Below, one piece after another: positions 1 through 64,000 of a DNA stretch of 64,000 nucleotides. The notes beneath the pieces are model-generated. The model was not told where the DNA came from. It did not search any database and saw only the letters and a list, made by a program, of their open reading frames with translations. This DNA is from Maritimibacter sp. (GTDB lineage Bacteria; Pseudomonadota; Alphaproteobacteria; Rhodobacterales; Rhodobacteraceae), in NCBI GenBank assembly GCA_017792445.1, contig CP051232.1:558001-622000 (forward strand), given 5' to 3'. Within the stretch, counting starts at the first letter, position 1. Each line of letters opens with the position of its first letter. The translations under genes were made by a program, and so were the position numbers.

Positions 1-220
1 GGATCGTCCATGGACGGCCCGCGTACATCGTCGCCTTCACCCCTCGGGTGAATGGCTCGAACCCCGGCAGCGTGCCCATATGGGGCAGATCCGCCGTGTC
101 CTCGGCGGTGTAGAGGGGGCGCACGTCGATCCCCTCCAATGTATGCCAGGTCAGGTTCTCCAGCGGGCGGCCGCGCAATTCCTTTTCGGCGCGGGCCTTC
201 CAGGCGTCCATGTCGCTCAT
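1..220 (-). CDS. mcm: Methylmalonyl-CoA mutase, N-terminal fragment cut by window edge
   Basis: The first 73 codons of a gene that runs off the left edge. The translation starts MSDMDAWKARAEKELRGRPL and reaches TRGVKATMYAGRPWTI, the conserved start of the substrate-binding TIM barrel of B12-dependent methylmalonyl-CoA mutase. The enzyme converts (R)-methylmalonyl-CoA to succinyl-CoA, the last step of propionyl-CoA assimilation. The ATG at 220-218 is preceded by a good ribosome site (AAAGGAG, about 7 bases upstream). It is divergent from the DUF4174 gene and belongs with pccA and pccB downstream. The assignment rests on the N-terminus only; the B12 domain lies outside the window. Confidence 0.9.
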   Translation of the reverse strand, partial: MSDMDAWKARAEKELRGRPLENLTWHTLEGIDVRPLYTAEDTADLPHMGTLPGFEPFTRGVKATMYAGRPWTI

Positions 221-331
221 CGGTTCGGCTCCTTTGCTGCGGGTGCGCGCGGGTCACAGTTTCCGGCGCGGGTGCCTTGGCCCTTCGTTTTCGCGGCCTG
301 CCATCCTATATGCGAATAAGCAGGAGGACGA

Positions 332-820
332 ATGGCCAAGGTCTTGACTTCAGTATTCATTGTCTGCGTCGCCGCGTCCGCGTGGGCGCAGGAAGCAGGG
401 GTAATGACGGTCACCGACGAGGCCGACCCCGAGGTCGCGGCGGCCACCGTCGAGGACACACTGTTCTTCGAGGCGACCGAGGTCTCGCTGGACGAATTCC
501 TGTGGACGAAGCGACCCGTGGTCGTCTTCGCCGATACGCCTGCCGATCCGCGATACGTCGAACAGCTTGAGCTTTTGCGCGCCCGGCCGGACGCGCTGAT
601 CGCGCGCGACGTCGTGGTGATCATCGACGCCGATCCTTCCGCCAACTCGGACGTGCGGCGCACGCTGCGGCCCCGCGGGTTCCAGCTGACGCTGATTGAA
701 AAGGACGGCCGGGTGAACCTGCGCAAACCGCTGCCGTGGGACGTCCGAGAGATCACGCGCGCCATCGACAAGTGGCCGCTTCGGCAGGAAGAAATCCGCA
801 AAGGGCGTGCCGCCGAATAG
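332..820 (+). CDS. DUF4174-type exported protein
   Basis: 162 residues with an N-terminal signal peptide (hydrophobic core at about residues 5-18, cleavage likely after SAWA), so probably periplasmic. The mature part has the pattern VSLDEFLWTKRPVVVFADT, followed by a region on arginine-rich and acidic helices and LTLIEKDGRVNLRKPLPW. This is the thioredoxin-like layout of the DUF4174 family, but no CxxC active site is visible. The ATG at 332 follows an AGGAGG ribosome site. It lies between mcm (divergent) and a membrane protein gene (convergent, stop codons one base apart). Function unknown. Confidence 0.8.
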   Translation: MAKVLTSVFIVCVAASAWAQEAGVMTVTDEADPEVAAATVEDTLFFEATEVSLDEFLWTKRPVVVFADTPADPRYVEQLELLRARPDALIARDVVVIIDADPSANSDVRRTLRPRGFQLTLIEKDGRVNLRKPLPWDVREITRAIDKWPLRQEEIRKGRAAE

Positions 821-821
821 G

Positions 822-2399
822 TCATGCCGCGGGCTCCTCGTCCGAGGAATCGGTAAAGGTGAACCGCGCGCCCTCGGGCAGACCCTCGGCCCAGGCGCGA
901 AGCTTTTCCGTATAGGCCTCCGGCTCTGCATCGGCGCTGAGCCAGAACACCACCTCGTCAGAGCCAAGGTAATTCACGTGGACATCGGTGTGCAGAACGC
1001 CAATGCGCTGCCAGCCCGCGCCCATCTCTTCGTCGCGGAACCAGTCGCCGGCATAAAGCATGGCAAGCTTGATCCCGTGTTCGGCAGCCTGAGCGCCAGC
1101 CCAGCCGGGCACGTTCTCTCCGGCCTCGATCAGCCGCATGATATCGGCGTTCGCGAGCCCCCAGAGGTCCAGCACGTAATCCGGGTTGTGCCACGCGACA
1201 TAGCCGATGTCGTTCACGGCGACCGGCTCGTTCAGGAAGTCCTTGGCAAAGCGGGCCATCTGGCCCTGCTGGACGTGGATCGGGCGGCTTGCATGGGGAT
1301 ACTCGGCCACCACCGTCGGCAGATAGAACACGCCCGCCAAAGCGACGGGGACGGCTGCGACAAGACGCGGCACCACGGTCGGCGCAAGCGGAGCCGCCGC
1401 CAGCAGTCCGGCGGACATGGTGGCGAGAATGTAAATCTCGTACCGGTCGAACCATCCGAACTTGCCCAGCAGCACATGGCCGACCCCGGCTAGCGCAACG
1501 GTCAGCAGCAGGATGCGCCGCGGGGCTGTGCGGATACCGGGCAGGAACATCATCCCCAGCGCCAGCAGGATCGACAGCAACAGGATTTGCCCCGGCGGCT
1601 GGTGCATGGCGGTATAAAGCTTGAAGCGGAAGTACTCTAGCGGGCCGCCGCTTACGACCTCGCCCGCGGTCATCTTGAAGCGCACCGAGCTTGGCACCGG
1701 GTCCAGTCCCATCGACCACAGCAACGCGCAAAAACCCATGACCGGCAGAACCGCAAGCAGGCCAAGCCCGATGCCGGCGCGCACGCGACCCAACAGCAGC
1801 ACCGCCAACGCCGCCGCCAGCGCCAGCGCCATCCCCTCGAACCGCAACAGCGGCGCAAGAAGGATGCCCAGCACCAACAGCGGGGTCAGGCGATCTTCGT
1901 CCGTCAGGATCAGCAGCCCCAGCACGATGGCAAGGCTCGCGGCGGTGTGGAGCATGTGCTCCATCCCGGTGAATGCGAGCCCGGTCATGTTCAGCGCCAC
2001 CGGCCCGGCGATGGCCAGCACCACCCCAAGCCCCCCGCGATAGCCCGCCTGCCACAGGATGCGACCCCACAGCAGCGCCGCCGCGACAAGGCCGACGACG
2101 TTCCAGAACAGCGGCAGATACCGCTGCACCGCGCTTTCCGCGAACGGTGTCAGCAACAGCGGATAGATCGGCGACGAAGCGGCGGCCGCGATCTCTCCGT
2201 CATTGACGCCATAACCGCCGCTTGCGATCTGCTCTGCGATGGCGAGGTGGATATAGGGATCGTCCAGCGGGTATTCGAAAACGCCCGCGATCATCCATGC
2301 CGCGACCTGTAGCGCGAAATGCGCCAGCACCGCCGCTCCTGCCGCCAGAAGCGGCAGGCGCCACGCGTTGCCTTGGTCGGTCGCGGCGGGGTGGGTCAT
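822..2399 (-). CDS. GT-C-like polytopic membrane protein
   Basis: 525 residues with about ten or more hydrophobic segments. After the first membrane segment comes FEYPLDDPYIHLAIAEQIA, followed by AAAASSPIYPLLLTPF. An Asp-Asp pair in the first loop and a following SSP..P block are typical of GT-C glycosyltransferases of the ArnT/PMT/OST type. The C-terminal part is a soluble domain of about 130 residues. The start codon overlaps the pccA stop by four bases (ATGA), so it is probably translated together with pccA. Whether it transfers sugars, and to what, cannot be read from the sequence. Its link to propionate metabolism is positional only. Confidence 0.65.
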   Translation of the reverse strand: MTHPAATDQGNAWRLPLLAAGAAVLAHFALQVAAWMIAGVFEYPLDDPYIHLAIAEQIASGGYGVNDGEIAAAASSPIYPLLLTPFAESAVQRYLPLFWNVVGLVAAALLWGRILWQAGYRGGLGVVLAIAGPVALNMTGLAFTGMEHMLHTAASLAIVLGLLILTDEDRLTPLLVLGILLAPLLRFEGMALALAAALAVLLLGRVRAGIGLGLLAVLPVMGFCALLWSMGLDPVPSSVRFKMTAGEVVSGGPLEYFRFKLYTAMHQPPGQILLLSILLALGMMFLPGIRTAPRRILLLTVALAGVGHVLLGKFGWFDRYEIYILATMSAGLLAAAPLAPTVVPRLVAAVPVALAGVFYLPTVVAEYPHASRPIHVQQGQMARFAKDFLNEPVAVNDIGYVAWHNPDYVLDLWGLANADIMRLIEAGENVPGWAGAQAAEHGIKLAMLYAGDWFRDEEMGAGWQRIGVLHTDVHVNYLGSDEVVFWLSADAEPEAYTEKLRAWAEGLPEGARFTFTDSSDEEPAA

Positions 2400-4441
2400 T
2401 CGAACTCCATGATCACTTCATCGACGGCAAGGCTGTCGCCCGCCGCAGCGTTGACCTTGGACACAACGCCCTTGCGCTCGGCGCGCAGGATGTTCTCCAT
2501 CTTCATCGCTTCGATGGTGCATAGCGCCTGACCTTCCTGCACCTCCTGCCCCTCTTCCACGTCGATCTTCACGACAAGGCCGGGCATCGGACACAGCAGC
2601 ATCTTCGACGTGTCGGGCGGCAGCTTCTCGGGCATCAGCCGGGCCAGTTCCGCCTGCCGTGGCGTGCGGACGTGAACCTTCAGGTCCGCACCGCGGCTGC
2701 GGACGCGGAACCCGTGGCTGATCTTTCCGACTTTCATCACCAGCGGCGAGCCGTCGACCGTCAGGTCCGCAAGCGCGTCGCCGGGGGTCCAGTCGCCCTC
2801 GACCCGGTGCGTCGCGCCGTCCTCGAAGGTGACGGTCGAGCCATTGCTGTCCGGAGCGATCTCGACCGCGAAGTCGTGGCCCTGCAGGTTGACACACCAA
2901 TGGCGGCCGACCTTGCGTTCGTGGTTGTCCATCCGCCCCGAGATCCGGGTGCGCCGGATTTCCGAGACAAGGTTCATCGCGGAACACGCCGCCGCGATCC
3001 GGCGCAGCGCCGCTTCATCCAGTTCAACGCCCTCGAACCCTTCGGGGTATTCCTCGGCGATGAAAGCGGTGGTGATGTTGCCCGAGGTGAACCGCGGGTG
3101 GTCCATCACCGCCGACAGGAACGGCAGGTTGTGGCCGATGCCCTCGACCTCGAAGCTGTCCAGCGCCACGCGCATCGCCTCGATGGCTTCGTCCCGTGTG
3201 CGGCCCCACGTGCAAAGCTTGGCGATCATCGGATCGTAGTACATCGAGATCTCGCCGCCTTCGTAGACGCCGGTATCGTTGCGCACCGCGACCTCGGCGG
3301 ACGGCGCGTCGCCCTGCCACTTCCCGGTTTCCAGAAGCGGGCCCGCGGCCTGCTCCATGGGCGGGCGATAGCGGGTCAGGCGACCGATCGACGGCAGGAA
3401 GTTGCGATACGGGTCCTCGGCATACAGCCGGTTCTCGATGGCCCAGCCGGCGATGCCGACATCCGCCTGCGAGATCGAAAGCTTCTCTCCAGCGGCAACG
3501 CGGATCATCTGTTCCACAAGGTCGACACCGGTGATCAGTTCGGTCACCGGGTGTTCCACCTGCAGACGGGTGTTCATTTCGAGGAAGTAGAAGTTCTTGT
3601 CACCGTCGACGATGAATTCGACCGTCCCGGCGCTGGCATAGCCCACGGCGGCGGCAAGCGCGCAGGACTGTTCGCCCATCGCCTTGCGGGTCTCTGCGTC
3701 AAGGAACGGCGACGGCGCTTCTTCAACGACCTTCTGGTTGCGCCGCTGGATCGAGCATTCACGCTCGTTCAGATAGATCGCATTGCCGTGCCCGTCGGCC
3801 AGAACCTGGATCTCGATGTGGCGCGGCTGGGTGACGAACTTCTCGATGAAGATGCGGTCATCGCCGAAGGAACTGGCCGCCTCGTTCTTGGACGACTGGA
3901 AGCCCTCGCGCGCCTCCTGCTCGTTCCACGCGATACGCATGCCCTTGCCGCCGCCACCGGCGGACGCCTTGATCATCACCGGATACCCGATCTCGGCCGA
4001 GATCTTCACCGCCTCGTCCGCGTCCTCGATCAGGCCCATGTAGCCCGGAACGGTGTTCACCCCGGCTTCCTGCGCGATCTTCTTCGAGGTGATCTTGTCG
4101 CCCATCGCCTCGATTGCCTTCACCGGCGGGCCGATGAACGCGACGCCAGCCTTGTCCAGCGCTTCGGCGAACTTGGGGTTCTCGGACAGGAAGCCATAGC
4201 CCGGATGAACCGCCTCGGCGCCGCTGTCCTTGATCGCCTGCATGATCTTGTCGATCACGATATAGGACTGGTTGGCCGGCGGCGGGCCGATATGAATTGC
4301 CTCGTCCGCCATCTGCACATGCAGCGCGTGCTTGTCCGCGTCGGAATAGACCGCAACCGTGGCAATTCCCATCTTGCGCGCGGTCTTGATGACCCGGCAG
4401 GCGATCTCGCCGCGGTTGGCGATGAGTATCTTCTTGAACAT
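2396..4441 (-). CDS. pccA: Propionyl-CoA carboxylase, biotin carboxylase/BCCP subunit
   Basis: 681 residues. It carboxylates its own biotin with bicarbonate and ATP; PccB then transfers the carboxyl group to propionyl-CoA to make methylmalonyl-CoA. Visible parts: biotin carboxylase N-domain (FKKILIANRGEIACRVI), ATP-grasp glycine loop (KASAGGGGKGMRIA), the EMNTRLQVEHPVTE block, a linker/BT domain, and a C-terminal biotinyl domain with EAMKMEN, biotinylated lysine about residue 647. The start at 4441 (MFKK) has a GGAGG site and fits the family; an extension to 4543 would add 34 residues with no homology. It overlaps the membrane protein gene downstream. pccB is separated from it by six small genes. 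Confidence 0.96.
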   Translation of the reverse strand: MFKKILIANRGEIACRVIKTARKMGIATVAVYSDADKHALHVQMADEAIHIGPPPANQSYIVIDKIMQAIKDSGAEAVHPGYGFLSENPKFAEALDKAGVAFIGPPVKAIEAMGDKITSKKIAQEAGVNTVPGYMGLIEDADEAVKISAEIGYPVMIKASAGGGGKGMRIAWNEQEAREGFQSSKNEAASSFGDDRIFIEKFVTQPRHIEIQVLADGHGNAIYLNERECSIQRRNQKVVEEAPSPFLDAETRKAMGEQSCALAAAVGYASAGTVEFIVDGDKNFYFLEMNTRLQVEHPVTELITGVDLVEQMIRVAAGEKLSISQADVGIAGWAIENRLYAEDPYRNFLPSIGRLTRYRPPMEQAAGPLLETGKWQGDAPSAEVAVRNDTGVYEGGEISMYYDPMIAKLCTWGRTRDEAIEAMRVALDSFEVEGIGHNLPFLSAVMDHPRFTSGNITTAFIAEEYPEGFEGVELDEAALRRIAAACSAMNLVSEIRRTRISGRMDNHERKVGRHWCVNLQGHDFAVEIAPDSNGSTVTFEDGATHRVEGDWTPGDALADLTVDGSPLVMKVGKISHGFRVRSRGADLKVHVRTPRQAELARLMPEKLPPDTSKMLLCPMPGLVVKIDVEEGQEVQEGQALCTIEAMKMENILRAERKGVVSKVNAAAGDSLAVDEVIMEFE

Positions 4442-4573
4442 CTCCCGTCCCTCTTCCTCCTTGGCGGTCAGGCAATCGCCGTTCCGCAACGCGAAAAGCC
4501 GCCCGGGCGCATGGCTCGGACGGCTTCGATCACGGCGGCACACGGCCGCCCCTGGCTCAGACTGGCGCTGGGA

Positions 4574-4783
4574 TCAGCGGCAGTTGGCCTGTTTGACGTA
4601 CTGGCAATAGGCGACGTTGCCGGCTGCACCGACGATCGCGCCGGTGACAGGGTCGACACCCGTAAGGAGAGCGGCGCCGGTACCGGCGCCAGCGCCGAAG
4701 ATGCCTTGCTCCAACGAAGTGTCACCACAGGCCGAAAGGCCCAAAGCCGCGACCAGAAGCGCGGCGGAAAGCTTGATGCGCAT
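4574..4783 (-). CDS. Small glycine-rich lipoprotein
   Basis: 69 residues. A signal peptide ends in the lipobox LSAC (Cys at about residue 19), so it is predicted to be lipid-anchored. The mature part has a glycine-zipper-like stretch, GIFGAGAGTGAALL, then VTGAIVGAAGNVAYCQYV with two further cysteines near the end. Glycine zippers occur in small membrane-associating lipoproteins; a specific role is unknown. It lies 132 bases upstream of pccA in the same direction and may share its transcript. Confidence 0.75.
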   Translation of the reverse strand: MRIKLSAALLVAALGLSACGDTSLEQGIFGAGAGTGAALLTGVDPVTGAIVGAAGNVAYCQYVKQANCR

Positions 4784-5135
4784 TGGGATATGCCCTTGTT
4801 CTTTACTGCTCTGAGACGATCTAGCGCCCGAAGCGGCAAAAATCCAAACGCGACTGCAATTAAACGCGATTCATAGGCAGGTTGCCGCCTAGAATTCGAC
4901 GCTTTCGCGGTGTCCGGAGACAAGGGTGACGGTCTGGCCCGGGGAAGGCCAGACCGTCTATAAGGGGAAGGGTAACGGTCGAGTCGCGCCCCGGCATTCA
5001 ATACCGGCCGAAGCCACGGCTCGAGGCTAAGACTGTACCCCGCAAAAGATTCTGCATAGGCCGCCGTGGGCACGGCCTGATGTTGCGCCGTTTCCCGCCG
5101 AAATTGTATTGGCTCATGCGGAAAAGCGCCGATCA
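4784..5135. other. Gene-less stretch with a strong hairpin
   Basis: About 350 bases without a credible gene on either strand. It includes the promoter side of the small lipoprotein gene (minus strand) and the 3' end of the 5136-5483 gene. The only clear structure is a perfect 12-base-pair stem, GACGGTCTGGCC (4928-4939) with GGCCAGACCGTC (4947-4958) around a seven-base loop. No T-run follows on either side, so it is not a standard intrinsic terminator. Nothing else recognised. Confidence 0.6.
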
Positions 5136-5483
5136 TCAGTCGAAATCCAGTTCGGGAAACGCGGCGCGGGCGGCATCGGCATCGATGCGCAGAAGCGAGT
5201 CGTAGCTGGCGGGATCGAAGGGGTCTTCGACGGCCACCACTTCGCGACCGAACAGCCACGACAGGCGTCCGGCGTCGAGGTTGCCGCGCTCGAAGGGCTC
5301 GTCTCTAAAGTAGTCCCACAGCGCCTGAAGAAAGCCCGCGTCCGCACGCTTGTCGGCGGGACGGCGGTCGGCGAATCGTTCGCGACGCGTGATCGGTGTC
5401 ACCCCGCGCGGGTTCGCCCGGCGGATCACGAATTGATAGTCTGTGCCTGGAAGACGTCCGGGAAACCCTCGATGCTTCAGCAT
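5136..5483 (-). CDS. Conserved-looking hypothetical protein
   Basis: 115 residues, soluble, no signal peptide or membrane segment. N-terminal block HRGFPGRLPGTDYQFVIRRA, a basic middle, and an acidic C-terminal third (EDPFDPASYDSLLRIDADAA, ending in FPELDFD). A GGGAGGG site lies just upstream of the ATG at 5483. Codon use matches the neighbours. I do not recognise the family; the position inside the pcc locus, same strand, is the only functional hint. Confidence 0.55.
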   Translation of the reverse strand: MLKHRGFPGRLPGTDYQFVIRRANPRGVTPITRRERFADRRPADKRADAGFLQALWDYFRDEPFERGNLDAGRLSWLFGREVVAVEDPFDPASYDSLLRIDADAARAAFPELDFD

Positions 5484-5518
5484 CCTCGTCCCTCCCGGTG
5501 CGGGACGATCAGGGAGTC

Positions 5519-5544
5519 CGGGACGGGCGCGAGCGCCCGTCCCG
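5519..5544 (-). terminator. GC-rich hairpin after the small lipoprotein gene
   Basis: A perfect inverted repeat, CGGGACGGGCGC / GCGCCCGTCCCG with a two-base centre, starts 9 bases beyond the stop of the 46-residue lipoprotein gene. No T-run follows, so termination is likely but not certain. Confidence 0.5.
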
Positions 5545-5552
5545 TCCGAAGA

Positions 5553-5693
5553 TTACTTGTACTTGCCGGTGTAGACCGGTTCGATCGTAATCGGCTCGGG
5601 ATCGATGTAGACGGGTTCTTCCTCTTGCTGGGCGCAGGCCGCAGCGAAGGCAACGAGGCCAAAGGCGAGAACCAGTTTGACGCTTTTCGACAT
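5553..5693 (-). CDS. 46-residue lipoprotein
   Basis: Start at 5693 (MSKSVKLVLAFGLVAFAAAC), chosen because an AGGAG ribosome site lies eight bases upstream and because a signal peptide then begins at residue 1; the longer frame to 5801 has neither. The lipobox FAAAC puts the lipidated Cys at residue 20, leaving a mature peptide of 27 residues rich in Glu, Pro and Tyr (EEEPVYIDPEPITIEPVYTG). Very small acidic lipoproteins like this are common in Rhodobacterales; function unknown. Confidence 0.7.
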   Translation of the reverse strand: MSKSVKLVLAFGLVAFAAACAQQEEEPVYIDPEPITIEPVYTGKYK

Positions 5694-5907
5694 CCTAGTC
5701 TCCTGTCGTAAAGATGGAGGCCGAACGCTGACTCTGCAGCGCGAGACCTCCCATTCAGGGTACAGGTCACTGTCCGGTAACCTCCCGTGACGATAGAACA
5801 TTCGTGACTAAAAGGAAATTCCACCCGAGCGAGGGAGTGGTTTTGTGGCACCGTTGCATCAAGTGCCCCCCGGCGACCGCCTAATGGCGCTAGATATTGT
5901 GTCCGCA

Positions 5908-6297
5908 TCAGAATGCCTCCCAGATACAGCGATCGCCTTCGATGCTATAAGCCTCGAAAAACTGGGTAATTTCCGGATTTGCCACCCCGAATTCCGACGG
6001 TTTGTCGGATAGGGAAATAACCACTTGCGAGGGCCTCGGACCGAGGTTCGGAAGGCGGGGAACCGCGTAGGATCGGCAAAGAAATTCCATGTCCGAGGCA
6101 GCTTGCGCAAATGTGATCTTGCCTTCCGCGTGTCCGATGTCCGGTGCGACGAATCGGAAACGCCACGTCAAGCCCTTTGGTCCCTTCGCGTCGCGGATCA
6201 CTTCGGCGAACTCTACCGGCTGGCCCGACGGGACCTCGACCGGCTCTGCCGCAACGGGGCCGGCAAGGGCCCAGAACGCAATCGCCGACAGCCTCAT
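5908..6297 (-). CDS. Small exported protein (DUF6497-like)
   Basis: 129 residues from the ATG at 6297, which overlaps the stop codon of the upstream methyltransferase-like gene (ATGA) and suggests translational coupling; a start four codons earlier at 6309 is possible. A signal peptide ends near PVAAEP. The mature protein has VEVPSGQPVEFAEVI, WRFRFVAPDIG, VISLSDKPSEFG and a C-terminal TQFFEAYSIEGDRCIWEAF. I recall this pattern from a Rhodobacterales family named DUF6497, which has sometimes carried a wrong acetolactate-synthase label. Two cysteines (mature part) could form a disulfide. Function unknown. Confidence 0.7.
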   Translation of the reverse strand: MRLSAIAFWALAGPVAAEPVEVPSGQPVEFAEVIRDAKGPKGLTWRFRFVAPDIGHAEGKITFAQAASDMEFLCRSYAVPRLPNLGPRPSQVVISLSDKPSEFGVANPEITQFFEAYSIEGDRCIWEAF

Positions 6298-7022
6298 GAC
6301 TTGTCCCATTTTTTCACCAAGACCCGTTTCAGGCCGGGTTTGGCCTGCAAGACTCGCACTTTTCCAACATTCTCCAGTTTCGCGATGTTCTCATCCGCCT
6401 CTGATGCGCGAAGGTCCAGAACGATCGCACCGCGCGGTGTCACGGCGTGTTCGAAGAACGGCAGATACATATCGACCGGGTAGTGAAATCCGCAGGACAG
6501 GAAGCTGACGGCGATGTCCACGCGCGGCCCGTTCGGAAGATCCTCTTTCAACGGATTCCACGTCGCGATTCGGTCGCGCGCCACGCCGTTCGCGGACAGA
6601 AAATCGACCGCGGCCGACAGGTCGGCATAGCCCGCTCCCTGCTCGGCGAAGCCGAAGTGCCGCTCTTTGGTTTTCTCGATGTCGATCAGCAGCAGATCGC
6701 AGTTCAGCGCGCGGGCCGCGAACAGCCCGAACAGGCCGTAACCGCAGCCGATGTCCGCGATGCGCTTGTGATGCACGCGTTCCAGCAGGCCACGGACTTC
6801 CTCGAATTCCTCGCTGATGATCTCTGCGGCGCTGTTCACGTAGTCGGCGCCGTTTTCGGCCACCGCCATTTGCAGGGGTTCGTCGTCGCCCGCCTCCCAA
6901 TCGCGCACGACGTCATAGGCGGCGCGCGAGTAGCCCAGCACGTCCGAGCGCTGCAGGACGACGTTCATCCGGTCGCGCCGCGACAGCGGCGACACGTCGA
7001 GTCCCCCCTCCACCATCGGCAT
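6294..7022 (-). CDS. SAM-dependent methyltransferase-like protein
   Basis: 242 residues, cytosolic. A Rossmann-type motif I is clear at about residues 88-100 (ADIGCGYGLFGLFAA), followed by an acidic strand end (DLLLIDIEK) where the ribose of SAM would be bound, and a hydrophobic strand VDIAVSFLSCGFHYPVDMYL. The substrate is unknown. It starts at 7022 with a GGGGGAG site and overlaps the preceding gene by one base (TGATG) and the following gene by four, so it sits in a tightly coupled operon with pccB upstream. Catalysis is inferred from the fold motif only. Confidence 0.7.
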   Translation of the reverse strand: MPMVEGGLDVSPLSRRDRMNVVLQRSDVLGYSRAAYDVVRDWEAGDDEPLQMAVAENGADYVNSAAEIISEEFEEVRGLLERVHHKRIADIGCGYGLFGLFAARALNCDLLLIDIEKTKERHFGFAEQGAGYADLSAAVDFLSANGVARDRIATWNPLKEDLPNGPRVDIAVSFLSCGFHYPVDMYLPFFEHAVTPRGAIVLDLRASEADENIAKLENVGKVRVLQAKPGLKRVLVKKWDKS

Positions 7023-7369
7023 CAGCGGCTCCCCCGCCCGGCATGGCGGGCCCAGCGCGCCCGCCGCTCCGGTTCCGCAAGAAGCGATGCAAGGCGGGCT
7101 TCCAGCGCGCCGCGCGCCACCCGGCCCCCGTCGATCCGTCCGCCGGCCCTCAGGCGCAGGCCCTCGCCCGCGGACGAAACCTCGACCACGGGAGAAAAAC
7201 CGCGCACCGATTGCAGTGCGCGCCAGACGTCCTGACGGACCTGCGTTGCCAAGCGGCGCCGCGACACCTTCGGGAACGCCGTCTCTGCCACCACGTCGAA
7301 GCGCGGCGGCAGTCGGCGGCAGAGCGTCAGCGTCTCGCCCTCGATCATATGCCAGTCGTTGCGGCTCAC
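7022..7369 (-). CDS. Conserved hypothetical protein coupled to pccB
   Basis: 115 residues with a GTG start at 7369, seven bases after the pccB stop. The sequence WHMIEGETLTLCRRLPPRFDVVAETAF and the following basic helix (RRRLATQVRQDVWRALQ) suggest a small alpha/beta protein; the C-terminus is arginine-rich (AEPERRARWARHAGRGSR). No catalytic motif is seen. I recall similar proteins directly after pccB in other Rhodobacterales, which points to a role tied to propionyl-CoA carboxylase, but this is inference. Confidence 0.65.
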   Translation of the reverse strand: MSRNDWHMIEGETLTLCRRLPPRFDVVAETAFPKVSRRRLATQVRQDVWRALQSVRGFSPVVEVSSAGEGLRLRAGGRIDGGRVARGALEARLASLLAEPERRARWARHAGRGSR

Positions 7370-7376
7370 CGGTGGC

Positions 7377-8909
<1,533 letters not shown>

Positions 8910-8981
8910 GCGCTTGCCTCCGTTCCCGTTCGGCGGCAACCTACGCGAGGGAACCGCGTGCGGGAAGCGATTTCCGGTAAA

Positions 8982-9030
8982 TTTGCAAACACTTGGCAAC
9001 CCGCCGTCAGCATATTGCAAATCCGCAAAC
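8982..9030. promoter_or_regulatory. Candidate PccR operator upstream of pccB
   Basis: The region holds TTTGCAAA (8982-8989), a weaker TTGGCAA (8993-8999) and the inverted repeat TTGC-N6-GCAA in ATTGCAAATCCGCAAAC (9014-9030). In Rhodobacter sphaeroides, TTTGCAAA repeats upstream of pccB are the site for PccR. The 9014-9030 element is nearly the same as one directly upstream of pccR (10333-10349). It probably governs pccB on the minus strand and could also act on the MFS gene on the plus strand. Confidence 0.7.
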
Positions 9031-9083
9031 CGACTGGCCTGCCGAGGTCACAGATGGACAACACCCGGTTGCCGGAATAATGG

Positions 9084-10316
9084 ATGCCAATGACACGTAA
9101 TAACAGTGTCCGTTTTCTGGACCGTTCCACACCGCCCCATATCTTCACGCTAATCGTGATGGCCAGCACCTCGGCGCTGACCATGAACATGTACCTGCCT
9201 TCGCTGCCAAAGATGACCGAACATTTCGGCACCGAGTATGCCGTGATGGCGCGGTCTGTGACGCTGTTCCTGCTGGGCAACGCGGTGCTGCAGCTGTTCA
9301 TCGGCCCCGTGGCGGACCGTTACGGCCGCCGTCCGGTGATGCTGGGCGGCCTCGCCATCTTCATCGTGGCCACCATTGGTTGCCTTCTGGCCCCCAACGC
9401 GGCGGTCTTCCTGACCTTCCGCCTGATGCAGGCGTTCATCGTGGTCGGCATGGTACTAAGCCGGGCCGTGGTGCGCGACACCAACGATCAGGCGAATGCG
9501 GCGTCGATGATTGGTTACGTCACCATGGGCATGGCCGTCGTTCCGATGCTGGCCCCGGCACTTGGCGGGCTGCTGGACGAATGGTTCGGATGGCAGGCGA
9601 ACTTCTACGCCTTCCTGCTGTTCGGCATCGCGACCTTCCTGCTGATCTGGGTCGATCAGGGAGAGACGAACCCGAACGCCGGCACAAGCTTTCGAGACCA
9701 GTTGCGCGACTATCCCGAGTTGCTGTCCTCGCCCCGGTTCTGGGGCTATGCGCTGGCGGCGGCATTTTCGTCTGGAGCGTTCTTTTCCTACGTAGGCAGC
9801 GCGCCGTTCGTCGGGTCGGACATCTTCGGCCTCAGCCCCTCTGCACTTGGCATCCTGTTCGGCGCGCCCGCACTGGGCTACGTGTTCGGAAACTACCTGA
9901 CCGCGCGGTACAGCGTCCGGATGGGGATCAACAAGATGATCATCGTCGGCTCGTCGATCTGCGCGGCGGGTGTGACGGTTTCGTTGCTGGTGTTCCTTGC
10001 CGGCTTCGGGTCCGCGTTCACCTTCTTCGGCTTCATGTGTTTCGTGGGCTTCGGCAACGGCATGGTTCTTCCGAACGCCATCGCCGGCACCCTGTCCGTC
10101 CGCCCGCACCTGGCAGGCACGGCCAGCGGCCTTGGCGGTGCGCTGATGATCGGCGGCGGCGCCGCGCTGGCGCAGCTTGCGGGTGAGATGCTGAGCGTCG
10201 AGACGGGCCCCTACCCGGTGCTCTGGATCCAGATCATCACCTCTATCCTCGGCGTGCTATCGATCGTCATGGTGATCCGGCGCGAGCGGCAACTGGGGAT
10301 TGCCGGGGCCGATTAG
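9084..10316 (+). CDS. MFS transporter, Bcr/CflA type
   Basis: 410 residues with twelve predicted membrane segments. The N-terminal block MYLPSLPKMTEHFGTEYAV and the loop GPVADRYGRRPVMLGG are the signature of the Bcr/CflA drug-efflux group (DHA1). A proton-driven exporter in the inner membrane; substrate unknown. The start is uncertain: ATG at 9084 and 9090 are both possible and neither has a strong ribosome site. It is divergent from pccB, sharing the PccR-type control region, and 43 bases upstream of pccR on the same strand, so its product could export an organic acid or other product of propionate metabolism; this is inference from position. Confidence 0.85.
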   Translation: MPMTRNNSVRFLDRSTPPHIFTLIVMASTSALTMNMYLPSLPKMTEHFGTEYAVMARSVTLFLLGNAVLQLFIGPVADRYGRRPVMLGGLAIFIVATIGCLLAPNAAVFLTFRLMQAFIVVGMVLSRAVVRDTNDQANAASMIGYVTMGMAVVPMLAPALGGLLDEWFGWQANFYAFLLFGIATFLLIWVDQGETNPNAGTSFRDQLRDYPELLSSPRFWGYALAAAFSSGAFFSYVGSAPFVGSDIFGLSPSALGILFGAPALGYVFGNYLTARYSVRMGINKMIIVGSSICAAGVTVSLLVFLAGFGSAFTFFGFMCFVGFGNGMVLPNAIAGTLSVRPHLAGTASGLGGALMIGGGAALAQLAGEMLSVETGPYPVLWIQIITSILGVLSIVMVIRRERQLGIAGAD

Positions 10317-10332
10317 CGCCTGCTAAACCCGT

Positions 10333-10349
10333 TTTGCTAATCTGCAAAG
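10333..10349 (+). promoter_or_regulatory. Candidate PccR autoregulatory site
   Basis: TTTGCTAATCTGCAAAG contains the perfect arms TTTGC and GCAAA separated by six bases, 11 bases before the pccR start and just before its ribosome site. It matches the upstream pccB element at 9014-9030 in 13 of 17 positions. A site this close to the start codon fits autorepression. Confidence 0.65.
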
Positions 10350-10359
10350 CGGAGGGGGC

Positions 10360-11760
10360 ATGCCGAAGCGGAAACTCTATGCCGGAGCCAAGCTGCGCGA
10401 ACTGCGCGGCAGGCTGGAACTGACCCAGAAGAGCTTTGCCGAGAAGCTGGGCGTTTCGCTGCCCTATCTGAACCAGATGGAGAACAACAACCGCCCGATC
10501 TCGGCGGCGGTTGTGCTGGCGCTGGCGCAAGAGTTCGGGTTGGACGTCACCGAACTGTCGACCGGTGATGCCGAGCGGATCGTGGTCGACATGCGCGAGG
10601 CGCTGGCCGATCCGGTCTTTGCCGAAAGCACCCCGCCGCTGGCCGACCTGCGGCTGGTCGCGTCGAACGCCCCGGCGCTGGCGCGGGCCTTCCTGTCGCT
10701 GCACCGCGCCTATCGCCAGACCCACGAACGGCTTGCCTCTCTGGACGAGGCGCTGGGGCGCGAGGGCAGCACGGTGCAGCCGTCTCCGTGGGAAGAGGTC
10801 CGGGACTTCTTCCACTATTGCGACAACTACCTCGACGCGATCGACCGCGCGGCGGAACGGTTTGCAACGTCCGGTGATACTTCGGGGGACATCCGTGACA
10901 CCGCGTCATCGCATTTGTCCGACCTCGGAATCACCGTGCGTTTCCAGAAGACTGGCGCGGTTCGCTCGTACGATCCCACGGGCAAGGTTCTAAGTCTGTC
11001 GGACCGCAGCCCGGCAGAAACGCAGAGATTTCAACTTCTCCATCAAGTCGCGCTGCTTTCACATAACGATCTTCTCGAAGCGACGCTGGACCTTGCGCGG
11101 TTCCAGACCGAAGAAGCGCGCGGCATCGCGAAGATCGGACTGGCCAACTATTTCGCCGGCGCCGCCCTCATGCCCTATGCCCGGTTCCTTGCCGCCGCGC
11201 AGGAACATCGCCACGACCTTGAAATCCTAGCCGACCGGTTCGGCGCCTCGATGGAACAGGTGGCGCACCGGCTGTCGACGATGCAAAGGCCCGGCGCCAA
11301 GGGCGTGCCGTTCTTCTTCGTGCGGGTGGATCAGGCCGGCACGATCACCAAACGCCACTCGGCCACGCGGTTGCAGTTCGCGCGGTTCGGCGGCGCCTGT
11401 CCGCTGTGGAACGTGCATCAGGCGTTCGAGCAGCCCGAAAGGTTCCTGCGCCAGCTTGCCGAAACGCCCGACGGGGTCCGCTATCTGTGCCTGTCGCGCG
11501 CGGTTTCGAAGCCCGGCGGCAGCTTCCACGCGCCGGTGCAGCGCTATGCCATTCAGCTTGGTTGCGAGATTCGCCATGCCGAGGCGCTGGTGTACGCGGA
11601 TGGGATGGACATCAGCCGCCGGACCGCTTTCGAGCCGATCGGCATCTCATGCCGGATCTGCGAGCGGCGGGACTGTCATCAAAGGGCCGTCCCGCCTTTG
11701 GAACGGCCCCTTAGCGTGGACCCCGACACGCGCGGGGTCCTTCCTTACAGGATCGGCTAG
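10360..11760 (+). CDS. pccR: Short-chain fatty acyl-CoA regulator (ScfR family)
   Basis: 466 residues. An XRE helix-turn-helix is at about residues 9-65 (LRELRGRLELTQKSFAEKLG, then SLPYLNQMENNNRPIS). The middle part corresponds to the IrrE-type domain and the C-terminal part to the ScfR/DUF2083 domain, ending in a conserved Cys set C-x2-C-x4-C (residues 431, 434, 439) that may bind a metal. Family members RamB, MccR and PccR control acetate or propionate assimilation, with acyl-CoAs proposed as signals. Here the gene is next to pccB, and both carry the same upstream inverted repeat, so control of the pcc operon and of itself is very likely. Its stop overlaps that of the convergent YdcH gene. 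Confidence 0.92.
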   Translation: MPKRKLYAGAKLRELRGRLELTQKSFAEKLGVSLPYLNQMENNNRPISAAVVLALAQEFGLDVTELSTGDAERIVVDMREALADPVFAESTPPLADLRLVASNAPALARAFLSLHRAYRQTHERLASLDEALGREGSTVQPSPWEEVRDFFHYCDNYLDAIDRAAERFATSGDTSGDIRDTASSHLSDLGITVRFQKTGAVRSYDPTGKVLSLSDRSPAETQRFQLLHQVALLSHNDLLEATLDLARFQTEEARGIAKIGLANYFAGAALMPYARFLAAAQEHRHDLEILADRFGASMEQVAHRLSTMQRPGAKGVPFFFVRVDQAGTITKRHSATRLQFARFGGACPLWNVHQAFEQPERFLRQLAETPDGVRYLCLSRAVSKPGGSFHAPVQRYAIQLGCEIRHAEALVYADGMDISRRTAFEPIGISCRICERRDCHQRAVPPLERPLSVDPDTRGVLPYRIG

Positions 11761-11766
11761 CCGATC
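11751..11766. repeat. 16-base perfect palindrome over two convergent stop codons
   Basis: GATCGGCTAGCCGATC is its own reverse complement. The central CTAG provides both TAG stops: pccR on the plus strand (11758-11760) and the YdcH gene on the minus strand (11759-11757). It could fold into a short hairpin in either transcript. Confidence 0.7.
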
Positions 11767-12008
11767 TCGGCCGGCGCGGCGAGGATGCGGTACAGTTCAT
11801 CCTTCAACGCCATCCGGCGCTTGCGCAGCTCCATCTCGGCCAGTTCTTCCATCGGCGCGACATTCGTTTCGGCCTGATACACCTTGCGGTTCAGCTCATC
11901 ATACTCGCCAAGCAGCCGGGCGAAGTGGGCGTTGCCCTGCTTGAGCTGGCGGATGCGGTCCGCGAATTCCGGGAATTCGGCGGCGAGTTCGTGCGGGACT
12001 TGGGACAT
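11757..12008 (-). CDS. YdcH-family (DUF465) small protein
   Basis: 83 residues, highly helical and charged, with the family pattern PEFADRIRQLKQGNAHFARLLGEYDELNRKVYQAE and the C-terminal LRKRRMALKDELYRIL. This is a coiled-coil hairpin of unknown biochemical role; the family is widespread in proteobacteria. The ATG at 12008 has an AGGAG site. An FNR-like box lies 57-70 bases upstream, suggesting oxygen- or nitric-oxide-responsive control. Confidence 0.9.
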   Translation of the reverse strand: MSQVPHELAAEFPEFADRIRQLKQGNAHFARLLGEYDELNRKVYQAETNVAPMEELAEMELRKRRMALKDELYRILAAPAEIG

Positions 12009-12064
12009 GTCCGTCTCCTCTCATTGGTCTGGACCGATCCTAGCCGCCCGACTCGGGGCGCTCT

Positions 12065-12078
12065 TTGACGCGGATCAA
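12065..12078 (-). promoter_or_regulatory. FNR/CRP-like box
   Basis: TTGACGCGGATCAA matches the FNR consensus TTGAT-N4-ATCAA at nine of ten defined positions. It is positioned 57 bases upstream of the YdcH start. The betA stop is on the other side, so YdcH is the only gene it can serve. Activation or repression cannot be told without the transcription start. Confidence 0.45.
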
Positions 12079-12098
12079 ATGAATGATGTTAACCGCAA

Positions 12099-13751
12099 TT
12101 ACCTTTGCGACACCTCCCACGCCGGGTTGATCCACGGCTGAAGGTTTTCCGGCGGCAGCGGGGTGCGGCCCAGCACGTGATCCGCGGCCTTCTCGCCGAC
12201 CATGATAGAGGGGCCGTTGGTGTTGCCGTTCGGGATGCTGGGAAAGACCGAGCTGTCTGCCACGCGCAGGCCGTCCACCCCGATCACCCGGCATTCCGGG
12301 TCGACCACGGCGGTCGGGTCGTCGCGGCGGCCCATGCGGGCGGTGCCGCAGGGGTGATAGGCGCTTTCGACATGCTCGCGGATCGCCTCGTTCAGCGCCT
12401 CGTCGGACTGGACGTCCGGGCCGGGCTGCAATTCGTCACCGGCATAGGGGGCGAAGGCGTCCTGCTGGAAGATCTCGCGGGTCAGGCGGATGCAGGCGCG
12501 GAAGTCGCGCCAGTCGTCTTCGTGGCTCATGTAATTGAAGCGAATCACCGGCGCGTCCGAGGGATCGGCGGACCGCAGGGTGACGGCGCCGCGCGATTTG
12601 GACCGCATCGGACCGACGTGGGCCTGAAAGCCGTGGCCGCCAGCCGCCGCCTGACCGTCGTACCGCACGGCGAGCGGCAGGAAGTGATACTGGATGTCGG
12701 GGTATTCCACCCCGGCGCGGGACCGGATGAACCCGCAGCTTTCGAACTGGTTCGACGCGCCCGGCCCCTTGCGGGCAAACAGCCACTGGGCGCCTGCGAG
12801 CGCCTTGCCGAACGGATTCCACCATGAATACAGGCTGACCGGCTGGGTGGCGCGCATCTGGATGTACATCTCCAGATGATCCATCAGGTTCTGCCCGACG
12901 CCCGCGCGGTCGGCGACGACCGGGATGCCGTGCTTTGCCAGTTCTGCGCCGGGGCCGATGCCGGACAGCATCAGCAGTTTCGGCGTGTTGATCGAAGAGG
13001 CCGACAGGATCACTTCGCGACGGGCGCGCAGCGTGACGGTCTTGCCTCCCTGCTTCACCACGACCCCGGTCGCGCGGCCATCCTCGATGACCACCTTCTG
13101 GGCAAGCCCCTGCACAAGGTGGCAGATCTGCCGCTGCAATGCGGGCTTCAGATACGCATCGGCGGCGGACCAGCGGCGGCCGCGCCAGATGGTGGCCTCC
13201 ATCGCGCCGAAGCCTTCCTGTTGTTCGCCGTTGTAATCTCGGGTGACGGGATAGCCCGCCTGTTCCCCGGCTTCGACGAAGGCCTGCACCAGCGGATTGT
13301 CCCGCGGTCCGCGCGAGATGTGCAGCGGCCCGTCGGTGCCGCGCCAGCTTGACGTCTCTGGCCCATGCCAGCTTTCCATCCGCTTGTAATAAGGCAGCAC
13401 CCCGGCATAGCCCCAGCCATCCGCGCCCATCTCGGCCCATGTGTCGAAGTCGCGCGCATGCCCGCGCACGTAGACCATGCCGTTGATCGAGGACGAGCCG
13501 CCGATCACCTTGCCGCGCGGCGTTGCCATCCGGCGGCCGCCAAGGTTAGGCTCGGGCTCGCTGGAATAGCCCCAGTCGTAGCGCTTCATGTTCATCGGAT
13601 AGCTCAGCGCGCCGGGCATCCGGATGAACGGCCCGGCATCGGTGCCGCCGAGTTCGACGATCAGCACGGAGTGCCCCGCTTCGGTCAGGCGAAAGGCCAT
13701 GGCGCAGCCCGCCGATCCGGCACCGACGATGACGAAATCCGCCTGCATCAT
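12099..13751 (-). CDS. betA: Choline dehydrogenase
   Basis: 550 residues, FAD-dependent GMC oxidoreductase that oxidises choline to betaine aldehyde, normally membrane-associated. The ADP-binding motif is at the N-terminus ([18 protein letters not shown]), the GMC signature [20 protein letters not shown] at about residue 82, and the catalytic His region HPCGTARMG at residue 466 with the second conserved polar residue in the NGNTNGP block near residue 508. It starts at ATG 13751 or 13748. It is the last gene of betI-betC-betB-betA, 15 bases after betB. Confidence 0.95.
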
Positions 13752-13766
13752 TCTTCCCCGATTGTC

Positions 13767-15221
13767 TTAATAAGGCGCATCCACGCCTCCCATACCCACG
13801 TAGACGGTCTTCAATTGCGAGAAATGTTCAATCGCGCCGAGACCGTTCTCTCGCCCGATGCCGGACTGTTTCGATCCGCCGAAACCGATCTCGACCGGCG
13901 TCAGGTTGTAGGTATTGATCCAGCAGGTGCCCGCCTCGAACGCCGCCGCGACGCGATGCGCGCGGGCGAGGTCGGCGGTGAACACGCCCGCCGCCAGCCC
14001 GAACGAGGTGGCGTTTGCGCGGGCAATGCCCTCGGCCTCGTCCTCGAAGGTGAGGACGCTGGCGACCGGGCCGAAGATCTCTTCGCGGGCAATCGACATG
14101 CCGTCGGTTACATCGGCGAAGACCGTGGGCTCGACGTACCAGCCGTCCCGTTGCACCCGCTTGCCGCCGGTGACCAGCGTCGCGCCCTCGGCGACGCCCG
14201 CCTCGATATGGCCAAGCACCTTCTGCAACTGCGCCTCGCTGACCAGCGGGCCGAAGTTCACCGCTTCGTCCAGCGGATCGCCCATGACAACGCCTTGCAG
14301 CCGCTCGGTCAGACGCTCAAGAAACGCCTCCTTGATGCCGGACTGCACGAACACGCGGGTGCCATTGGAACAGATCTGACCAGAGCTGTAGAAGTTCCCG
14401 AGGATAGCGCCCCCGACCGCCGCATCTAGATCGGCGTCGTCGAACACCAGCATCGGAGACTTGCCGCCAAGTTCCATGGTGACATGGCGCATCCCTTCCG
14501 CCGCGGCGGAATAAACCTTGCGGCCGGTGGGGACCGAACCGGTCAGCGAGACCTTGGCCACGCGCGGGTCGGTGATCAGTGCGGCCCCCACGTCGCCCCT
14601 GCCCTGCACCACGTTGAAGACGCCTGCCGGCGCGCCGGCTTCTGTCAGGATCTCGGCCAGGTTCAGCGCGCAAAGCGGCGTTTCTTCCGACGGCTTGAAC
14701 ACCATGGTGTTGCCGCAAGCCAGCGCGGGCGCGGCCTTCCATGCGGCGATCTGGGTGGGATAGTTCCATGCGCCGATGCCAACGCAGACGCCCAGCGGTT
14801 CGCGGATCGTGTAGGCCCAGTCGGACCCCAACTGCACGTGCTCGCCCCGTACCGCAGCCGCGATGCCGCCGAACCATTCCAGCGCATCGGCGGCAGAGGC
14901 CGCGTCGGCCACCAGCGTTTCCTGCAACGGCTTGCCGGTGTCGATGGTCTCGATCTCGGACAGTTCGCGGTTCCGCTCGCGCAGCAGGTCGGCGGCCCGG
15001 CGCAGCACGCGGCCGCGTTCGACTCCCGGCAGCGCGGCCCACTCGCGGCGCGCGGCTTCGGCGGCGGCCAGCGCCTGTTCGACGATGGCAGGCGTCGCGG
15101 CGTGCAAACGGGCGACCTTCTCGCCCGTAGCGGCATAGGTCACATCGATCGCGGCGCCGGCCGTGTCCTCGGCATAGGCGCCGCCGACATAGTGGCTGGC
15201 CTTGGGCTGTACGTTTCTCAT
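13767..15221 (-). CDS. betB: Betaine aldehyde dehydrogenase
   Basis: 484 residues; NAD-dependent oxidation of betaine aldehyde to glycine betaine. The aldehyde dehydrogenase motifs are present: [20 protein letters not shown], general-base Glu250 in MELGGKSP and nucleophile Cys284 in [10 protein letters not shown]. Near the C-terminus is the [19 protein letters not shown] block typical of BetB. The start at 15221 is five bases after the betC stop; the frame is open much further upstream but that part overlaps betC. Cytosolic. Confidence 0.96.
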
Positions 15222-15226
15222 TTGTC

Positions 15227-16735
15227 TTACTCCCCGCGCGGAAAGCGCTTCGATTCTTCCAGCACGTTCAGGTCCATGTGGTTGCGCATGTACCGCTCGG
15301 ACGCGTCGCGCAAAGGCTGATAGTCCCACGGGTAGTACCCGCCCTGACGCAGCGCCTCGTAGACCACCCAACGGCGCGCCTGACTGGCGCGGACATCGGC
15401 ATCGAACTTGTCCAGATCCCACATTTCCAACGCCTCTTTCTTCAGAAGCGTCAGGGTTTCTTGATGATCTGCGGACTCCGCGAGGTTCTCCTGTTCGCGC
15501 GGATCGGCCTTGAGATCGAACAGCTGGTCGGGGTCCAGCCTGCAGAGGTTCAGCTTCCACCGCCCTTTGCGCAGGCAGACCATCGGCGCTTCGGTGCCCT
15601 CGGCCGCGTACTCGATCTTCACCGGGGCATCCCGCCCCTCACCGCGCGCGGCGGGCAGCAGGCTTTCGCCATCGGTCCACGGCATCACCTCGTCCATCGC
15701 CACCCCGGCGAGGTCGCACAGGGTCGGACAGACATCCATCGTAGAAACCGGCGTTTCGACCAGACCGGGTTCCAGCCCCGGCGCAGAGATCATCAGCGGC
15801 ACGCGGGCCGAGCCGTCGTAGAAGCTCATCTTGAACCACAGCCCCCGCTCACCCAGCATGTCGCCGTGGTCAGAGACGAAGACGACGATCGCCTCTTGCC
15901 GGGTATCTTCCAGCACCTGGAGGATCTGGCCGATCTTGTCGTCGAGATAAGAGATGTTGGCGAAATAGGCCCGGCGCGAACGTTCGATGGCGGTTTTGGT
16001 GATATCGAAGTTGCGCCAGTCGTTCGCGTCGAACAGCCGCTTGGAATGCTTGTCCTGCTGATCGTAGGGGATCGCGGGCAGTTCGGGCTGCAGGTGGTCG
16101 CAATCCTCGTACAGGTCCCAGTACTTCCGCCGCGCGACGTAGGGATCGTGCGGGTGGGTGAAGCTGGCGGTCAGACACCACGGACGCTTGTCCCCGCCGC
16201 GCGAGGCGTCGTACAGCCACGACATCGCCTGATAGGCGACGTCGTCATCGTACTCCATCTGGTTGGTGATCTCGGCCACGCCCGCGCCGGTGACCGAGCC
16301 CATGTTGTGATACCACCAGTCGATCCGTTCACCCGGTTTGCGATAGTCCGGGGTCCAGCCGAAATCGGCGGGGTAAATGTCGGTGGTCAGCCGCTCTTCG
16401 AACCCGTGCAATTGGTCCGGCCCGACGAAATGCATCTTCCCCGACAGGCATGTGCGATAGCCCGCGCGGCGCAGATGATGGGCATAGGTCGGAATGTCCG
16501 ACCGGAACTCGGCGGCGTTGTCATAGACGCCGGTACGGCTGGGCAGTTGCCCCGACATGAACGACGCCCGGCCCGGCGCGCACAGGGGCGAACCCGTGTA
16601 GCTGTTGGCGAATCGCACCGACCGATCGGCCAGCTTGCGCAGGTTCGGCGCATGCAGCCACTCGGCAGGGCCGTCCGGGAACAGGGTCCCGTTCAACTGG
16701 TCCACCATCAGGATAAGGATATTCGGGCCGCTCAT
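15227..16735 (-). CDS. betC: Choline-sulfatase
   Basis: 502 residues; hydrolyses choline-O-sulfate, an algal and fungal osmolyte, to choline and sulfate. The N-terminus carries the sulfatase metal site ([11 protein letters not shown]) and the motif C-x-P-x-R in [10 protein letters not shown], Cys52 being the residue converted to formylglycine. Further metal ligands are in [17 protein letters not shown] formylglycine-generating enzyme elsewhere in the genome is implied. The start overlaps the betI stop by four bases (ATGA), showing translational coupling. No signal peptide, so cytosolic. Confidence 0.94.
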
Positions 16736-17313
16736 GTTACCTCCGCGATCACCAGGTCCAACAGGCGCAAGACCCGCCCGGCGGCGTCCTCGGGGGCCGA
16801 GTGGCCGGGATTCAGGGCGGCGCGGATATAGAGCCCGTCGATCAGCGCGGCCACCGTCTCGGCCGCCACATGCGCCCGGTCGCCCACAAGGGGGCGAAGG
16901 TCGTGAACAAGGTTCGACCGAAGCCGCCGCTGGTACACGGTCAGCAGCCGCTGGGCCCGGGGCGAAGATTGTGCCGCCACGTAGAAATTCAGCCAAGCGC
17001 TGACCACGTGGCCGGAAAACTGGCCGGATTCGAAGCTCGCGCGCACCACGGCGTCCAACCGCTCGCGCGGGGTGACGGCCTTGGTCAGGCGCGACTGCAC
17101 CGCCATGCCGTATTGCGTCAGGATGTGGCGCATCGCGGCAAGAAACAGGTCATCCTTGCCTCCGAAGTAGTGGTGCGCCAGCGCGGAACTGACGCCCGCA
17201 CGGCGCGCGATCCGGCTGACGGTCACGTCCAAAGTACCCGCCGCGCCGATCTCGTCGATCGTCGCTTTGACCAGCGCGGCCCGCCTGATAGGCTCCATCC
17301 CGAGTTTCGGCAT
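16732..17313 (-). CDS. betI: TetR-family repressor of the bet genes
   Basis: 193 residues. The N-terminal TetR helix-turn-helix is at about residues 25-55 (VTVSRIARRAGVSSALAHHY), followed by FGGKDDLFLAAMRHIL as in other BetI proteins. The C-terminal ligand domain contains WLNFYVAAQSSP, also typical. BetI represses the bet operon and is released by choline. It is the first gene of the minus-strand operon and divergent from choX; a matching operator lies between them at 17364-17380. Confidence 0.93.
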   Translation of the reverse strand: MPKLGMEPIRRAALVKATIDEIGAAGTLDVTVSRIARRAGVSSALAHHYFGGKDDLFLAAMRHILTQYGMAVQSRLTKAVTPRERLDAVVRASFESGQFSGHVVSAWLNFYVAAQSSPRAQRLLTVYQRRLRSNLVHDLRPLVGDRAHVAAETVAALIDGLYIRAALNPGHSAPEDAAGRVLRLLDLVIAEVT

Positions 17314-17363
17314 CCCGGCATCTCCGAAAAAAAGGTCTTGCCGAGCGAAGCTGAAGGAAGATT

Positions 17364-17380
17364 ATTGACTCGTCAATCAA
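17364..17380. promoter_or_regulatory. Candidate BetI operator between betI and choX
   Basis: ATTGACTCGTCAATCAA contains a perfect inverted repeat, ATTGAC-TC-GTCAAT (17364-17377). It resembles the E. coli bet operator as I recall it (ATTGAACGTCCAATCAAT). The position, 21 bases before choX and about 50 before betI, allows control of both directions. Confidence 0.7.
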
Positions 17381-17400
17381 TGAAAACCGGGGAGCTCACA

Positions 17401-18330
17401 ATGACCATCAAAACCGCCCTGTCCGCACTGGCCCTTGCAGCCGCTGCCGGCCCCGCCTTCGCCAACTGCGAAAGCGTCACTTTTTCGGATGTCGGCTGGA
17501 CCGACATCACCGCGACCACCGCGGCCACCACGGTGATCCTTGACGCGCTCGGGTACGAGACCGACGTGAAGGTGCTGTCGGTGCCGGTCACCTACACCTC
17601 GCTGGCCGCCGGTGACGTGGACGTGTTCCTCGGCAACTGGATGCCGACGATGGAGGCCGACATCGCCCCCTACCGCGAAGCGGGAACCGTCGACACCGTG
17701 CGCGCCAACCTCGAGGGCGCCAAGTACACGCTGGCCGTGAACAAGGCCGCGGCCGATCTTGGCATCACCGACTTCGCCGAGATCGCAAACTTCGTCGATG
17801 AACTGGACGGCAAGATCTACGGCATCGAACCCGGCAACGACGGCAACCGCCTGATCCAGTCTATGATCGACGAGAACGCCTTTGGTCTCGACGCGTTCGA
17901 GGTCGCGGAAAGCTCGGAACAGGGCATGCTGGCGCAGGTCGAACGTGCCACCCGCCGCGAAGAGCCGATCGTGTTCCTTGGCTGGGAGCCGCACCCGATG
18001 AACGCCAACTTCGAGATGTCCTACCTGACCGGCGGCGATGACTATTTCGGCCCGAACCTTGGCGGCGCCACGGTCTATACGAACACCTCGGCAGGCTTCG
18101 TCGAGGAATGCCCGAACGTCGGCAAGCTTCTGGAAAACCTCGAGTTCTCGCTGGCGATGGAGAACGAGATCATGGGCGCGATCCTGAACGACGGCGAGGA
18201 TGCGGAAGATGCGGCGGCGGCTTGGCTGAAAGCCAATCCCGAGCCGCTGGACGCATGGCTTGACGGCGTGACCACGCAGGATGGCGGTGACGCCATGGAA
18301 GCGGTGAAAACCAGCCTTGGCCTGATGTAA
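17401..18330 (+). CDS. choX: Choline ABC transporter, substrate-binding protein
   Basis: 309 residues with a signal peptide (MTIKTALSALALAAAAGPAF, cleavage likely before NCES). The mature protein is of the OpuAC/ChoX type: VGWTDITATTAATTVILDAL, GDVDVFLGNWMPTM and WEPHPMNANFEM, with Trp and Tyr residues expected in the aromatic box that holds the choline ammonium group. Periplasmic. The ATG at 17401 has a GGGGAG site; the longer frame from 16801 overlaps betI and is not real. choW and choV follow only after an opposed gene. Confidence 0.94.
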   Translation: MTIKTALSALALAAAAGPAFANCESVTFSDVGWTDITATTAATTVILDALGYETDVKVLSVPVTYTSLAAGDVDVFLGNWMPTMEADIAPYREAGTVDTVRANLEGAKYTLAVNKAAADLGITDFAEIANFVDELDGKIYGIEPGNDGNRLIQSMIDENAFGLDAFEVAESSEQGMLAQVERATRREEPIVFLGWEPHPMNANFEMSYLTGGDDYFGPNLGGATVYTNTSAGFVEECPNVGKLLENLEFSLAMENEIMGAILNDGEDAEDAAAAWLKANPEPLDAWLDGVTTQDGGDAMEAVKTSLGLM

Positions 18331-18362
18331 GGCCCCGCTTTGCTGCAATCCGTTATCGAGAA

Positions 18363-18411
18363 CGCGGGGTACAAGTCCCCCCGCGTGGATCGGGGCGCCA
18401 AAGGCGCCCCG
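18363..18411. terminator. Two hairpins between choX and the convergent hydrolase gene
   Basis: Stem one: CGCGGGG (18363-18369) with CCCCGCG (18379-18385). Stem two: CGGGGCGCC (18391-18399), loop AAA, GGCGCCCCG (18403-18411). The gap between two convergent stops (18330 and 18445) is where terminators are expected, but neither stem has a T-run. Confidence 0.5.
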
Positions 18412-18444
18412 AGACTTCCCGAAAGAGCAAAGTCCGTCGGCGGC

Positions 18445-19242
18445 TTAGCTCAGCGCGCCGTTGTACCAGTCGTGCATCTTGACCTCGGTCTCGGCCCCGG
18501 CATCCGCGACCATCTGTGCGAAGGCCTCCGGGTCCTGCGTGCCGCCGTCCTGCCCGCGGTAGTGATAGGGATAAACGTAGGTCGGCGCGAACTCTGCCAC
18601 GGCAGAGGCCGCCTGTTCGGCACCCATGGTGTAGGGCAGGTTCATGCAGACGAAAGCAAGGTCGATGCCGCTGAGCGCGCGCATCTCCGGCGTGCCTTCG
18701 GTATCGCCCGAGATGTAGATCGTCATGCCGTCGATCGACAGCACATAGCCGTTGTCGCGCCCTTCGGGGTGGAAGTTCATCCGTTCTTCGGTGGTGTTGT
18801 AGGCCGGAATCGCCTCGATCCCGACGCCCATCATCTCGGTCGACTCGCCGTTGGCGATGGACGAGGCGCGGGCTTTCAGGTCTTCCGGCAGCATGTCGAA
18901 AACCGCCGGGTTCGTCAGGATCGGCGCTTCGCCAGAGATCGCGGCCAACGTCTCGGCGTTGTAGTGGTCGCCGTGCTCGTGGGTGATCAGCACCATGTCG
19001 GGGGCCGGCATGTCGGCGTACATCGCCGGATCGCCGACCGTGTCGACATAGATCACACCCGCAGGCGTCTCGAGCACGACAGAGGCATGTTCCACCGGAT
19101 GCACCACGACCTCGCCGCCGTCGGTCGGGAAGGTGTTGCCGCCGTGGGCGGCAGCGTGTGCGTCGAACGGCAGGATGGTAATCACGCCGGCGCCGGCGGC
19201 GGCACCGGCAGCACTCATAAGGAAGGTCCGTCTTGTCGTCAT
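18445..19242 (-). CDS. Tat-exported metallo-beta-lactamase-fold hydrolase
   Basis: 265 residues. The N-terminus has a twin-arginine signal (TTRRTFLMSAAGAAAGAG, cleavage near AHA), so it is exported folded. The mature part is an MBL-fold enzyme of the UlaG-like group: VEHASVVLETPAGVIYVD, the metal motif H-x-E-H-x-D-H form in LITHEHGDHYN, a later SGDTEGTPEM and a C-terminal PYHYRG histidine. Substrate unknown. It lies on the opposite strand between choX and choW, splitting what is normally a choXWV operon; this may be a recent insertion or a functional partner in choline or phosphocholine use. Neither can be shown from sequence. Confidence 0.85.
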   Translation of the reverse strand: MTTRRTFLMSAAGAAAGAGVITILPFDAHAAAHGGNTFPTDGGEVVVHPVEHASVVLETPAGVIYVDTVGDPAMYADMPAPDMVLITHEHGDHYNAETLAAISGEAPILTNPAVFDMLPEDLKARASSIANGESTEMMGVGIEAIPAYNTTEERMNFHPEGRDNGYVLSIDGMTIYISGDTEGTPEMRALSGIDLAFVCMNLPYTMGAEQAASAVAEFAPTYVYPYHYRGQDGGTQDPEAFAQMVADAGAETEVKMHDWYNGALS

Positions 19243-19352
19243 CGTGTCCTACTCCCTGTTGTTGGTGGTGGACAGGTAGGGCGAGTGCGCGGCCTGTCCC
19301 TTTCCAAGAAAGCGACCTCACGCCATGGTGAACCCGAGATGGGGGAAATGAA

Positions 19353-20189
19353 ATGAACTGGCTGACCGAGTACAAGATACCCATCGGCGACTGGGCCGAG
19401 GCGCTGTTCGACTGGTTGCAGGCCGTCGGCGGCAACGTGTTCGACGCCATCGCGATCTGGATGGAAGACGTCGCAATCGAGTGGGTGCTGTACCTGCTTC
19501 AGACGCCTCCGCCCCTTTTGATCGTGGCGCTGTTCGTCGCCCTCACATGGGCGTTGCAGCGGAACTGGAAGGTCTGCCTGTTCGTGGGGCTGGGCTTTCT
19601 GTTCATCCTCAATCAGGGCTACTGGGAAGAGACGACCGAAAGCCTGACGCTGGTGCTGTTCGCCTGCGCGGTCTGCATGATCGTCGGCGTGCCCATCGGC
19701 ATCGCGGCGGCGCACCGGCCAAGGCTGTATGCAGCCATGCGGCCCGTGCTGGACCTGATGCAGACGCTGCCGACCTTCGTCTATCTGATCCCCGCCATCG
19801 TGTTGTTCGGCATCGGCATGGTCCCCGGCCTTTTCGCGACGGTGATTTTCGTACTGCCCGCACCGATCCGCCTGACGCATCTGGGCGTGTCCTCGACACC
19901 GACGCATCTGCTGGAAGCCGCGAAAGCCTTCGGCGCGACGGGACGGCAGGTGCTGTGGAAGGTGGAACTGCCCTATGCCTTTCCGCAGATCATGGCCGGG
20001 CTGAACCAGACCATCATGCTGTCGCTGTCGATGGTCGTCATCGCGGCTTTGGTCGGCGCCGACGGTCTTGGCGTACCGGTGGTGCGCGCCTTGAACCAGG
20101 TGAACACGTCGCTTGGCTTCGAGAGCGGCTTTATCATCGTGGTCGTGGCCATCATGCTTGACCGTATTCTTCGGGTGGACCGCAAATGA
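19353..20189 (+). CDS. choW: Choline ABC transporter, permease
   Basis: 278 residues with about six membrane segments of the ProW/OpuAB type. The binding-protein-dependent loop for contact with the ATPase is seen around EAAKAFGATGRQVLWKVELP. It starts at ATG 19353 after GGGGGAAA and ends with a four-base overlap with choV. Because the hydrolase gene separates it from choX, choWV must have their own promoter in 19243-19352 or be read through from choX. Confidence 0.93.
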   Translation: MNWLTEYKIPIGDWAEALFDWLQAVGGNVFDAIAIWMEDVAIEWVLYLLQTPPPLLIVALFVALTWALQRNWKVCLFVGLGFLFILNQGYWEETTESLTLVLFACAVCMIVGVPIGIAAAHRPRLYAAMRPVLDLMQTLPTFVYLIPAIVLFGIGMVPGLFATVIFVLPAPIRLTHLGVSSTPTHLLEAAKAFGATGRQVLWKVELPYAFPQIMAGLNQTIMLSLSMVVIAALVGADGLGVPVVRALNQVNTSLGFESGFIIVVVAIMLDRILRVDRK

Positions 20190-21211
20190 GCGCCGTGATT
20201 TTCGACAACGTCTCGATCGTGTTCGGCGACAACCCGGCCGACGCCCTCCCCTTGATGGATCAGGGCCAGACCCGGCCCGAGATCCAGGACGCGACCGGGC
20301 AGGTTCTGGGCGTTCACGATTGCTCGCTTGAAGTGGCCGAGGGCGAAATCCTTGTACTGATGGGGCTGTCCGGCTCTGGCAAGTCGACGCTTCTGCGCGC
20401 GGTGAACGGGCTGAACCCGGTGGCGCGGGGCGAAGTTCGTGTGACTTACGGCGACCGCGAGGTCAGCGTGACCCACGCCGGAGCCAAGCTGCTTCGCGAG
20501 CTGCGGCTGAAGCAGATCTCGATGGTGTTTCAGGCTTTCGGACTACTTCCATGGCGCACGGTTCGCGAGAACGTGGGTCTTGGGCTGGAACTGGGCGGCA
20601 TGTCCCGCGCCGAACGCGAGGGGCAGGTCGAGCGCCAGCTGGAACTGGTCGGCCTGTCCGACTGGGCCGACCGCAAGGTCGGAGAGCTTTCGGGCGGCAT
20701 GCAACAGCGCGTGGGCCTTGCCCGCGCCTTTGCGACCGAGGCGCCCGTGCTGCTGATGGACGAGCCGTTCTCGGCACTCGATCCGCTGATCCGCACGCGG
20801 TTGCAGGACGAGTTGCTGGAACTTCAGGCGCGGCTGAAGCGCACGATCATCTTCGTGAGCCACGATCTTGACGAGGCGTTCAAGATCGGCAACCGGATCG
20901 CGATCATGGAAGGCGGGCGGATCGTCCAGTGCGGCACCCCGCAAGAGATCTTCACCAGCCCGGCGAATGACTATGTCGCCGACTTCGTCGCCCACATGAA
21001 CCCGCTGGGTGTGCTGTGCGCCCGCGATGTGATGGTGCCGGCGCGCGAGGAACTGGAGGATCGCGTTCCGCCCGACACCGACATCCGCGAGGTCATGGCC
21101 CGCGTCGCGGCCAGCGGGCATCCCGTTGGCGTGACAGACCTGGACGGGCAGATCATCGGCCAGATCACCAGAGACTCGGTATTGTCAAAGCTTCTCGACC
21201 CGCGCGGCTAA
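20186..21211 (+). CDS. choV: Choline ABC transporter, ATP-binding protein
   Basis: 341 residues. Walker A GLSGSGKST (about residue 60), signature LSGGMQQRVGLARA and Walker B VLLMDEPFSALDP are intact, followed by the H-loop SHDLDEAF. The C-terminal 60 residues form a CBS-like extension (TDIREVMARVAASGHPVGVTDLDG), as in glycine betaine ATPases. It overlaps choW by four bases and is followed by a strong bidirectional terminator. Confidence 0.94.
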   Translation: MSAVIFDNVSIVFGDNPADALPLMDQGQTRPEIQDATGQVLGVHDCSLEVAEGEILVLMGLSGSGKSTLLRAVNGLNPVARGEVRVTYGDREVSVTHAGAKLLRELRLKQISMVFQAFGLLPWRTVRENVGLGLELGGMSRAEREGQVERQLELVGLSDWADRKVGELSGGMQQRVGLARAFATEAPVLLMDEPFSALDPLIRTRLQDELLELQARLKRTIIFVSHDLDEAFKIGNRIAIMEGGRIVQCGTPQEIFTSPANDYVADFVAHMNPLGVLCARDVMVPAREELEDRVPPDTDIREVMARVAASGHPVGVTDLDGQIIGQITRDSVLSKLLDPRG

Positions 21212-21237
21212 GACACGCCGCACGGGCCCGAAAAAGG

Positions 21238-21273
21238 AAAACCGCCCTGCCGAGGTCTCGGCAGGGCGGTTTT
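21238..21273. terminator. Bidirectional intrinsic terminator
   Basis: AAAA, a 13-base stem CCGCCCTGCCGAG / CTCGGCAGGGCGG, then TTTT. It ends choV on the plus strand and the first Hint-domain gene on the minus strand. Confidence 0.92.
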
Positions 21274-21295
21274 CTTTGCTTGTCGTTCGCTTGGA

Positions 21296-22321
21296 TCAGG
21301 CGGCGGTGGCAGCCAGAAGGCGGCGCGAGGTAATCCGCGGCAGGTCCATCTCCGGCACGATGCGCGACATGCGGGTGTCCGCGTTGTCGAAAGCCATTTC
21401 CTGCGACTGTTCCAGATAGGTCTCGGCCGGCACGCCCTCTGCCAGGATCAGCTCATGGGCTTCGGTCTCGACGTGGAAGTAGGTGAAGGGTTCCGACTGT
21501 TTGACCTGACGGATGGTGGTGCCGTTCACCAGGGCCGCCGCATCGACCAGTGCGCCGTCGACCGCAATGCCGTGCTTCGGGCTGACCAGCAGGTCGCGTT
21601 CCGGCAGGCCGTTGCCAAGCGCGCCGGCCGCGATGCGGACCGGGCTGACGTCAAGCGGCGCGTGCATCGCCGGATCAACAGTGCGCTGGCCGACCCAGCG
21701 CACGCGGGTCTCGCCGCCATCGGCGCGGCGCAGCGTGTCACCCGGCTTCAGGTCTTCGACGCTGGTGAAACCGTCGACCGTCGCGATGCGCGTGCCTTCA
21801 AGGTAGCAGACCATCGCGTTGACCGACATCTGCGTGAATGTCTGCGAGGTATCTGTACCCGTGGCGGACAAGGTGAAGACGATGCCGGTGAATTCTCCGA
21901 CCGCCGTCAGCGTCGCCGTGCTGTTAGTGACCGTGCGGACGACAGTTCCGATCCCGTCGCGGCTGTCCGTGAAAGACACGCGAACCATGCCAGCTGCGGC
22001 ATAGTCGAGCGCTCGGAGGGTGACGGGGTTCAAAGCCGTGCCCGACATGACGTTGTTCGCCGGGTTCGCCGTGCTTTCCAGGGTCAGGCGAACGACATCT
22101 GGGAACACGGTGTTGGTGGAGTCCGCAAAGAACAGCGCCGGCGGACCGAAACCGGTTTCGTCCTGGCCGAGCGTGAAGAAGAGGTTCCCCTCGCCGGATT
22201 CGAAGGTCAGGGTAAATTTGATACCATCCGCGATGTGTTCAGCCGGAGCATCGCCGGTCGTAAAGACCGTCGAATAACCTGGCTGCGTGGGATTGGTCGT
22301 TCGAAAATCGAAAACCGGCAA
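21296..22321 (-). CDS. Hint-domain protein, paralogue 1
   Basis: 341 residues from a TTG start at 22321. The start is chosen because a perfect AGGAGG lies seven bases upstream, and because the two neighbouring paralogues begin the same way at LP-x-FDF. An upstream GTG at 22348 has no such site. The N-terminal 170 residues are a beta-rich domain. The Hint module begins at CYLEGTRIATVDGFTSVEDL, with the nucleophile-position Cys, a VSPKHGIAVDG block carrying the conserved His, and VETEAHELILAEGVPAETYL near the end. The C-terminal tail MSRIVPEMDLPRITSRRLL is shared by all three paralogues. No N-terminal signal peptide; if exported, a type I route is likely. Function unknown. Confidence 0.85.
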   Translation of the reverse strand: MPVFDFRTTNPTQPGYSTVFTTGDAPAEHIADGIKFTLTFESGEGNLFFTLGQDETGFGPPALFFADSTNTVFPDVVRLTLESTANPANNVMSGTALNPVTLRALDYAAAGMVRVSFTDSRDGIGTVVRTVTNSTATLTAVGEFTGIVFTLSATGTDTSQTFTQMSVNAMVCYLEGTRIATVDGFTSVEDLKPGDTLRRADGGETRVRWVGQRTVDPAMHAPLDVSPVRIAAGALGNGLPERDLLVSPKHGIAVDGALVDAAALVNGTTIRQVKQSEPFTYFHVETEAHELILAEGVPAETYLEQSQEMAFDNADTRMSRIVPEMDLPRITSRRLLAATAA

Positions 22322-22482
22322 TGCGTATCCTCCTGAGGTCTGATGCACTCATGTGGTGGTTGTCGAAAACTGAGCCACCAAATGCAGATACGTATGACTT
22401 AACGTTAGGCAGTTAACCGGTTCAATTAAAAATTGATGCCGAAATGGAAATAATTGCCTTCGTAACGACCTGCTCCATTAGA

Positions 22483-22515
22483 AAAGGCCCGCTGCAGTCC
22501 GTGCAGCGGGCCTTT
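22483..22515 (-). terminator. Intrinsic terminator of Hint paralogue 2
   Basis: AAAGGCCCGCTGCA / TGCAGCGGGCCTTT, a perfect 14-base stem with a five-base loop, lies 27 bases beyond the stop at 22543. Read on the minus strand it is followed by TTTTCTAA. Confidence 0.88.
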
Positions 22516-22542
22516 AAGATTTGGTCGACGCGCCCTTTAGTG

Positions 22543-23580
22543 TCAGGCGGCGGTCGCCTCTGCAAGGCGGCGCGAGGTCACGCGCGGCAGGTCCATCTCC
22601 GGCACGATGCGCGACATCCGCGAGTCGGCGTTGTCGAAGGCAACATCCGAGCGTTGCTCGAGATAGGTCTCGGCGGCAACGCCTTCGGCCACGATCAGTT
22701 CGTGCGCGTCGGTTTCCACGTGGTAGTAGGCAAACGGCTCGGTGCGCTTTTCGCGGCGGACGGTCGTGCCGTTCAGCAGCGCGCCCGCGTTGACCAGTTT
22801 GCCGTCCAGCGCGATGGCGTGCTCTGCCGAGACCAGCAGGTCGCGTTCCGGCAGCCCCTGCCCCAGCGCACCTTTCGAGATGCGGACGGGCGAGACGCGG
22901 GCCGGATCGGAAACCGACGGATCGACCATGGTCTGACCCAGCCAGCGGATCGCGACAGTGCGGCCGTCGGCGGTCAGGACCTCGTCGCCTTCGGCCAAAT
23001 CCTCGACAGCGCGCTGGCCGGTCGGGGTCGCAATACGGGTTCCCTCGCAGAAACACTCGAGGCTGTTGACGAACAGCGAGTTCATCATCTGCGAGTTGTC
23101 GCTGCCGGATGTCAGGCTGGAGGTGAAGGTAATGCCGGTAAAGGTGCCCACCGCAGTCAGAAGCTGGTTGCCGGTATAGGTCGTGTAAGAGACGGTGCCG
23201 GTGCCGTTGATCGAGTCCGTAAACGCGATATCGAAAGAGCCGTTCTTGTAGTTGGATGTCATCTGAAGCGCGACAGGGTTCAGCGCAGTCCCGGTGAAGG
23301 TCTTGTTGGCCGGGTTCGCCGTGCTTTCCAGGGTCAGACGAATGACGTCCGGAATGGTGTCCGGTGCGCTATCAAAGCCGACGGAGTCGGCGATATAGAA
23401 GGGGCCGGGGCCACCGAAGACGGGACCGCCCATATCAACGAAGATCTCACCCTGGTTGGCGGCGTTCGTGAACGACACGGTGAATTTCACGCCATCAGCG
23501 GTGTAGGTGAAATTGGATCCCGACGTGAATGCGGTGGAAAACGTCGGGGTCGCCGTCGTCTGGAAATCAAAAAGCGGCAA
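22543..23580 (-). CDS. Hint-domain protein, paralogue 2
   Basis: 345 residues, TTG start at 23580 after AGGAG, N-terminus LPLFDFQTTATPTF. The Hint module starts CFCEGTRIATPTGQRAVEDL and continues GDEVLTADGRTVAIRWLGQ, VSAEHAIALDG and VETDAHELIVAEGVAAETYL. The C-terminal half is nearly the same as paralogue 3, while the N-terminal beta domains differ strongly, keeping only short matches such as DGVKFTVSF and LTLESTANPANKTFTGTALN. It has its own terminator, so it is transcribed singly. Function unknown. Confidence 0.85.
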   Translation of the reverse strand: MPLFDFQTTATPTFSTAFTSGSNFTYTADGVKFTVSFTNAANQGEIFVDMGGPVFGGPGPFYIADSVGFDSAPDTIPDVIRLTLESTANPANKTFTGTALNPVALQMTSNYKNGSFDIAFTDSINGTGTVSYTTYTGNQLLTAVGTFTGITFTSSLTSGSDNSQMMNSLFVNSLECFCEGTRIATPTGQRAVEDLAEGDEVLTADGRTVAIRWLGQTMVDPSVSDPARVSPVRISKGALGQGLPERDLLVSAEHAIALDGKLVNAGALLNGTTVRREKRTEPFAYYHVETDAHELIVAEGVAAETYLEQRSDVAFDNADSRMSRIVPEMDLPRVTSRRLAEATAA

Positions 23581-23721
23581 TTTGGGACTCCTGTTCCTGC
23601 TATCCGCTCTCGCCCGTTCTGACGCGGGGGAACGTGTTTTTGTGTGAGACAGGAATCCCGTTAAATGTTGTTGCGGTCAAGGAAAACTAACGCCGCAAAC
23701 CGTGTTATCCCATGGAAATCT

Positions 23722-23751
23722 ACCACAGGGCGCACTTGGACGCCCTGTGGT
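23722..23751 (-). terminator. Hairpin after Hint paralogue 3
   Basis: ACCACAGGGCG / CGCCCTGTGGT, an 11-base stem with an eight-base loop, 10 bases beyond the stop at 23761. The T content after the stem on the minus strand is weak. Confidence 0.7.
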
Positions 23752-23760
23752 GTGGGTTTG

Positions 23761-24768
23761 TCAGGCGGCCCGTGCGGCCATGAGACGCCGCGACGTCACA
23801 CGCGGCAGGTCCATTTCCGGCACGATACGCGACAGGCGGGTGCCGGCGTTGTCAAAGGCAATGTCGGACCGCTGTTCCAGATAGGTCTCGACCGCCACGC
23901 CTTCGGCCAGAATCAGCTCGTGGGCGTCGGTCTCGACGTGGAAGTAGGCGAAGGGCTCGGTGCGCTTTTCACGGCGGATGGTGGTGCCGTTCAGCAGCGC
24001 GCCCGCGTTCACCAGCTTGCCGTCCAGCGCGATGGCGTGCTCTGCCGAGACCAGAAGATCGCGTTCCGGCAGCCCCTGCCCCAGCGCACCCTGCGCAATG
24101 CGCACCGGCGAAACCAGCGCCGGGTTGGCAAGCGACGGCTCGACAACGGTCTGGCCAAGCCAGCGGATCGCTACGGTGCGGCCATCGGCGGTCAGGATCT
24201 CGTCGCCTGCCGAAAGCGCCTCGACCGCGCGTGCGCCGGAGGGCGTGGCGATGAGGGTACCCTCGCAGAAGCATTCAAGGCTGTTCATCGACACCGACAG
24301 GATGGTTGCGGCAGTGTCAGCTGCCGACGAGGTGAAGACGATGCCCGTGAAGGAACCGACAGCGGTCACCAGTTCGTTCGGTGTCACCGTGCTGTCGACG
24401 ACCGTGGCCGTGCCGTTGATCGAGTCGGTGAAGCTGACCTTGAAGCTACCGCGCTCGGCCCAGTCGTCCATTTGCACGGCGACGGGGTTCAGAGCGGTGC
24501 CGACCATCAGGTTGTTGCCGGGGTTCGCGGTGCTTTGCAAGGTCAGGCGGAAGATATCCGGGCCGTTGCCAGAGTTGGCAAGGTAAAGGTGCGGCGTTGC
24601 GCTGTCCGTTCTATCGCCACCCATTGCCACCCAGAACTGGTCATCGGGCGAGGTAATGGAAATCGTGAACTGGATCCCGTCAGCGGTGTGGGTGACGCTG
24701 GTATCACTATTGCTGCCCGAGGCAGTGGTCACACTCACGCCGGTTTCGAAGAAATCAAAGGTAGGCAA
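23761..24768 (-). CDS. Hint-domain protein, paralogue 3
   Basis: 335 residues, TTG start at 24768 with AGGAG upstream, N-terminus LPTFDFFETGVSVTTASG. Hint blocks: CFCEGTLIATPSGARAVEAL, GDEILTADGRTVAIRWLGQ, VSAEHAIALDGKLVNAGALL, VETDAHELILAEGVAVETYL. The tail is SRIVPEMDLPRVTSRRLMAA. The three genes form a tandem array on one strand, each with its own hairpin; paralogues 2 and 3 share the Hint half almost completely, suggesting recent duplication or gene conversion. Function unknown. Confidence 0.85.
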   Translation of the reverse strand: MPTFDFFETGVSVTTASGSNSDTSVTHTADGIQFTISITSPDDQFWVAMGGDRTDSATPHLYLANSGNGPDIFRLTLQSTANPGNNLMVGTALNPVAVQMDDWAERGSFKVSFTDSINGTATVVDSTVTPNELVTAVGSFTGIVFTSSAADTAATILSVSMNSLECFCEGTLIATPSGARAVEALSAGDEILTADGRTVAIRWLGQTVVEPSLANPALVSPVRIAQGALGQGLPERDLLVSAEHAIALDGKLVNAGALLNGTTIRREKRTEPFAYFHVETDAHELILAEGVAVETYLEQRSDIAFDNAGTRLSRIVPEMDLPRVTSRRLMAARAA

Positions 24769-25065
24769 TTCGCTCTCTCCTGGTCAGAGGCAGGCGAGAT
24801 GCTGGATACCGAGAGACAAGGCCGCACACCAAGCCCGACCGCGCGCAAAATCCACGCAGCAGAACAAGCCGGACGGCGCGTTGTCACGCCGCCACTCAGC
24901 CACTCCCGATACCGTTAACTCACCCTGGATTGGACTACGGGATCGGCACGGGCCGCCCCACGGCAACTACGTATCTCTATCTCCGCGAATCCGTCAACAT
25001 GTTGTTCGCGCCGCATGAAAGCGCCGCACATGTCGTGGAATCGTGCGACCGGGATGCCACAGTTG

Positions 25066-26262
25066 TCAGCGCAGTTTGCGATAGCTTGTGGTCCGCCCCC
25101 GCCGCACGTCCGTCAGGTCCAGTCGCCCGGGTTCTGCGCGGTCGATGCTGTAGCAGGTGCGCCTGTTGTTCTCGGCGTTGATCTGCACAAGGAACGGTCC
25201 CTCTCCGGTCGCGCCATCGCATTGTTTGGCGATCCGCATGAAACGGCTGCCAGAGTAATCGCCGTTCTGACGGAAGTGGATTTCGGAACCGTCGACCGTC
25301 ATCTCCCAGCGCTGGTCGCTGCTGTCGATCCAGTCGCCCTGCAACGTGGCGCGCAGACGCGAGTCCGCATCCTCGCCGGGCCGAGGCTCTACCCCGCGGA
25401 CGACGATGGCGGCGATATTGCCGTGCGTCTCGACCATGTCGCCCTTCAGATAGACCGGCATGTTCACCGCCAGTTCCTCGAGCGCATACATCAGCGCTTC
25501 GGGCGTCGGCCCGCGATAGAAGACACGCATCTTCCAGTCGCCGGCGTGGAACGAACACATCTCGCGGCCCTCGGCCAACTCGCAGCCCTGAAACAACGCA
25601 AGCGTCTCGAAGCCCTTGCCGTGGTTGCCGGCGGGGATGTCGGTTGTCAGATCCTCCGGCGACACGGTCATCGGCACGTCCTCGGGGACGATCGTGGTGT
25701 CCTGCACCGTCTCGGTGACCGGAGCGCCGCCTCCGGGTCCGCCGGGACCGGATGAACTGTCGTTGACGCCCTCGTTCACCTCGGCGGTGGGCGGGGCACT
25801 TTCATCCTCGATCTTCGGCGCGATCTTGTCGGTGCTGGTCGGATTGCCGCCAGAGTTCACCAGCGTCAGCGTAAAGTCGCGCGCCCGCTCGCCGGTGTCG
25901 ATCTCGCGCATCGAAAGGGTCTCATAGCCCCGCTGTTCGCAGTCTGTGTCGCCTTCGATGGTGAAGATCTCGTTCGAAGCGCAGAATTGATAATCCTGCC
26001 CCTCGAAGTCGTCGTTCGCGGACTCGGCATAGTAATAATAGTAGCGCCGGGTCAGCGCGCCTCCGAGCACGACGGCGCAATCGCCGGCCTCGATGTTCCA
26101 CCACCCCTCGGACACCCAGTCGCTATCGCCCTTGAAACCGATCGCGACGGTCTGCAACGCGTCGGTGTCGTTGCAGATCTCCAAAGACGCCTGCGCGCCG
26201 GTTGCGAGGGCGACCCACAGGCCGCCCGCGCTTAGAAGTGACAGAATGCGGGTTTGACGCAT
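25066..26262 (-). CDS. Exported DUF1036 protein with added C-terminal domain
   Basis: 398 residues. A signal peptide ends at GAQAS. A single DUF1036 domain follows (residues about 26-135): LEICNDTDALQTVAIGFKGD, WVSEGWWNIEAGDC, RRYYYYYAES, and paired cysteines including CASNEIF and TDCEQRGYET. Then a Pro/Gly/Ser-rich linker (SSSGPGGPGGG) and a C-terminal domain of about 180 residues containing EMCSFHAGDWKMRVFYRG and WEMTVDGSEIHFRQNGDYSG; the latter looks like a small lipocalin-like or beta-barrel unit. It starts four bases after the stop of the three-copy DUF1036 gene, so the two form an operon. Role unknown; periplasmic or surface location expected. Confidence 0.8.
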   Translation of the reverse strand: MRQTRILSLLSAGGLWVALATGAQASLEICNDTDALQTVAIGFKGDSDWVSEGWWNIEAGDCAVVLGGALTRRYYYYYAESANDDFEGQDYQFCASNEIFTIEGDTDCEQRGYETLSMREIDTGERARDFTLTLVNSGGNPTSTDKIAPKIEDESAPPTAEVNEGVNDSSSGPGGPGGGAPVTETVQDTTIVPEDVPMTVSPEDLTTDIPAGNHGKGFETLALFQGCELAEGREMCSFHAGDWKMRVFYRGPTPEALMYALEELAVNMPVYLKGDMVETHGNIAAIVVRGVEPRPGEDADSRLRATLQGDWIDSSDQRWEMTVDGSEIHFRQNGDYSGSRFMRIAKQCDGATGEGPFLVQINAENNRRTCYSIDRAEPGRLDLTDVRRGRTTSYRKLR

Positions 26263-26266
26263 GGCA

Positions 26267-27847
26267 TCAGCCCCCGCGCGAGCCGCCGCGCCGCGTGGGC
26301 GTCGGCTCGCCGTCTTCGACCGGGACCGTTGTGTCTTCTTCCGGCAGCGTGGTGTCCTCTTCCGGCGTGTCCTCTTCCGTGGTCTCCGGCGTGTCGAAGT
26401 CGAACTCGGGCGTGGTGTCCGTATCCGTTTCGGTCGTCATATCGGTTTCCGGCGCGGTGTCGGCGTCGGTCTCGGTCTCGACCGTTTCGTCCTCTTCGCC
26501 CGGCAGACCGAAATCGAAGCTCGGCTCTTCCGGCGTATCGGTCTCGACCGTGTCGACGTCGGGCGCCGTGTCGGTGTCGCCATCGGTCGCCGTCGGATCG
26601 CCCGGAACCTTGGGCTCGTCGGGGAATTCCACCCGGTCGTCTCCCGGAGGCGTGCCGTCCAGTTCCTCGGGATCCACCAGCGTCAGCGTGAAGGTGCCGG
26701 TCGTCCCGCCGGTGTCGACCTCGGCGAAATCCTCGCGGTCGTAGCCGCGCGCTTCGCACTCGGTATCGCCAACGATGACGAAGGCTTCCGGCGTGGTGCA
26801 GAAGAAGTAGTTCTCGCCATAGAAATCGCCGCCGTCGATCTCGGCGCGGTAGTAGATGTACCGGCGGTTCACGCCATCCAGCGCCGGGACCATGCAGTCG
26901 CCGGGATCGATGTTCCACCAGCCTTCAGAGGTCCAGTCCTCGGCCCCTTCGTATCCGATGGTCACCGACTGCACGTCGCTGGTGTCGTTGCAGATCTCAA
27001 GACCGGCATCGCCCGACGGGGTGGTGTCGGGGGTGGTTTGCGGCGGTGGCGCCTCGCCATCCGCGGTGATGTACTCGACATGGCCGACCGCGGTCGGGCC
27101 GGTGTCGATCTCGGTGAAGCTCTCGGTGTCGTAGCCGCGCGCCTCGCAATCGGTATCGCCCTGAATGGTATAGACCTCGGGCGTGGTGCAGAACATATAG
27201 CCCTCGCCCTCGAAGGGGCCGCCATTCACCTCGGCGCGGTAGTAATAGTACCGCTGCTGAAGTTCACCGGCGAGCACCAGTGCGCAATCGTCCGGATCGA
27301 CGTTCCACCAGCCCTCGGACAGGAAGCCGTCCTCGCCCTCGTAGCCGATCGAAACAGACTGAACCTCGGAGGTCGAGTTGCAGATGCTCAGCCCAAGCTC
27401 CGACGTGTCCGCAGAGGGCCCATCCTCTGACCGCGGCGCGGATTCGTCGCCGGTCAGGGTGAAAGTGAAATCGGTCGCCGTTTCGCCGGTGTCGATCTCG
27501 CGAAACGACTCGGTGTCGTAACCGCGGGATTCGCAGTTGGTGTCGCCCACGATCTCGAATTCATCGGGCGTGGTGCAGAAGTTGAACGTCCCGCCAGCGA
27601 ATTCGCCGGCGTTCACCTCGGCCCGGTAATAGTAGTAGCGCTTGGTCAGGTTGCCCCCGACCACCGTCGCGCAATCGCCCGGATCGATGTTCCACCAGCC
27701 CTCGGACGTCCAGTCGCGGTCGCCGCTATAGCCGATGGCGACGCTTTGCACGTGCTCGGTCTCGTTGCAGAACTTAAGCGCGGCCTGCGCCTGTCCCGCG
27801 GCAAGAATGAACGAACCGGCCACAATGAACTGCTTCAAATAGGTCAA
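26267..27847 (-). CDS. Exported protein with three DUF1036 domains and an acidic repetitive tail
   Basis: About 526 residues from a TTG at 27847 preceded by GGAGG; an ATG at 27868 is possible but has no ribosome site. A signal peptide (LKQFIVAGSFILAAGQAQA) is followed by three DUF1036 copies, each with the pattern (L)xxCN-(D/E/S)T, SEGWWN(I/V)(D)P(G/D)DC, RYYYYRAE or RYIYYRAE, and D(T/S)(D/N/E)CE(A/S)RGYD. The copies are about 70% alike. The last 130 residues are Asp/Glu/Thr/Pro-rich (for example DTDTTPEFDFDTPETTEEDT) and end in a basic RRGGSRGG. Six or more cysteines in conserved places suggest disulfides. Function unknown. Confidence 0.82.
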   Translation of the reverse strand: MTYLKQFIVAGSFILAAGQAQAALKFCNETEHVQSVAIGYSGDRDWTSEGWWNIDPGDCATVVGGNLTKRYYYYRAEVNAGEFAGGTFNFCTTPDEFEIVGDTNCESRGYDTESFREIDTGETATDFTFTLTGDESAPRSEDGPSADTSELGLSICNSTSEVQSVSIGYEGEDGFLSEGWWNVDPDDCALVLAGELQQRYYYYRAEVNGGPFEGEGYMFCTTPEVYTIQGDTDCEARGYDTESFTEIDTGPTAVGHVEYITADGEAPPPQTTPDTTPSGDAGLEICNDTSDVQSVTIGYEGAEDWTSEGWWNIDPGDCMVPALDGVNRRYIYYRAEIDGGDFYGENYFFCTTPEAFVIVGDTECEARGYDREDFAEVDTGGTTGTFTLTLVDPEELDGTPPGDDRVEFPDEPKVPGDPTATDGDTDTAPDVDTVETDTPEEPSFDFGLPGEEDETVETETDADTAPETDMTTETDTDTTPEFDFDTPETTEEDTPEEDTTLPEEDTTVPVEDGEPTPTRRGGSRGG

Positions 27848-28105
27848 GCCACCCTCCGATACTGGCATTATGCAAAGCACATTAATCGGCCCGGTCGGCT
27901 TTGGTAAAGAACGCAAAACGCGACTTTTTTCCAACAGGGCGTCTGGCCCCGCCCCGCCGCGTAGTTTCCCTGAAATCAGCCGCAGCGCGCCGCAATCCCG
28001 CCTAGTTGCATGGTTAACCATACTCATGCCGCGGCTGAAAGGCCCCCCGAGAGGCCGCGACATGCTCGGATAGAGTGTTCCAAATTTTTGAGAGAGAACC
28101 TGACC

Positions 28106-28300
28106 ATGAAACTGATCAACCTGATCAACCGCTTCCGCGCCGACGAAGACGGCGCCGTGACCGTCGACTGGGTCGTGCTGACCGCTGCCATCGTCGGCCT
28201 CGGCATTGCCGTTCTGACCACCGTTGGTGGCGCCACCGACGACTACGGCCAGACCATCGGCTCGCACCTGTCGTCGCAGGGCATCAAGACCACCTACTGA
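28106..28300 (+). CDS. Flp-like (type IVb) pilin-like protein, copy 1
   Basis: 64 residues. A short basic N-terminus (MKLINLINRFRADEDG) is followed by a hydrophobic helix AVTVDWVVLTAAIVGLGIAV. Cleavage after Gly16 would give a mature chain starting AVTVDW, aligned with the G/ATAIEY start of Flp pilins, but with Asp and Trp where Flp pilins have Glu5 and Tyr6. The rest is a short polar tail. The ATG at 28106 has GAGAGA upstream. It is almost identical to the gene at 28575. A prepilin peptidase gene lies 8 kb away. Confidence 0.72.
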   Translation: MKLINLINRFRADEDGAVTVDWVVLTAAIVGLGIAVLTTVGGATDDYGQTIGSHLSSQGIKTTY

Positions 28301-28319
28301 TCGGCGGTCTTCACCTACG

Positions 28320-28351
28320 AAAGGGCCGTGTCCTCTGGGCGCGGCCTTTTT
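28320..28351 (+). terminator. Intrinsic terminator of pilin-like copy 1
   Basis: AAAGGGCCG and CGGCC-TTTTT form an imperfect stem 20 bases after the stop, ending in five Ts. Confidence 0.8.
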
Positions 28352-28574
28352 GCTTGCTTGACGTATGGGCAATCCACCCCTGCAAGGGTGGATCAGCCAG
28401 AGGCCGGAAACAGAACGGCGAATTGCTATGAATTCGTACCGCTCTGAACCAATTCCTGCCCGATTCCGGCGTCAAAACCATCCTCAGTGAGCGGGAAGAA
28501 AGTCCCGCGAGCAAAAGGGCAATACAAACACCTGCTGCTGCTGCTTGCGGGCAGGATTGATGGAGAGAGAGACC

Positions 28575-28769
28575 ATGAAACTGTTCAACCTGATCAACCG
28601 CTTCCGTGCTGACGAAGATGGCGCCGTGACCGTCGACTGGGTCGTGCTGACCGCTGCCATCGTTGGCCTCGGCATCGCCGTTCTGACCACCGTTGGTGGC
28701 GCCACCGACGACTACGGCCAGACCATCGGCTCGCACCTGTCGTCGCAGGGCATCAAGACCACCTACTAA
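28575..28769 (+). CDS. Flp-like (type IVb) pilin-like protein, copy 2
   Basis: 64 residues, identical to copy 1 except for Phe in place of Ile at residue 4. At DNA level only seven of 195 positions differ, five of them silent, plus the stop codon (TAA instead of TGA). The sequence between the copies is unrelated, so a duplication with later homogenisation of the coding part is likely. The start at 28575 has GGAGAGAGA upstream; the ATG at 28560 would be an odd addition to a pilin leader. Expected to be exported and processed like copy 1. Confidence 0.72.
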   Translation: MKLFNLINRFRADEDGAVTVDWVVLTAAIVGLGIAVLTTVGGATDDYGQTIGSHLSSQGIKTTY

Positions 28770-28819
28770 GGTCTTGCACCGCGCAGGCGGCGCTTGCGCC
28801 GCACACGCGTGAAGAAATC

Positions 28820-28849
28820 AGCCCCGGGCCTCTGGCGCCGGGGCTTTTT
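28820..28849 (+). terminator. Intrinsic terminator of pilin-like copy 2
   Basis: AGCCCCGG / CCGGGGCT with a ten-base loop followed by TTTT, 50 bases after the stop. Confidence 0.9.
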
Positions 28850-28911
28850 CGTGCCTGACGTTCCCGCCTGCCCGATTGCACGGCCCCGCGCGGCGCGCTA
28901 AGCGGACGGCC

Positions 28912-29673
28912 ATGCCCCGTTTCGCGCTGAAGATCGAGTATCACGGCGGCGCTTTTTCCGGCTGGCAGCGGCAGAAGGAGCATCCTTCCGTCCAGCAGGC
29001 CGTCGAAGAGGCGATCCGCCGTCTGGAACCGGACGCTCCCGGCATCGGCGCCGCGGGGCGGACCGATACCGGCGTACATGCGACGGGACAGGTGGCGCAC
29101 TGCGATATGGCCCGCGACTGGGACCCGTTCCGTCTGTCCGAGGCGATCAACTATCACCTGAAGCCCGCGCTTGTCGCCGTGGTGGCGGCGGCGCGGGTGT
29201 CCGACGACTGGCACGCGCGGTTCTCGGCTGTCGAACGGCGGTACCTCTACCGCATGATTTGCCGCCGCGCGCCGCTGACCCATGACCGCGGACTGGCGTG
29301 GAAAGTGCCGAACGCGATGGACATCGACGCGATGCAGGCCGGGGCGGACCACCTGATTGGTCTGCATGACTTCACCACCTTCCGCGCGGCGGAATGTCAG
29401 GCCAAAAGCCCGGTCAAGACCGTGGACGAGCTGACCGTGACCGCCGAGGGCGACGAGGTGCAAATCCGCGTCCGCGCCCGATCCTTCCTGCACAACCAGG
29501 TGCGCAGCTTCGTCGGCACGCTGGAACGCGTCGGCGCCGGGTCCTGGGCGCCGGAGGACGTGAAAGCGGCGCTGGAGGCGAAGAACCGCGCCGCATGCGG
29601 CCCCGTCGCGCCGCCGGACGGGCTGTACCTGACCGGTGTCGGCTATCCCGAGGATCCGTTCGCAGACGCGTGA
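28912..29673 (+). CDS. truA: tRNA pseudouridine(38-40) synthase
   Basis: 253 residues; isomerises uridines 38-40 in the tRNA anticodon stem. The N-terminal [15 protein letters not shown], the catalytic Asp in [17 protein letters not shown] (about residue 55), and the C-terminal [21 protein letters not shown] block are family signatures. The ATG at 28912 ([10 protein letters not shown]) is chosen over 28876 because the family begins there. Convergent with the next gene. Confidence 0.96.
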
Positions 29674-29689
29674 CCCATCTGCTGGCGGC

Positions 29690-32600
29690 CTACTGGACGG
29701 CGTGGCCCATCCGCTCGACGACATAACCGGCCCCGGCGGGCAGCGGCCCCTCGACCGTCGTGACCTCGCCGTCCGGCCAGCGCACCGAAAGCGCGGCAAG
29801 CGCGTCTGCGGAGCCCAGCCCGAAATGCGCGACGGGGGCATCGAACGACATGAAGCCGCCCCCCAAGGTGATCTCGCGCGTCATCCGGGTGCCGTCCGCA
29901 AGTTCTGCCGTCAGCAGGGCGCCGATCCCATGGCTGTTCCCCTGCCCGTCCCGCAGCGCAACGGTGACCGCGTGGCCATCCTGCGCATTGTTCCGGAACA
30001 TCGCCACCGGCCCGTTCACCGGTTGCGTGACGATGTCGAGATCCCCGTCTCCGTCCATGTCGAAGGCCACGGCCGCCGCGGTCATCAGGTAATCTTCCAG
30101 CCCGAACGGTCCCGACGCCTCTGTAAAGGTGCCGTCCCCGTTGTTGCGGAAGTACAGGTTCGAGGGCGAGACCTCGTTCGGCACCCATGTGCCGTTGACG
30201 ATGTAGACGTCCTGAAAGCCGTCGTTGTCGAAATCGCCGACTTTCACGTCCCACGACCAGCCGCCCACCTCCAGCCCTTCCGGACCGGCGGTGTCTTCAT
30301 AGGCACCGCTCTCGCCCAGCGTCAGCAGTACGTTGGCCCGCATGATCTGCGGGACGGTGGTGTCGAAGACCGACTGCAACGGTGCCTCGGCGGGTTTGAA
30401 GTGCAGGTCGCAATAGGCCTTCTCCTGCCGCCGTTCTGCGGGAATTAGGGCGCAAAGTGATGGGTCGCGGCGCTGGATTGCGAGGTCCTTGACCAGCATC
30501 GCTTTGCACTCGGCCTGAAGCTCTCCGTTCAGCGCCTGACAGTTCGAGGCATAGGTGGGATCGAAGCGGTTACCCGACTTGTACCAGCTTTTGATCGCCA
30601 TGTTCCGCTCGCACAGCGCCTTCGCGTCGGCGTTGGAAATGCCGTCGCAGTACAGGTCGAGGTCCTGCATCTTCAGGGTCGAGGACACGCCCGAGGACCG
30701 GCCCGCGATCTGCGCGAAATACAACTCGGGCACCCCGTCGTTGTGCAGGTCGGCGGTGCGGATCGCCATCGTGGTGTTCGTCGTATGGGGCAACACGCCA
30801 TCGGCCTTCGTCACCGGAGTGAAGCCGCCCGCACCGTCGCCGTAATACAGGTAGTCCGGTAGCTCGAAGTCGTTTCCGACCAGCAGGTCCGGCGCGCCGT
30901 CAAGGTTCACGTCCGACAGCAGGATCGTCAGCGTCTCACCCGGCAAGCCCGGAAGATCGGCATACTGCGAGCCGTCCATCACGCCGCCGTCGTTGAAGAT
31001 CACCCGGTTGCGGGATTCCTCTCCCGGAATGCGCCGGTACCAGCCGGCCGCCCAGTTCCCCATCACCGCGTCAAGGTCGCCGTCCACGTCCACATCGCCG
31101 AAGGTCAGCGCCAGCGACAGCGGCGTCTCGGGGTTGTTCGTCACCGGCCGCGCCGCGTCGGTCGGAAAGCGGCCACCGTCGTTGCGGACCCAGAAGTTGC
31201 CGTCAAGGTAGGTGGCAAGGAACAGGTCAAGCCAGCCGTCGTTGTCGATGTCCACCAGCGCCGCGTTGAACACGTCTAGACCCGCAAGCGGCGCGATGTC
31301 GTCATCCGAGCGCGTGAACGTCCCGGCGCCGTCGTTGAGGTAGATGTACAGCCCGGCCTCGGTCGAGGCGCTGACAAGATCAAGGTCGCCGTCGCCGTCG
31401 ATATCGCCGGTCGACAGGCTGCGCCCTTCCCAGAATGGCGGCCACATATCCTTCATCGAAAATTCCAGCGGCCGGTCGATCCCGGCGGTGTCGGCCTCGA
31501 CACGGGTGAAAGGAGCGTCCGCCGCCGAGGACGGTGCGGCGAAGGGGGTGGACGACACCCGGATTTCGCTGTCGCTTACGATGGCGAAGCCCGTTTCCTG
31601 CGCTTCGGCGGCGGGCAGGATCAACCGCTCGACCGACAGCAGCATCTCCAGCGCGCGATCCGACTGCCAGTTGTGGTACCACTGCGACGCCGCGCCGCCG
31701 AGAATGCCCAGCGCGCAGATCGCGGCCAGCAGCAGGTTCGCCGCGCGGAACGAGATCGTCGACGAAATGATCAGCCACGAATAAATCGAAGCGCTGCCCA
31801 GCGTGAACATCAGCGCAAAGACGTACCCCTGCGACAATCCCGTGCTGAGAAGCGCGCCGGCCACCACCACGTCGAATGAAATCGGCACCGGAAGGAACGT
31901 GCCCACGATCGCCACCAGCACCAGAACACCCACCGAGAAGGTGGTGCCAAGAACAAGGCCCTGCGGCAGAAGCGTCCCGGCGATTGCACCAAGGAAACCG
32001 GCCATCAGCATTAGCGGCACGGTCGTCTTCACGATGAACCAGAAATTGGCGGCAAAACTCTTAACGAACTCGATGAAGGCGGGGACGAAGCCCTCGCGCT
32101 GTTCGGCGGCATGCCCTTCGACCTGACCCGGAACGTCGGGCGCGGGAACCCGTTGCAGTTGCTCGCCCGGTAGCATCCGGCAGATCAGCGGCACCGCCAC
32201 GAGGATGACCAGAAGCGACAGGCCGATCTTCGCGGCGGCCATGTAGAACGGCAAAAGCGAGAAGGCCATGGTCAGGACAATGATGTTCAACGTGGGCGAA
32301 GCGACCATCGCCGACAAAGCCGTCTCGGCGCGCACGCCGCTTGCGTACATGCCCTTGCCGATAGGCGCCGCGCAGTTGGCGCAGACACCAAGCGGCGCCC
32401 CGATCACGAGGCCAAGGAAGGAATTGGCGAATCCGCCCTCGAAGCTGCGCCTGCGCAGGTAGCCGAACAGCGTCAGGAAGGCCGAGGCGAACAGGATCCC
32501 GAAGGTCATGCCCTTCTTGTTGGTGTTGATCCAGTTGAGGGTCGAAAAGAAGATCCGCTCGACGGTCGTCATCTCGGCGGTCAGGGGGAATTTCGCCTCG

Positions 32601-32761
32601 AATCCCAGCGGGTCCTCCAACTGGATCGCGCCGGACATCATCGCCTTCTCGTTCAGCGCCGGATAGCGGGACTGGGTCCAGAACACGAAAGCGAGAATGG
32701 CGCACAGGAGGACGGCGAACAGCAGCCGCTTCTCGTTGGACTTGGCAACAAGCTGGTTCAT
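29690..32761 (-). CDS. Permease fused to FG-GAP repeats and an ASPIC/UnbV domain
   Basis: 1023 residues. The start at 32761 has GGAGG seven bases upstream. Residues about 12-360 hold some eight to nine membrane segments of the permease/ArsP-like type (PF03773), with a Cys pair in GVCANCAAPIGKGM (Cys127, Cys130) at the expected CxxC loop. From about residue 440 a run of FG-GAP calcium-binding repeats follows (DIDGDGDLDLV, DIDNDGWLDLF, DVDVDGDLDAV, DVNLDGAPDLL, later DFDNDGFQDVY and DMDGDGDLDIV), interrupted by a Cys-rich stretch of about 100 residues (LYCDGISNADAKALCERN onwards). The end is an ASPIC/UnbV domain (LGGGFMSFDAPVAHFGLG). The large C-terminal part is probably periplasmic. Transported substrate unknown; metal or arsenite-like efflux is possible from the permease family. 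Confidence 0.82.
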   Translation of the reverse strand: MNQLVAKSNEKRLLFAVLLCAILAFVFWTQSRYPALNEKAMMSGAIQLEDPLGFEAKFPLTAEMTTVERIFFSTLNWINTNKKGMTFGILFASAFLTLFGYLRRRSFEGGFANSFLGLVIGAPLGVCANCAAPIGKGMYASGVRAETALSAMVASPTLNIIVLTMAFSLLPFYMAAAKIGLSLLVILVAVPLICRMLPGEQLQRVPAPDVPGQVEGHAAEQREGFVPAFIEFVKSFAANFWFIVKTTVPLMLMAGFLGAIAGTLLPQGLVLGTTFSVGVLVLVAIVGTFLPVPISFDVVVAGALLSTGLSQGYVFALMFTLGSASIYSWLIISSTISFRAANLLLAAICALGILGGAASQWYHNWQSDRALEMLLSVERLILPAAEAQETGFAIVSDSEIRVSSTPFAAPSSAADAPFTRVEADTAGIDRPLEFSMKDMWPPFWEGRSLSTGDIDGDGDLDLVSASTEAGLYIYLNDGAGTFTRSDDDIAPLAGLDVFNAALVDIDNDGWLDLFLATYLDGNFWVRNDGGRFPTDAARPVTNNPETPLSLALTFGDVDVDGDLDAVMGNWAAGWYRRIPGEESRNRVIFNDGGVMDGSQYADLPGLPGETLTILLSDVNLDGAPDLLVGNDFELPDYLYYGDGAGGFTPVTKADGVLPHTTNTTMAIRTADLHNDGVPELYFAQIAGRSSGVSSTLKMQDLDLYCDGISNADAKALCERNMAIKSWYKSGNRFDPTYASNCQALNGELQAECKAMLVKDLAIQRRDPSLCALIPAERRQEKAYCDLHFKPAEAPLQSVFDTTVPQIMRANVLLTLGESGAYEDTAGPEGLEVGGWSWDVKVGDFDNDGFQDVYIVNGTWVPNEVSPSNLYFRNNGDGTFTEASGPFGLEDYLMTAAAVAFDMDGDGDLDIVTQPVNGPVAMFRNNAQDGHAVTVALRDGQGNSHGIGALLTAELADGTRMTREITLGGGFMSFDAPVAHFGLGSADALAALSVRWPDGEVTTVEGPLPAGAGYVVERMGHAVQ

Positions 32762-32930
32762 CAATCCTCCCCGCGTTGCGGCGGCCAGTTGTTCCGGCGG
32801 GCATGGCCCGACAACCACACGGCGCCGCGACGGTTTCGATCACGGATCCGTGTGCGCCGAAGACTACACCGAACGGGCGCGCATGCAATTTCCCGTTGCA
32901 GGACCGAGGGGGATTTGAGGCTTGCGCACC

Positions 32931-33371
32931 TTATTCCGTGGCGTCGACGTCGCCACCTTCGCCCGCTGTTTCGTCAACCGGAACGATAAGACCCTTCTCG
33001 ACCCGGAAGGCGCCGGACATGTTGAAGGCGCGGTACTCTGTCGTCCGCGCGCCGGCGCCACGGCCATTGTCCATCTTGTTGCGAAGCGGGATGACTTCGT
33101 CCGTCGCGGCCGAGAGGGCGAACTGATAATAGCCGTCGACCAGCCGCCCGGCGGTCTGAAGCCGGAAGATGGGCAGGCCGCGCAGGGCGCTTTCTTCTTT
33201 CACATAGCCGTCCGGCCCGGTCACGGTCAGAACCGCGTTGGTGTAATTCTGGCCGCCCGCGAACGAGATCGAGGTCGGCTGCACCCGCGCTTCGATATCG
33301 GGCGCCGCAAGGGCGGCACCGGCAAGCGTCAGGCTCAGGGCGAAGGCTGCGGCGGGAATGACGGTTCGCAT
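32931..33371 (-). CDS. Small exported protein of unknown family
   Basis: 146 residues, start at 33371 with AGGAG upstream. Signal peptide RTVIPAAAFALSLTLAGAAL, cleavage near LAA. The mature part is beta-rich: SFAGGQNYTNAVLTVTGPDG, FRLQTAGRLVDGYYQFALSA and FNMSGAFRVEKGLIVPV. No cysteines and no catalytic motif. It may pack as an immunoglobulin-like beta sandwich. It is 169 bases downstream of nothing obvious and lies between the Sel1 genes and the permease fusion on the same strand. Confidence 0.65.
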   Translation of the reverse strand: MRTVIPAAAFALSLTLAGAALAAPDIEARVQPTSISFAGGQNYTNAVLTVTGPDGYVKEESALRGLPIFRLQTAGRLVDGYYQFALSAATDEVIPLRNKMDNGRGAGARTTEYRAFNMSGAFRVEKGLIVPVDETAGEGGDVDATE

Positions 33372-33466
33372 GCGAAGGCTCCTCTCCGGTTGCGCGGCCA
33401 CGATAGCCATCCGGATGCTTCGGATCAACGGCGCGCTGGCCGAGGGGGCGGGACCGGCGGACGCCG

Positions 33467-34666
33467 TCAGTCGGGCACGCGGGCGGACCACGCCTGTTCG
33501 GCGGCGGCGTTGGCCGCATTGATCTGGTCGGGCGTCATAAGGCGCGCCAGTTCGTCCCGCGCCGCAGCCGCGCCCGGAAGCCCCGCGGTGGCGGCAAGCG
33601 ACAGCCACTTGTACCCCGCCACATAGTCCTGCAACACGCCGCGCCCCTCGAACATCAGGATGCCAAGGTTCGCCATGGCGGCGGCAGAGCCCTTGTTGGC
33701 CGCGCTTTCGAACAGCCGGACGGCCTCGCGGAAGTCCGCACCCGACTGCGCGGCGCTGGCGCGGAGATAGCCCAAAAGGAATTCCGCCACCGGATCCCCG
33801 GCGCGGGCGGCGGCGGAATACTCGGCAAGCCGGTTGGCGTCGGGCGGCATCAGCCGGTCGTCATACAGAAGCGTCAGCCCCGAGGCATCGCCCTGTGCAT
33901 CCGCAGACTGGCCGGGCGCAAGCGCGGCCAGCCGGTAAAGACGCTGCGCCTCGGCCTCGTCCAGCGGCACGCCGAAGCCGTTCTCGTACATCACGCCAAG
34001 GTTACGGATCGCCTCTGGCAACCCGGCCTCTGCGGCGCTGCGGAACCACTCTGCCGCCGCGGCGTAGTCCTGCGCGACCCCGCCCTCGCCCCGGGACAGG
34101 ATCAGGCCAAGGTTGTTCTGCGCGCGTGGATGACCCGCTTCGGCCGGGCCGGTGTACAGTTTCATCGCCCGCGCAACGTCCTGCTCGACCCCCCTGCCGT
34201 CCTGATACAGAACTCCCAGCGCCACGGCGCTGTCGGCCCAGCCAAGCGCCGCCGCTTCTGCATAAAGCTCGGCGGCGCGGGCAGGATCGGCGTCGGTGCC
34301 GATGCCGGCTTCGACCACCGCCGCAAGGTTGTGGATATACTCGGCCTCGCCTGTATCTGCCGCCTGCGCGACCAGCTCATAGGCGCGCGCGGGGTCGTTC
34401 GGCACGCCCAGCCCCCCGGCATAAAGGCCCGCAAGCGCGTTCAGCGCAGCGGCATGGCCCTGTTCCGCCGCCTGCGCGTACCAGTCCGCGGCGCGTGCAT
34501 AGTTCTGCGGCACACCTTCGCCGCGACGAAAGATTTCGGCCAGCAGGAACTGCGACTGCGCATCGCCCGCGGTCGCCGCCGTCTGAAGGTCGGCAAGGCT
34601 TAGGGACGTCTGCGCCGACAACGGCGTGACGGCCAGCGCCAGACAGACGGCGAGCGCGCGGATCAC
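33467..34666 (-). CDS. Sel1-repeat exported protein 2
   Basis: 399 residues with a GTG start at 34666 that overlaps the stop of the upstream Sel1 gene (GTGA). A signal peptide ends at PLSAQ. About eight Sel1-like repeats of 36 residues follow, each with the pattern A...L...Y..G.GV..D...A...Y..AA..G (for example GEGVPQNYARAADWYAQAAE and GRGVEQDVARAMKLYTGPAE). Sel1 solenoids bind partner proteins, often in the periplasm. It is translated together with the preceding paralogue. Confidence 0.85.
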   Translation of the reverse strand: MIRALAVCLALAVTPLSAQTSLSLADLQTAATAGDAQSQFLLAEIFRRGEGVPQNYARAADWYAQAAEQGHAAALNALAGLYAGGLGVPNDPARAYELVAQAADTGEAEYIHNLAAVVEAGIGTDADPARAAELYAEAAALGWADSAVALGVLYQDGRGVEQDVARAMKLYTGPAEAGHPRAQNNLGLILSRGEGGVAQDYAAAAEWFRSAAEAGLPEAIRNLGVMYENGFGVPLDEAEAQRLYRLAALAPGQSADAQGDASGLTLLYDDRLMPPDANRLAEYSAAARAGDPVAEFLLGYLRASAAQSGADFREAVRLFESAANKGSAAAMANLGILMFEGRGVLQDYVAGYKWLSLAATAGLPGAAAARDELARLMTPDQINAANAAAEQAWSARVPD

Positions 34667-36195
34667 CTGTCGCCGTCCAGCCAGGACGCCGCGTCTTCCT
34701 GCGCCTTGGCGATCTCGTCCGGCGTCATCAGCGCGGCGAAGGCGTCGCGCTTCTCGGCCGCCGCGTCGCTGCCATTGGCGGCAGCGATGTTGGTCCAGAC
34801 ATGGGCCTGAACAAGATCCTGCGCGACGCCGTAGCCCTCGGAATAGAACAGCCCCATCGACAGCTGCGCCGGAACGATGCCCGCCTCGGCGGCGATGCGC
34901 ATGTGGCGCACGGCCTTTTCGGGGTCGGTGCCCACGGTTTCGCTTTCGTGGTACAGCGCGGCCAGCAGGTAGTGGGCCATGTCGTCGCCTTCGGATGCAC
35001 GCGCGTCCAGCCAGTCGACCGCCCCCTCCGCCCCTGCATCGGCGGCCTGCGCGACCCAACTGGGCGCAAGCTCGGGCTGATCCTCGGCGGTGTAGTCGCC
35101 CGACACGATCAGCCGGCCCAGCCGCGCCCCGGCATAGGGGTTCCCGCCCGCATCGGCGATGCGGAAGTACCAGACCGCGCGCTCGACGTCGGCCTCGGCC
35201 CCGCGTCCCGCCTCGTACATCTGCGCCGCCGCAGCAGCAGCGCGCGCCAGTCCCTGATCGGCGGCTTCGCGGAACCACTCCAACGCCTTGACGTCATCCT
35301 GCCCCACGCCCTTGCCGGTGTAATAGGCGTAGCCGAGGTTCGACTGCGCTTCGGCGATCCCCTTCTCGGCGGCACGCACGAGGTAGGCGACACCGCGCAG
35401 CGCGTCCTCTTCGACACCGCCCTCTCCCAGCAGATAGTTCGAGCCAAGCACGTGTTCCGCCGCGCCATAGCCCGCCTCGGCCGCTTTCCGCAGCCATTCC
35501 AGCGCTTTCGCCTGATCCTGCGGGAACCCGTCGCCGCTGTTGTAGCCCTCGTACAGCGTCATCTGCGCCGGCGCCCAGCCCGCGTCGGCAGACTGGAACA
35601 GCCACCGCATCGCCTGCGCATCGTCCTGCGCGACTCCGGTGCCGTTGGCGTAAAGCCGCGCCAACCCGAACTGCGCGCCAAGATGGCCGGCCTCGGCGGC
35701 GATCTGCATCAGTTCGAACCCGCGGACCGGATCGGCCTCTCCCGCGCGGCCGGTTTGCAGCAGTTGCGCCAGCAGGTAGGCAGCTTCGGGCACATCGGGG
35801 CCGGCGATCGCCTGCAACAACTCGCCCGCGCGGATGTAGTCGGGCTCCTCTGGCGACCCCGACAGGTAGACCCGAGCCAAAAGCAACGCCGCCGCGCCAT
35901 GGTCCTGCGCCACGGCCTTTTCCAGCCAGTCGATTGCGCCCTGCCGGTCGAACGGCCCGCCCTCGCCCGTGGCCAGCATGAAGCCCAGCCGGTACTGCGC
36001 TGTCGCATCGCCCGCTTCTGCGAAGGTCAGGATGCCCTCGCGCGCTGCGGTCCGGTCGCCCGAGAGATAGGCCTGTTCGACCTCTTCCATCGTCATCGCC
36101 GCATCCTGCGCGATCCCTGCCCCGCTCAGCGTCAGGGCAAGGGCGGCAGCGCCCAGACCGGTGCGGACCGAAAGCGGGGGAAACGTCAGAGGCAT
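34663..36195 (-). CDS. Sel1-repeat exported protein 1
   Basis: 510 residues, ATG at 36195 with AAGGAA upstream. Signal peptide about residues 1-31 (PLSVRTGLGAAALALTLSGA). About twelve Sel1 repeats follow, for example GEGGPFDRQGAIDWLEKAVA, GTGVAQDDAQAMRWLFQSAD and GKGVGQDDVKALEWFREAAD. The protein is unusually acidic and enzyme motifs are absent, so a scaffold or regulator of periplasmic partners is likely. Together with the next gene it gives a coupled pair of solenoid proteins. Confidence 0.85.
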   Translation of the reverse strand: MPLTFPPLSVRTGLGAAALALTLSGAGIAQDAAMTMEEVEQAYLSGDRTAAREGILTFAEAGDATAQYRLGFMLATGEGGPFDRQGAIDWLEKAVAQDHGAAALLLARVYLSGSPEEPDYIRAGELLQAIAGPDVPEAAYLLAQLLQTGRAGEADPVRGFELMQIAAEAGHLGAQFGLARLYANGTGVAQDDAQAMRWLFQSADAGWAPAQMTLYEGYNSGDGFPQDQAKALEWLRKAAEAGYGAAEHVLGSNYLLGEGGVEEDALRGVAYLVRAAEKGIAEAQSNLGYAYYTGKGVGQDDVKALEWFREAADQGLARAAAAAAQMYEAGRGAEADVERAVWYFRIADAGGNPYAGARLGRLIVSGDYTAEDQPELAPSWVAQAADAGAEGAVDWLDARASEGDDMAHYLLAALYHESETVGTDPEKAVRHMRIAAEAGIVPAQLSMGLFYSEGYGVAQDLVQAHVWTNIAAANGSDAAAEKRDAFAALMTPDEIAKAQEDAASWLDGDR

Positions 36196-36279
36196 CGAGA
36201 ATTCCTTGGGCGGGCATCGGTCAATTCGGGCCTTCACAGGACCAAAAACAACCCAGCGGTGCAAGGGGTTGCCGCCGGG

Positions 36280-37014
36280 TTAAAGCAACAGCGCCAGCAC
36301 CGCGCCGCCCGAAAGCCACGCCCCGAACGGAAGCCGCGCCTGCGGGTTCATCCGCCTGCCGCCGCGCCATGCCTCGGCAAAGGCCACCAGCAGGGCCAGA
36401 ACCGCCGCCGCCAGAACGGCAAGCGGCAGCGCCTCGGGCCCCAGCCCCGCGCCAAGACCGGCCATCATCTTGACGTCGCCCAGCCCCAGCCCTTCGCGGC
36501 CCCGAAACCGCCGGTAGCCCTCGCGCAGCAGCCAGAACACCAGCATCCCGGCGGCGGCGGTCGCCAGCGCTTCGGGCACCGTTCGGCCGGGCGAGGCAAG
36601 GGCCAGCGCCACACCCGAGATGAACAGAGCGCCGGTCAGGACGTCGGGCAGGCGAAAGTGCAGCAGGTCGGCGTAGAACAGGCCGACGAGGCACCACAGG
36701 AAGGCGGCCAGGACCAGGGTCATCGCCGGGCTGCCTGCCAGCGCCACCGCGAGTGCGCTTGCGCCAAGCGCGGCGATCTCGATGCGCAGCAAGTGCGCGG
36801 GGATCGCCGTGCCACAGTGGCGGCAGCGGCCCCGCAGCGCTGACAGGATCGGGACAAGGTCGCGCGGCCCAAGCCGGGTGCCGCAGGCGGCACAGGTGGA
36901 TGGGGACCACAGGCTTCGTCCCTCCGGCAGACGGTCGACGACAGCGCCAAGAAACGAGCCGACCGCAGGCCCCGCCAGCAAAACGAACAAGATGACCGGC
37001 CAGTCGCCGGTCAT
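36280..37014 (-). CDS. Prepilin peptidase (A24 family)
   Basis: 244 residues; inner-membrane aspartic protease that cleaves and may N-methylate type IV prepilins. The N-terminal domain has two Cys pairs, CAACGTRLG and CRHCGTAI, as in PilD-type enzymes. The two catalytic aspartates are in FYADLLHFRLPD and GLGLGDVKMMAGLG. Seven or so membrane segments. Unlike Tad-type peptidases, the zinc-binding methylase part is present. Stop 85 bases before the Sel1 gene start. It could process the pilin-like proteins at 28106 and 28575. Confidence 0.92.
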   Translation of the reverse strand: MTGDWPVILFVLLAGPAVGSFLGAVVDRLPEGRSLWSPSTCAACGTRLGPRDLVPILSALRGRCRHCGTAIPAHLLRIEIAALGASALAVALAGSPAMTLVLAAFLWCLVGLFYADLLHFRLPDVLTGALFISGVALALASPGRTVPEALATAAAGMLVFWLLREGYRRFRGREGLGLGDVKMMAGLGAGLGPEALPLAVLAAAVLALLVAFAEAWRGGRRMNPQARLPFGAWLSGGAVLALLL

Positions 37015-37105
37015 CTGCGCGCGGGGGAATAGGTTGCGGTCATGCGAAGGCGTCTAGCGCGTTCGCCCTATGCCGGACAAGCACCGCCAGACCGCGGGTC
37101 GAACC

Positions 37106-37630
37106 TCAGAGGACGGTGACCAGTTCCGTCTCGATCTGCTGAAGCCGCATCGCCATGCCGCCGGTCGGATCGAGTTCGGGGTTATTGGCCAGCATCTCGG
37201 TCAGTGCGGCCTTGGCGGCCTTCATCCGGTTGATGGTCTCAAGCCCCGTCTTGCCCTTCAGGATCGCCGCCCGCGCCGTTTCGTGCTCGGCGGTGCCCAG
37301 AACCGCCAGCGCGGCAGAGCGGCCGGTGCCCGACAGTTCCATCGACACCCGCCGCGCCTCGTCCGCCGCCTTGGCGTATTTGCCGGCGCGCAGCAGCGCA
37401 TGGGCGTATTCAAGCCTCAGGCGCGGCTCGAGCGGGCCCGCGGTGCGCAACAGCGAGCCGAACTGGCGCGCCGCCTTGTCATACTGACCGCCTTCAAGCG
37501 CGACCCGTGCAACGAGGTAGTTGGCCTTGAAACCGGCGCGGCTGGTCGAGAAATCACCGCCCTTGCACCCGGCCAGCGCGAGGCCTATGCCGGACAATAG
37601 GACGACCCGGAAGAGAGTTGCCTGCATCAT
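37106..37630 (-). CDS. TPR-containing lipoprotein (TadD-like)
   Basis: 174 residues, start at ATG 37630 or 37627. A signal peptide ends with LAGC, giving lipidation at about Cys22. Two or three TPR-like helical hairpins follow (LVARVALEGGQYDKAARQFG, YAHALLRAGKYAKAADEARR). Short TPR lipoproteins of this kind accompany Flp/Tad and type IV pilus systems as TadD or PilF; the nearby prepilin peptidase supports this, but no other assembly gene is present here. Outer membrane anchoring is likely. Confidence 0.7.
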   Translation of the reverse strand: MMQATLFRVVLLSGIGLALAGCKGGDFSTSRAGFKANYLVARVALEGGQYDKAARQFGSLLRTAGPLEPRLRLEYAHALLRAGKYAKAADEARRVSMELSGTGRSAALAVLGTAEHETARAAILKGKTGLETINRMKAAKAALTEMLANNPELDPTGGMAMRLQQIETELVTVL

Positions 37631-37789
37631 GCGAACCCCTTGGAATTCTTATGTTTCAGGCGCTGTTGTTCGCGCCTTGCTCGATTTCGTGTCATCTTTT
37701 CCACAAAAGTTGGGCAAGACTAAGGCAGGCATCGGGAAAATACCGCGCGCCCTCTCGACATCCGCCTTTTCCGCAGGAAAGCATGCCGC

Positions 37790-38977
37790 ATGACCGACAC
37801 CACACCCCCCTTCTCCGCCGCCGAATACGACCGCCGCCTTGCCAAGACCCGCGCCGAGATGGAGGCGCGCGGCCTTGACGTGATGATCGTCACCGACCCG
37901 TCGAACCAGGCGTGGCTGACGGGCTATGACGGATGGTCCTTCTACGTGCATCAGGCGGTAATCCTGCCGCTGAACGACCGCCCCTATTGGTGGGGACGCC
38001 GACAGGACGCGAACGGTGCGCTGCGCACCGTGGATACCGAGCGCACGGGGATCGACAGCTATCCCGACCATTTCGTGCAATCGACCGAACTGCACCCGAT
38101 GCAGCACCTTGCCTCGCTGCTGCGCGGTCAGGGGCTGGGGACGGGCAGGATCGGGTTGGAAATGGAGAACTACTATTTCTCCGCCAAGGCCTACACCACG
38201 CTGGTCGAGGAGCTTCCGGACGCAACGCTGGTGGACGCCACCGCGCTGGTAAACTGGCAGCGGTCGGTGAAGTCGGACGAAGAAATCGCCTTCATGCGCA
38301 AGGCGGCGAAGATCTCTGAAAAAATCAACAAGCTGGCCATCGACCTAGCTGCGCCAGGTGTCGCCAAGAACCACATCGCGGCGCAGCTTATGGCCGCGGG
38401 GATCGAGGGCACCGACGAGGCGTGGGGCGACTACCCCGCGATCGTACCGCTGATGCCCTCGGGGCCGTCGGCCGCCGCGCCGCACCTGACGTGGGACGGC
38501 GAACCGATGAAGGAAGGCGAATGCACTTTCTTCGAGCTCTCCGGGTGCTACCGCCGTTATCACGCGCCGCTCTGCCGGTCGGTGTTTCTGGGCCGCGACA
38601 TGCCAGACCACATCAAGCGCGGCGAAGAGGCGCTGGTCGAGGGGCTGGAGGCCGGGCTGGAGGCCGCCCGCGCCGGCAACCGCGCCTGTGACATCGCCAA
38701 CGCACTTGGCGCGGCGATGGACCGCGCCGGTATCCAGCGGGGCGCGCGCTGCGGCTATCCCATCGGTCTCAGCTATCCGCCGGACTGGGGCGAGCGCACC
38801 ATCTCGCTGCGTCCCGAGGACGAGACCGTGCTGGAACCCGGCATGACCTTCCATTTCATGCCCGGCCTCTGGATGGAGACCTGGGGGCTGGAGATCACCG
38901 AGTCGATCCTGATCACCGAGGACGGCCCGGCCGAAACCTTCTGCGACCTGCCCCGACAGCTGTTCGTGAAGCACTGA
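37790..38977 (+). CDS. doeA: Ectoine hydrolase-like M24 protein
   Basis: 395 residues, cytosolic, creatinase/aminopeptidase P fold: N-domain LAKTRAEMEARGLDVMIVTD with LTGYDGWSFYVHQAVILP, and a pita-bread C-domain from about residue 165. The usual M24 metal ligands are not kept: the region that would carry both aspartates reads ECTFFELSGCYRRYHAPLCR. This agrees with DoeA/EutD ectoine hydrolases, where I recall metal ligands being lost. DoeA opens the ectoine ring to N-acetyl-diaminobutyrate. DoeB, the deacetylase normally next to it, is absent; an ArgE-type deacetylase follows instead. Another M24 function is possible. Confidence 0.75.
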   Translation: MTDTTPPFSAAEYDRRLAKTRAEMEARGLDVMIVTDPSNQAWLTGYDGWSFYVHQAVILPLNDRPYWWGRRQDANGALRTVDTERTGIDSYPDHFVQSTELHPMQHLASLLRGQGLGTGRIGLEMENYYFSAKAYTTLVEELPDATLVDATALVNWQRSVKSDEEIAFMRKAAKISEKINKLAIDLAAPGVAKNHIAAQLMAAGIEGTDEAWGDYPAIVPLMPSGPSAAAPHLTWDGEPMKEGECTFFELSGCYRRYHAPLCRSVFLGRDMPDHIKRGEEALVEGLEAGLEAARAGNRACDIANALGAAMDRAGIQRGARCGYPIGLSYPPDWGERTISLRPEDETVLEPGMTFHFMPGLWMETWGLEITESILITEDGPAETFCDLPRQLFVKH

Positions 38978-39056
38978 CCATGCCGCGTGCCCTCGCCCAT
39001 CGGGTGTAAGGGGCACGGGTTGCATCCCGCGCGATCCTCTTTCAGACCTAGAAACC

Positions 39057-40211
39057 ATGACCCTTCTCGACCGCACCGTCGCCACGCTGGGCGACCTGAT
39101 CTCGTTCCCGACCGTGTCCAAGGACACCAACCTTGACGTCATCGGCTACCTTGCCCGCCGGATGGAGGAGATGGGCGCGCGGATCGAGGTGGTGCATGAC
39201 GACAGCGGCACCAAGGCGAACCTTGTCGCGACCTTCGGGCCAGAGGGAGACGGCGGGCTGATGCTGTGCGGCCATACCGACGTAGTGCCGGTGGCGGACC
39301 AGCCGTGGACGCAGGACCCGTTCGAGATGTGGGAGGCCGACGGGCTGCTGTATGGCCGCGGCACCTGCGACATGAAGGGCTTCATCGCCTGCTGTGTCGA
39401 GGCCGCGCCGATGCTGGCCGAGCAGGTGACCGACCGCCCGCTGCATTTCGTCTTCACCCATGACGAAGAAACCGGCTGCCTTGGCGCGCAGGCGTTGGTG
39501 GAGCTTCTGAAGAAGCGCAAGCTGCGGCCCGCGCTGGCAATCATCGGCGAGCCAACCGAGATGCGGGTGATCGAGGGGCACAAGGGTTGCTACGAATACC
39601 ACACAGAGTTCACCGGGCTCGAAGGCCACGGCTCGGCCCCCGACCGTGGCGTGAACGCGGTGGAATACGCCAGCCGCTACGTGGGACGCCTGCTGGATGT
39701 CGCCGACCGGCTGAAGGCGCGGACGCCCGAGGGCAGCCGGTTTGATCCGCCGTGGACCACGATCAACGTCGGCGTCCTTTCCGGCGGGCACGCGCACAAC
39801 GTGATCCCCGCCCGCGCCGAAGTGGCGTGGGAGATGCGGCCAGTCGTGCTGGAAGACGCCGATTTCGTCAAAGCGGACATGGATGCCTACGTGAACGAGG
39901 TACTTTTGCCCGCGATGAAGGCGGTCTCGCCCGACGCCGGCATCACGACCCGCACCATCGCCGAGGTTCCCGGTTTGGAACCGATGGAGACGAACGCCGC
40001 CCGTGACCTGTGCTGCACGCTGACCGGCGCGAACGGCACCCACATTGTTCCCTTCGGCACCGAGGCGGGGCTGTTCCAGTCGCTGGGCATCGACGCGGTG
40101 GTCTGCGGGCCCGGCTCGATCCAGCAGGCGCATATGGCGGACGAGTTCATCTCGCGCGACCAGCTTGGTCAGTGCCTCGACATGCTGACACGGCTAGGCT
40201 CACGTCTCTGA
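39057..40211 (+). CDS. argE: ArgE-type N-acetyl-amino-acid deacetylase (M20 family)
   Basis: 384 residues, zinc-dependent M20 peptidase fold. Zinc ligands and catalytic residues are seen in LMLCGHTDVVPV, GRGTCDMKGF (bridging Asp), THDEETGCLGA (Glu-Glu pair) and a C-terminal block GTEAGLFQSLGI with the last His in QQAHMADEF. The family's standard reaction is acetylornithine to ornithine and acetate. Placed 79 bases after the ectoine-hydrolase-like gene, it might deacetylate N-acetyl-2,4-diaminobutyrate here; that is inference. Both roles are chemically alike. Confidence 0.85.
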   Translation: MTLLDRTVATLGDLISFPTVSKDTNLDVIGYLARRMEEMGARIEVVHDDSGTKANLVATFGPEGDGGLMLCGHTDVVPVADQPWTQDPFEMWEADGLLYGRGTCDMKGFIACCVEAAPMLAEQVTDRPLHFVFTHDEETGCLGAQALVELLKKRKLRPALAIIGEPTEMRVIEGHKGCYEYHTEFTGLEGHGSAPDRGVNAVEYASRYVGRLLDVADRLKARTPEGSRFDPPWTTINVGVLSGGHAHNVIPARAEVAWEMRPVVLEDADFVKADMDAYVNEVLLPAMKAVSPDAGITTRTIAEVPGLEPMETNAARDLCCTLTGANGTHIVPFGTEAGLFQSLGIDAVVCGPGSIQQAHMADEFISRDQLGQCLDMLTRLGSRL

Positions 40212-40314
40212 GAGGTGCCGCCGGGTCACCACCGGCACCCGGTCCCGGCACCCCCATCTGTCTGGTGTGGCAAGCCATGCGCCAGCCGTTCCTTTCCCGA
40301 CTTGGAGACGACAG

Positions 40315-40764
40315 ATGACCACCCCTATCCGCGCCGCCGCACTGGCCGCGCTTGCGACCAGCAGTATCGCAGCCGCCCTTCCCGCCTTCGCCCAACAGCC
40401 CGACCGGATCGAGACCGACGCCGCCACGCTGGGTCTGACCGAAGCCGAGGTGCGCCCAGACGACTGGGGCCATGACCTTTGGGGCGTCCTCCCGTCCGGC
40501 GACCGGGTGAAGCTGGAATACGACCGAGACGGCATGCTGGAAGAGATCGACGTGGACCGTGGCGGGTCGATCGCCTTTGCGGATCTGCGCCCCCTGCTGC
40601 CGCAAGCGGTACAGGCGCCGGAGAACCTTGGCGACGCGATGCGGATCACCAGCCTCGAGATCGACCGCGACGGACTTGAAGCCGAAGGCATAGACGAGAA
40701 CGGTCGCCGGTTCGAGGCGGAATGGGCCCCGGACGGTCGCCTGCGTGACTGGGACCGCGACTGA
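40315..40764 (+). CDS. Small exported protein, PepSY-like
   Basis: 149 residues from ATG 40315 (TTGGAGACG upstream). Signal peptide about residues 1-26, cleavage near AFAQQ. The mature part holds two beta-strand repeats with a similar rhythm: VLPSGDRVKLEYDRDGMLEEIDVDRGG and GLEAEGIDENGRRFEAEWAPDGRLRD, reminiscent of PepSY folds. Function unknown; no obvious link to the deacetylase upstream. Confidence 0.6.
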   Translation: MTTPIRAAALAALATSSIAAALPAFAQQPDRIETDAATLGLTEAEVRPDDWGHDLWGVLPSGDRVKLEYDRDGMLEEIDVDRGGSIAFADLRPLLPQAVQAPENLGDAMRITSLEIDRDGLEAEGIDENGRRFEAEWAPDGRLRDWDRD

Positions 40765-40788
40765 GGTCGCGCAACACGGGCGCCGGGT

Positions 40789-42009
40789 TCATTCGCCCGG
40801 CGCCGAGACCGGTTGTGTGACCCGGCGGCGTCCGGCCAGCCACAGCGCCAGCCCCGCAAGACCCGGGATCAGGATGCCAAGCGCCATGGGCGCCGCTCCC
40901 TCGGCGCTTGCAAGCGCAACGCCGGTCGAGACCGAGAAGGCGATGCCGAACTGCAAAGCCCCAAGCAGGGCCGACCCGACCCCGGCGCCTTCGGGGCTGC
41001 CCTCCATCGCCAGCGTCATCGCGTTGGCGCTCAGCAGTCCGACCATCCCGATCGCCAGCCAAAGCGGCGCAACCAGCACCCACAGGTCTTGACTGCCCGA
41101 CACCGCGTACAGCACACCGCCTGCCACGGCGAACAGGGGCAGCCCGGCGTTCAGGATCGCGCGCGGGGAATGGTAGTTCAGCAGCCAGTTGTTGATCTGA
41201 CCGAACACGACAAGCGCCGCCGCGATGAATGCGAAGACAAGACCGTAAGCCGTGGTGCTGAGGCCGAAGGCTCCAAGAAACACCCCAGCCGAGCCGGTGA
41301 TAAAGGCGAACATCGCGCCTTGAACGAACCCCGCGACAAGGGCGGGAACCATGAACCGGGCGCGCCGCAGCAATTGCCCCATGCGGGTGAACGACGTGGC
41401 GAAGGGGCGTGTGGCGCGGCGCTCGGGCGGCAGCGTTTCAGGAAGCGCCGCCCCGGCCAGCATCAGGGCGACCACGCCGACAATCACCATCGTCACGAAG
41501 ATCGAGCGCCAGCCGAAGGCGCCCAGCAGCAGGCTGCCCGCGAAGGGCGATACGATGGGTCCCAGCGTCATCAGCATCACCAGAACCGTCATCATCTTCG
41601 CCGCCGCGCGCCCGCTGACCAGATCGCCGACCACGGCGCGGCCCACGACCATGCCCACGCAGGCGCCGATGGCCTGAAGAAATCTGAGGGAGTTGAACAC
41701 CGCCACGTCCTCTGTCAGCAAAAGCGCCACCGACGTCAGCGCGAACAACGCTGTTCCCGCCAAAAGCGGCCCTTTCCGGCCGTAGCCATCGATCAGGGGT
41801 CCCATGATCAGTTGCCCCACGCACAGCCCGAGGAAAAACAGCGACAGCGACAACTCCGTCGCGGCCTCGCTTGTGTTCAACGCCTCGGCCAGATGCCCCA
41901 TCGCGGACAGGTACATGTCCGTCGCAATCGGTGGAAAGACAGACAACAACGCAAGGATGCAGGTAATCAGAATGAACCTGCCGCGGGACAGTTCGAGAGA
42001 GGTCGGCAT
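40789..42009 (-). CDS. MFS multidrug transporter, Bcr/CflA type
   Basis: 406 residues with twelve membrane segments. Family motifs: PPIATDMYLSAMGHLAEALN near the N-terminus and GPLIDGYGRKGPLLAG in the first cytosolic loop. A proton-coupled drug exporter. The start at 42009 has AAGGATCC upstream. The divergent TetR-type gene and the operator between the two genes suggest induction by an exported compound. A GC-rich hairpin (40779-40804) covers the stop codon. Confidence 0.88.
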   Translation of the reverse strand: MPTSLELSRGRFILITCILALLSVFPPIATDMYLSAMGHLAEALNTSEAATELSLSLFFLGLCVGQLIMGPLIDGYGRKGPLLAGTALFALTSVALLLTEDVAVFNSLRFLQAIGACVGMVVGRAVVGDLVSGRAAAKMMTVLVMLMTLGPIVSPFAGSLLLGAFGWRSIFVTMVIVGVVALMLAGAALPETLPPERRATRPFATSFTRMGQLLRRARFMVPALVAGFVQGAMFAFITGSAGVFLGAFGLSTTAYGLVFAFIAAALVVFGQINNWLLNYHSPRAILNAGLPLFAVAGGVLYAVSGSQDLWVLVAPLWLAIGMVGLLSANAMTLAMEGSPEGAGVGSALLGALQFGIAFSVSTGVALASAEGAAPMALGILIPGLAGLALWLAGRRRVTQPVSAPGE

Positions 42010-42069
42010 GGAGGATCCTTTTTCGTGCGGTGCAGCCGGTCCCCCTCCGCCACGGCGCTTGGCTTTCAA

Positions 42070-42093
42070 TTTAACAGACTGCCGTCTATTAAA
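42070..42093. promoter_or_regulatory. Palindromic operator between the MFS and TetR genes
   Basis: TTTAACAGAC-TGCC-GTCTATTAAA, arms matching at nine of ten positions, lies in an AT-rich patch between the divergent starts (61 bases from one, 39 from the other). Typical position and size for a TetR-family site. Confidence 0.75.
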
Positions 42094-42131
42094 AAGACAA
42101 GCGCCTGTGCGCACCGACACAGGAGATGTGC

Positions 42132-42707
42132 ATGACCGATACGCCCTCCGGCCCCGGACGCCCGGTCGACCAGAAAGTCAGCCGTCGCCTGAAAGAGACC
42201 GCGCTGAACCTCGTGCGCGAACACGGCTATCGTGACGTGAGCATCAGCAGCATCGTCGCGACCGCGAAAGTGTCGCGGCAGTCGCTGTACAACCGTTGGA
42301 ATTCAAAGGCGGATCTGGTGCTGGACGCGCTGGCGGAGGACGCACTTGCCGAGGTCGCGCATCCGATCACCGACGACGGCAGCACCGCGCACGCGGCGCT
42401 CGTGACCTTTCTGACCCAGGTGTTCGCCCACCTTGCGCGCGACGGCCGCACGCTGCAAAGCCTGATCGCCGCTGCGCAGGACGACCCGGAGTTCGGCAGC
42501 CAGTTCCACGCCGCCTTCGTCGCACCGCGCGAAGAGATCGTGACGGCGCTGCTGTACCGGGCACAGGCCAGCGGTGAACTTGCGCCGCATCGCGATGTGC
42601 CCATTCTCTCTGCCTTCGTCCACGGTGCGTTCTGGTACAGACTACTCAACGGTCAGCCGCTGGATGCCGATCTTGCCAGCCGGATCGCGGACGAGGTGTT
42701 CCGCTGA
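42132..42707 (+). CDS. TetR-family regulator
   Basis: 191 residues. The helix-turn-helix is at about residues 30-55 (VSISSIVATAKVSRQSLYNR), followed by WNSKADLVLDALAED as in many TetR repressors. The ATG at 42132 is six bases after AGGAG; the ATG at 42126 touches that site and cannot be used. The C-terminal ligand domain is of the TetR_C type (LTQVFAHLARDGRTLQSLI). Likely represses the divergent MFS transporter and itself. Confidence 0.88.
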   Translation: MTDTPSGPGRPVDQKVSRRLKETALNLVREHGYRDVSISSIVATAKVSRQSLYNRWNSKADLVLDALAEDALAEVAHPITDDGSTAHAALVTFLTQVFAHLARDGRTLQSLIAAAQDDPEFGSQFHAAFVAPREEIVTALLYRAQASGELAPHRDVPILSAFVHGAFWYRLLNGQPLDADLASRIADEVFR

Positions 42708-42754
42708 CGCACCGCGACGGCGCCCCCCCCCCGGCACAGCCATCGGGCCGGACC

Positions 42755-43648
42755 TTAGCGCGGCGCGATTGCGCCTTTCACGCCGACGACCATCGCCGCC
42801 AGATCGTGCCCCGCCCGCAGCGCCACGTCCTGCCCCCGGTTGGCCAGCGCCGCCGACAGGTATCCGCCGTTGAAACTGTCGCCCGCCGCGGTCGTATCGA
42901 CCACCTTCGTGGCGGGCGGATACTCGGCGTCCACCGGGTCGCCCAGCGAGACCGGCCCGCCCGCGCCGCATTTCAGCGCGCCGTCGCGGACCTTCCAGCT
43001 CTTCAGGCGCGCCGCCACGGCATCTGCGTCCGCGTCGCCGAAGATCGCCATCTCGTCATCGACGGACGGCAAAGCGATATCGCAGGTCTTCCACATCCGC
43101 TCGATCGCCGCCCGTGCGGTCCCGGCATCGGGCCACAGGCGCGGTCGGTAGTTGGAATCGAACGACACCAGCCCGCCCCGCGCGCGGAAACCCTCCAGCC
43201 AGTCCATCAGCGCTTCGCGCACCTCGGGCGACAGGATCGCCAGCGTGATGGCCGACAGATAAACCACGTCGTAGTCCGCCAGCACCGTGAAATCCGGGCC
43301 CTCCCGCCCCTCGAACAGCGTCCGCGCCGCCGAGGTATCGCGCCAGTAGGTGAACGACCGTTCACCGTTTTCGTCCGTGGTGATCGCGTAAATGCCGACG
43401 TTGCGGGTCTCGGACCTGCCGATCGCCTCGGTCCCGACGGCCTCGGACGCGATGAACTCCACCATTCGGTCGGAAAACACGTCGCGCCCCACACAGGTCA
43501 CGAAGTCCACCTGCAGGTCCGGCGCCGACCGCTTGAGATAGATCGCGGTGTTCAACACGTCGCCCGCAACCCCCAACCGCGCCGCGTTCGACGGCGCGGC
43601 GTCCAGCGACAGCTCCACCATCGCCTCTCCGATGCAGGCGACGCGCAT
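42755..43648 (-). CDS. kdgK: PfkB-family sugar kinase, KdgK-like
   Basis: 297 residues. N-terminus RVACIGEAMVELSLD, a sugar-acid-binding region GERSFTYWRDTSAARTLFEG, and the C-terminal PfkB signature DTTAAGDSFNGGYLSAAL with the catalytic Asp. The pattern is that of 2-keto-3-deoxygluconate kinase, which makes KDPG for the Entner-Doudoroff pathway. It overlaps the upstream dehydrogenase gene by one base. The aldolase is not in the window. It is the last gene of the minus-strand sugar-acid operon. Confidence 0.85.
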   Translation of the reverse strand: MRVACIGEAMVELSLDAAPSNAARLGVAGDVLNTAIYLKRSAPDLQVDFVTCVGRDVFSDRMVEFIASEAVGTEAIGRSETRNVGIYAITTDENGERSFTYWRDTSAARTLFEGREGPDFTVLADYDVVYLSAITLAILSPEVREALMDWLEGFRARGGLVSFDSNYRPRLWPDAGTARAAIERMWKTCDIALPSVDDEMAIFGDADADAVAARLKSWKVRDGALKCGAGGPVSLGDPVDAEYPPATKVVDTTAAGDSFNGGYLSAALANRGQDVALRAGHDLAAMVVGVKGAIAPR

Positions 43649-44535
43649 CAGCCCTTGAACCTTTCCGCGAAGAAGTCGACCTGCTCGGGCACCATCGTCT
43701 CGCCCCGCCCGGCGGCGTCCGAGGCTTTCATCGCCCCAAGCGCGGCACCGGACATCAGGCTGTCGACGCCCGCCTCTTCCGCCATCCGCGCGTAATAGCC
43801 CACGTCTTTCAGCCCGTTCTTCACCGCGAAGGCAAGCGCGGTCGGATCGCCGTCGATGGCATAGGCCTTCACAAAGTCCATCATCCCCGAATGCAGCGGC
43901 CCGGCGGACATCACGTCATACAGCCCCTGCCGCGGCACACCCATCACGTCGGCCATCGCGAAAGCCTCGGCCATGCCGTTCGCCATCGTCATCGCCATGA
44001 AGTTGTTGATCAGCTTGATCGTGTGCCCCGACCCAAGCGGGCCAAGGTGAAAAACGTTCTCGCCCAGATCGTCGAGCACCGGCTTTACCCGGTCATACGT
44101 CGGCTTGTCCCCGGCGGTCATGATGTTCAGCTTGCCGTCTTTCGCATGGCTCGGAGTCCGGCCAAGCGGCGCGTCAAGATAGGTGCCGCCCGCATCCGCG
44201 ACCTCTGCGCCCAGTGCGCGGGTCGAGCCGGGAAGCGAGGTGCCGAAGTCGATGACCACAGCGCCGGGCCGCAAACCCGCGATCACGCCGTCGTCGCCAC
44301 GCATCCGGCCCTCGACCTGCTCGGACGTCCCCATGCACAGCATCACGATATCCGATGCCGCAGCGACGTCCTTCGCGCTTGCAGCCTCCTGCGCGCCACG
44401 CGCGACGGCGGCCTCGACCCCGGCGCGGTTGCGGTTGCCCAGAACCGTCAGCGCATAGCCCTGATCCTGCAGACGCCCGACCATGGCCGATCCCATCAGC
44501 CCAAGCCCGATGAATCCGATTTCCGGTTTCGCCAT
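43648..44535 (-). CDS. Beta-hydroxyacid dehydrogenase (tartronate semialdehyde reductase/HIBADH family)
   Basis: 295 residues, start at 44535. The NAD(P) motif is GFIGLGLMGSAMVGRL; the substrate-binding stretch is TYLDAPLGRTPSHAKDGKLN; the catalytic Lys lies in SGHTIKLINNFM. Members reduce 2-hydroxy-3-oxopropionate to glycerate, or oxidise 3-hydroxyisobutyrate or L-threonate-type acids. The context of erythronate/aldonate genes favours a sugar-acid substrate. One-base overlaps (TGATG) on both sides indicate tight coupling. Confidence 0.85.
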   Translation of the reverse strand: MAKPEIGFIGLGLMGSAMVGRLQDQGYALTVLGNRNRAGVEAAVARGAQEAASAKDVAAASDIVMLCMGTSEQVEGRMRGDDGVIAGLRPGAVVIDFGTSLPGSTRALGAEVADAGGTYLDAPLGRTPSHAKDGKLNIMTAGDKPTYDRVKPVLDDLGENVFHLGPLGSGHTIKLINNFMAMTMANGMAEAFAMADVMGVPRQGLYDVMSAGPLHSGMMDFVKAYAIDGDPTALAFAVKNGLKDVGYYARMAEEAGVDSLMSGAALGAMKASDAAGRGETMVPEQVDFFAERFKG

Positions 44536-45494
44536 CAGTCCTTCCTCCCTTGATCCTGTTCCCTGCGCCGTCTCGGCCCGTAGGGGCTGGCGCGCATCGC
44601 CCGCAGCTTCAGACCGCTCCGCTGCCGCTCGCGGTGCCAGATATACAGGCCCGAGGCAACGATGATCGCCCCGCCGCCCAGCGTCCAGACCGTGGGCCAT
44701 GTGTCGAACACCAGCACACCCGCCAGCGCCGCCGTCAGGATCTGGATATACACCATCGGCGCCAGCACCGAGGCATCCGCCAGCCGGTGCGCCATCGTCG
44801 CCGCGATATGGCCCAAAGCGCCGATCACGCCGATCACCAGCATCACGACCACCGTCACCCAGCTTTCGGGCGCGACCCATGAACCGATCCCGAACGGCGC
44901 CAGCGCCAGCGTCGCCAGTCCCGCGCCCCACAGTTGAGAGGTCGCGTTGCTCTCGATCCCGGCCAGCATCCGCGTCATGATGAAATAGCCCGCCGAGCAC
45001 AACAGCGCCCCAAGCGTGAAGAACACCGCCGGCTCGAACGACACGTCCCATGGCCGGATCGTCACGATCACCCCGACAAAGCCCACGCAGACCGCGACGA
45101 TCCGGTGCGGGCCCACCTTCTCTCCAAGGATCGGGATCGCCAGAAGCGTGATGACGATGGGAGCCGCGAACATGATCGTCGTGGTCAGCGTGATCGGCAG
45201 ATACTTCAGCGCGGTGAAGTTCAGCGCCGTGCTGCCCAGCAAAAGGATCGAGCGCAGCAGCTGCCGCCGCGGCGCGGCAGAGCGGAAGGCCGACATGCCC
45301 TCTTGCGGCAGGTACATGAACAGGCACATCACCAGATGCCCCGCGTAGCGCACGAAGACGACCTGCAAGGGCGCCAGTCCCGCCAGCATCAGCGTCTTCG
45401 CCGAGGTGTCGATGCCCGTGAAGCAGAACACCGCCAGCGCCATCAGCAGCAGCCCGGCGGCGGTCCGGTCCTCGCGGGGGAGCGGTGCGGCCAT
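44535..45494 (-). CDS. EamA/DMT-family transporter
   Basis: 319 residues with ten membrane segments in two EamA halves (FCFTGIDTSAKTLMLAGLAP with FVRYAGHL, and a second half with GHIAATMAHRLADASVLAPM). A drug/metabolite transporter of the inner membrane; substrate unknown. The basic C-terminal tail (RASPYGPRRRREQDQGRKD) is cytosolic. In this cluster it may move a sugar acid or its breakdown product. Confidence 0.85.
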   Translation of the reverse strand: MAAPLPREDRTAAGLLLMALAVFCFTGIDTSAKTLMLAGLAPLQVVFVRYAGHLVMCLFMYLPQEGMSAFRSAAPRRQLLRSILLLGSTALNFTALKYLPITLTTTIMFAAPIVITLLAIPILGEKVGPHRIVAVCVGFVGVIVTIRPWDVSFEPAVFFTLGALLCSAGYFIMTRMLAGIESNATSQLWGAGLATLALAPFGIGSWVAPESWVTVVVMLVIGVIGALGHIAATMAHRLADASVLAPMVYIQILTAALAGVLVFDTWPTVWTLGGGAIIVASGLYIWHRERQRSGLKLRAMRASPYGPRRRREQDQGRKD

Positions 45495-45547
45495 TCCCGC
45501 TCAGACCGCCCTGTTCGGTATCGTTCGGCTGTCGGCGGACACCCGGC

Positions 45548-45985
45548 TCAGCCTCGCGCCACGAGGATTGCGCCGGCTGCGATCAGCGCCACACCGGCCC
45601 AGCCCGCAAGGCTTAGCCTCTCACCAAGGAACAGCGCCGCAAGGATCGCGACCAGCACCACCGACAGCTTGTCGATCGGCGCGACCTGCGACGCGTTGCC
45701 AAGCTTCAGCGCCCGGAAATAGCAGACCCACGACGCACCCGTCGCGACACCAGAGGCGGCGAGCCACAGGTAGGTCTGCCCCGGCATGGACCCTATGGCC
45801 CGCAGCCGCCCCGTGGTGGCGAGGAAGCCCGCCAGCAGGGCCGAGATCACCAGCGTGCGCACCAGCGTCGCAAGTTCCGGGTCTGCGGAAGATACGCCGA
45901 CCTTCGCAAGGATCGCCGTCAGCGCGGCGAAGACCGCGGCCAGCAGCGCCCAGACGATCCACGAAGAGGCGAGCGTCGCGGACAT
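45548..45985 (-). CDS. Single-EamA-domain transporter
   Basis: 145 residues with five membrane segments, half the size of the neighbour, as in small EmrE-like EamA proteins that work as dimers. The end, ALFLGERLSLAGWAGVALIAAGAILVARG, is the usual EamA half-module end, so it is a complete short protein and not a broken gene. The stop-to-start gap to the next gene is 53 bases. Substrate unknown. Confidence 0.8.
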   Translation of the reverse strand: MSATLASSWIVWALLAAVFAALTAILAKVGVSSADPELATLVRTLVISALLAGFLATTGRLRAIGSMPGQTYLWLAASGVATGASWVCYFRALKLGNASQVAPIDKLSVVLVAILAALFLGERLSLAGWAGVALIAAGAILVARG

Positions 45986-45989
45986 CGTT

Positions 45990-47501
45990 CTACATCACCG
46001 CCCCGATCTGCCACGGCACGAACTCGTAGTCGCCAAGGCCCTGCCCCTCGGACTTGGTCACCTCGCCCGATGCGACGGCCAGGATCTTCTCGTAGATCTC
46101 GCGGCCCTTCTGTTCCAGGCTCTGGCCCTCAGTGAGCATGGCGCCGGCGTTGATGTCCATATCCTCGATCATGCGGCCGTACATCTCGGTGTTGGTGGCG
46201 ACCTTGATGGTCGGCGCGGGTTTCGAGCCGAAGGCAGAGCCGCGCCCGGTGGTGAACACCACCACGTTGCAGCCGCCGGCGATCTGGCCGGTGACCGACG
46301 CCGGATCATAGCCGGGGCTGTCCATGAAGGTGAACCCGCTGGCCGAGACGGGCTCGGCGTATTTGTAGACGCCCGCCAACGGCGAGGTGCCGCCCTTCGC
46401 CGCCGCGCCCAGCGACTTTTCGAGGATCGTGGTCAGCCCGCCCTTCTTGTTGCCGGGCGACGGGTTGTTGTCCATCGAACCCTTGTTGCGGGCGGTGTAA
46501 TCCTCCCACCACTTCACAAGGCCCACCAGCTTCTCGCCAACGGCGGGCGTGACCGAACGGCGGGTCAGCAAATGCTCGGCGCCGTAGATCTCGGGCGTCT
46601 CGGCCAGAACGCCGGTGCCGCCCTGCGCCGCCAGCAGGTCGCAGGCATAGCCCAGCGCCGGGTTCGCCGTGATGCCGGACCACGCGTCCGAGCCGCCGCA
46701 CTGCAGGGCAACCTTCAACTCGCTCGCCGGGCAGGGCTCGCGCTTGGCCTCGTTGGCGAGAGGCAGCATCGCCTCGACCTTCTTGATGCCCATCTCGATC
46801 GTCTTGCGCAGCCCCGCGACGCCCTGGATGTTCATCACCTGGAAGGTCTCGGACTGCTTCAGCCCATAGGCCTCCAGCAACCAGTCGATCTGGTTCATCT
46901 CGCAGCCGAGGCCCACCATCAGCACGCCCGCATGGTTCGGATGCCGGGCATAACCCCACATCACCCGCTGCAGCGCCTCGAACCCCTCGCCATCGCCCGC
47001 CATGCCGCAGCCGGTGCCGTGGACGAAGGCGCAGACGCCGTCGACATTCGGATAATCGGCCAGCACCTCGGGCGTGAAATGATCCGCGATGCGGCGCGCG
47101 GCGGTGGCCGAGCAGTTCACCGAGGTGACGATGGCGATGTAGTTCCGCGTACCGACCGAACCATTGGCGCGGCGGTAGCCCATGAACGTGTCGCGCTTGT
47201 CCTCGGCAACCATCTCGACCGGTCGCTGGTCGGTGCCGAACTCGTACTCCACGTCGGTCCCGATGAAATCGAGGTTTTGCGTGTGAACGTGATCGCCCGG
47301 CGCGATGTCCTCGTGCGCCAGCCCGATCAGCTGCGCGTATTTCCGTACCGGCTCGCCCTTGGCGATGGCCCGCGTGGCGATCTTGTGCCCCGAGGGGATA
47401 AGGCCGGTGGTGGTGACCCCCTCGACCTGCACACCGGCCTCGAGGGCGCGGGTGGCGGTGACGACGTTGTCGCTCGGGTCGAGACGCACGAAAGGTTCCA
47501 T
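45990..47501 (-). CDS. UxaA-family dehydratase (altronate/galactarate type)
   Basis: 503 residues, AAGGAG upstream of the ATG at 47501. The N-terminal part is a SAF-type domain (about residues 1-95), followed by the UxaA/GarD catalytic part with RANGSVGTRNYIAIVTSVNC, HGTGCGMAGDGEG, and VALQCGGSDAWSGITANPALG. These iron-dependent lyases dehydrate altronate to 2-keto-3-deoxygluconate, or galactarate. The KdgK-like kinase in the same operon fits an altronate-like substrate. The exact sugar acid cannot be read. Confidence 0.88.
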   Translation of the reverse strand: MEPFVRLDPSDNVVTATRALEAGVQVEGVTTTGLIPSGHKIATRAIAKGEPVRKYAQLIGLAHEDIAPGDHVHTQNLDFIGTDVEYEFGTDQRPVEMVAEDKRDTFMGYRRANGSVGTRNYIAIVTSVNCSATAARRIADHFTPEVLADYPNVDGVCAFVHGTGCGMAGDGEGFEALQRVMWGYARHPNHAGVLMVGLGCEMNQIDWLLEAYGLKQSETFQVMNIQGVAGLRKTIEMGIKKVEAMLPLANEAKREPCPASELKVALQCGGSDAWSGITANPALGYACDLLAAQGGTGVLAETPEIYGAEHLLTRRSVTPAVGEKLVGLVKWWEDYTARNKGSMDNNPSPGNKKGGLTTILEKSLGAAAKGGTSPLAGVYKYAEPVSASGFTFMDSPGYDPASVTGQIAGGCNVVVFTTGRGSAFGSKPAPTIKVATNTEMYGRMIEDMDINAGAMLTEGQSLEQKGREIYEKILAVASGEVTKSEGQGLGDYEFVPWQIGAVM

Positions 47502-47686
47502 GTCTTGGGCTCCTTGGCTTGGCCGCAGCAGCGCCTCCTCCGGCGCGCGGGCGGTCCTGACGGATGTCGGCAGATGCAGTCCGCCGCTTTAAACGTGTCC
47601 CGGCGGCGTTGCTTAAGGAAGTTTCTGCACAAACCGGGCGGCAACCACAACACCCACTTCGCGATGCGCGCCGTTTGCGGCCGGCA

Positions 47687-47815
47687 AAGCGAGGGGCCAG
47701 CCCCTCGCGCTCCCCGAGGTATTTGGAAAGAGAAGAAGCCAGACCCGTCCCGATCTTCTTCTCTTCAAAAATACCTCGGAGGGGGGTCCGGGGGGGGACG
47801 GCGTCCCCCCCGGCT
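47687..47815. repeat. Modular palindromic repeat, copy 1
   Basis: Lies in the 324-base gap between the TRAP large permease stop and the UxaA gene; nothing else was seen in this gap. Module A: GCGAGGGGC-CA-GCCCCTCGC (47689-47708). Module B: arms 47711-47738 and 47755-47784, an almost perfect long inverted repeat containing GAGGTATTT and AGAGAAGAAG. Module C: CCGGGGGGGGAC / GTCCCCCCCGG (47788-47813). Two further copies are at 52266 and 57952, in the same orientation. Confidence 0.85.
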
Positions 47816-47825
47816 TCGCATTGGC

Positions 47826-49424
47826 TCAGTCCAGCAGGACCTCGACGATGGGCGGCCAGATCAGAAGCACCGACAGCGCCAGCAGCTGGATCGCGATGAA
47901 CGGCAGGAAGCCCTTGAAGATATCCGTCAGCGAGATGTGCGGCGGCGCGACGGACTTCAGGTAAAAGGCCGCTGGCCCGAATGGTGGTGACAGGAAACTG
48001 ACCTGCATGTTCATACAGAACACCACCCCGAACCAGATGCCCACGTTCTTCGGCTCCAGCGTGCCCAGCCAGCCCAGTTCCTCGACCGGAAGGCGCAGGA
48101 CAATGGGCAGGAACACCGGCATCACCAGCAGCACGATGCCGACCCAGTCCATGAACATGCCCATGATCAGGAAGATCAGCATCATCACCAGGATGATGGT
48201 CATCGTCGGCATGTCGGCGCCCACGATCAGGTTCGCCACATACCGGGGCCCCCCCGCCAGAGTGTAGGCGGCGGCAAGCGAGGCTGCGCCGATGGTCACC
48301 CAGATGATCGTGCCGGTCGACTTCAGCGTCCGCATCACCGAATCCCACACGATATCGAAGGTCATCTCGCGCCGGATCAGGCCGATCACGAAGACGGCGA
48401 TCACGCCCATGCCCGCGGCTTCCGTGATCCCGGTGATGCCACCGTAGATCGAGCCCAGGACCACCCCGATCACCACGATCGGCGCGACAAGGCCCTTGCC
48501 CATCTGCCAGCCTTCCTTCGTGCGCTCGACCCCGAACACCACGAAGATCAGCGCCAGCCCCAGCACGCCCGCGCCGATCAGCCACGGCAGGTCGGACGGC
48601 ATGCCCAGCGGGATCGGGTCCTCGCCCTCGACCAGCACGGTGGCGCCGGTCAGCAGGAAGAACAGCGCCCGAAGCGTCAGCACCGCGCTTGCCATCACGA
48701 CAAGGCAGGACAGGAAGCCCAGGAACATCTGGAACTTCTGGCCACCTGCCGGCTCGCCTTCCTTCGGCTCTGGCAGCGGCGCCTGCTCGGGATGCATCTG
48801 GGTGCGGATGATGATGTAGACGATATAGAAGGACGCCAGCATGAAGCCCGGCAGGAAGGACGCGGTGAACAGCGCCTTGATCGAGGTTTCGGTGACCAGC
48901 CCGTAGAAGATCAGCACGATCGACGGCGGGATCATCGTGCCGAGCGATCCGCTGGCGCAGATCGTGCCGATGGCGAGGTTCTGGTTGTAGCCCAGCCGCA
49001 GCATCTGCGGCAGCGCGATCAGGCCCAGCAGCACGACCTCGCCGCCGATGATCCCGGACATCGCCGCCATGATCACCGCCATGATCGAGGTCACGATGGC
49101 AATGCCGCCCCGCGCCCGGCTGAGCCAGACGTTCAGCGACGAGTACATGTCCCGCGCGATGCCCGAGCGTTCCAGCAATGACGCCATGAATATGAACAGC
49201 GGTACCGAGATCAGCGAGTAGTTCGTCATCTGCCGGTAGACCGACTGCGACAGCACCGCGAGCGGGCCGCGCCCGAAATCTCCGAACAGCAGGTCGGGCC
49301 CGAACTTCAGGACCAGCGTCACCACCGCCAGGAAGGCCGAGGCAAAGCCAAGCGGCATCCCGATCGCCAGCAATGCGAACATCGCCAGCAGCAGGATCAG
49401 GGAAAGGGTGCCGATATCAACCAT
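47826..49424 (-). CDS. TRAP transporter, large permease (DctM type)
   Basis: 532 residues with about thirteen membrane segments, longer than usual because of an inserted central region with EPKEGEPAGGQKF. Family blocks: GMPLGFASAFLAVVT, SGIIGGEVVLLGLIALPQ, ASGSLGTMIPPSIVLIFYGL and the C-terminal FLSPPFGPAAFYLKSV. It forms the sodium-driven membrane part with the small permease, whose gene overlaps it by eight bases. Imports an organic or sugar acid. Confidence 0.93.
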   Translation of the reverse strand: MVDIGTLSLILLLAMFALLAIGMPLGFASAFLAVVTLVLKFGPDLLFGDFGRGPLAVLSQSVYRQMTNYSLISVPLFIFMASLLERSGIARDMYSSLNVWLSRARGGIAIVTSIMAVIMAAMSGIIGGEVVLLGLIALPQMLRLGYNQNLAIGTICASGSLGTMIPPSIVLIFYGLVTETSIKALFTASFLPGFMLASFYIVYIIIRTQMHPEQAPLPEPKEGEPAGGQKFQMFLGFLSCLVVMASAVLTLRALFFLLTGATVLVEGEDPIPLGMPSDLPWLIGAGVLGLALIFVVFGVERTKEGWQMGKGLVAPIVVIGVVLGSIYGGITGITEAAGMGVIAVFVIGLIRREMTFDIVWDSVMRTLKSTGTIIWVTIGAASLAAAYTLAGGPRYVANLIVGADMPTMTIILVMMLIFLIMGMFMDWVGIVLLVMPVFLPIVLRLPVEELGWLGTLEPKNVGIWFGVVFCMNMQVSFLSPPFGPAAFYLKSVAPPHISLTDIFKGFLPFIAIQLLALSVLLIWPPIVEVLLD

Positions 49425-50238
49425 TCTTGCCGTCCTCTTTCAGGGTGGCCTTGATGTTCTCGATCTCGATCTCGTCGATCTCGTCGGCGGGCGAGTGATG
49501 CTCGGGCGCCTTGTTCCAGTCGGCGATCAGGTTCGACAGCGCCTGGATCGCCACCAGAGAGATGATGATCAGGATGCCGGCCTTGATGGTGGCCGGAATG
49601 GGCGGATCCCATGCTGTGCCGAAGGCTTCCATCCGCAGGATCTTGTCGCGCGCCTCGTTGTAGCCGCCCCAGACAAGGCAGAAGGCAAAGATCCAGATCA
49701 GCAGGACCGAGATGCAGTCCGCCGTCTTCTGCGCCCAGCGGGGCATGATGTCGTAGATGATATAGATGCGGATGTGGCTGCGCTGCTGCATGGCGTACAG
49801 GCCGGCCAGCAGGAACAGGAAACCGGCGATCCACAGCGACAGTTCGTTGGCCCACAGGGTGGGCTTCTCGAACAGGTAGCGGGCGCAGACCTCGTAGAAC
49901 ATAACCAGCACGATGAACACGATGGACAGCATCGCCAGCCGGCCGCAGATCAGCGAAATGATGTCGAAGAAGCCGGACGGCTCGCCTTCGATCGAGCCGC
50001 GGGTGTCGCTGAGGTAGATCGACGCCAGCAACAGCGAAAGCGACAGCGTGATCAGCATCGCCGCAACGACCGGCCGTCCTGCCGGGCGCAGCATCTCGTA
50101 CATGCCGACATCGCTGTAGCCGAAGATCTGCCCGAGGATCAGGTAGGCCGCGATCAGACAGGCCAGCGCCGTCATCCCGATTGCCGCCATCCTGACCGGC
50201 GCGCGCAGCGAACCGAGCCAGACGCTCTGTTGTTCCAT
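49417..50238 (-). CDS. TRAP transporter, small permease (DctQ type)
   Basis: 273 residues, start at 50238 after GGAGGCTTTC. Larger than typical DctQ (about 170-200): two extra membrane segments precede the four-helix DctQ core (VLVMFYEVCARYLFEKPTLWANELSLW, the family block, followed by QQRSHIRI). Such long DctQ proteins occur with long DctM partners, as here. The C-terminal 45 residues are acidic and cytosolic. Confidence 0.9.
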   Translation of the reverse strand: MEQQSVWLGSLRAPVRMAAIGMTALACLIAAYLILGQIFGYSDVGMYEMLRPAGRPVVAAMLITLSLSLLLASIYLSDTRGSIEGEPSGFFDIISLICGRLAMLSIVFIVLVMFYEVCARYLFEKPTLWANELSLWIAGFLFLLAGLYAMQQRSHIRIYIIYDIMPRWAQKTADCISVLLIWIFAFCLVWGGYNEARDKILRMEAFGTAWDPPIPATIKAGILIIISLVAIQALSNLIADWNKAPEHHSPADEIDEIEIENIKATLKEDGKNG

Positions 50239-50368
50239 GAAAGCCTCCACAGCGGCGCGTCCCCGCGCCTTCCCGTTCAACGGGCGCTGTCGCCGCGCCC
50301 TGTCGAAAACGGCGAGCCCTTGTACAGGGCTCGCCGAAATGTCGTGGTCAGTCGCGACGCATCGCGGC

Positions 50369-51388
50369 TCAGTTCATCTCGGAGACGAGACCCAGCTGAC
50401 GCAGGTACTCCATGTGGCTCTCGACCAGCGCCTCGGCTTCCGGCGAGGTCGCGAACTCGGGCCATGTGGCCTGGGCCGCGTCACGGAAGGCCTGCAGGTC
50501 TTCATCCGCCCAAGTGTGGATCGTCACGCCCTGCTCTTTCAGCTGGGCCACGGCCTCGGCGTTCGCCTTCTCGAAGGTCAGCGCGGTGCGCAGCGCCAGC
50601 GATTCCATGGCGACCGACATAATGCGGCGGTGGCTTTCGGGCATGCCATCCCACACCGCCTTGTTGCAGGTCAGGTGGTCGGACGGCATCGAGTGGAAGC
50701 CCGGGAAGTTCGCGTGCTTCACGATGTCGTACAGGCCCATGCCCATGTTGTTGGCGATGCCCGACGCGTCGGCGCCGTCGATGATGCCGGTTTCAAGCGC
50801 GGTGAAGATCTCGGTGAAGTCCATCACGATGGGCGAGGCGCCCAGCTTTTCGAAGATCTTGGTTTCCATGCCCGGAGGCGAACGGAATTTCCAATCCTTG
50901 AAGTCTTCCGCGTTGCGGATCGGCTTGGACGAGGCCAGCGATTCCTGGCCATAGACCCACCAGCCCACAAGCTGCATGCCGTACTGGTTGTACAGCTCCT
51001 GCGCCGCGTCCAGACCGCCACCGTAATACAGCCAGCTCAGCTGCTGGTACGGGGTGGAATAGCCGCCCATGATGTCGCCGACGAACTGGAAGGCCGGGTT
51101 CTTGCCGGTCTGGTAGCCGCCGCCGGTCATGTCACAGTCGATGATGCCGTTGGACGCGGCGTCGAAAGTCTCGACGGTAGCCACGACCGAGGACGAGTAG
51201 AACATCTCGATCTCGATCTCGCCGTTCGACATGGTCTGGACGTTGTCGACGTATTCCGCCGCCAGCTTGCCCGACACGGTCTCGGGGGCATAGTGCGTCT
51301 GGATGCGAAGGGTGGTCTGCGCCATGGCGGTCGTACCGGCAAGCGCAAGGGTACCGGCGGCAAGCGCCGCCTTGCAGAACGTATTCAT
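50369..51388 (-). CDS. TRAP transporter, solute-binding protein (DctP type)
   Basis: 339 residues, ATG at 51388 with GGAGGAG upstream. Signal peptide MNTFCKAALAAGTLALAGTT, cleavage near AMAQ. The binding fold includes LRIQTHYAPETVSGKLAAEY, and DWKFRSPPGMETKIFEKLGA, where the conserved Arg would bind the ligand's carboxylate. Periplasmic. The pattern resembles the mannitol/sugar-acid and C4-acid DctP groups; given the genes around it, an aldonate or uronate is likely. It is divergent from the GntR gene, sharing a control region. Confidence 0.92.
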   Translation of the reverse strand: MNTFCKAALAAGTLALAGTTAMAQTTLRIQTHYAPETVSGKLAAEYVDNVQTMSNGEIEIEMFYSSSVVATVETFDAASNGIIDCDMTGGGYQTGKNPAFQFVGDIMGGYSTPYQQLSWLYYGGGLDAAQELYNQYGMQLVGWWVYGQESLASSKPIRNAEDFKDWKFRSPPGMETKIFEKLGASPIVMDFTEIFTALETGIIDGADASGIANNMGMGLYDIVKHANFPGFHSMPSDHLTCNKAVWDGMPESHRRIMSVAMESLALRTALTFEKANAEAVAQLKEQGVTIHTWADEDLQAFRDAAQATWPEFATSPEAEALVESHMEYLRQLGLVSEMN

Positions 51389-51495
51389 AGGTCTCCTCCC
51401 AGTTTGCGGCGCGCTCCGGGCTCCCTCCCGCTGACGCCAACACCGGAGTTGTAACAAGCCCCGCGCCTCACGCAAACAAAAAATCTGCAATCCCC

Positions 51496-51525
51496 GAAAT
51501 TTTGAAATTTCATTGCAATGGCAAT
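51496..51525. promoter_or_regulatory. Candidate GntR operator between dctP-type and gntR-type genes
   Basis: Three overlapping inverted repeats in an AT-rich patch: GAAATTT-TG-AAATTTC (51496-51511), CATTGCAATG (51511-51520) and ATTGC-N4-GCAAT (51512-51525). They are 108-137 bases before the TRAP binding-protein start and 55-84 before the TTG of the regulator. Confidence 0.55.
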
Positions 51526-51579
51526 TTTTCTGTTTCAATCTCGCCAAGGAATTGTGCAACCGCCCGTGAAGGCTGCCCC

Positions 51580-52254
51580 TTGAAGCAACAGACCCCGGAT
51601 ATCCTGCAGCAGATGCGCGACCGGCTGATCATGGCGCACTATCGCCTCGGCCAGAAACTGCGCCCGTCCGAGGTCGCGGCAGAGTTCGAGGTCTCGGCCA
51701 ACACGATCCGCGAAATCATGCTGCGCCTCTCTGCCGAAGGGCTGCTGGACTACGAGGATCAGCGCGGCTTCCGGGTCGTGGGCGCCTCGGACCGGCTGCT
51801 GCACGAGATCACCGAATTCCGGATCGTACTGGAACAGTGCGGAGTGGAGAGGTCGATCGCCCGGGGCGGCATCGAATGGGAGGCACAGATGGCCGCGGCG
51901 CACCACAAGCTGTCGCATATCGAGGCCCGCATCCGCCGCACCGGCGACGTGGTCGGTGTGCTGAAACACTGGAACGACGCGGAACTGGATTTTCACCTGT
52001 CGCTGATGGGCGCCGCGGACCTGCCGATCCTGCAACAGAGCTTCCGCACCGTCTACGCCCGCTTCCGCCAGCAGATCGTCTCGCCCGAGCGCAGCTACGC
52101 CCACCGCGAGGGCAACATCATCGAGCACCAGCGCATTCTCGAAGCCGCGCTGGACCGCGACGTGGCCGCAAGCCACGATGCGATCTACCGCCACCTGCGG
52201 CGCAACCTGATGCCCGAGCCCGACGCCCGGTCCGAAGACACGATGACGGCCTGA
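51580..52254 (+). CDS. GntR-family regulator (FCD subfamily)
   Basis: 224 residues from a TTG at 51580 with GAAGG upstream; a TTG at 51502 is also in frame but lies in the operator-like patch and has no ribosome site. The winged helix is at about residues 15-60 (LGQKLRPSEVAAEFEVSANT, then LRLSAEGLLDYEDQRGFRVV). The C-terminal FCD domain has ITEFRIVLEQCGVERSIARG, and metal/ligand residues in DAELDFHLSLMGA and HQRILEAALDRD. Likely controls the divergent TRAP operon in response to a sugar acid. Confidence 0.88.
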   Translation: MKQQTPDILQQMRDRLIMAHYRLGQKLRPSEVAAEFEVSANTIREIMLRLSAEGLLDYEDQRGFRVVGASDRLLHEITEFRIVLEQCGVERSIARGGIEWEAQMAAAHHKLSHIEARIRRTGDVVGVLKHWNDAELDFHLSLMGAADLPILQQSFRTVYARFRQQIVSPERSYAHREGNIIEHQRILEAALDRDVAASHDAIYRHLRRNLMPEPDARSEDTMTA

Positions 52255-52265
52255 CAGGCGACGCG

Positions 52266-52432
52266 AAGCGAGGGGCCAGCCCCTCGCGCTCCCCGGGATA
52301 TTTCCAGACCAAAGAAGACGCGGCTTCTTCTCTTCCAAAATACCTCGGGGGAGTCGCGAAGCGACGGGGGCAGCGCCCCCACGCCCGATGTCAGTGCGCA
52401 CCTCCGGTGCGACGGGAGCAGCGCCCCCGTGC
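52266..52432. repeat. Modular palindromic repeat, copy 2
   Basis: Between two convergent genes. Module A: GCGAGGGGC-CA-GCCCCTCGC (52268-52287). Module B: left arm CCCCGGGATATTT, right arm with CTTCTTCTCTTCC and AAATACCTCGGGG. Module C: GTCGC-GAA-GCGAC (52353-52365). Module D: GGGGGC-AGC-GCCCCC (52366-52380). A second, weaker C-D pair follows: GCAC-CTCCG-GTGC and GAGCAGCGCCCCC, to about 52428. Confidence 0.85.
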
Positions 52433-52436
52433 CCGG

Positions 52437-53411
52437 TCAGTCCGACAGATCGTCCTCGATGTAGGCCCGCACGATGGCGTCGAAATTCGAGTCCGCGACA
52501 AAGCCCAGCGCCAGTGCGCGCTGCGGGTCGAAGTCGCGCGCCCAGCCGCCGACGATCCGCTGGATCGTCTCGTTCGGCTCGCGCCGGATCAGGGCCACCG
52601 CCTTGTCGCCCGCCGCCGAGCGCAGTGATTCGATCTGCTCGGCCACCGTGCAGCTGACACCCGGCATCGACAGCGCGCGGTTGTCGCCCAGCAGCGCGGT
52701 ATCCAGCCCGGCCGCGTGGATCAGGAAACCCACCGCCGTCCGGGGCGAGGCGTGCCAGTGCCGCACCGTATCGTCCACCGGCAGGATCGCCTCCTGCCCG
52801 TTCAGCGGCTCGCGGATGATGCCCGAGAAGAAAGACGACGCCGCGAGGTTCGCCTTGCCCGGCCGCACCACGATGGTCGGCAGGCGGATCGAGATCGCCT
52901 CGACGATGCCCCGGCGCCCGAGGTCGTTCATCATCAATTCGGCGCAGGCCTTCTGCGCGCCATAGGACGTCTGCGGCGTCAGCGGCTGGTTGTCGGGAAT
53001 CCGGTCGGGGAACGGAGGGCCGAACACCGCGATGGACGAGGTGAACACCACCCGCGGCACATAGGCGCCGCCCGAGACGCGATGCTCTTCCTCCAGCTTC
53101 ATCCCGAAGTGCAGGAACGCCGCGCCGTTGATCAGCCAGCCCTTCTGGAAGTCCGATTCCGACTCGCCCGACACAATGGCCGCAAGGTGGAAGATCACGT
53201 CGAACCGGGCCGCGACAAGCGCGTCGATGTCGTCGAAATTGCCCAGCTGGCCGACGATCCGTTCCGCGGCCGGAGCCCCCGCTTCGGGATAGGCCATGTC
53301 GAACAGCGTCACCTCGATGTCGGTGTCGCCGTCCAGCCCTTCGGCGCTTAGCCGATGGGCCAGCTTCTGGCCGACCATGCCTCCGCCACCGATGATCAGA
53401 ACCCTGCGCAT
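52437..53411 (-). CDS. denD: DenD-like sugar-acid dehydrogenase (NAD-dependent epimerase/dehydratase family)
   Basis: 324 residues, start at 53411 after GGAGGAG. Extended-SDR fold with NAD motif RVLIIGGGGMVGQKLAH, FHLAAIVSGESE, and active site VVFTSSIAVFGPP with YGAQKACAEL (Tyr and Lys). The pattern agrees with D-erythronate dehydrogenase, which oxidises the C2 hydroxyl of a C4 sugar acid. Its usual partners DenO/OtnK-type kinases are not next to it, so the substrate may differ. Divergent from the SDR gene. Confidence 0.75.
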   Translation of the reverse strand: MRRVLIIGGGGMVGQKLAHRLSAEGLDGDTDIEVTLFDMAYPEAGAPAAERIVGQLGNFDDIDALVAARFDVIFHLAAIVSGESESDFQKGWLINGAAFLHFGMKLEEEHRVSGGAYVPRVVFTSSIAVFGPPFPDRIPDNQPLTPQTSYGAQKACAELMMNDLGRRGIVEAISIRLPTIVVRPGKANLAASSFFSGIIREPLNGQEAILPVDDTVRHWHASPRTAVGFLIHAAGLDTALLGDNRALSMPGVSCTVAEQIESLRSAAGDKAVALIRREPNETIQRIVGGWARDFDPQRALALGFVADSNFDAIVRAYIEDDLSD

Positions 53412-53454
53412 GGCCACTCTCCTCCTCGTGCCGTGTCAATCGCCGGCGACCCTA

Positions 53455-53470
53455 GCTTTTTGCAAAGCTT
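53455..53470. promoter_or_regulatory. Inverted repeat in the denD/SDR divergent region
   Basis: AGCTTT-TTGC-AAAGCT is a perfect inverted repeat, with TTTGCAAA inside (53460-53467). It is 44 bases from the denD-type start and 80 from the SDR start. Its TTGCAA core recalls the site at 51511-51520, so the same GntR protein may bind both. Confidence 0.45.
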
Positions 53471-53549
53471 TGGAATAGGCCTGATGTGCGCTAACGGAAA
53501 CCGGACCGGATGCGCCCGTTCCGACTAGCGTTCCATTGGGAGGAAATGC

Positions 53550-54287
53550 ATGACGAAACAACGCCTTGAGGGCAAGCGCGCGCTCGTGACCGCGGCAGGC
53601 CAGGGGATTGGGCTTGCCTCGGTTCTGGCGATGGCCGACGAGGGCGCGACCGTCTTCGCGACCGACGTGAACGAGGCCGCGCTGGCCGAAATCGACCACC
53701 CGAACATCGAGACCTTCGTGCTGAACGTGCTCGACGACGCAAGCGTTAAGGCGGGGATCGAAAGGGCGCAGCCGGACGTGCTGTTCAACTGCGCGGGCTT
53801 CGTCCACAACGGTACGATTCTCGAGGCGACCGATGACGAATGGGACTTTGCCTTCGACCTGAACGCCAAGGCGCAGTTCCACACCATCCGCGCGGCGCTG
53901 CCCGGCATGCTGGAGCGCGGCGGCGGCTCGATCATCAACATGTCCTCTGTCGCTTCCTCGGTGACCGCACCGCCGAACCGGTTCATCTACACCGCGTCCA
54001 AGGCCGCGGTCGTCGGCATCACCAAGTCGGTCGCGATGGACTATGTGACCAAGGGCATCCGCTGCAACTGCATCTGCCCCGGCACCGTCGACAGCCCCTC
54101 GCTGCACGAACGCCTGCAGGCCACCGGCGATTACGAGGCCGCGCTTGCCGCCTTCAACGCGCGCCAGCCGATGGGCCGCATCGCCCGCGCCGAGGAGATC
54201 GCCGCACTGGTGGTCTACCTCGCCTCCGACGACTCCAGCTACACCACAGGCCAGGCGCACGTCATCGACGGCGGCTGGTCGATCTGA
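53550..54287 (+). CDS. SDR dehydrogenase, probably 2-keto-3-deoxyaldonate 4-dehydrogenase
   Basis: 245 residues, ATG after GGGAGGAAA. Classical SDR: cofactor loop VTAAGQGIGLASV, NCAGFVHNG, catalytic Ser in NMSSVAS, and YTASKAAVVG with Tyr and Lys. The C-terminus GQAHVIDGGWSI is typical. Members near this pattern act as 2-keto-3-deoxy-L-fuconate dehydrogenases, oxidising C4 to a 2,4-diketo acid. The dehydratase and FAH hydrolase next to it support that role. NAD is favoured by the Asp at the end of the second strand (ATDVNEA). Confidence 0.85.
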   Translation: MTKQRLEGKRALVTAAGQGIGLASVLAMADEGATVFATDVNEAALAEIDHPNIETFVLNVLDDASVKAGIERAQPDVLFNCAGFVHNGTILEATDDEWDFAFDLNAKAQFHTIRAALPGMLERGGGSIINMSSVASSVTAPPNRFIYTASKAAVVGITKSVAMDYVTKGIRCNCICPGTVDSPSLHERLQATGDYEAALAAFNARQPMGRIARAEEIAALVVYLASDDSSYTTGQAHVIDGGWSI

Positions 54288-54302
54288 CGGGGACACAGCC
54301 AG

Positions 54303-56087
54303 ATGACCGACAAACCGAAACTCCGTTCTCGCCAGTGGTTCAACAACCCTGACGACCGCGAGATGACCGCGCTGTATCTCGAGCGCTACCTGAACTACGG
54401 CCTGACCCGCGAAGAGCTGCAGTCCGACAAGCCGATCATCGGCATCGCCCAGACCGGCAGCGACCTGTCGCCCTGCAACCGGCACCATATCGAACTGTCC
54501 AAGCGCGTGCGTGACGGCATCGCCGCCGCCGGCGGCACCACGATGGAGATCCCGGTTCATCCGATCCAGGAGACCGGCAAGCGGCCCACCGCGTCGCTCG
54601 ACCGCAACCTTGCCTACCTGAGCCTCGTCGAGTCGCTGTTCGGCTACCCGATCGACGGCGTTGTCCTGAACATCGGCTGCGACAAGACCACGCCCGCCCT
54701 TCTGATGGCCTGCGCCACCGTGGGCATCCCGGCGATCGCGCTGTCGGTCGGCCCGATGCTGAACGGCTGGTTCCGCGGCGAGCGCACCGGGTCGGGCACC
54801 ATCGTCTGGAAAGCGCGCGAATTGCACGCCGCGGGCGAGATCGACGACGACCAGTTCATGGAACTGGTGGCCTCGTCCGCGCCTTCGACCGGCTACTGCA
54901 ACACGATGGGCACCGCGACCACGATGAACTCGCTGGCCGAGGCGCTGGGGATGCAGCTGCCCGGCTCAGCCGCCATCCCGGCGCCGTATCGAGAGCGCGG
55001 GCAGATCGCCTATCAGACCGGCAAGCGCATCGTCGAGATGGTCGAAGAGGACCTGACACCGAAAAAGATCATGACCCGCGAGGCTTTCGAGAACGCCATC
55101 GTGGTGAACTCGGCCATCGGCGGCTCGACCAACGCGCCGATCCACCTGAACGGCGTCGCCCGCCACCTGGGTGTCGAACTGGACAACGACGACTGGCAAC
55201 GGCTGGGCTACAAGGTCCCGCTGCTGGTGAACCTGCAGCCCGCGGGCGAATACCTTGGCGAAGACTATCACCGCGCGGGCGGCGTGCCCGCCGTGATCGC
55301 GGAACTGCTGGAAGCCGGGCTGCTGCCGCACCCGGACGCGCTGACCGCGAACGGCAAGACGATGGGCGAGAACTGCGAGGGCAAACGCTCGATCAACACC
55401 GACGTCATCAAGACCGTCGCCGCGCCGATGCTGAAGGACGCGGGCTTCCTGAACCTGAAGGGCAACCTGTTCGACAGCGCGATCATGAAGACCAGCGTGA
55501 TCTCGCAGGAGTTCCGTCAGCGTTATCTCGAGAACCTGGACGACCCGATGGCCTTCGAGGGCCGCGCGATCGTGTTCGACTCGATCGAGGACTATCACAA
55601 GCGGATCGACGACCCGGCGCTGGAAATCGACGAGCACTGCATCCTGATCATGCGCGGCGCCGGACCCATCGGCTATCCCGGCGGCGCCGAGGTGGTGAAC
55701 ATGCGCCCGCCCGCGTATCTGCTGAAGAAGGGCATCAAGGCGCTGCCCTGCGTCGGCGACGGGCGGCAGTCGGGCACCTCCGGTTCGCCCTCGATCCTGA
55801 ACGCCTCGCCCGAGGCGGCGGATGGCGGCGGGCTTGGCCTTGTGCAGACCGGCGACCGGGTGCGGATCGACCTGAACAAGTGCACCGCGGACATGGACGT
55901 GCCCGCGGACGAACTGGCGAAACGCGCAAGCGCGCTTGGCACCCATCCCTACGCACCCGAAAGCCAGTCGCCGTGGCAGGAGATCTTCCGCGAGAAGGTC
56001 GAGCCGTTCTCGAAGGGCATGACCCTGAAGGGCGCCGACGCCTACAAGGACATTGCGCGCAAGTACACGCCACGCGACAACCACTGA
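54303..56087 (+). CDS. Aldonate dehydratase, IlvD/EDD family
   Basis: 594 residues, the usual size of pentonate dehydratases. It dehydrates a sugar acid (arabinonate-, xylonate- or similar) to the 2-keto-3-deoxy acid using an iron-sulfur cluster and Mg. Cluster cysteines are Cys58 ([10 protein letters not shown]), Cys126 ([10 protein letters not shown]) and Cys199 ([16 protein letters not shown]), the spacing known for the [2Fe-2S] aldonate dehydratases. C-terminal [20 protein letters not shown] carries the catalytic Ser region. It is 15 bases after the SDR gene. The substrate's stereochemistry cannot be read. Confidence 0.9.
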
Positions 56088-56149
56088 ATCGATACCCCTG
56101 AATTTTAAGAAAGTTCGCCGCCAGACGGCGAAGAGAGAGGAGACTGACC

Positions 56150-56998
56150 ATGAAACTGTGCCGCTACGGAGCCCCGGGCGAAGAAAAGCCCGGCCTGATC
56201 GACGCCGACGGCAACCTGCGCGACCTGTCGCCCCACGTCCATGACATCGCGGGCGCCGCGTTGTCCGACGAAGGGCTGGCCCGCCTGCGCGGGATCGACG
56301 TGAACTCGCTGTCGATCGTCAAGACCACCCCCCGCTTCGGCCCCTGCGTCGGCGGCACCCGCAAGTTCATGTGCATCGGCCTGAACTATTCCGACCACGC
56401 CGCCGAAACCGGCGCGGACATTCCGGAAAACCCGATCCTGTTCATGAAGGCCATCTCGGCCATCGTCGGCCCGAACGACGACGTGGTGATGCCGCGCGGC
56501 TCGACCCATACCGATTGGGAAGTCGAACTGGGCGTCGTGATCGGCAAGAACTGCAAGTACGTCTCGGAGGAAGAGGCGCTGGACTACGTCGCCGGTTATT
56601 GCACCATCAACGACGTGTCCGAACGCCACTTCCAGGCGAAGATCTCGGGCCAGTGGACCAAGGGCAAGTCCTGCGACACCTTCGGCCCGACCGGCCCGTG
56701 GCTGGTGACCCGCGACGAGATCGAGGACGTGCAGAACCTCGATATGTGGCTCGACGTGAACGGCAAGCGGATGCAGACCGGGAACACCAACACGATGATC
56801 TTCACCGTGGCGCAGATCATCAGCCACCTCAGCCAGCTGTTCACGCTGGAACCGGGCGACGTGATCTCGACCGGTACGCCTCCGGGTGTCGGCATGGGCA
56901 TCAAGCCCGAGCCGGTCTACCTGAAGGAAGGTGACGTGATGGAGCTTGAGATCGCCGGCCTCGGCAAGCAGCGCCAGACCGTGAAGGCCGACGTATGA
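56150..56998 (+). CDS. Fumarylacetoacetate hydrolase-family enzyme (2,4-diketo-3-deoxyaldonate hydrolase)
   Basis: 282 residues. Metal site: THTDWEVELGVVIGKN with the E-x-E pair and a later Asp, and the family stretch FMCIGLNYSDHAAETGADIP. Also NDVSERHFQAKISGQWTKGKS and STGTPPGVGMG. These agree well with 2,4-diketo-3-deoxy-L-fuconate hydrolase, which cleaves the diketo acid to pyruvate and L-lactate; with a pentose acid the product would be pyruvate and glycolate. It follows the dehydratase and overlaps the next gene by four bases. Confidence 0.88.
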   Translation: MKLCRYGAPGEEKPGLIDADGNLRDLSPHVHDIAGAALSDEGLARLRGIDVNSLSIVKTTPRFGPCVGGTRKFMCIGLNYSDHAAETGADIPENPILFMKAISAIVGPNDDVVMPRGSTHTDWEVELGVVIGKNCKYVSEEEALDYVAGYCTINDVSERHFQAKISGQWTKGKSCDTFGPTGPWLVTRDEIEDVQNLDMWLDVNGKRMQTGNTNTMIFTVAQIISHLSQLFTLEPGDVISTGTPPGVGMGIKPEPVYLKEGDVMELEIAGLGKQRQTVKADV

Positions 56999-57942
56999 GC
57001 GGCAAGCCGGACGCCATCGTTCTGGGCACCGTGACCGAGCGGATGCGCGCCCGGCTCGACGAAAAGTTCACCGTCCACGCCCCCGGCGCGGGCGGTGTAC
57101 CGGAGGCGCTGCTGGGCGCCTCCTACATCTGCTGCGGACAGGGCGGTGCCTCCGTGCGCGCCGCGCAGATCGACGCGATGCCCGATCTCAAGATCATCTC
57201 GAACTTCGGGGTCGGCTACGACAACATCGACGCGGCCCACGCGGCCTCGAAGGGTGTGATCGTCTCGCATACGCCGGACGTGCTGAACGACGAGGTCACG
57301 AATACCGCGATCCTGCTGATGCTCGCCGCCGCGCGCAACTTCCGCCATGACGAGGACTGGGCCCGCTCCGGCACGTGGGAGAAACAGGGCGCCGCGCCGC
57401 TGTCCCGCTCGGTGAAGGGCGCGACGGTCGGCATTCTCGGACTGGGCCGCATCGGCGAGGCGCTGGCCGAAAAGCTGGGCGCGTTCGGGGTGAAGGTGGT
57501 CTATCACAACCGGTCCAGGAAGGACGTGCCCTACGCCTATTACGCCGACCTTGAAGAGATGGCCCGCGACGCGGATATCCTGATCTCGGTCGCGCCGGGC
57601 GGAGCCTCGACCCATCACATCGTCAACGCTCAGGTGATGGAAGCGCTGGGGCCCGATGGCCTGCTGATCAACGTCGGCCGCGGCAGCGTGGTCGACGAGA
57701 CCGCGCTGGTCGCCGCTCTCGAGTCGTGCAAACTCGGCGCCGCCGCGCTCGACGTGTTCGAGGAAGAGCCCAAGATCCCCGACGCGCTGAAGGCGATGGA
57801 CAACGTCGTGCTGCTGCCCCACGTCGGCAGCGCCACGGTCGAAACCCGCGCGGCGATGGGCGATCTCGTGGTCGACAACCTGATCGACATGCTCGAGACC
57901 GGCAAGGCGCGGACCCCCGTGCCGGAGTGCCGGGATCTCTGA
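56995..57942 (+). CDS. D-2-hydroxyacid dehydrogenase (glyoxylate/hydroxypyruvate reductase-like)
   Basis: 315 residues. NAD(P) motif VGILGLGRIGEALAEKLG, active-site Arg in SVAPGG-x-STHH region and INVGRGSVVDE, and catalytic His in LLPHVGSATVETR. Members interconvert glycolate/glyoxylate or lactate/pyruvate. In this operon it would process the short acid released by the hydrolase. Four-base ATGA overlap with the hydrolase gene. A palindromic repeat follows the stop. Confidence 0.87.
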   Translation: MSGKPDAIVLGTVTERMRARLDEKFTVHAPGAGGVPEALLGASYICCGQGGASVRAAQIDAMPDLKIISNFGVGYDNIDAAHAASKGVIVSHTPDVLNDEVTNTAILLMLAAARNFRHDEDWARSGTWEKQGAAPLSRSVKGATVGILGLGRIGEALAEKLGAFGVKVVYHNRSRKDVPYAYYADLEEMARDADILISVAPGGASTHHIVNAQVMEALGPDGLLINVGRGSVVDETALVAALESCKLGAAALDVFEEEPKIPDALKAMDNVVLLPHVGSATVETRAAMGDLVVDNLIDMLETGKARTPVPECRDL

Positions 57943-57951
57943 GAAAGAAGG

Positions 57952-58083
57952 AAGCGAGGGGCCAGCCCCTCGCGCTCCCCGGGATATTTCCGGACCAAAG
58001 AAGACCCGCCGACCGCGCCCTGCTTCTTCTCTTTGCAAATACCTCGGGGGAGTCCCGCACAGCGGGACGGGGGCAGCGCCCCC
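57952..58083. repeat. Modular palindromic repeat, copy 3
   Basis: Between two convergent genes. Module A: GCGAGGGGC-CA-GCCCCTCGC (57954-57973), identical to the other copies. Module B: left arm CCCCGGGATATTTCCGGACC, right arm GCTTCTTCTCTTTG then AAATACCTCGGGGG. Module C: GTCCCGC-ACA-GCGGGAC (58052-58068), different in sequence from copy 2 yet fully paired. Module D: GGGGGC-AGC-GCCCCC (58069-58083), as in copy 2. Confidence 0.87.
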
Positions 58084-58090
58084 TCCCCGC

Positions 58091-58807
58091 TCAGGGCCGG
58101 GTGTCCGGGCCCAGGTCTTCGTTCAGCCGCGCCATGAAATCGCGGGTTTTCAGCCCCGGCGGGATCGGCGGACAAATCCGCACATCGACGGTTCCGGGGC
58201 GTTTCAGCCAGGACCTGTGCGGCCAGAGATCGCCCGAGTTCAGCGTCACCGGCACGCAGGGAACGCCCAACTGGCGATAGATCACCGCCACGCCCGCCTG
58301 CAACTGGTCGCGCCGCGCGGGATCGCGCGTGCCCGACGGGAAGATCAGCACCCGCCTGCCCGCATCCACCGCTGACCGCGCCTGTGCAAAGGACCGCTTC
58401 GCCGCTTCAAGGTTGCCGCTGCGGTCGATGCCGATATAGCCAAGCTTGCGCGCGACAGCTCCCGCCAGCGGGTAGGTCAGGATCTCCTGCTTCAGCATCA
58501 CCGCCGGGTTGCCAAGTCGGATGGGCAGAAACAGGGTTTCCCACATCGCCTCGTGCCGGGCGGCGATCAGGCTGGGACCGGGCCCGAGGTTCCCGGCGCC
58601 CGTGACCCGCACTTTCTGGCCGCAGATCACGCGCAGCAGGAACAGCTGGATCGCGACGTAGGCGCGCAGGACCGGCCATGCCCATGACATCGGCGCGGCC
58701 AGCAGAACGGTGGCCGGCAGGAAACACAGCGTTACCGCCACGGAAAGCAGAAAATACAACGCGCTCCGTGCTCTGATTATCGCCGGTGCGAGAGTTAAAC
58801 CGGTCAT
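58091..58807 (-). CDS. 1-acyl-glycerol-3-phosphate acyltransferase-like (PlsC family)
   Basis: 238 residues from ATG 58807; a longer frame to 58912 has no homology and runs against the acyl carrier protein gene. One or two membrane segments (about residues 12-60), then the acyltransferase motif H-x4-E (ARHEAMWET), seen as HQSAWET in other alphaproteobacteria, and FPSGTRDPAR, the FPEGTR block. It acylates a lysophospholipid-like acceptor at the membrane. It is divergent from the ACP/ketosynthase/MaoC genes, 66 bases apart. It may be a second PlsC for a special lipid. Confidence 0.85.
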   Translation of the reverse strand: MTGLTLAPAIIRARSALYFLLSVAVTLCFLPATVLLAAPMSWAWPVLRAYVAIQLFLLRVICGQKVRVTGAGNLGPGPSLIAARHEAMWETLFLPIRLGNPAVMLKQEILTYPLAGAVARKLGYIGIDRSGNLEAAKRSFAQARSAVDAGRRVLIFPSGTRDPARRDQLQAGVAVIYRQLGVPCVPVTLNSGDLWPHRSWLKRPGTVDVRICPPIPPGLKTRDFMARLNEDLGPDTRP

Positions 58808-58873
58808 GGTTATTGCATTCCCCGCCTTGATGCTTGAGAAATGGCGCCGGGCCTTATCGCGCAGGGAGCGCAG

Positions 58874-59146
58874 ATGCGCAACGTCGACGCCAACACCGAA
58901 AAACTCGAGCAAGAGCTTCTGGATCTCGTCGCCGAGGAAGGCATGATCGAGCGCGAGACGCTGACGCCCGAGGCCGCGCTGGCCGATCTCGATATCGCGT
59001 CCGCCGACTTCATCATGATCCTGATGGCGATCGAGGAAAAATACGGTGTCTACATCTCGGTCGATAACGAGATGACCGAGCTGAAGACCGTTCAGGACCT
59101 GCTCGCCGTGGCATCGAGGAAGATCCGGGAAAAATCCGACGCATGA
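58874..59146 (+). CDS. Acyl carrier protein
   Basis: 90 residues. The phosphopantetheine site is Ser43 in LDIASADFIMILMAIEEKYG, where the usual DSL is ASA; spacing from Ser to the EE of helix II is exactly that of AcpP. The N-terminus has acidic helix I (LEQELLDLVAEE). The start at 58874 follows GGGAG; ATG 58841 is possible. Its divergent Ser context suggests a dedicated ACP for the neighbouring ketosynthase, with which it overlaps by four bases. Confidence 0.88.
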   Translation: MRNVDANTEKLEQELLDLVAEEGMIERETLTPEAALADLDIASADFIMILMAIEEKYGVYISVDNEMTELKTVQDLLAVASRKIREKSDA

Positions 59147-60375
59147 CGGACCGCCGCATCGTCATTACCGGGGCCGGGGCGTTTTCGCCCTGCGGGTCCG
59201 GGGTCGACGCCCTTTGGACCGCGGCGCGTGACGGCAGGTCCGGCGCGCGCGAGCTTCGTTTCGACACGATCCCCGACCAGAAGGTGACCCGCGCGGCCTA
59301 TATCTCGGACGCCGAGTACGAGGCCGCCGCGACGGGCGCGAAGCCCCGGTTCCAGGATCGCGTGACCGGCTTCGCACTGGTCGCCGCCGCCGAGGCCGTG
59401 GCGCAGGCGGGCCTGTCCGACGAACATTTCGGCGAAGAGTGCGGCGTGATCGTCGGCTCCGGCTTCGGCGGCGCCGAGACGCTGGACATCAACTACCGCA
59501 AGTTCTCGGAACAGCATCTGACCGGCGTCACCCAGCGCATGGACGCGATGTCGATCCCGAAGATCATGACCAACGCCGCCGCGTCGTGGATCTCGATGAC
59601 CTATGGCGCGCGCGGGCCGCTGTACTGCAATTCCACCGCCTGTTCGTCGGCAAGCCAGTCCATCGGGCTGGCCTATCAGTTGATGAAGGGCGGCGCGATG
59701 GACCGCTGCATCACCGGCGGGACCGAAGCCTGCGTGGTGCCCGGCGTGTTCCGCGCGTGGGAGATCCTGCGCGTGCTGTCGCCCGACGCCTGCCGCCCGT
59801 TCTCGCGCGACCGCAATGGCATGATGCTGGGCGAAGGCGCCGGGGTCCTGGTCCTTGAAACGCTGGAAGCCGCCGAAGCGCGTGGGGCGACGCCGCTGGC
59901 CGAGATCGTCGGCTACGGCACCACCTCGGATGCGGGCGACCTTTTGCGCCCCGATCCGGACGGCGCAGCGCGATCCATGAGCCGCGCGATCCGGGATGCG
60001 GGCGTCGATCCGTCCGAGATCGGCTATGTCAACGCGCATGGCACCGCGACAGTGGCGAACGACCTGTCCGAGACGCAGGCGATGCGGAACGTGTTCGGCA
60101 ACGCGTTCGAGGGGCTGGCCGTGTCGTCTACAAAGCCGGTTCACGGCCATGCGCTTGGCGCGGCCGGGGCGCTGGAGACAATCATCACGCTGGAATCGCT
60201 ACGGGCCGGGCTGGCGCCGCCTTCCGGCAACTTCAATGAAACCGACCCAGCCATCGGCTTCGAGCCGGTGCATGGCGAGGCGCGGGAGTATGCGCAGGAT
60301 TTCGCGCTGACCAACTCGTTCGCCTTCGGCGGCATCAACGCCTCGCTCATCCTGGGCAGCGCTGCGCGGCTCTGA
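59143..60375 (+). CDS. Beta-ketoacyl-ACP synthase (KAS II/FabF-like)
   Basis: 410 residues, thiolase fold. Catalytic Cys167 (NSTACSSASQ), His299 (VNAHGTATVANDLSE) and Lys331/His336 (STKPVHGHALGAAG) are complete, so it should condense acyl-ACP with malonyl-ACP. It differs from housekeeping FabF in several blocks, e.g. KFSEQHLTGVTQRM. ATGA overlap with the ACP gene implies a matched pair. Confidence 0.9.
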   Translation: MTDRRIVITGAGAFSPCGSGVDALWTAARDGRSGARELRFDTIPDQKVTRAAYISDAEYEAAATGAKPRFQDRVTGFALVAAAEAVAQAGLSDEHFGEECGVIVGSGFGGAETLDINYRKFSEQHLTGVTQRMDAMSIPKIMTNAAASWISMTYGARGPLYCNSTACSSASQSIGLAYQLMKGGAMDRCITGGTEACVVPGVFRAWEILRVLSPDACRPFSRDRNGMMLGEGAGVLVLETLEAAEARGATPLAEIVGYGTTSDAGDLLRPDPDGAARSMSRAIRDAGVDPSEIGYVNAHGTATVANDLSETQAMRNVFGNAFEGLAVSSTKPVHGHALGAAGALETIITLESLRAGLAPPSGNFNETDPAIGFEPVHGEAREYAQDFALTNSFAFGGINASLILGSAARL

Positions 60376-60381
60376 ACGGGC

Positions 60382-61143
60382 GTGACCGAGGTTCCCGACA
60401 TCACGGCGACCCTGCCCCGTGGCCTGACGTCCAGCACGGTGGACGCGATGGCGGCGCTTGTCGGCGAGATCGCCGCACGCCCCTTGGCCGCCCCGCCGTG
60501 GCTTGCCCCCGCCCTGCTGTTCGCCGATCCCGACCTTCAGGTGCGGCTTGACCTGCCCCGGCCTGGGCCGGACGAGGTTCTGATCCACGAACACCAAAGC
60601 CTCGAGATTGCGGCGCCCCTGCCGCTCGACACGCCGTTGACGGCGGCGGTGACGACGAAGCGGGACGCAGGGATGGCCGACTATCGCTTTACGCTAAGCG
60701 ACGCCGTCACGCTGGGCACGGTGTTGCGCCTGTTCCCGCTTGCGGCCCTGGCGGATGCAGAGCCCGCCCCGTTCCGGCCGCAGATGCTGAAAGACACCGC
60801 CGTTTCGGGGGCCTTCGCAATCACGCAGGCGCAGACGGACCGCTACCTTGCGCTGTCGGGCGACGGCAACCCGATCCACAGCGATCCAGAGGCCGCCCGC
60901 GCGCTTGGGCTGTCCGCGCCGGTCGTGCCGGGCGTGCTGCTGTTGTCGCTGGTGCAGCCAGCGGTCGAGGCCGCTTTTCCCGGCGCCCGGCTCGCCATGC
61001 TGAAATGCCGGTTCATGGCGCCGCTGGAGATGGGCGATCCATTCCGCATTGCGCTACAAAAGCGCAACGAGGGCCGCGTTCGCGCCTTCCTTCTTGGCGC
61101 TGCCGACCGTGCGTTGGCGCTGGCCGACGTGCGGCTGGGCTGA
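60382..61143 (+). CDS. MaoC-like hot-dog dehydratase
   Basis: 253 residues, GTG start at 60382, six bases after the ketosynthase stop. The N-terminal half is a degenerate hot-dog fold; the C-terminal half has the hydratase-2 motif YLALSGDGNPIHSDPEAARA with Asp and His, then VVPGVLLLSL. It likely acts on beta-hydroxyacyl thioesters made by the neighbouring ketosynthase. A ketoreductase and enoyl reductase are missing and would come from the general fatty acid set. Confidence 0.82.
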   Translation: MTEVPDITATLPRGLTSSTVDAMAALVGEIAARPLAAPPWLAPALLFADPDLQVRLDLPRPGPDEVLIHEHQSLEIAAPLPLDTPLTAAVTTKRDAGMADYRFTLSDAVTLGTVLRLFPLAALADAEPAPFRPQMLKDTAVSGAFAITQAQTDRYLALSGDGNPIHSDPEAARALGLSAPVVPGVLLLSLVQPAVEAAFPGARLAMLKCRFMAPLEMGDPFRIALQKRNEGRVRAFLLGAADRALALADVRLG

Positions 61144-61146
61144 CGC

Positions 61147-62724
61147 TCAGACGCCCCACGCTTCCGGCAGGGTCGGCACCGCCGCGACCAGCTTGCGGGT
61201 ATAGTCCTGAGCCGGCGCATGCAGGACGTGTTCGGTCTCGCCCGCCTCGACGATCTGCCCCGCCTTCATCACCAGCACCCGGTCGGTGATCGCGCGGACC
61301 ACGGACAGGTCATGGCTGATGAACAGGTAGCTGAGGCCGAAGCGCCGTTGCAGGTCCGCCAACAGGTCGAGGATCTGCGCCCGGATCGAGACGTCAAGCG
61401 CCGACACGGCCTCGTCGAGGATCACAAGGCTGGGGCGGATAACGATGGCGCGGGCGATTGCGATGCGCTGGCGCTGCCCGCCGGAAAACTCGTGGATATA
61501 GCGATTGCCGTCCTCGGGCTTCAGGCCCACCGCGTCCAAGGCTTCCGCCACGCGGGTGCGGCGTTCTTCCGAGGACACGGGTTCAAGGTGGAACGGCTCG
61601 GCCACCAGCCGAGACACCTTCTGGCGCGGGTCGAACGATCCGTAGGGGTCCTGAAACACCAACTGCATCCGGCGGCGCAGGTCCGACGGCACCCTGCCCG
61701 CCACGACCGGCTGGCCATCCAGATGCACGGCGCCGCCCTGCAGCGGTTCCAGGCCGAGGATCGCGCGGGTCAGGGTGGACTTGCCGCAACCCGACTCGCC
61801 CACCAGCCCGACGCTTTCGCCCGCGGCGACGGTCAGCGAGACGCCATCGACGGCGCGCACCGGCTCGGATCGACCGAACAGGCCACCTCGGCGACCGGGA
61901 TAGATGCGAACGGCGTCGCGGACGTCCAGCACCGGCGCGCCGCCGGACGCGGCATCACGGTCGGGAACGTGGCGGCTGTCGGCAAACAGCTTGGCGGTAT
62001 AGGGATGCGCCCGCGCGCGGAACAGGGCTTCGGTCGGCCCCTGTTCCATCACCGCGCCGCCGCGCATGACCGCGACCCGGTCCGCCGTACCGGCCACAAC
62101 CGCAAGGTCGTGCGTGATCAGCATCAGCGCCATGCCTTCGTCTTCGACAAGGTCCTTCAGCAGGTCGAGGATCTGCGCCTGCGTGGTGACGTCAAGCGCC
62201 GTGGTCGGTTCGTCCGCGATCAGCAACTTGGGCCGCAGCGCCACCGCCGCCGCGATGCAGACGCGCTGGCGCTGCCCGCCGGACAACTCGTGCGGATAGC
62301 GCGACAGCGGCACGCGGGCGGGGTCGAGACCGACGCGCGCCAACCGTTCCTCTGCCGCCGCGCGCGCGCCTGCCCGGTCGGCGGCGCCGTGCACCAAAAG
62401 CGTTTCGGCCACCTGATCGCCGATTGTTTTCAGCGGGTTCAAAGCCGTCATCGGCTCTTGGAAGATCATGCCGACGTCGCGCCCGCGCATCGCGTTCAGG
62501 CGGCGTTCCGGCTCGGTCAGCAGGTCGCGGCCCTCGAACTCCACCCGGCCCGACAGACGGGCCGCACGCGGCTCCAGCCGCATCACCGATAGGGCGGTCA
62601 TCGACTTGCCCGAGCCGCTTTCGCCGACCACGCCGAAGACCTCGCCGGGCGCGATCTGGAACGACACATCGTTCAGGATCCGGGCGTCGCCGATCTGCAT
62701 CGACAGGCCCTCGACCTTCAGCAT
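61147..62724 (-). CDS. Peptide ABC transporter, fused double ATP-binding protein
   Basis: 525 residues, a fusion of DppD- and DppF-like ATPases (as in GsiA/YejF). First half: Walker [16 protein letters not shown], signature [15 protein letters not shown], Walker [13 protein letters not shown]. Second half: [44 protein letters not shown]. In the second half a Glu-Ala (DEAVSALD) replaces DEP. Its stop is four bases from the MaoC stop, convergent. The permease genes precede it; the binding protein gene is likely outside the window. Confidence 0.93.
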
Positions 62725-62734
62725 CCCGCGCCCC

Positions 62735-63553
62735 TCATGCCGTGCGCCGCATGCGCGGGTCGAGCATGTCGCGCAGACCGTCGCCCATCAGGTTCAGGCC
62801 AAGCACCATCAGCACGATGGCAAGGCCGGGGATCAGCGCCATGTGCGGCGCAAGGCCGATCATCGTCTGGCTGTCGGCCAGCATCCGCCCCCACGACGGT
62901 ACAGGAGGCTGCGCGCCCAGTCCGAAATAGCTAAGCGCCGCTTCCGACACGATGCCCACCGAGAACTGGATCGTTGCCTGCACGATCAGCAGGTTGCCGA
63001 TGTTCGGGAAGATGTGCTCGGCGCTGATCCGCGCCGCGCCCTTCCCCGCGACGCGGGCGGCCATGATGAAATCGAGCGTCCAAAGGCTGATCGCGCCCGC
63101 CCGGGCGACGCGGGCGAAGACGGGGATGTTGAACACCCCGATGGCCAGCATCGCGTTCAGGGCCGAGGGGCCGAACACCGCCGCGATCAGGATCGCCATG
63201 ACCAGCGGCGGGAAGGCAAAGACAAGGTCGTTGCCGCGCATGATGATCTCGTCCACCCAACCGCCCCGCCGGGCGGCGGCGAACAGGCCCAGCGGCACGC
63301 CCACCGCAAGACCGATCCCGGCGGCGACAAGCGCCACGCCGATAGAGGTGCGCGCGCCCACCATCAGCATCGACAGGATGTCCCGCCCAAGGTGGTCGGT
63401 CCCCAAGAGATAGCCGTCGCCCGGCACCTTCATCCGCTCGGCCACCGCCAGCACGGTCACGTCGTGCGGGGTCCAGATGAAGGACACCATCGCCATCAGA
63501 AGGAACAGCGCGCTGAGCGCCGCGCCGATCAGGAATCCTGCGGGAACCCTCAT
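62735..63553 (-). CDS. Peptide ABC transporter permease (DppC type)
   Basis: 272 residues, five or six membrane segments. Near the N-terminus is HDVTVLAVAERMKVPGDGYLLGTDHLGRDILSMLM, the DppC family mark, and the EAA-type ATPase contact region around RVARAGAISLWTLDFIMAAR. It overlaps the upstream permease gene by four bases. Confidence 0.93.
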   Translation of the reverse strand: MRVPAGFLIGAALSALFLLMAMVSFIWTPHDVTVLAVAERMKVPGDGYLLGTDHLGRDILSMLMVGARTSIGVALVAAGIGLAVGVPLGLFAAARRGGWVDEIIMRGNDLVFAFPPLVMAILIAAVFGPSALNAMLAIGVFNIPVFARVARAGAISLWTLDFIMAARVAGKGAARISAEHIFPNIGNLLIVQATIQFSVGIVSEAALSYFGLGAQPPVPSWGRMLADSQTMIGLAPHMALIPGLAIVLMVLGLNLMGDGLRDMLDPRMRRTA

Positions 63554-64000
63554 GCGCGCCGCCTCAGGCGCGGATCGACCACCGCGTAGGCGAGATCGAC
63601 AAGGAAGTTCACCACGACCACCGCGAAGACCAGCAGCATCACAACCGCCTCGACCACGATCAGGTCGCGCTGGGTCACGGCCTGAAAGATCAGGCGACCG
63701 AGGCCCGGCAGGAAGAACACGTTCTCGACCACGATGGCCCCCGCGATCAGCACCGAAACCTGCATCCCGAGGATGGTCATTACCGGGATCAGCGCGTTGC
63801 GGAAGGCGTGGTGCAGGATGGCGCGGCTGCGGCTAAGGCCCTTGGCGCGGGCGGTGCGGATGTAGTCTCGGTGCAGCGTCTCCAGAAGCGACGAGCGCAT
63901 GACGCGGGCAAGGATCGACGCTTGCAACAGCGCCAAGGCAAGCGCGGGAAGGGTCAGCGCCTTGAGCCCCGCGAACAGGCCCGCGTCCCATCCCGGAAAG
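63550..64000 (-). CDS. Peptide ABC transporter permease (DppB type), C-terminal part, cut by window edge
   Basis: The reading frame is open to the right edge; the visible 149 residues are the C-terminal half. The EAA motif RTARAKGLSRSRAILHHAFRNALIP and the following VLIAGAIVVENVFFLPGLGRL are typical of DppB. It is upstream of the DppC-type gene, as in standard dpp operons. The N-terminal half lies outside. Confidence 0.93.
   Translation of the reverse strand, partial: FPGWDAGLFAGLKALTLPALALALLQASILARVMRSSLLETLHRDYIRTARAKGLSRSRAILHHAFRNALIPVMTILGMQVSVLIAGAIVVENVFFLPGLGRLIFQAVTQRDLIVVEAVVMLLVFAVVVVNFLVDLAYAVVDPRLRRRA

Follow-up and report, generated by a model that had tools for sequence, protein, structure and literature searches.

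Gene-end hairpin repeats with lineage-specific tails in the Rhodobacteraceae

Three palindromic composites within 10.4 kb of the 64,000-nucleotide stretch of Maritimibacter sp. DNA analysed here (the window) belong to a genome-wide family of half-elements that lie mostly at gene 3' ends, either alone or as the inverted pairs that make up the A-B-C-D composites. Sites are kept by descent across species and genera, the 11-nt tail occurs in discrete lineage-specific versions, and halves persist at orthologous junctions while one hairpin (C) changes with its pairing kept and the three free bases before the tail (N3), together with the flanks, drift. We tentatively favour the view that the Rhodobacteraceae carry these repeats as gene-end (3' UTR) elements, REP/BIME-like and under selection, whose tails evolve as dialects and for which we infer a mechanism below.

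Architecture of the composites and their halves

The preliminary description placed copies of a modular repeat at 47687, 52266 and 57952, and all three are present there; their coordinates, B arms, C hairpins and 15-base hairpin D (52366 and 58069) were confirmed, as was the identity of the 20-base hairpin A (47689, 52268 and 57954), which recurs genome-wide at 10 exact places, or 15 with up to two mismatches. None of 200 shuffles is as stable as any of the copies folded on the plus strand (z -3.9 to -5.9), while on the minus strand 0, 1 and 3 of 200 shuffles are as good (z -5.4, -3.2 and -2.4, respectively). The modules of the proposed A-B-C-D order exist, but the order is not that of a single unit: each composite is two inverted halves with tails facing, A+B and the reverse complement of D'+C'+B, in which hairpin A is an alternative to D'+C'. 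A half comprises one or two GC hairpins, then CCCCG(A/G)G(G/A)TATTT, N3 and the 11-nt tail, its conserved motif spanning 27 nt including N3. The left B arm of copies 2 and 3, previously taken to have diverged from the right arm, is instead a second subtype, B2 (CCCCGGGATATTT-N3-GACCAAAGAAG and near variants), found in 34 of the 107 halves analysed.

Copy 1 lies between two minus-strand genes. Its left half has hairpin A (GCGAGGGGC CA GCCCCTCGC; 47689..47708, plus strand) and a half-motif of subtype B1 (CCCCGAGGTATTT-N3-AAGAGAAGAAG; 47712..47738, plus), and its right half a B1 half-motif (47755..47781, minus; gap 16 bp) and, where other halves have D and C, a single long G/C hairpin (47788..47813, minus) that is shorter yet paired in a syntenic relative. 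This side comes after the DctM (TRAP) gene, whose end is at 47826; the A side is turned to a gene start, that of altronate dehydratase (47501), and at this point the claim that every copy follows a gene end needs correction. Copy 2 follows the GntR/FCD regulator gene (ends 52254) with hairpin A (52268..52287, plus) and a B2 half-motif (52291..52317, plus), continuing through a B1 half-motif (52324..52350, minus; gap 6 bp), hairpin C (GTCGC/GCGAC; 52353..52365, minus; longer and still paired in the relative) and hairpin D (GGGGGCAGCGCCCCC; 52366..52380, minus) ahead of the end of the epimerase gene (52437). An extra hairpin (CGCACC-TCC-GGTGCG) and a D-like hairpin (GGGAGCAGCGCCCCC) adjoin it (52397..52428, minus), and the query stretch 862-929 has repeated matches in the relative G248. 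Copy 3, after the 2-hydroxyacid dehydrogenase gene (ends 57942), has hairpin A (57954..57973, plus), a B2 half-motif (57977..58003, plus; B1 at the relative's orthologous site), a B1 half-motif (58023..58049, minus; gap 19 bp), hairpin C (GTCCCGC/GCGGGAC, replaced by GTCGCACC/GGTGCGAC in the relative; 58052..58068, minus) and the same hairpin D (58069..58083, minus) ahead of the end of the acyltransferase gene (58091). Genes were called with a home-made codon-usage finder, six window genes, GST and QueG being checked with Pfam; no tRNA was found near the repeats in the window.

Census, placement and conservation

Counting and mapping the modules, as had been proposed, gave 146 halves in the 4.68 Mb genome by pattern search (reversed control 0), about one per 32 kb. 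The 107 halves analysed surround the best 100 of the 146 places (mostly 0-1 mismatch), so their motif conservation arises partly by selection, and one is counted twice (5819 = 4645879) through a probable 35-kb terminal repeat of the contig. They include 13 inverted pairs with gaps of 6-19 bp and spacers that differ in all 13; 81 of the 107 are unpaired, and 73 B1 copies carry 23 different N3. At least one match is present in 124 of 248 sampled genomes of the Rhodobacteraceae (in the wide, GTDB sense) and, by a related pattern, in 1 of 285 genomes outside the family, frequencies that are not strictly comparable given the different patterns and mismatch limits. At gathering score Rfam has no match in the window, the result that bears on the suggested small-RNA source; a known RNA family was set aside, the best sub-threshold match in the copy 2 region reaching 18.8 bits where 38 are required; a phage origin was likewise set aside, copy 2 having no match in 50,697 phage records. 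The literature searched, mostly outside subscription papers, gave no description of the element, and a term search of PMC2267715 gave no hits.

The placement at gene ends is borne out: a gene 3' end faces 98 of the 107 halves (best 100 of 146 places) within 150 nt, and only one half lies inside a called gene. Contexts are convergent for 56 halves (22 of them members of pairs), tandem and oriented like the upstream gene for 31, tandem reversed for 14, divergent for 5 and undefined for 1, giving a mild sense bias in tandem contexts (31/45, p 0.016). In 10 of these 31 sense tandem cases, as at several GST-queG junctions, the start codon of the following gene lies very near, which is difficult to reconcile with strong termination. 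An annotated Leisingera record places the element between TetR and speB genes that converge. On a plasmid, one match overlaps a gene, betC. A KOPS-like strand-biased site was rejected, the 107 halves dividing 53 plus to 54 minus with a maximum cumulative skew of 9 against a shuffle mean of 8.4.

The compensating changes suggested for hairpin C are supported: 468 of 500 stem positions are Watson-Crick paired, against a mean of 0.592 and a maximum of 0.641 in 200 plain letter shuffles, among the 81 of 106 distinct halves that could be read (the 25 lacking the D'-C' order were dropped; in relatives 32 of 92 halves were dropped and two contained N). These 81 halves hold 31 distinct C stems. Mismatches are C/A in 7 cases, G/T in 5 and others in 13, and comparison of G/U with A/C (5 vs 7) gives no sign of an RNA-strand preference in the C stems, making a role at the DNA level possible.

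Sites are retained between genomes. All three composites are kept in a syntenic relative within a 12.9-kb block of 88.5% identity that was not selected by pattern, copy 3 there having its hairpin C and left subtype replaced; the subtype switches as a block both here and at 1314593. At 32 orthologous halves in G248 the motif columns are 0.91-1.0 identical, save two tail columns (0.75 and 0.78), an identity that is partly by construction as both sides were found by pattern, while N3 is 0.50-0.62 identical and the following 30 nt are 0.34-0.78 identical. By a strict pattern, the element is present at the GST-queG junction in 30 of 73 genomes (reversed-letters control 0/73). These junctions comprise the 30 best protein matches, chosen without the pattern (13 with the element), 40 picked by hand (15), of which 14 of the first 20 were chosen for earlier matches in those genomes, and three from pattern hits (2). 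Tails differ among genomes at this junction, and in 5 of the 11 genomes that allow comparison the tail here equals the one listed for that genome. Within genomes tails are uniform among the matches listed, at 16/16 in each of four (G208, G128, G092 and G154) and 9/10 in a fifth (G200). Persistence varies by gene, however: a recognisable element is present at 3 of 80 loci related to the epimerase beside copy 2 and, among the four genus relatives, beside this gene in two (G248 and G152, not G249 or G250), and is absent at the GntR gene of G250.

Competing explanations

Canonical terminators do not account for the family as a whole. U-tract terminators are neither enriched nor depleted at gene ends with the element (10/128, one place being counted twice and four overlapping the element itself, vs 9/85 without; p 0.62; shuffled control 0/85). 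The element resembles canonical bidirectional intrinsic terminators in its GC hairpin between convergent genes but differs in its strong sequence conservation and in mostly lacking A/U tracts beside the hairpins, and the genome has such terminators apart from the element. When A, C' and D' are read in the sense direction, the sequence after them is C-rich or otherwise not U; the exceptions, copy 3 hairpin A and D at 2568573 (then TTTCGTT), are on the other strand. That ordinary terminators were made alike by gene conversion is distinctly improbable. GC hairpins after stop codons and the block switches of subtype are what such a process would leave, but U tracts are mostly missing, and N3 and hairpin C lie between conserved parts yet vary as described above, where conversion would homogenise both; this variety counters gene conversion alone. 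An unlikely but more serious rival is a DNA-level site, in which inverted halves are bound as duplex or cruciform by gyrase, as in one type of BIME, or by another chromosome protein where convergent transcription accumulates supercoils, the hairpins mattering as DNA and the tail being a protein site. It would suit the excess of convergent (56) over divergent (5) contexts, the use of both orientations, the lack of strand preference in the C-stem mismatches, the tails uniform among listed matches, and one case in Ruegeria TM1040 in which the element lies beyond the canonical-looking terminator of pheT and may therefore not be in the pheT mRNA. It sits poorly with retention at operon-like junctions such as GST-queG, with the many unpaired halves and varying pair gap, and with the sense orientation favoured in tandem contexts.

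A signal for DNA uptake or exchange like the Neisseria DUS, with lineage dialects and inverted pairs doubling as terminators, is very unlikely. The Rhodobacteraceae are known for gene transfer agents, and Neisseria DUS too have dialects between lineages, in keeping with tails that are uniform inside a genome but not from one genome to another. DUS are likewise short, mostly intergenic motifs with inverted, terminator-acting pairs at gene ends, but meningococcal DUS occur about once per 1.2-1.5 kb (both from PMC2397512); a density of one per 1-2 kb is not approached by 146 halves in 4.68 Mb, roughly 20-fold fewer copies per kb, and the 27-nt gapped motif stands beside hairpins in a fixed order with a mild orientation bias to genes. 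The element resembles REPs of E. coli, Pseudomonas and Stenotrophomonas, for which PMC2817692 reports extragenic palindromes in over 100 copies per genome, gene-end placement, inverted and hybrid pairs (here of the two subtypes), complementary changes, species-specific sequences and a proposed role of REP/BIME in transcription termination. It is nonetheless extremely improbable that the family is REP/BIME proper, that is non-autonomous mobile palindromes spread by RAYT (REP-associated tyrosine transposase), and the suggestion of a mobile element finds no support, sites being kept by descent. A search for the transposase with the PF01797 profile gave no match in the own genome and a match in 1 of 20 element-carrying relatives, leaving 20 of 21 carriers without it, whereas 5 of 14 control genomes match, E. 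coli among them. The GTAG/GTGG head, judged against the REP list in PMC2817692, is present in 10 of the 88 halves of D type and in none of the 16 of A type and is not general; a mobile REP with RAYT was rejected for these genomes. The all-different pair spacers and the sites kept between species speak against recent insertion, also of the MITE kind, and the 27-nt non-palindromic motif with its N3 gap outside the hairpins likewise separates the element from REP/BIME. The Pseudomonas fluorescens repeats R0, R2 and IR1_g share a Tail-repeat-Tail (convergent) bias, stem-loops and suspected terminator function, but PMC2718517 considers R0 and R2 as potential MITEs linked to IS transposases, while sites and architecture here point to descent.

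Possible function and implications

If the repeats are gene-end elements under selection, as we favour, the transcribed hairpins could form a barrier to 3'-to-5' exonucleases and act as a partial terminator for transcripts arriving from either side, in the manner of E. coli REP/BIME, two convergent genes being served by an inverted pair or by one half read from both sides. A tail uniform per genome that shifts between lineages might be read by a trans-acting factor or mark a site where 3' ends, pauses or processing preferentially occur. Confidence in the 3'-end and dialect readings is lowered by the pheT case and by the 3 of 80 epimerase loci. It is possible, though doubtful, that the repeats are a gene-end signal in which a putative factor recognises the tail (TATTT-N3-11 nt) beside the variable hairpins, element and factor co-evolving. 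Were this so, more than 100 gene ends per genome would shift dialect together while the same junctions are held over genus-level time, and the family would represent a 3'-end system that is specific for sequence and belongs to none of the known classes of terminator.

The Rhodobacteraceae are abundant in sea and soil, and half of their 248 sampled genomes have at least one match to the element. The element offers a natural evolutionary experiment, in which one junction can be followed through dozens of genera with different tails and with hairpins that vary yet remain paired. It also speaks to the question of how uniformity can be maintained in REP-like repeats that do not transpose, and to 3'-end formation between convergent genes in these high-GC bacteria.

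A two-part element and its abundance in the genome

The three repeat copies of the preliminary description (window positions 47687, 52266 and 57952) are confirmed, and with both strands read they resolve into six half-elements sharing one 5'-to-3' layout: one or more GC hairpins, the motif CCCCG(A/G)G(G/A)TATTT, three free bases and an 11-base tail. Ahead of the motif stands either hairpin A (GCGAGGGGCCAGCCCCTCGC) or D' (GGGGGC-NNN-GCCCCC), usually followed by a variable hairpin, C' (primes mark hairpins read in half orientation). In the composite A-B-C-D, one A-type half and one D'-type half are arranged tail to tail. An extra hairpin unit (CGCACC-TNC-GGTGCG plus a D-like hairpin, window 52397-52428) adjoins copy 2, and its stretch matches a single place (G248:C14:72184-72357) in G248, the closest relative compared, three times at a spacing of about 49 bp.

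With up to three mismatches allowed, the 4,675,334-base genome contains 146 copies of the half motif and its reversed control none. We read 107 halves in detail, in 334 kb comprising the window and the surroundings of the first 100 places in the list of 146. They fall into two discrete subtypes, B1 (73 halves, tail AAGAGAAGAAG in 70) and B2 (34 halves, tails GACCAAAGAAG in 23, GACAGAAGAAG in 5 and GACCGAAGAAG in 4). Thirteen pairs, with gaps of 6-19 bp, are present among them, A-type halves being paired in 11 of 16 cases versus 15 of 91 for the others (Fisher p 5e-5). Of the 15 places where hairpin A was found at up to two mismatches, 14 have the B motif after it. D' (GGGGGCNNNGCCCCC) is found at 115 places versus 2 in the control; of the 75 listed, 56 are at most 90 bp from a listed half, and the remaining 19 may stand alone or beside halves outside the list. 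Separately, G000:C1:4340-7340 of this genome is identical to 4644400-4647400 at 3001/3001 bases (offset 4,640,060), and this suggests an uncircularised contig with a terminal repeat of about 35 kb.

Compensating change and persistence at orthologous sites

The proposal that hairpin C changes in sequence while its pairing is kept is borne out. Among the 81 of 106 distinct halves with D'-C' order, 468 of 500 stem positions are Watson-Crick, while shuffled segments, likewise given their best register, reach a mean of 0.592 and a maximum of 0.641 in 200. These halves carry 31 different stems, the second pair alone being T-A in 33, C-G in 29, G-C in 8 and mismatched in 10, and 58 halves of the genus relatives are paired at 349 of 358 positions. 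Most loops read TGC or TTC (GCA or GAA on the opposite strand) and may resemble stable GNA minihairpin loops.

G248, whose assembly is flagged for 10% contamination, shares a 12.9-kb block with the window region at 88.5% identity, and all three composites are present in it. In copy 1, A and both B1 arms are retained, and the G/C hairpin is shorter but paired. In copy 2, A, the B2/B1 hybrid and D are retained, and the C hairpin is longer. Copy 3 retains A and D, but the left arm is B1 in G248 versus B2 here, and the C hairpin has an entirely different, fully paired sequence. For 34 of 51 G248 halves found by pattern the upstream gene lies within the examined 7% of our genome, and 32 of these have a half nearby here, an enrichment rather than a rate since that 7% was chosen for halves. 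Tails change jointly: of 10 orthologous B2 sites, 6 have GACCAAAGAAG here and GACAGAAGAAG in G248. Counting against persistence, a recognisable element lies within 220 nt of the epimerase gene beside copy 2 in only 3 of 80 related loci. Within the genus this gene has the element in G248 and, with a different tail, a half in G152. G249 and G250, whose gene order differs, have none, and the element is also missing at the G250 GntR gene.

At least one match to our motif (up to two mismatches) is present in 124 of 248 genomes of the Rhodobacteraceae sensu GTDB, our own included, with none in the control columns, and the tails listed agree within each genome but differ between genomes. Outside the family, a related pattern at one mismatch gave a single match in one of 285 genomes of a class-wide sample. 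The GST gene is found in 241 of the 248 genomes, and its junction with queG (both named by Pfam) carries the element in 30 of 73 genomes by strict pattern and in about seven more by eye, with many different tails; the reversed-letters control gave 0 of 73. Among the 30 best protein matches, not chosen by pattern, 13 have it; junctions at which GST and queG abut lack it. Junction tail and listed genome tail agree in 5 and disagree in 6 of 11 comparable genomes, the listing being biased to tails like our own.

Placement at gene ends and possible function

With genes called by a codon-usage finder trained on the genome's own sequence, 98 of the 107 halves stand no more than 150 nt from a gene 3' end that faces them. 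Convergent intervals hold 56 halves, 22 of them in pairs; 31 lie between tandem genes in sense direction (one inside a long called gene, and 10 with the next start less than 25 nt away), 14 in tandem reversed, 5 in divergent and 1 in undefined context. For the 34 single halves in convergent intervals the median distances are 51 nt past one stop codon and 13 nt to the other, so that one half could serve both genes. In annotated plasmid records the element stands between convergent TetR and speB genes (Leisingera), and a 36-nt A-B module, 100% identical, lies in a gap of the gene table at 1501-1536 of plasmid L322 of Rhodovastum atsumiense, an Acetobacteraceae species of another order and thus outside the family carrying the element; one weaker plasmid match overlaps betC.

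Spread by a REP-associated transposase (RAYT) is rejected for these genomes after a transposase search that gave no match in this genome or in 19 of 20 element-carrying relatives. The earlier interpretation is partly supported. One element-carrying relative has two adjacent Y1 (IS200/RAYT-type) transposase matches (G099:C24:426-1214). The element was not found in phage records, matches no Rfam family, and our literature search found no description of it.

A REP/BIME-like role agrees with where the element stands (gene ends, with a bias to convergent ones), with its stable hairpins and with its retention at operon-like junctions, and we infer that the hairpins would protect mRNA 3' ends and act as a partial terminator for transcription from both sides. 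Most of them lack a following U tract, and gene ends with the element have canonical terminators as often (10 of 128) as those without it (9 of 85). Canonical-looking hairpins with T-tracts stand at other gene ends of the window (21211-21296, which is symmetrical, 22321-22543, 28300-28560, 28769-28912 and 50190-50369). The main rival is a site acting at the DNA level. In Ruegeria TM1040 plasmid record L320 the element lies 67 nt after pheT, and the stretch from the stop of that gene (1434) to 1501 holds a canonical-looking hairpin with TTTT behind it, so that the element may stand outside the pheT transcript. Strand skew of the 107 halves along the chromosome was not found.

The conserved tail calls for a separate explanation beyond the hairpins. 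Conserved sequence flanks free bases and tail dialects shift together at fixed sites, which suggests that the tail may be read by a putative factor, possibly with help from recombination between halves, to which the block switches of subtype would point. The element is best read as a REP/BIME-like gene-end repeat with an unusual evolutionary pattern.
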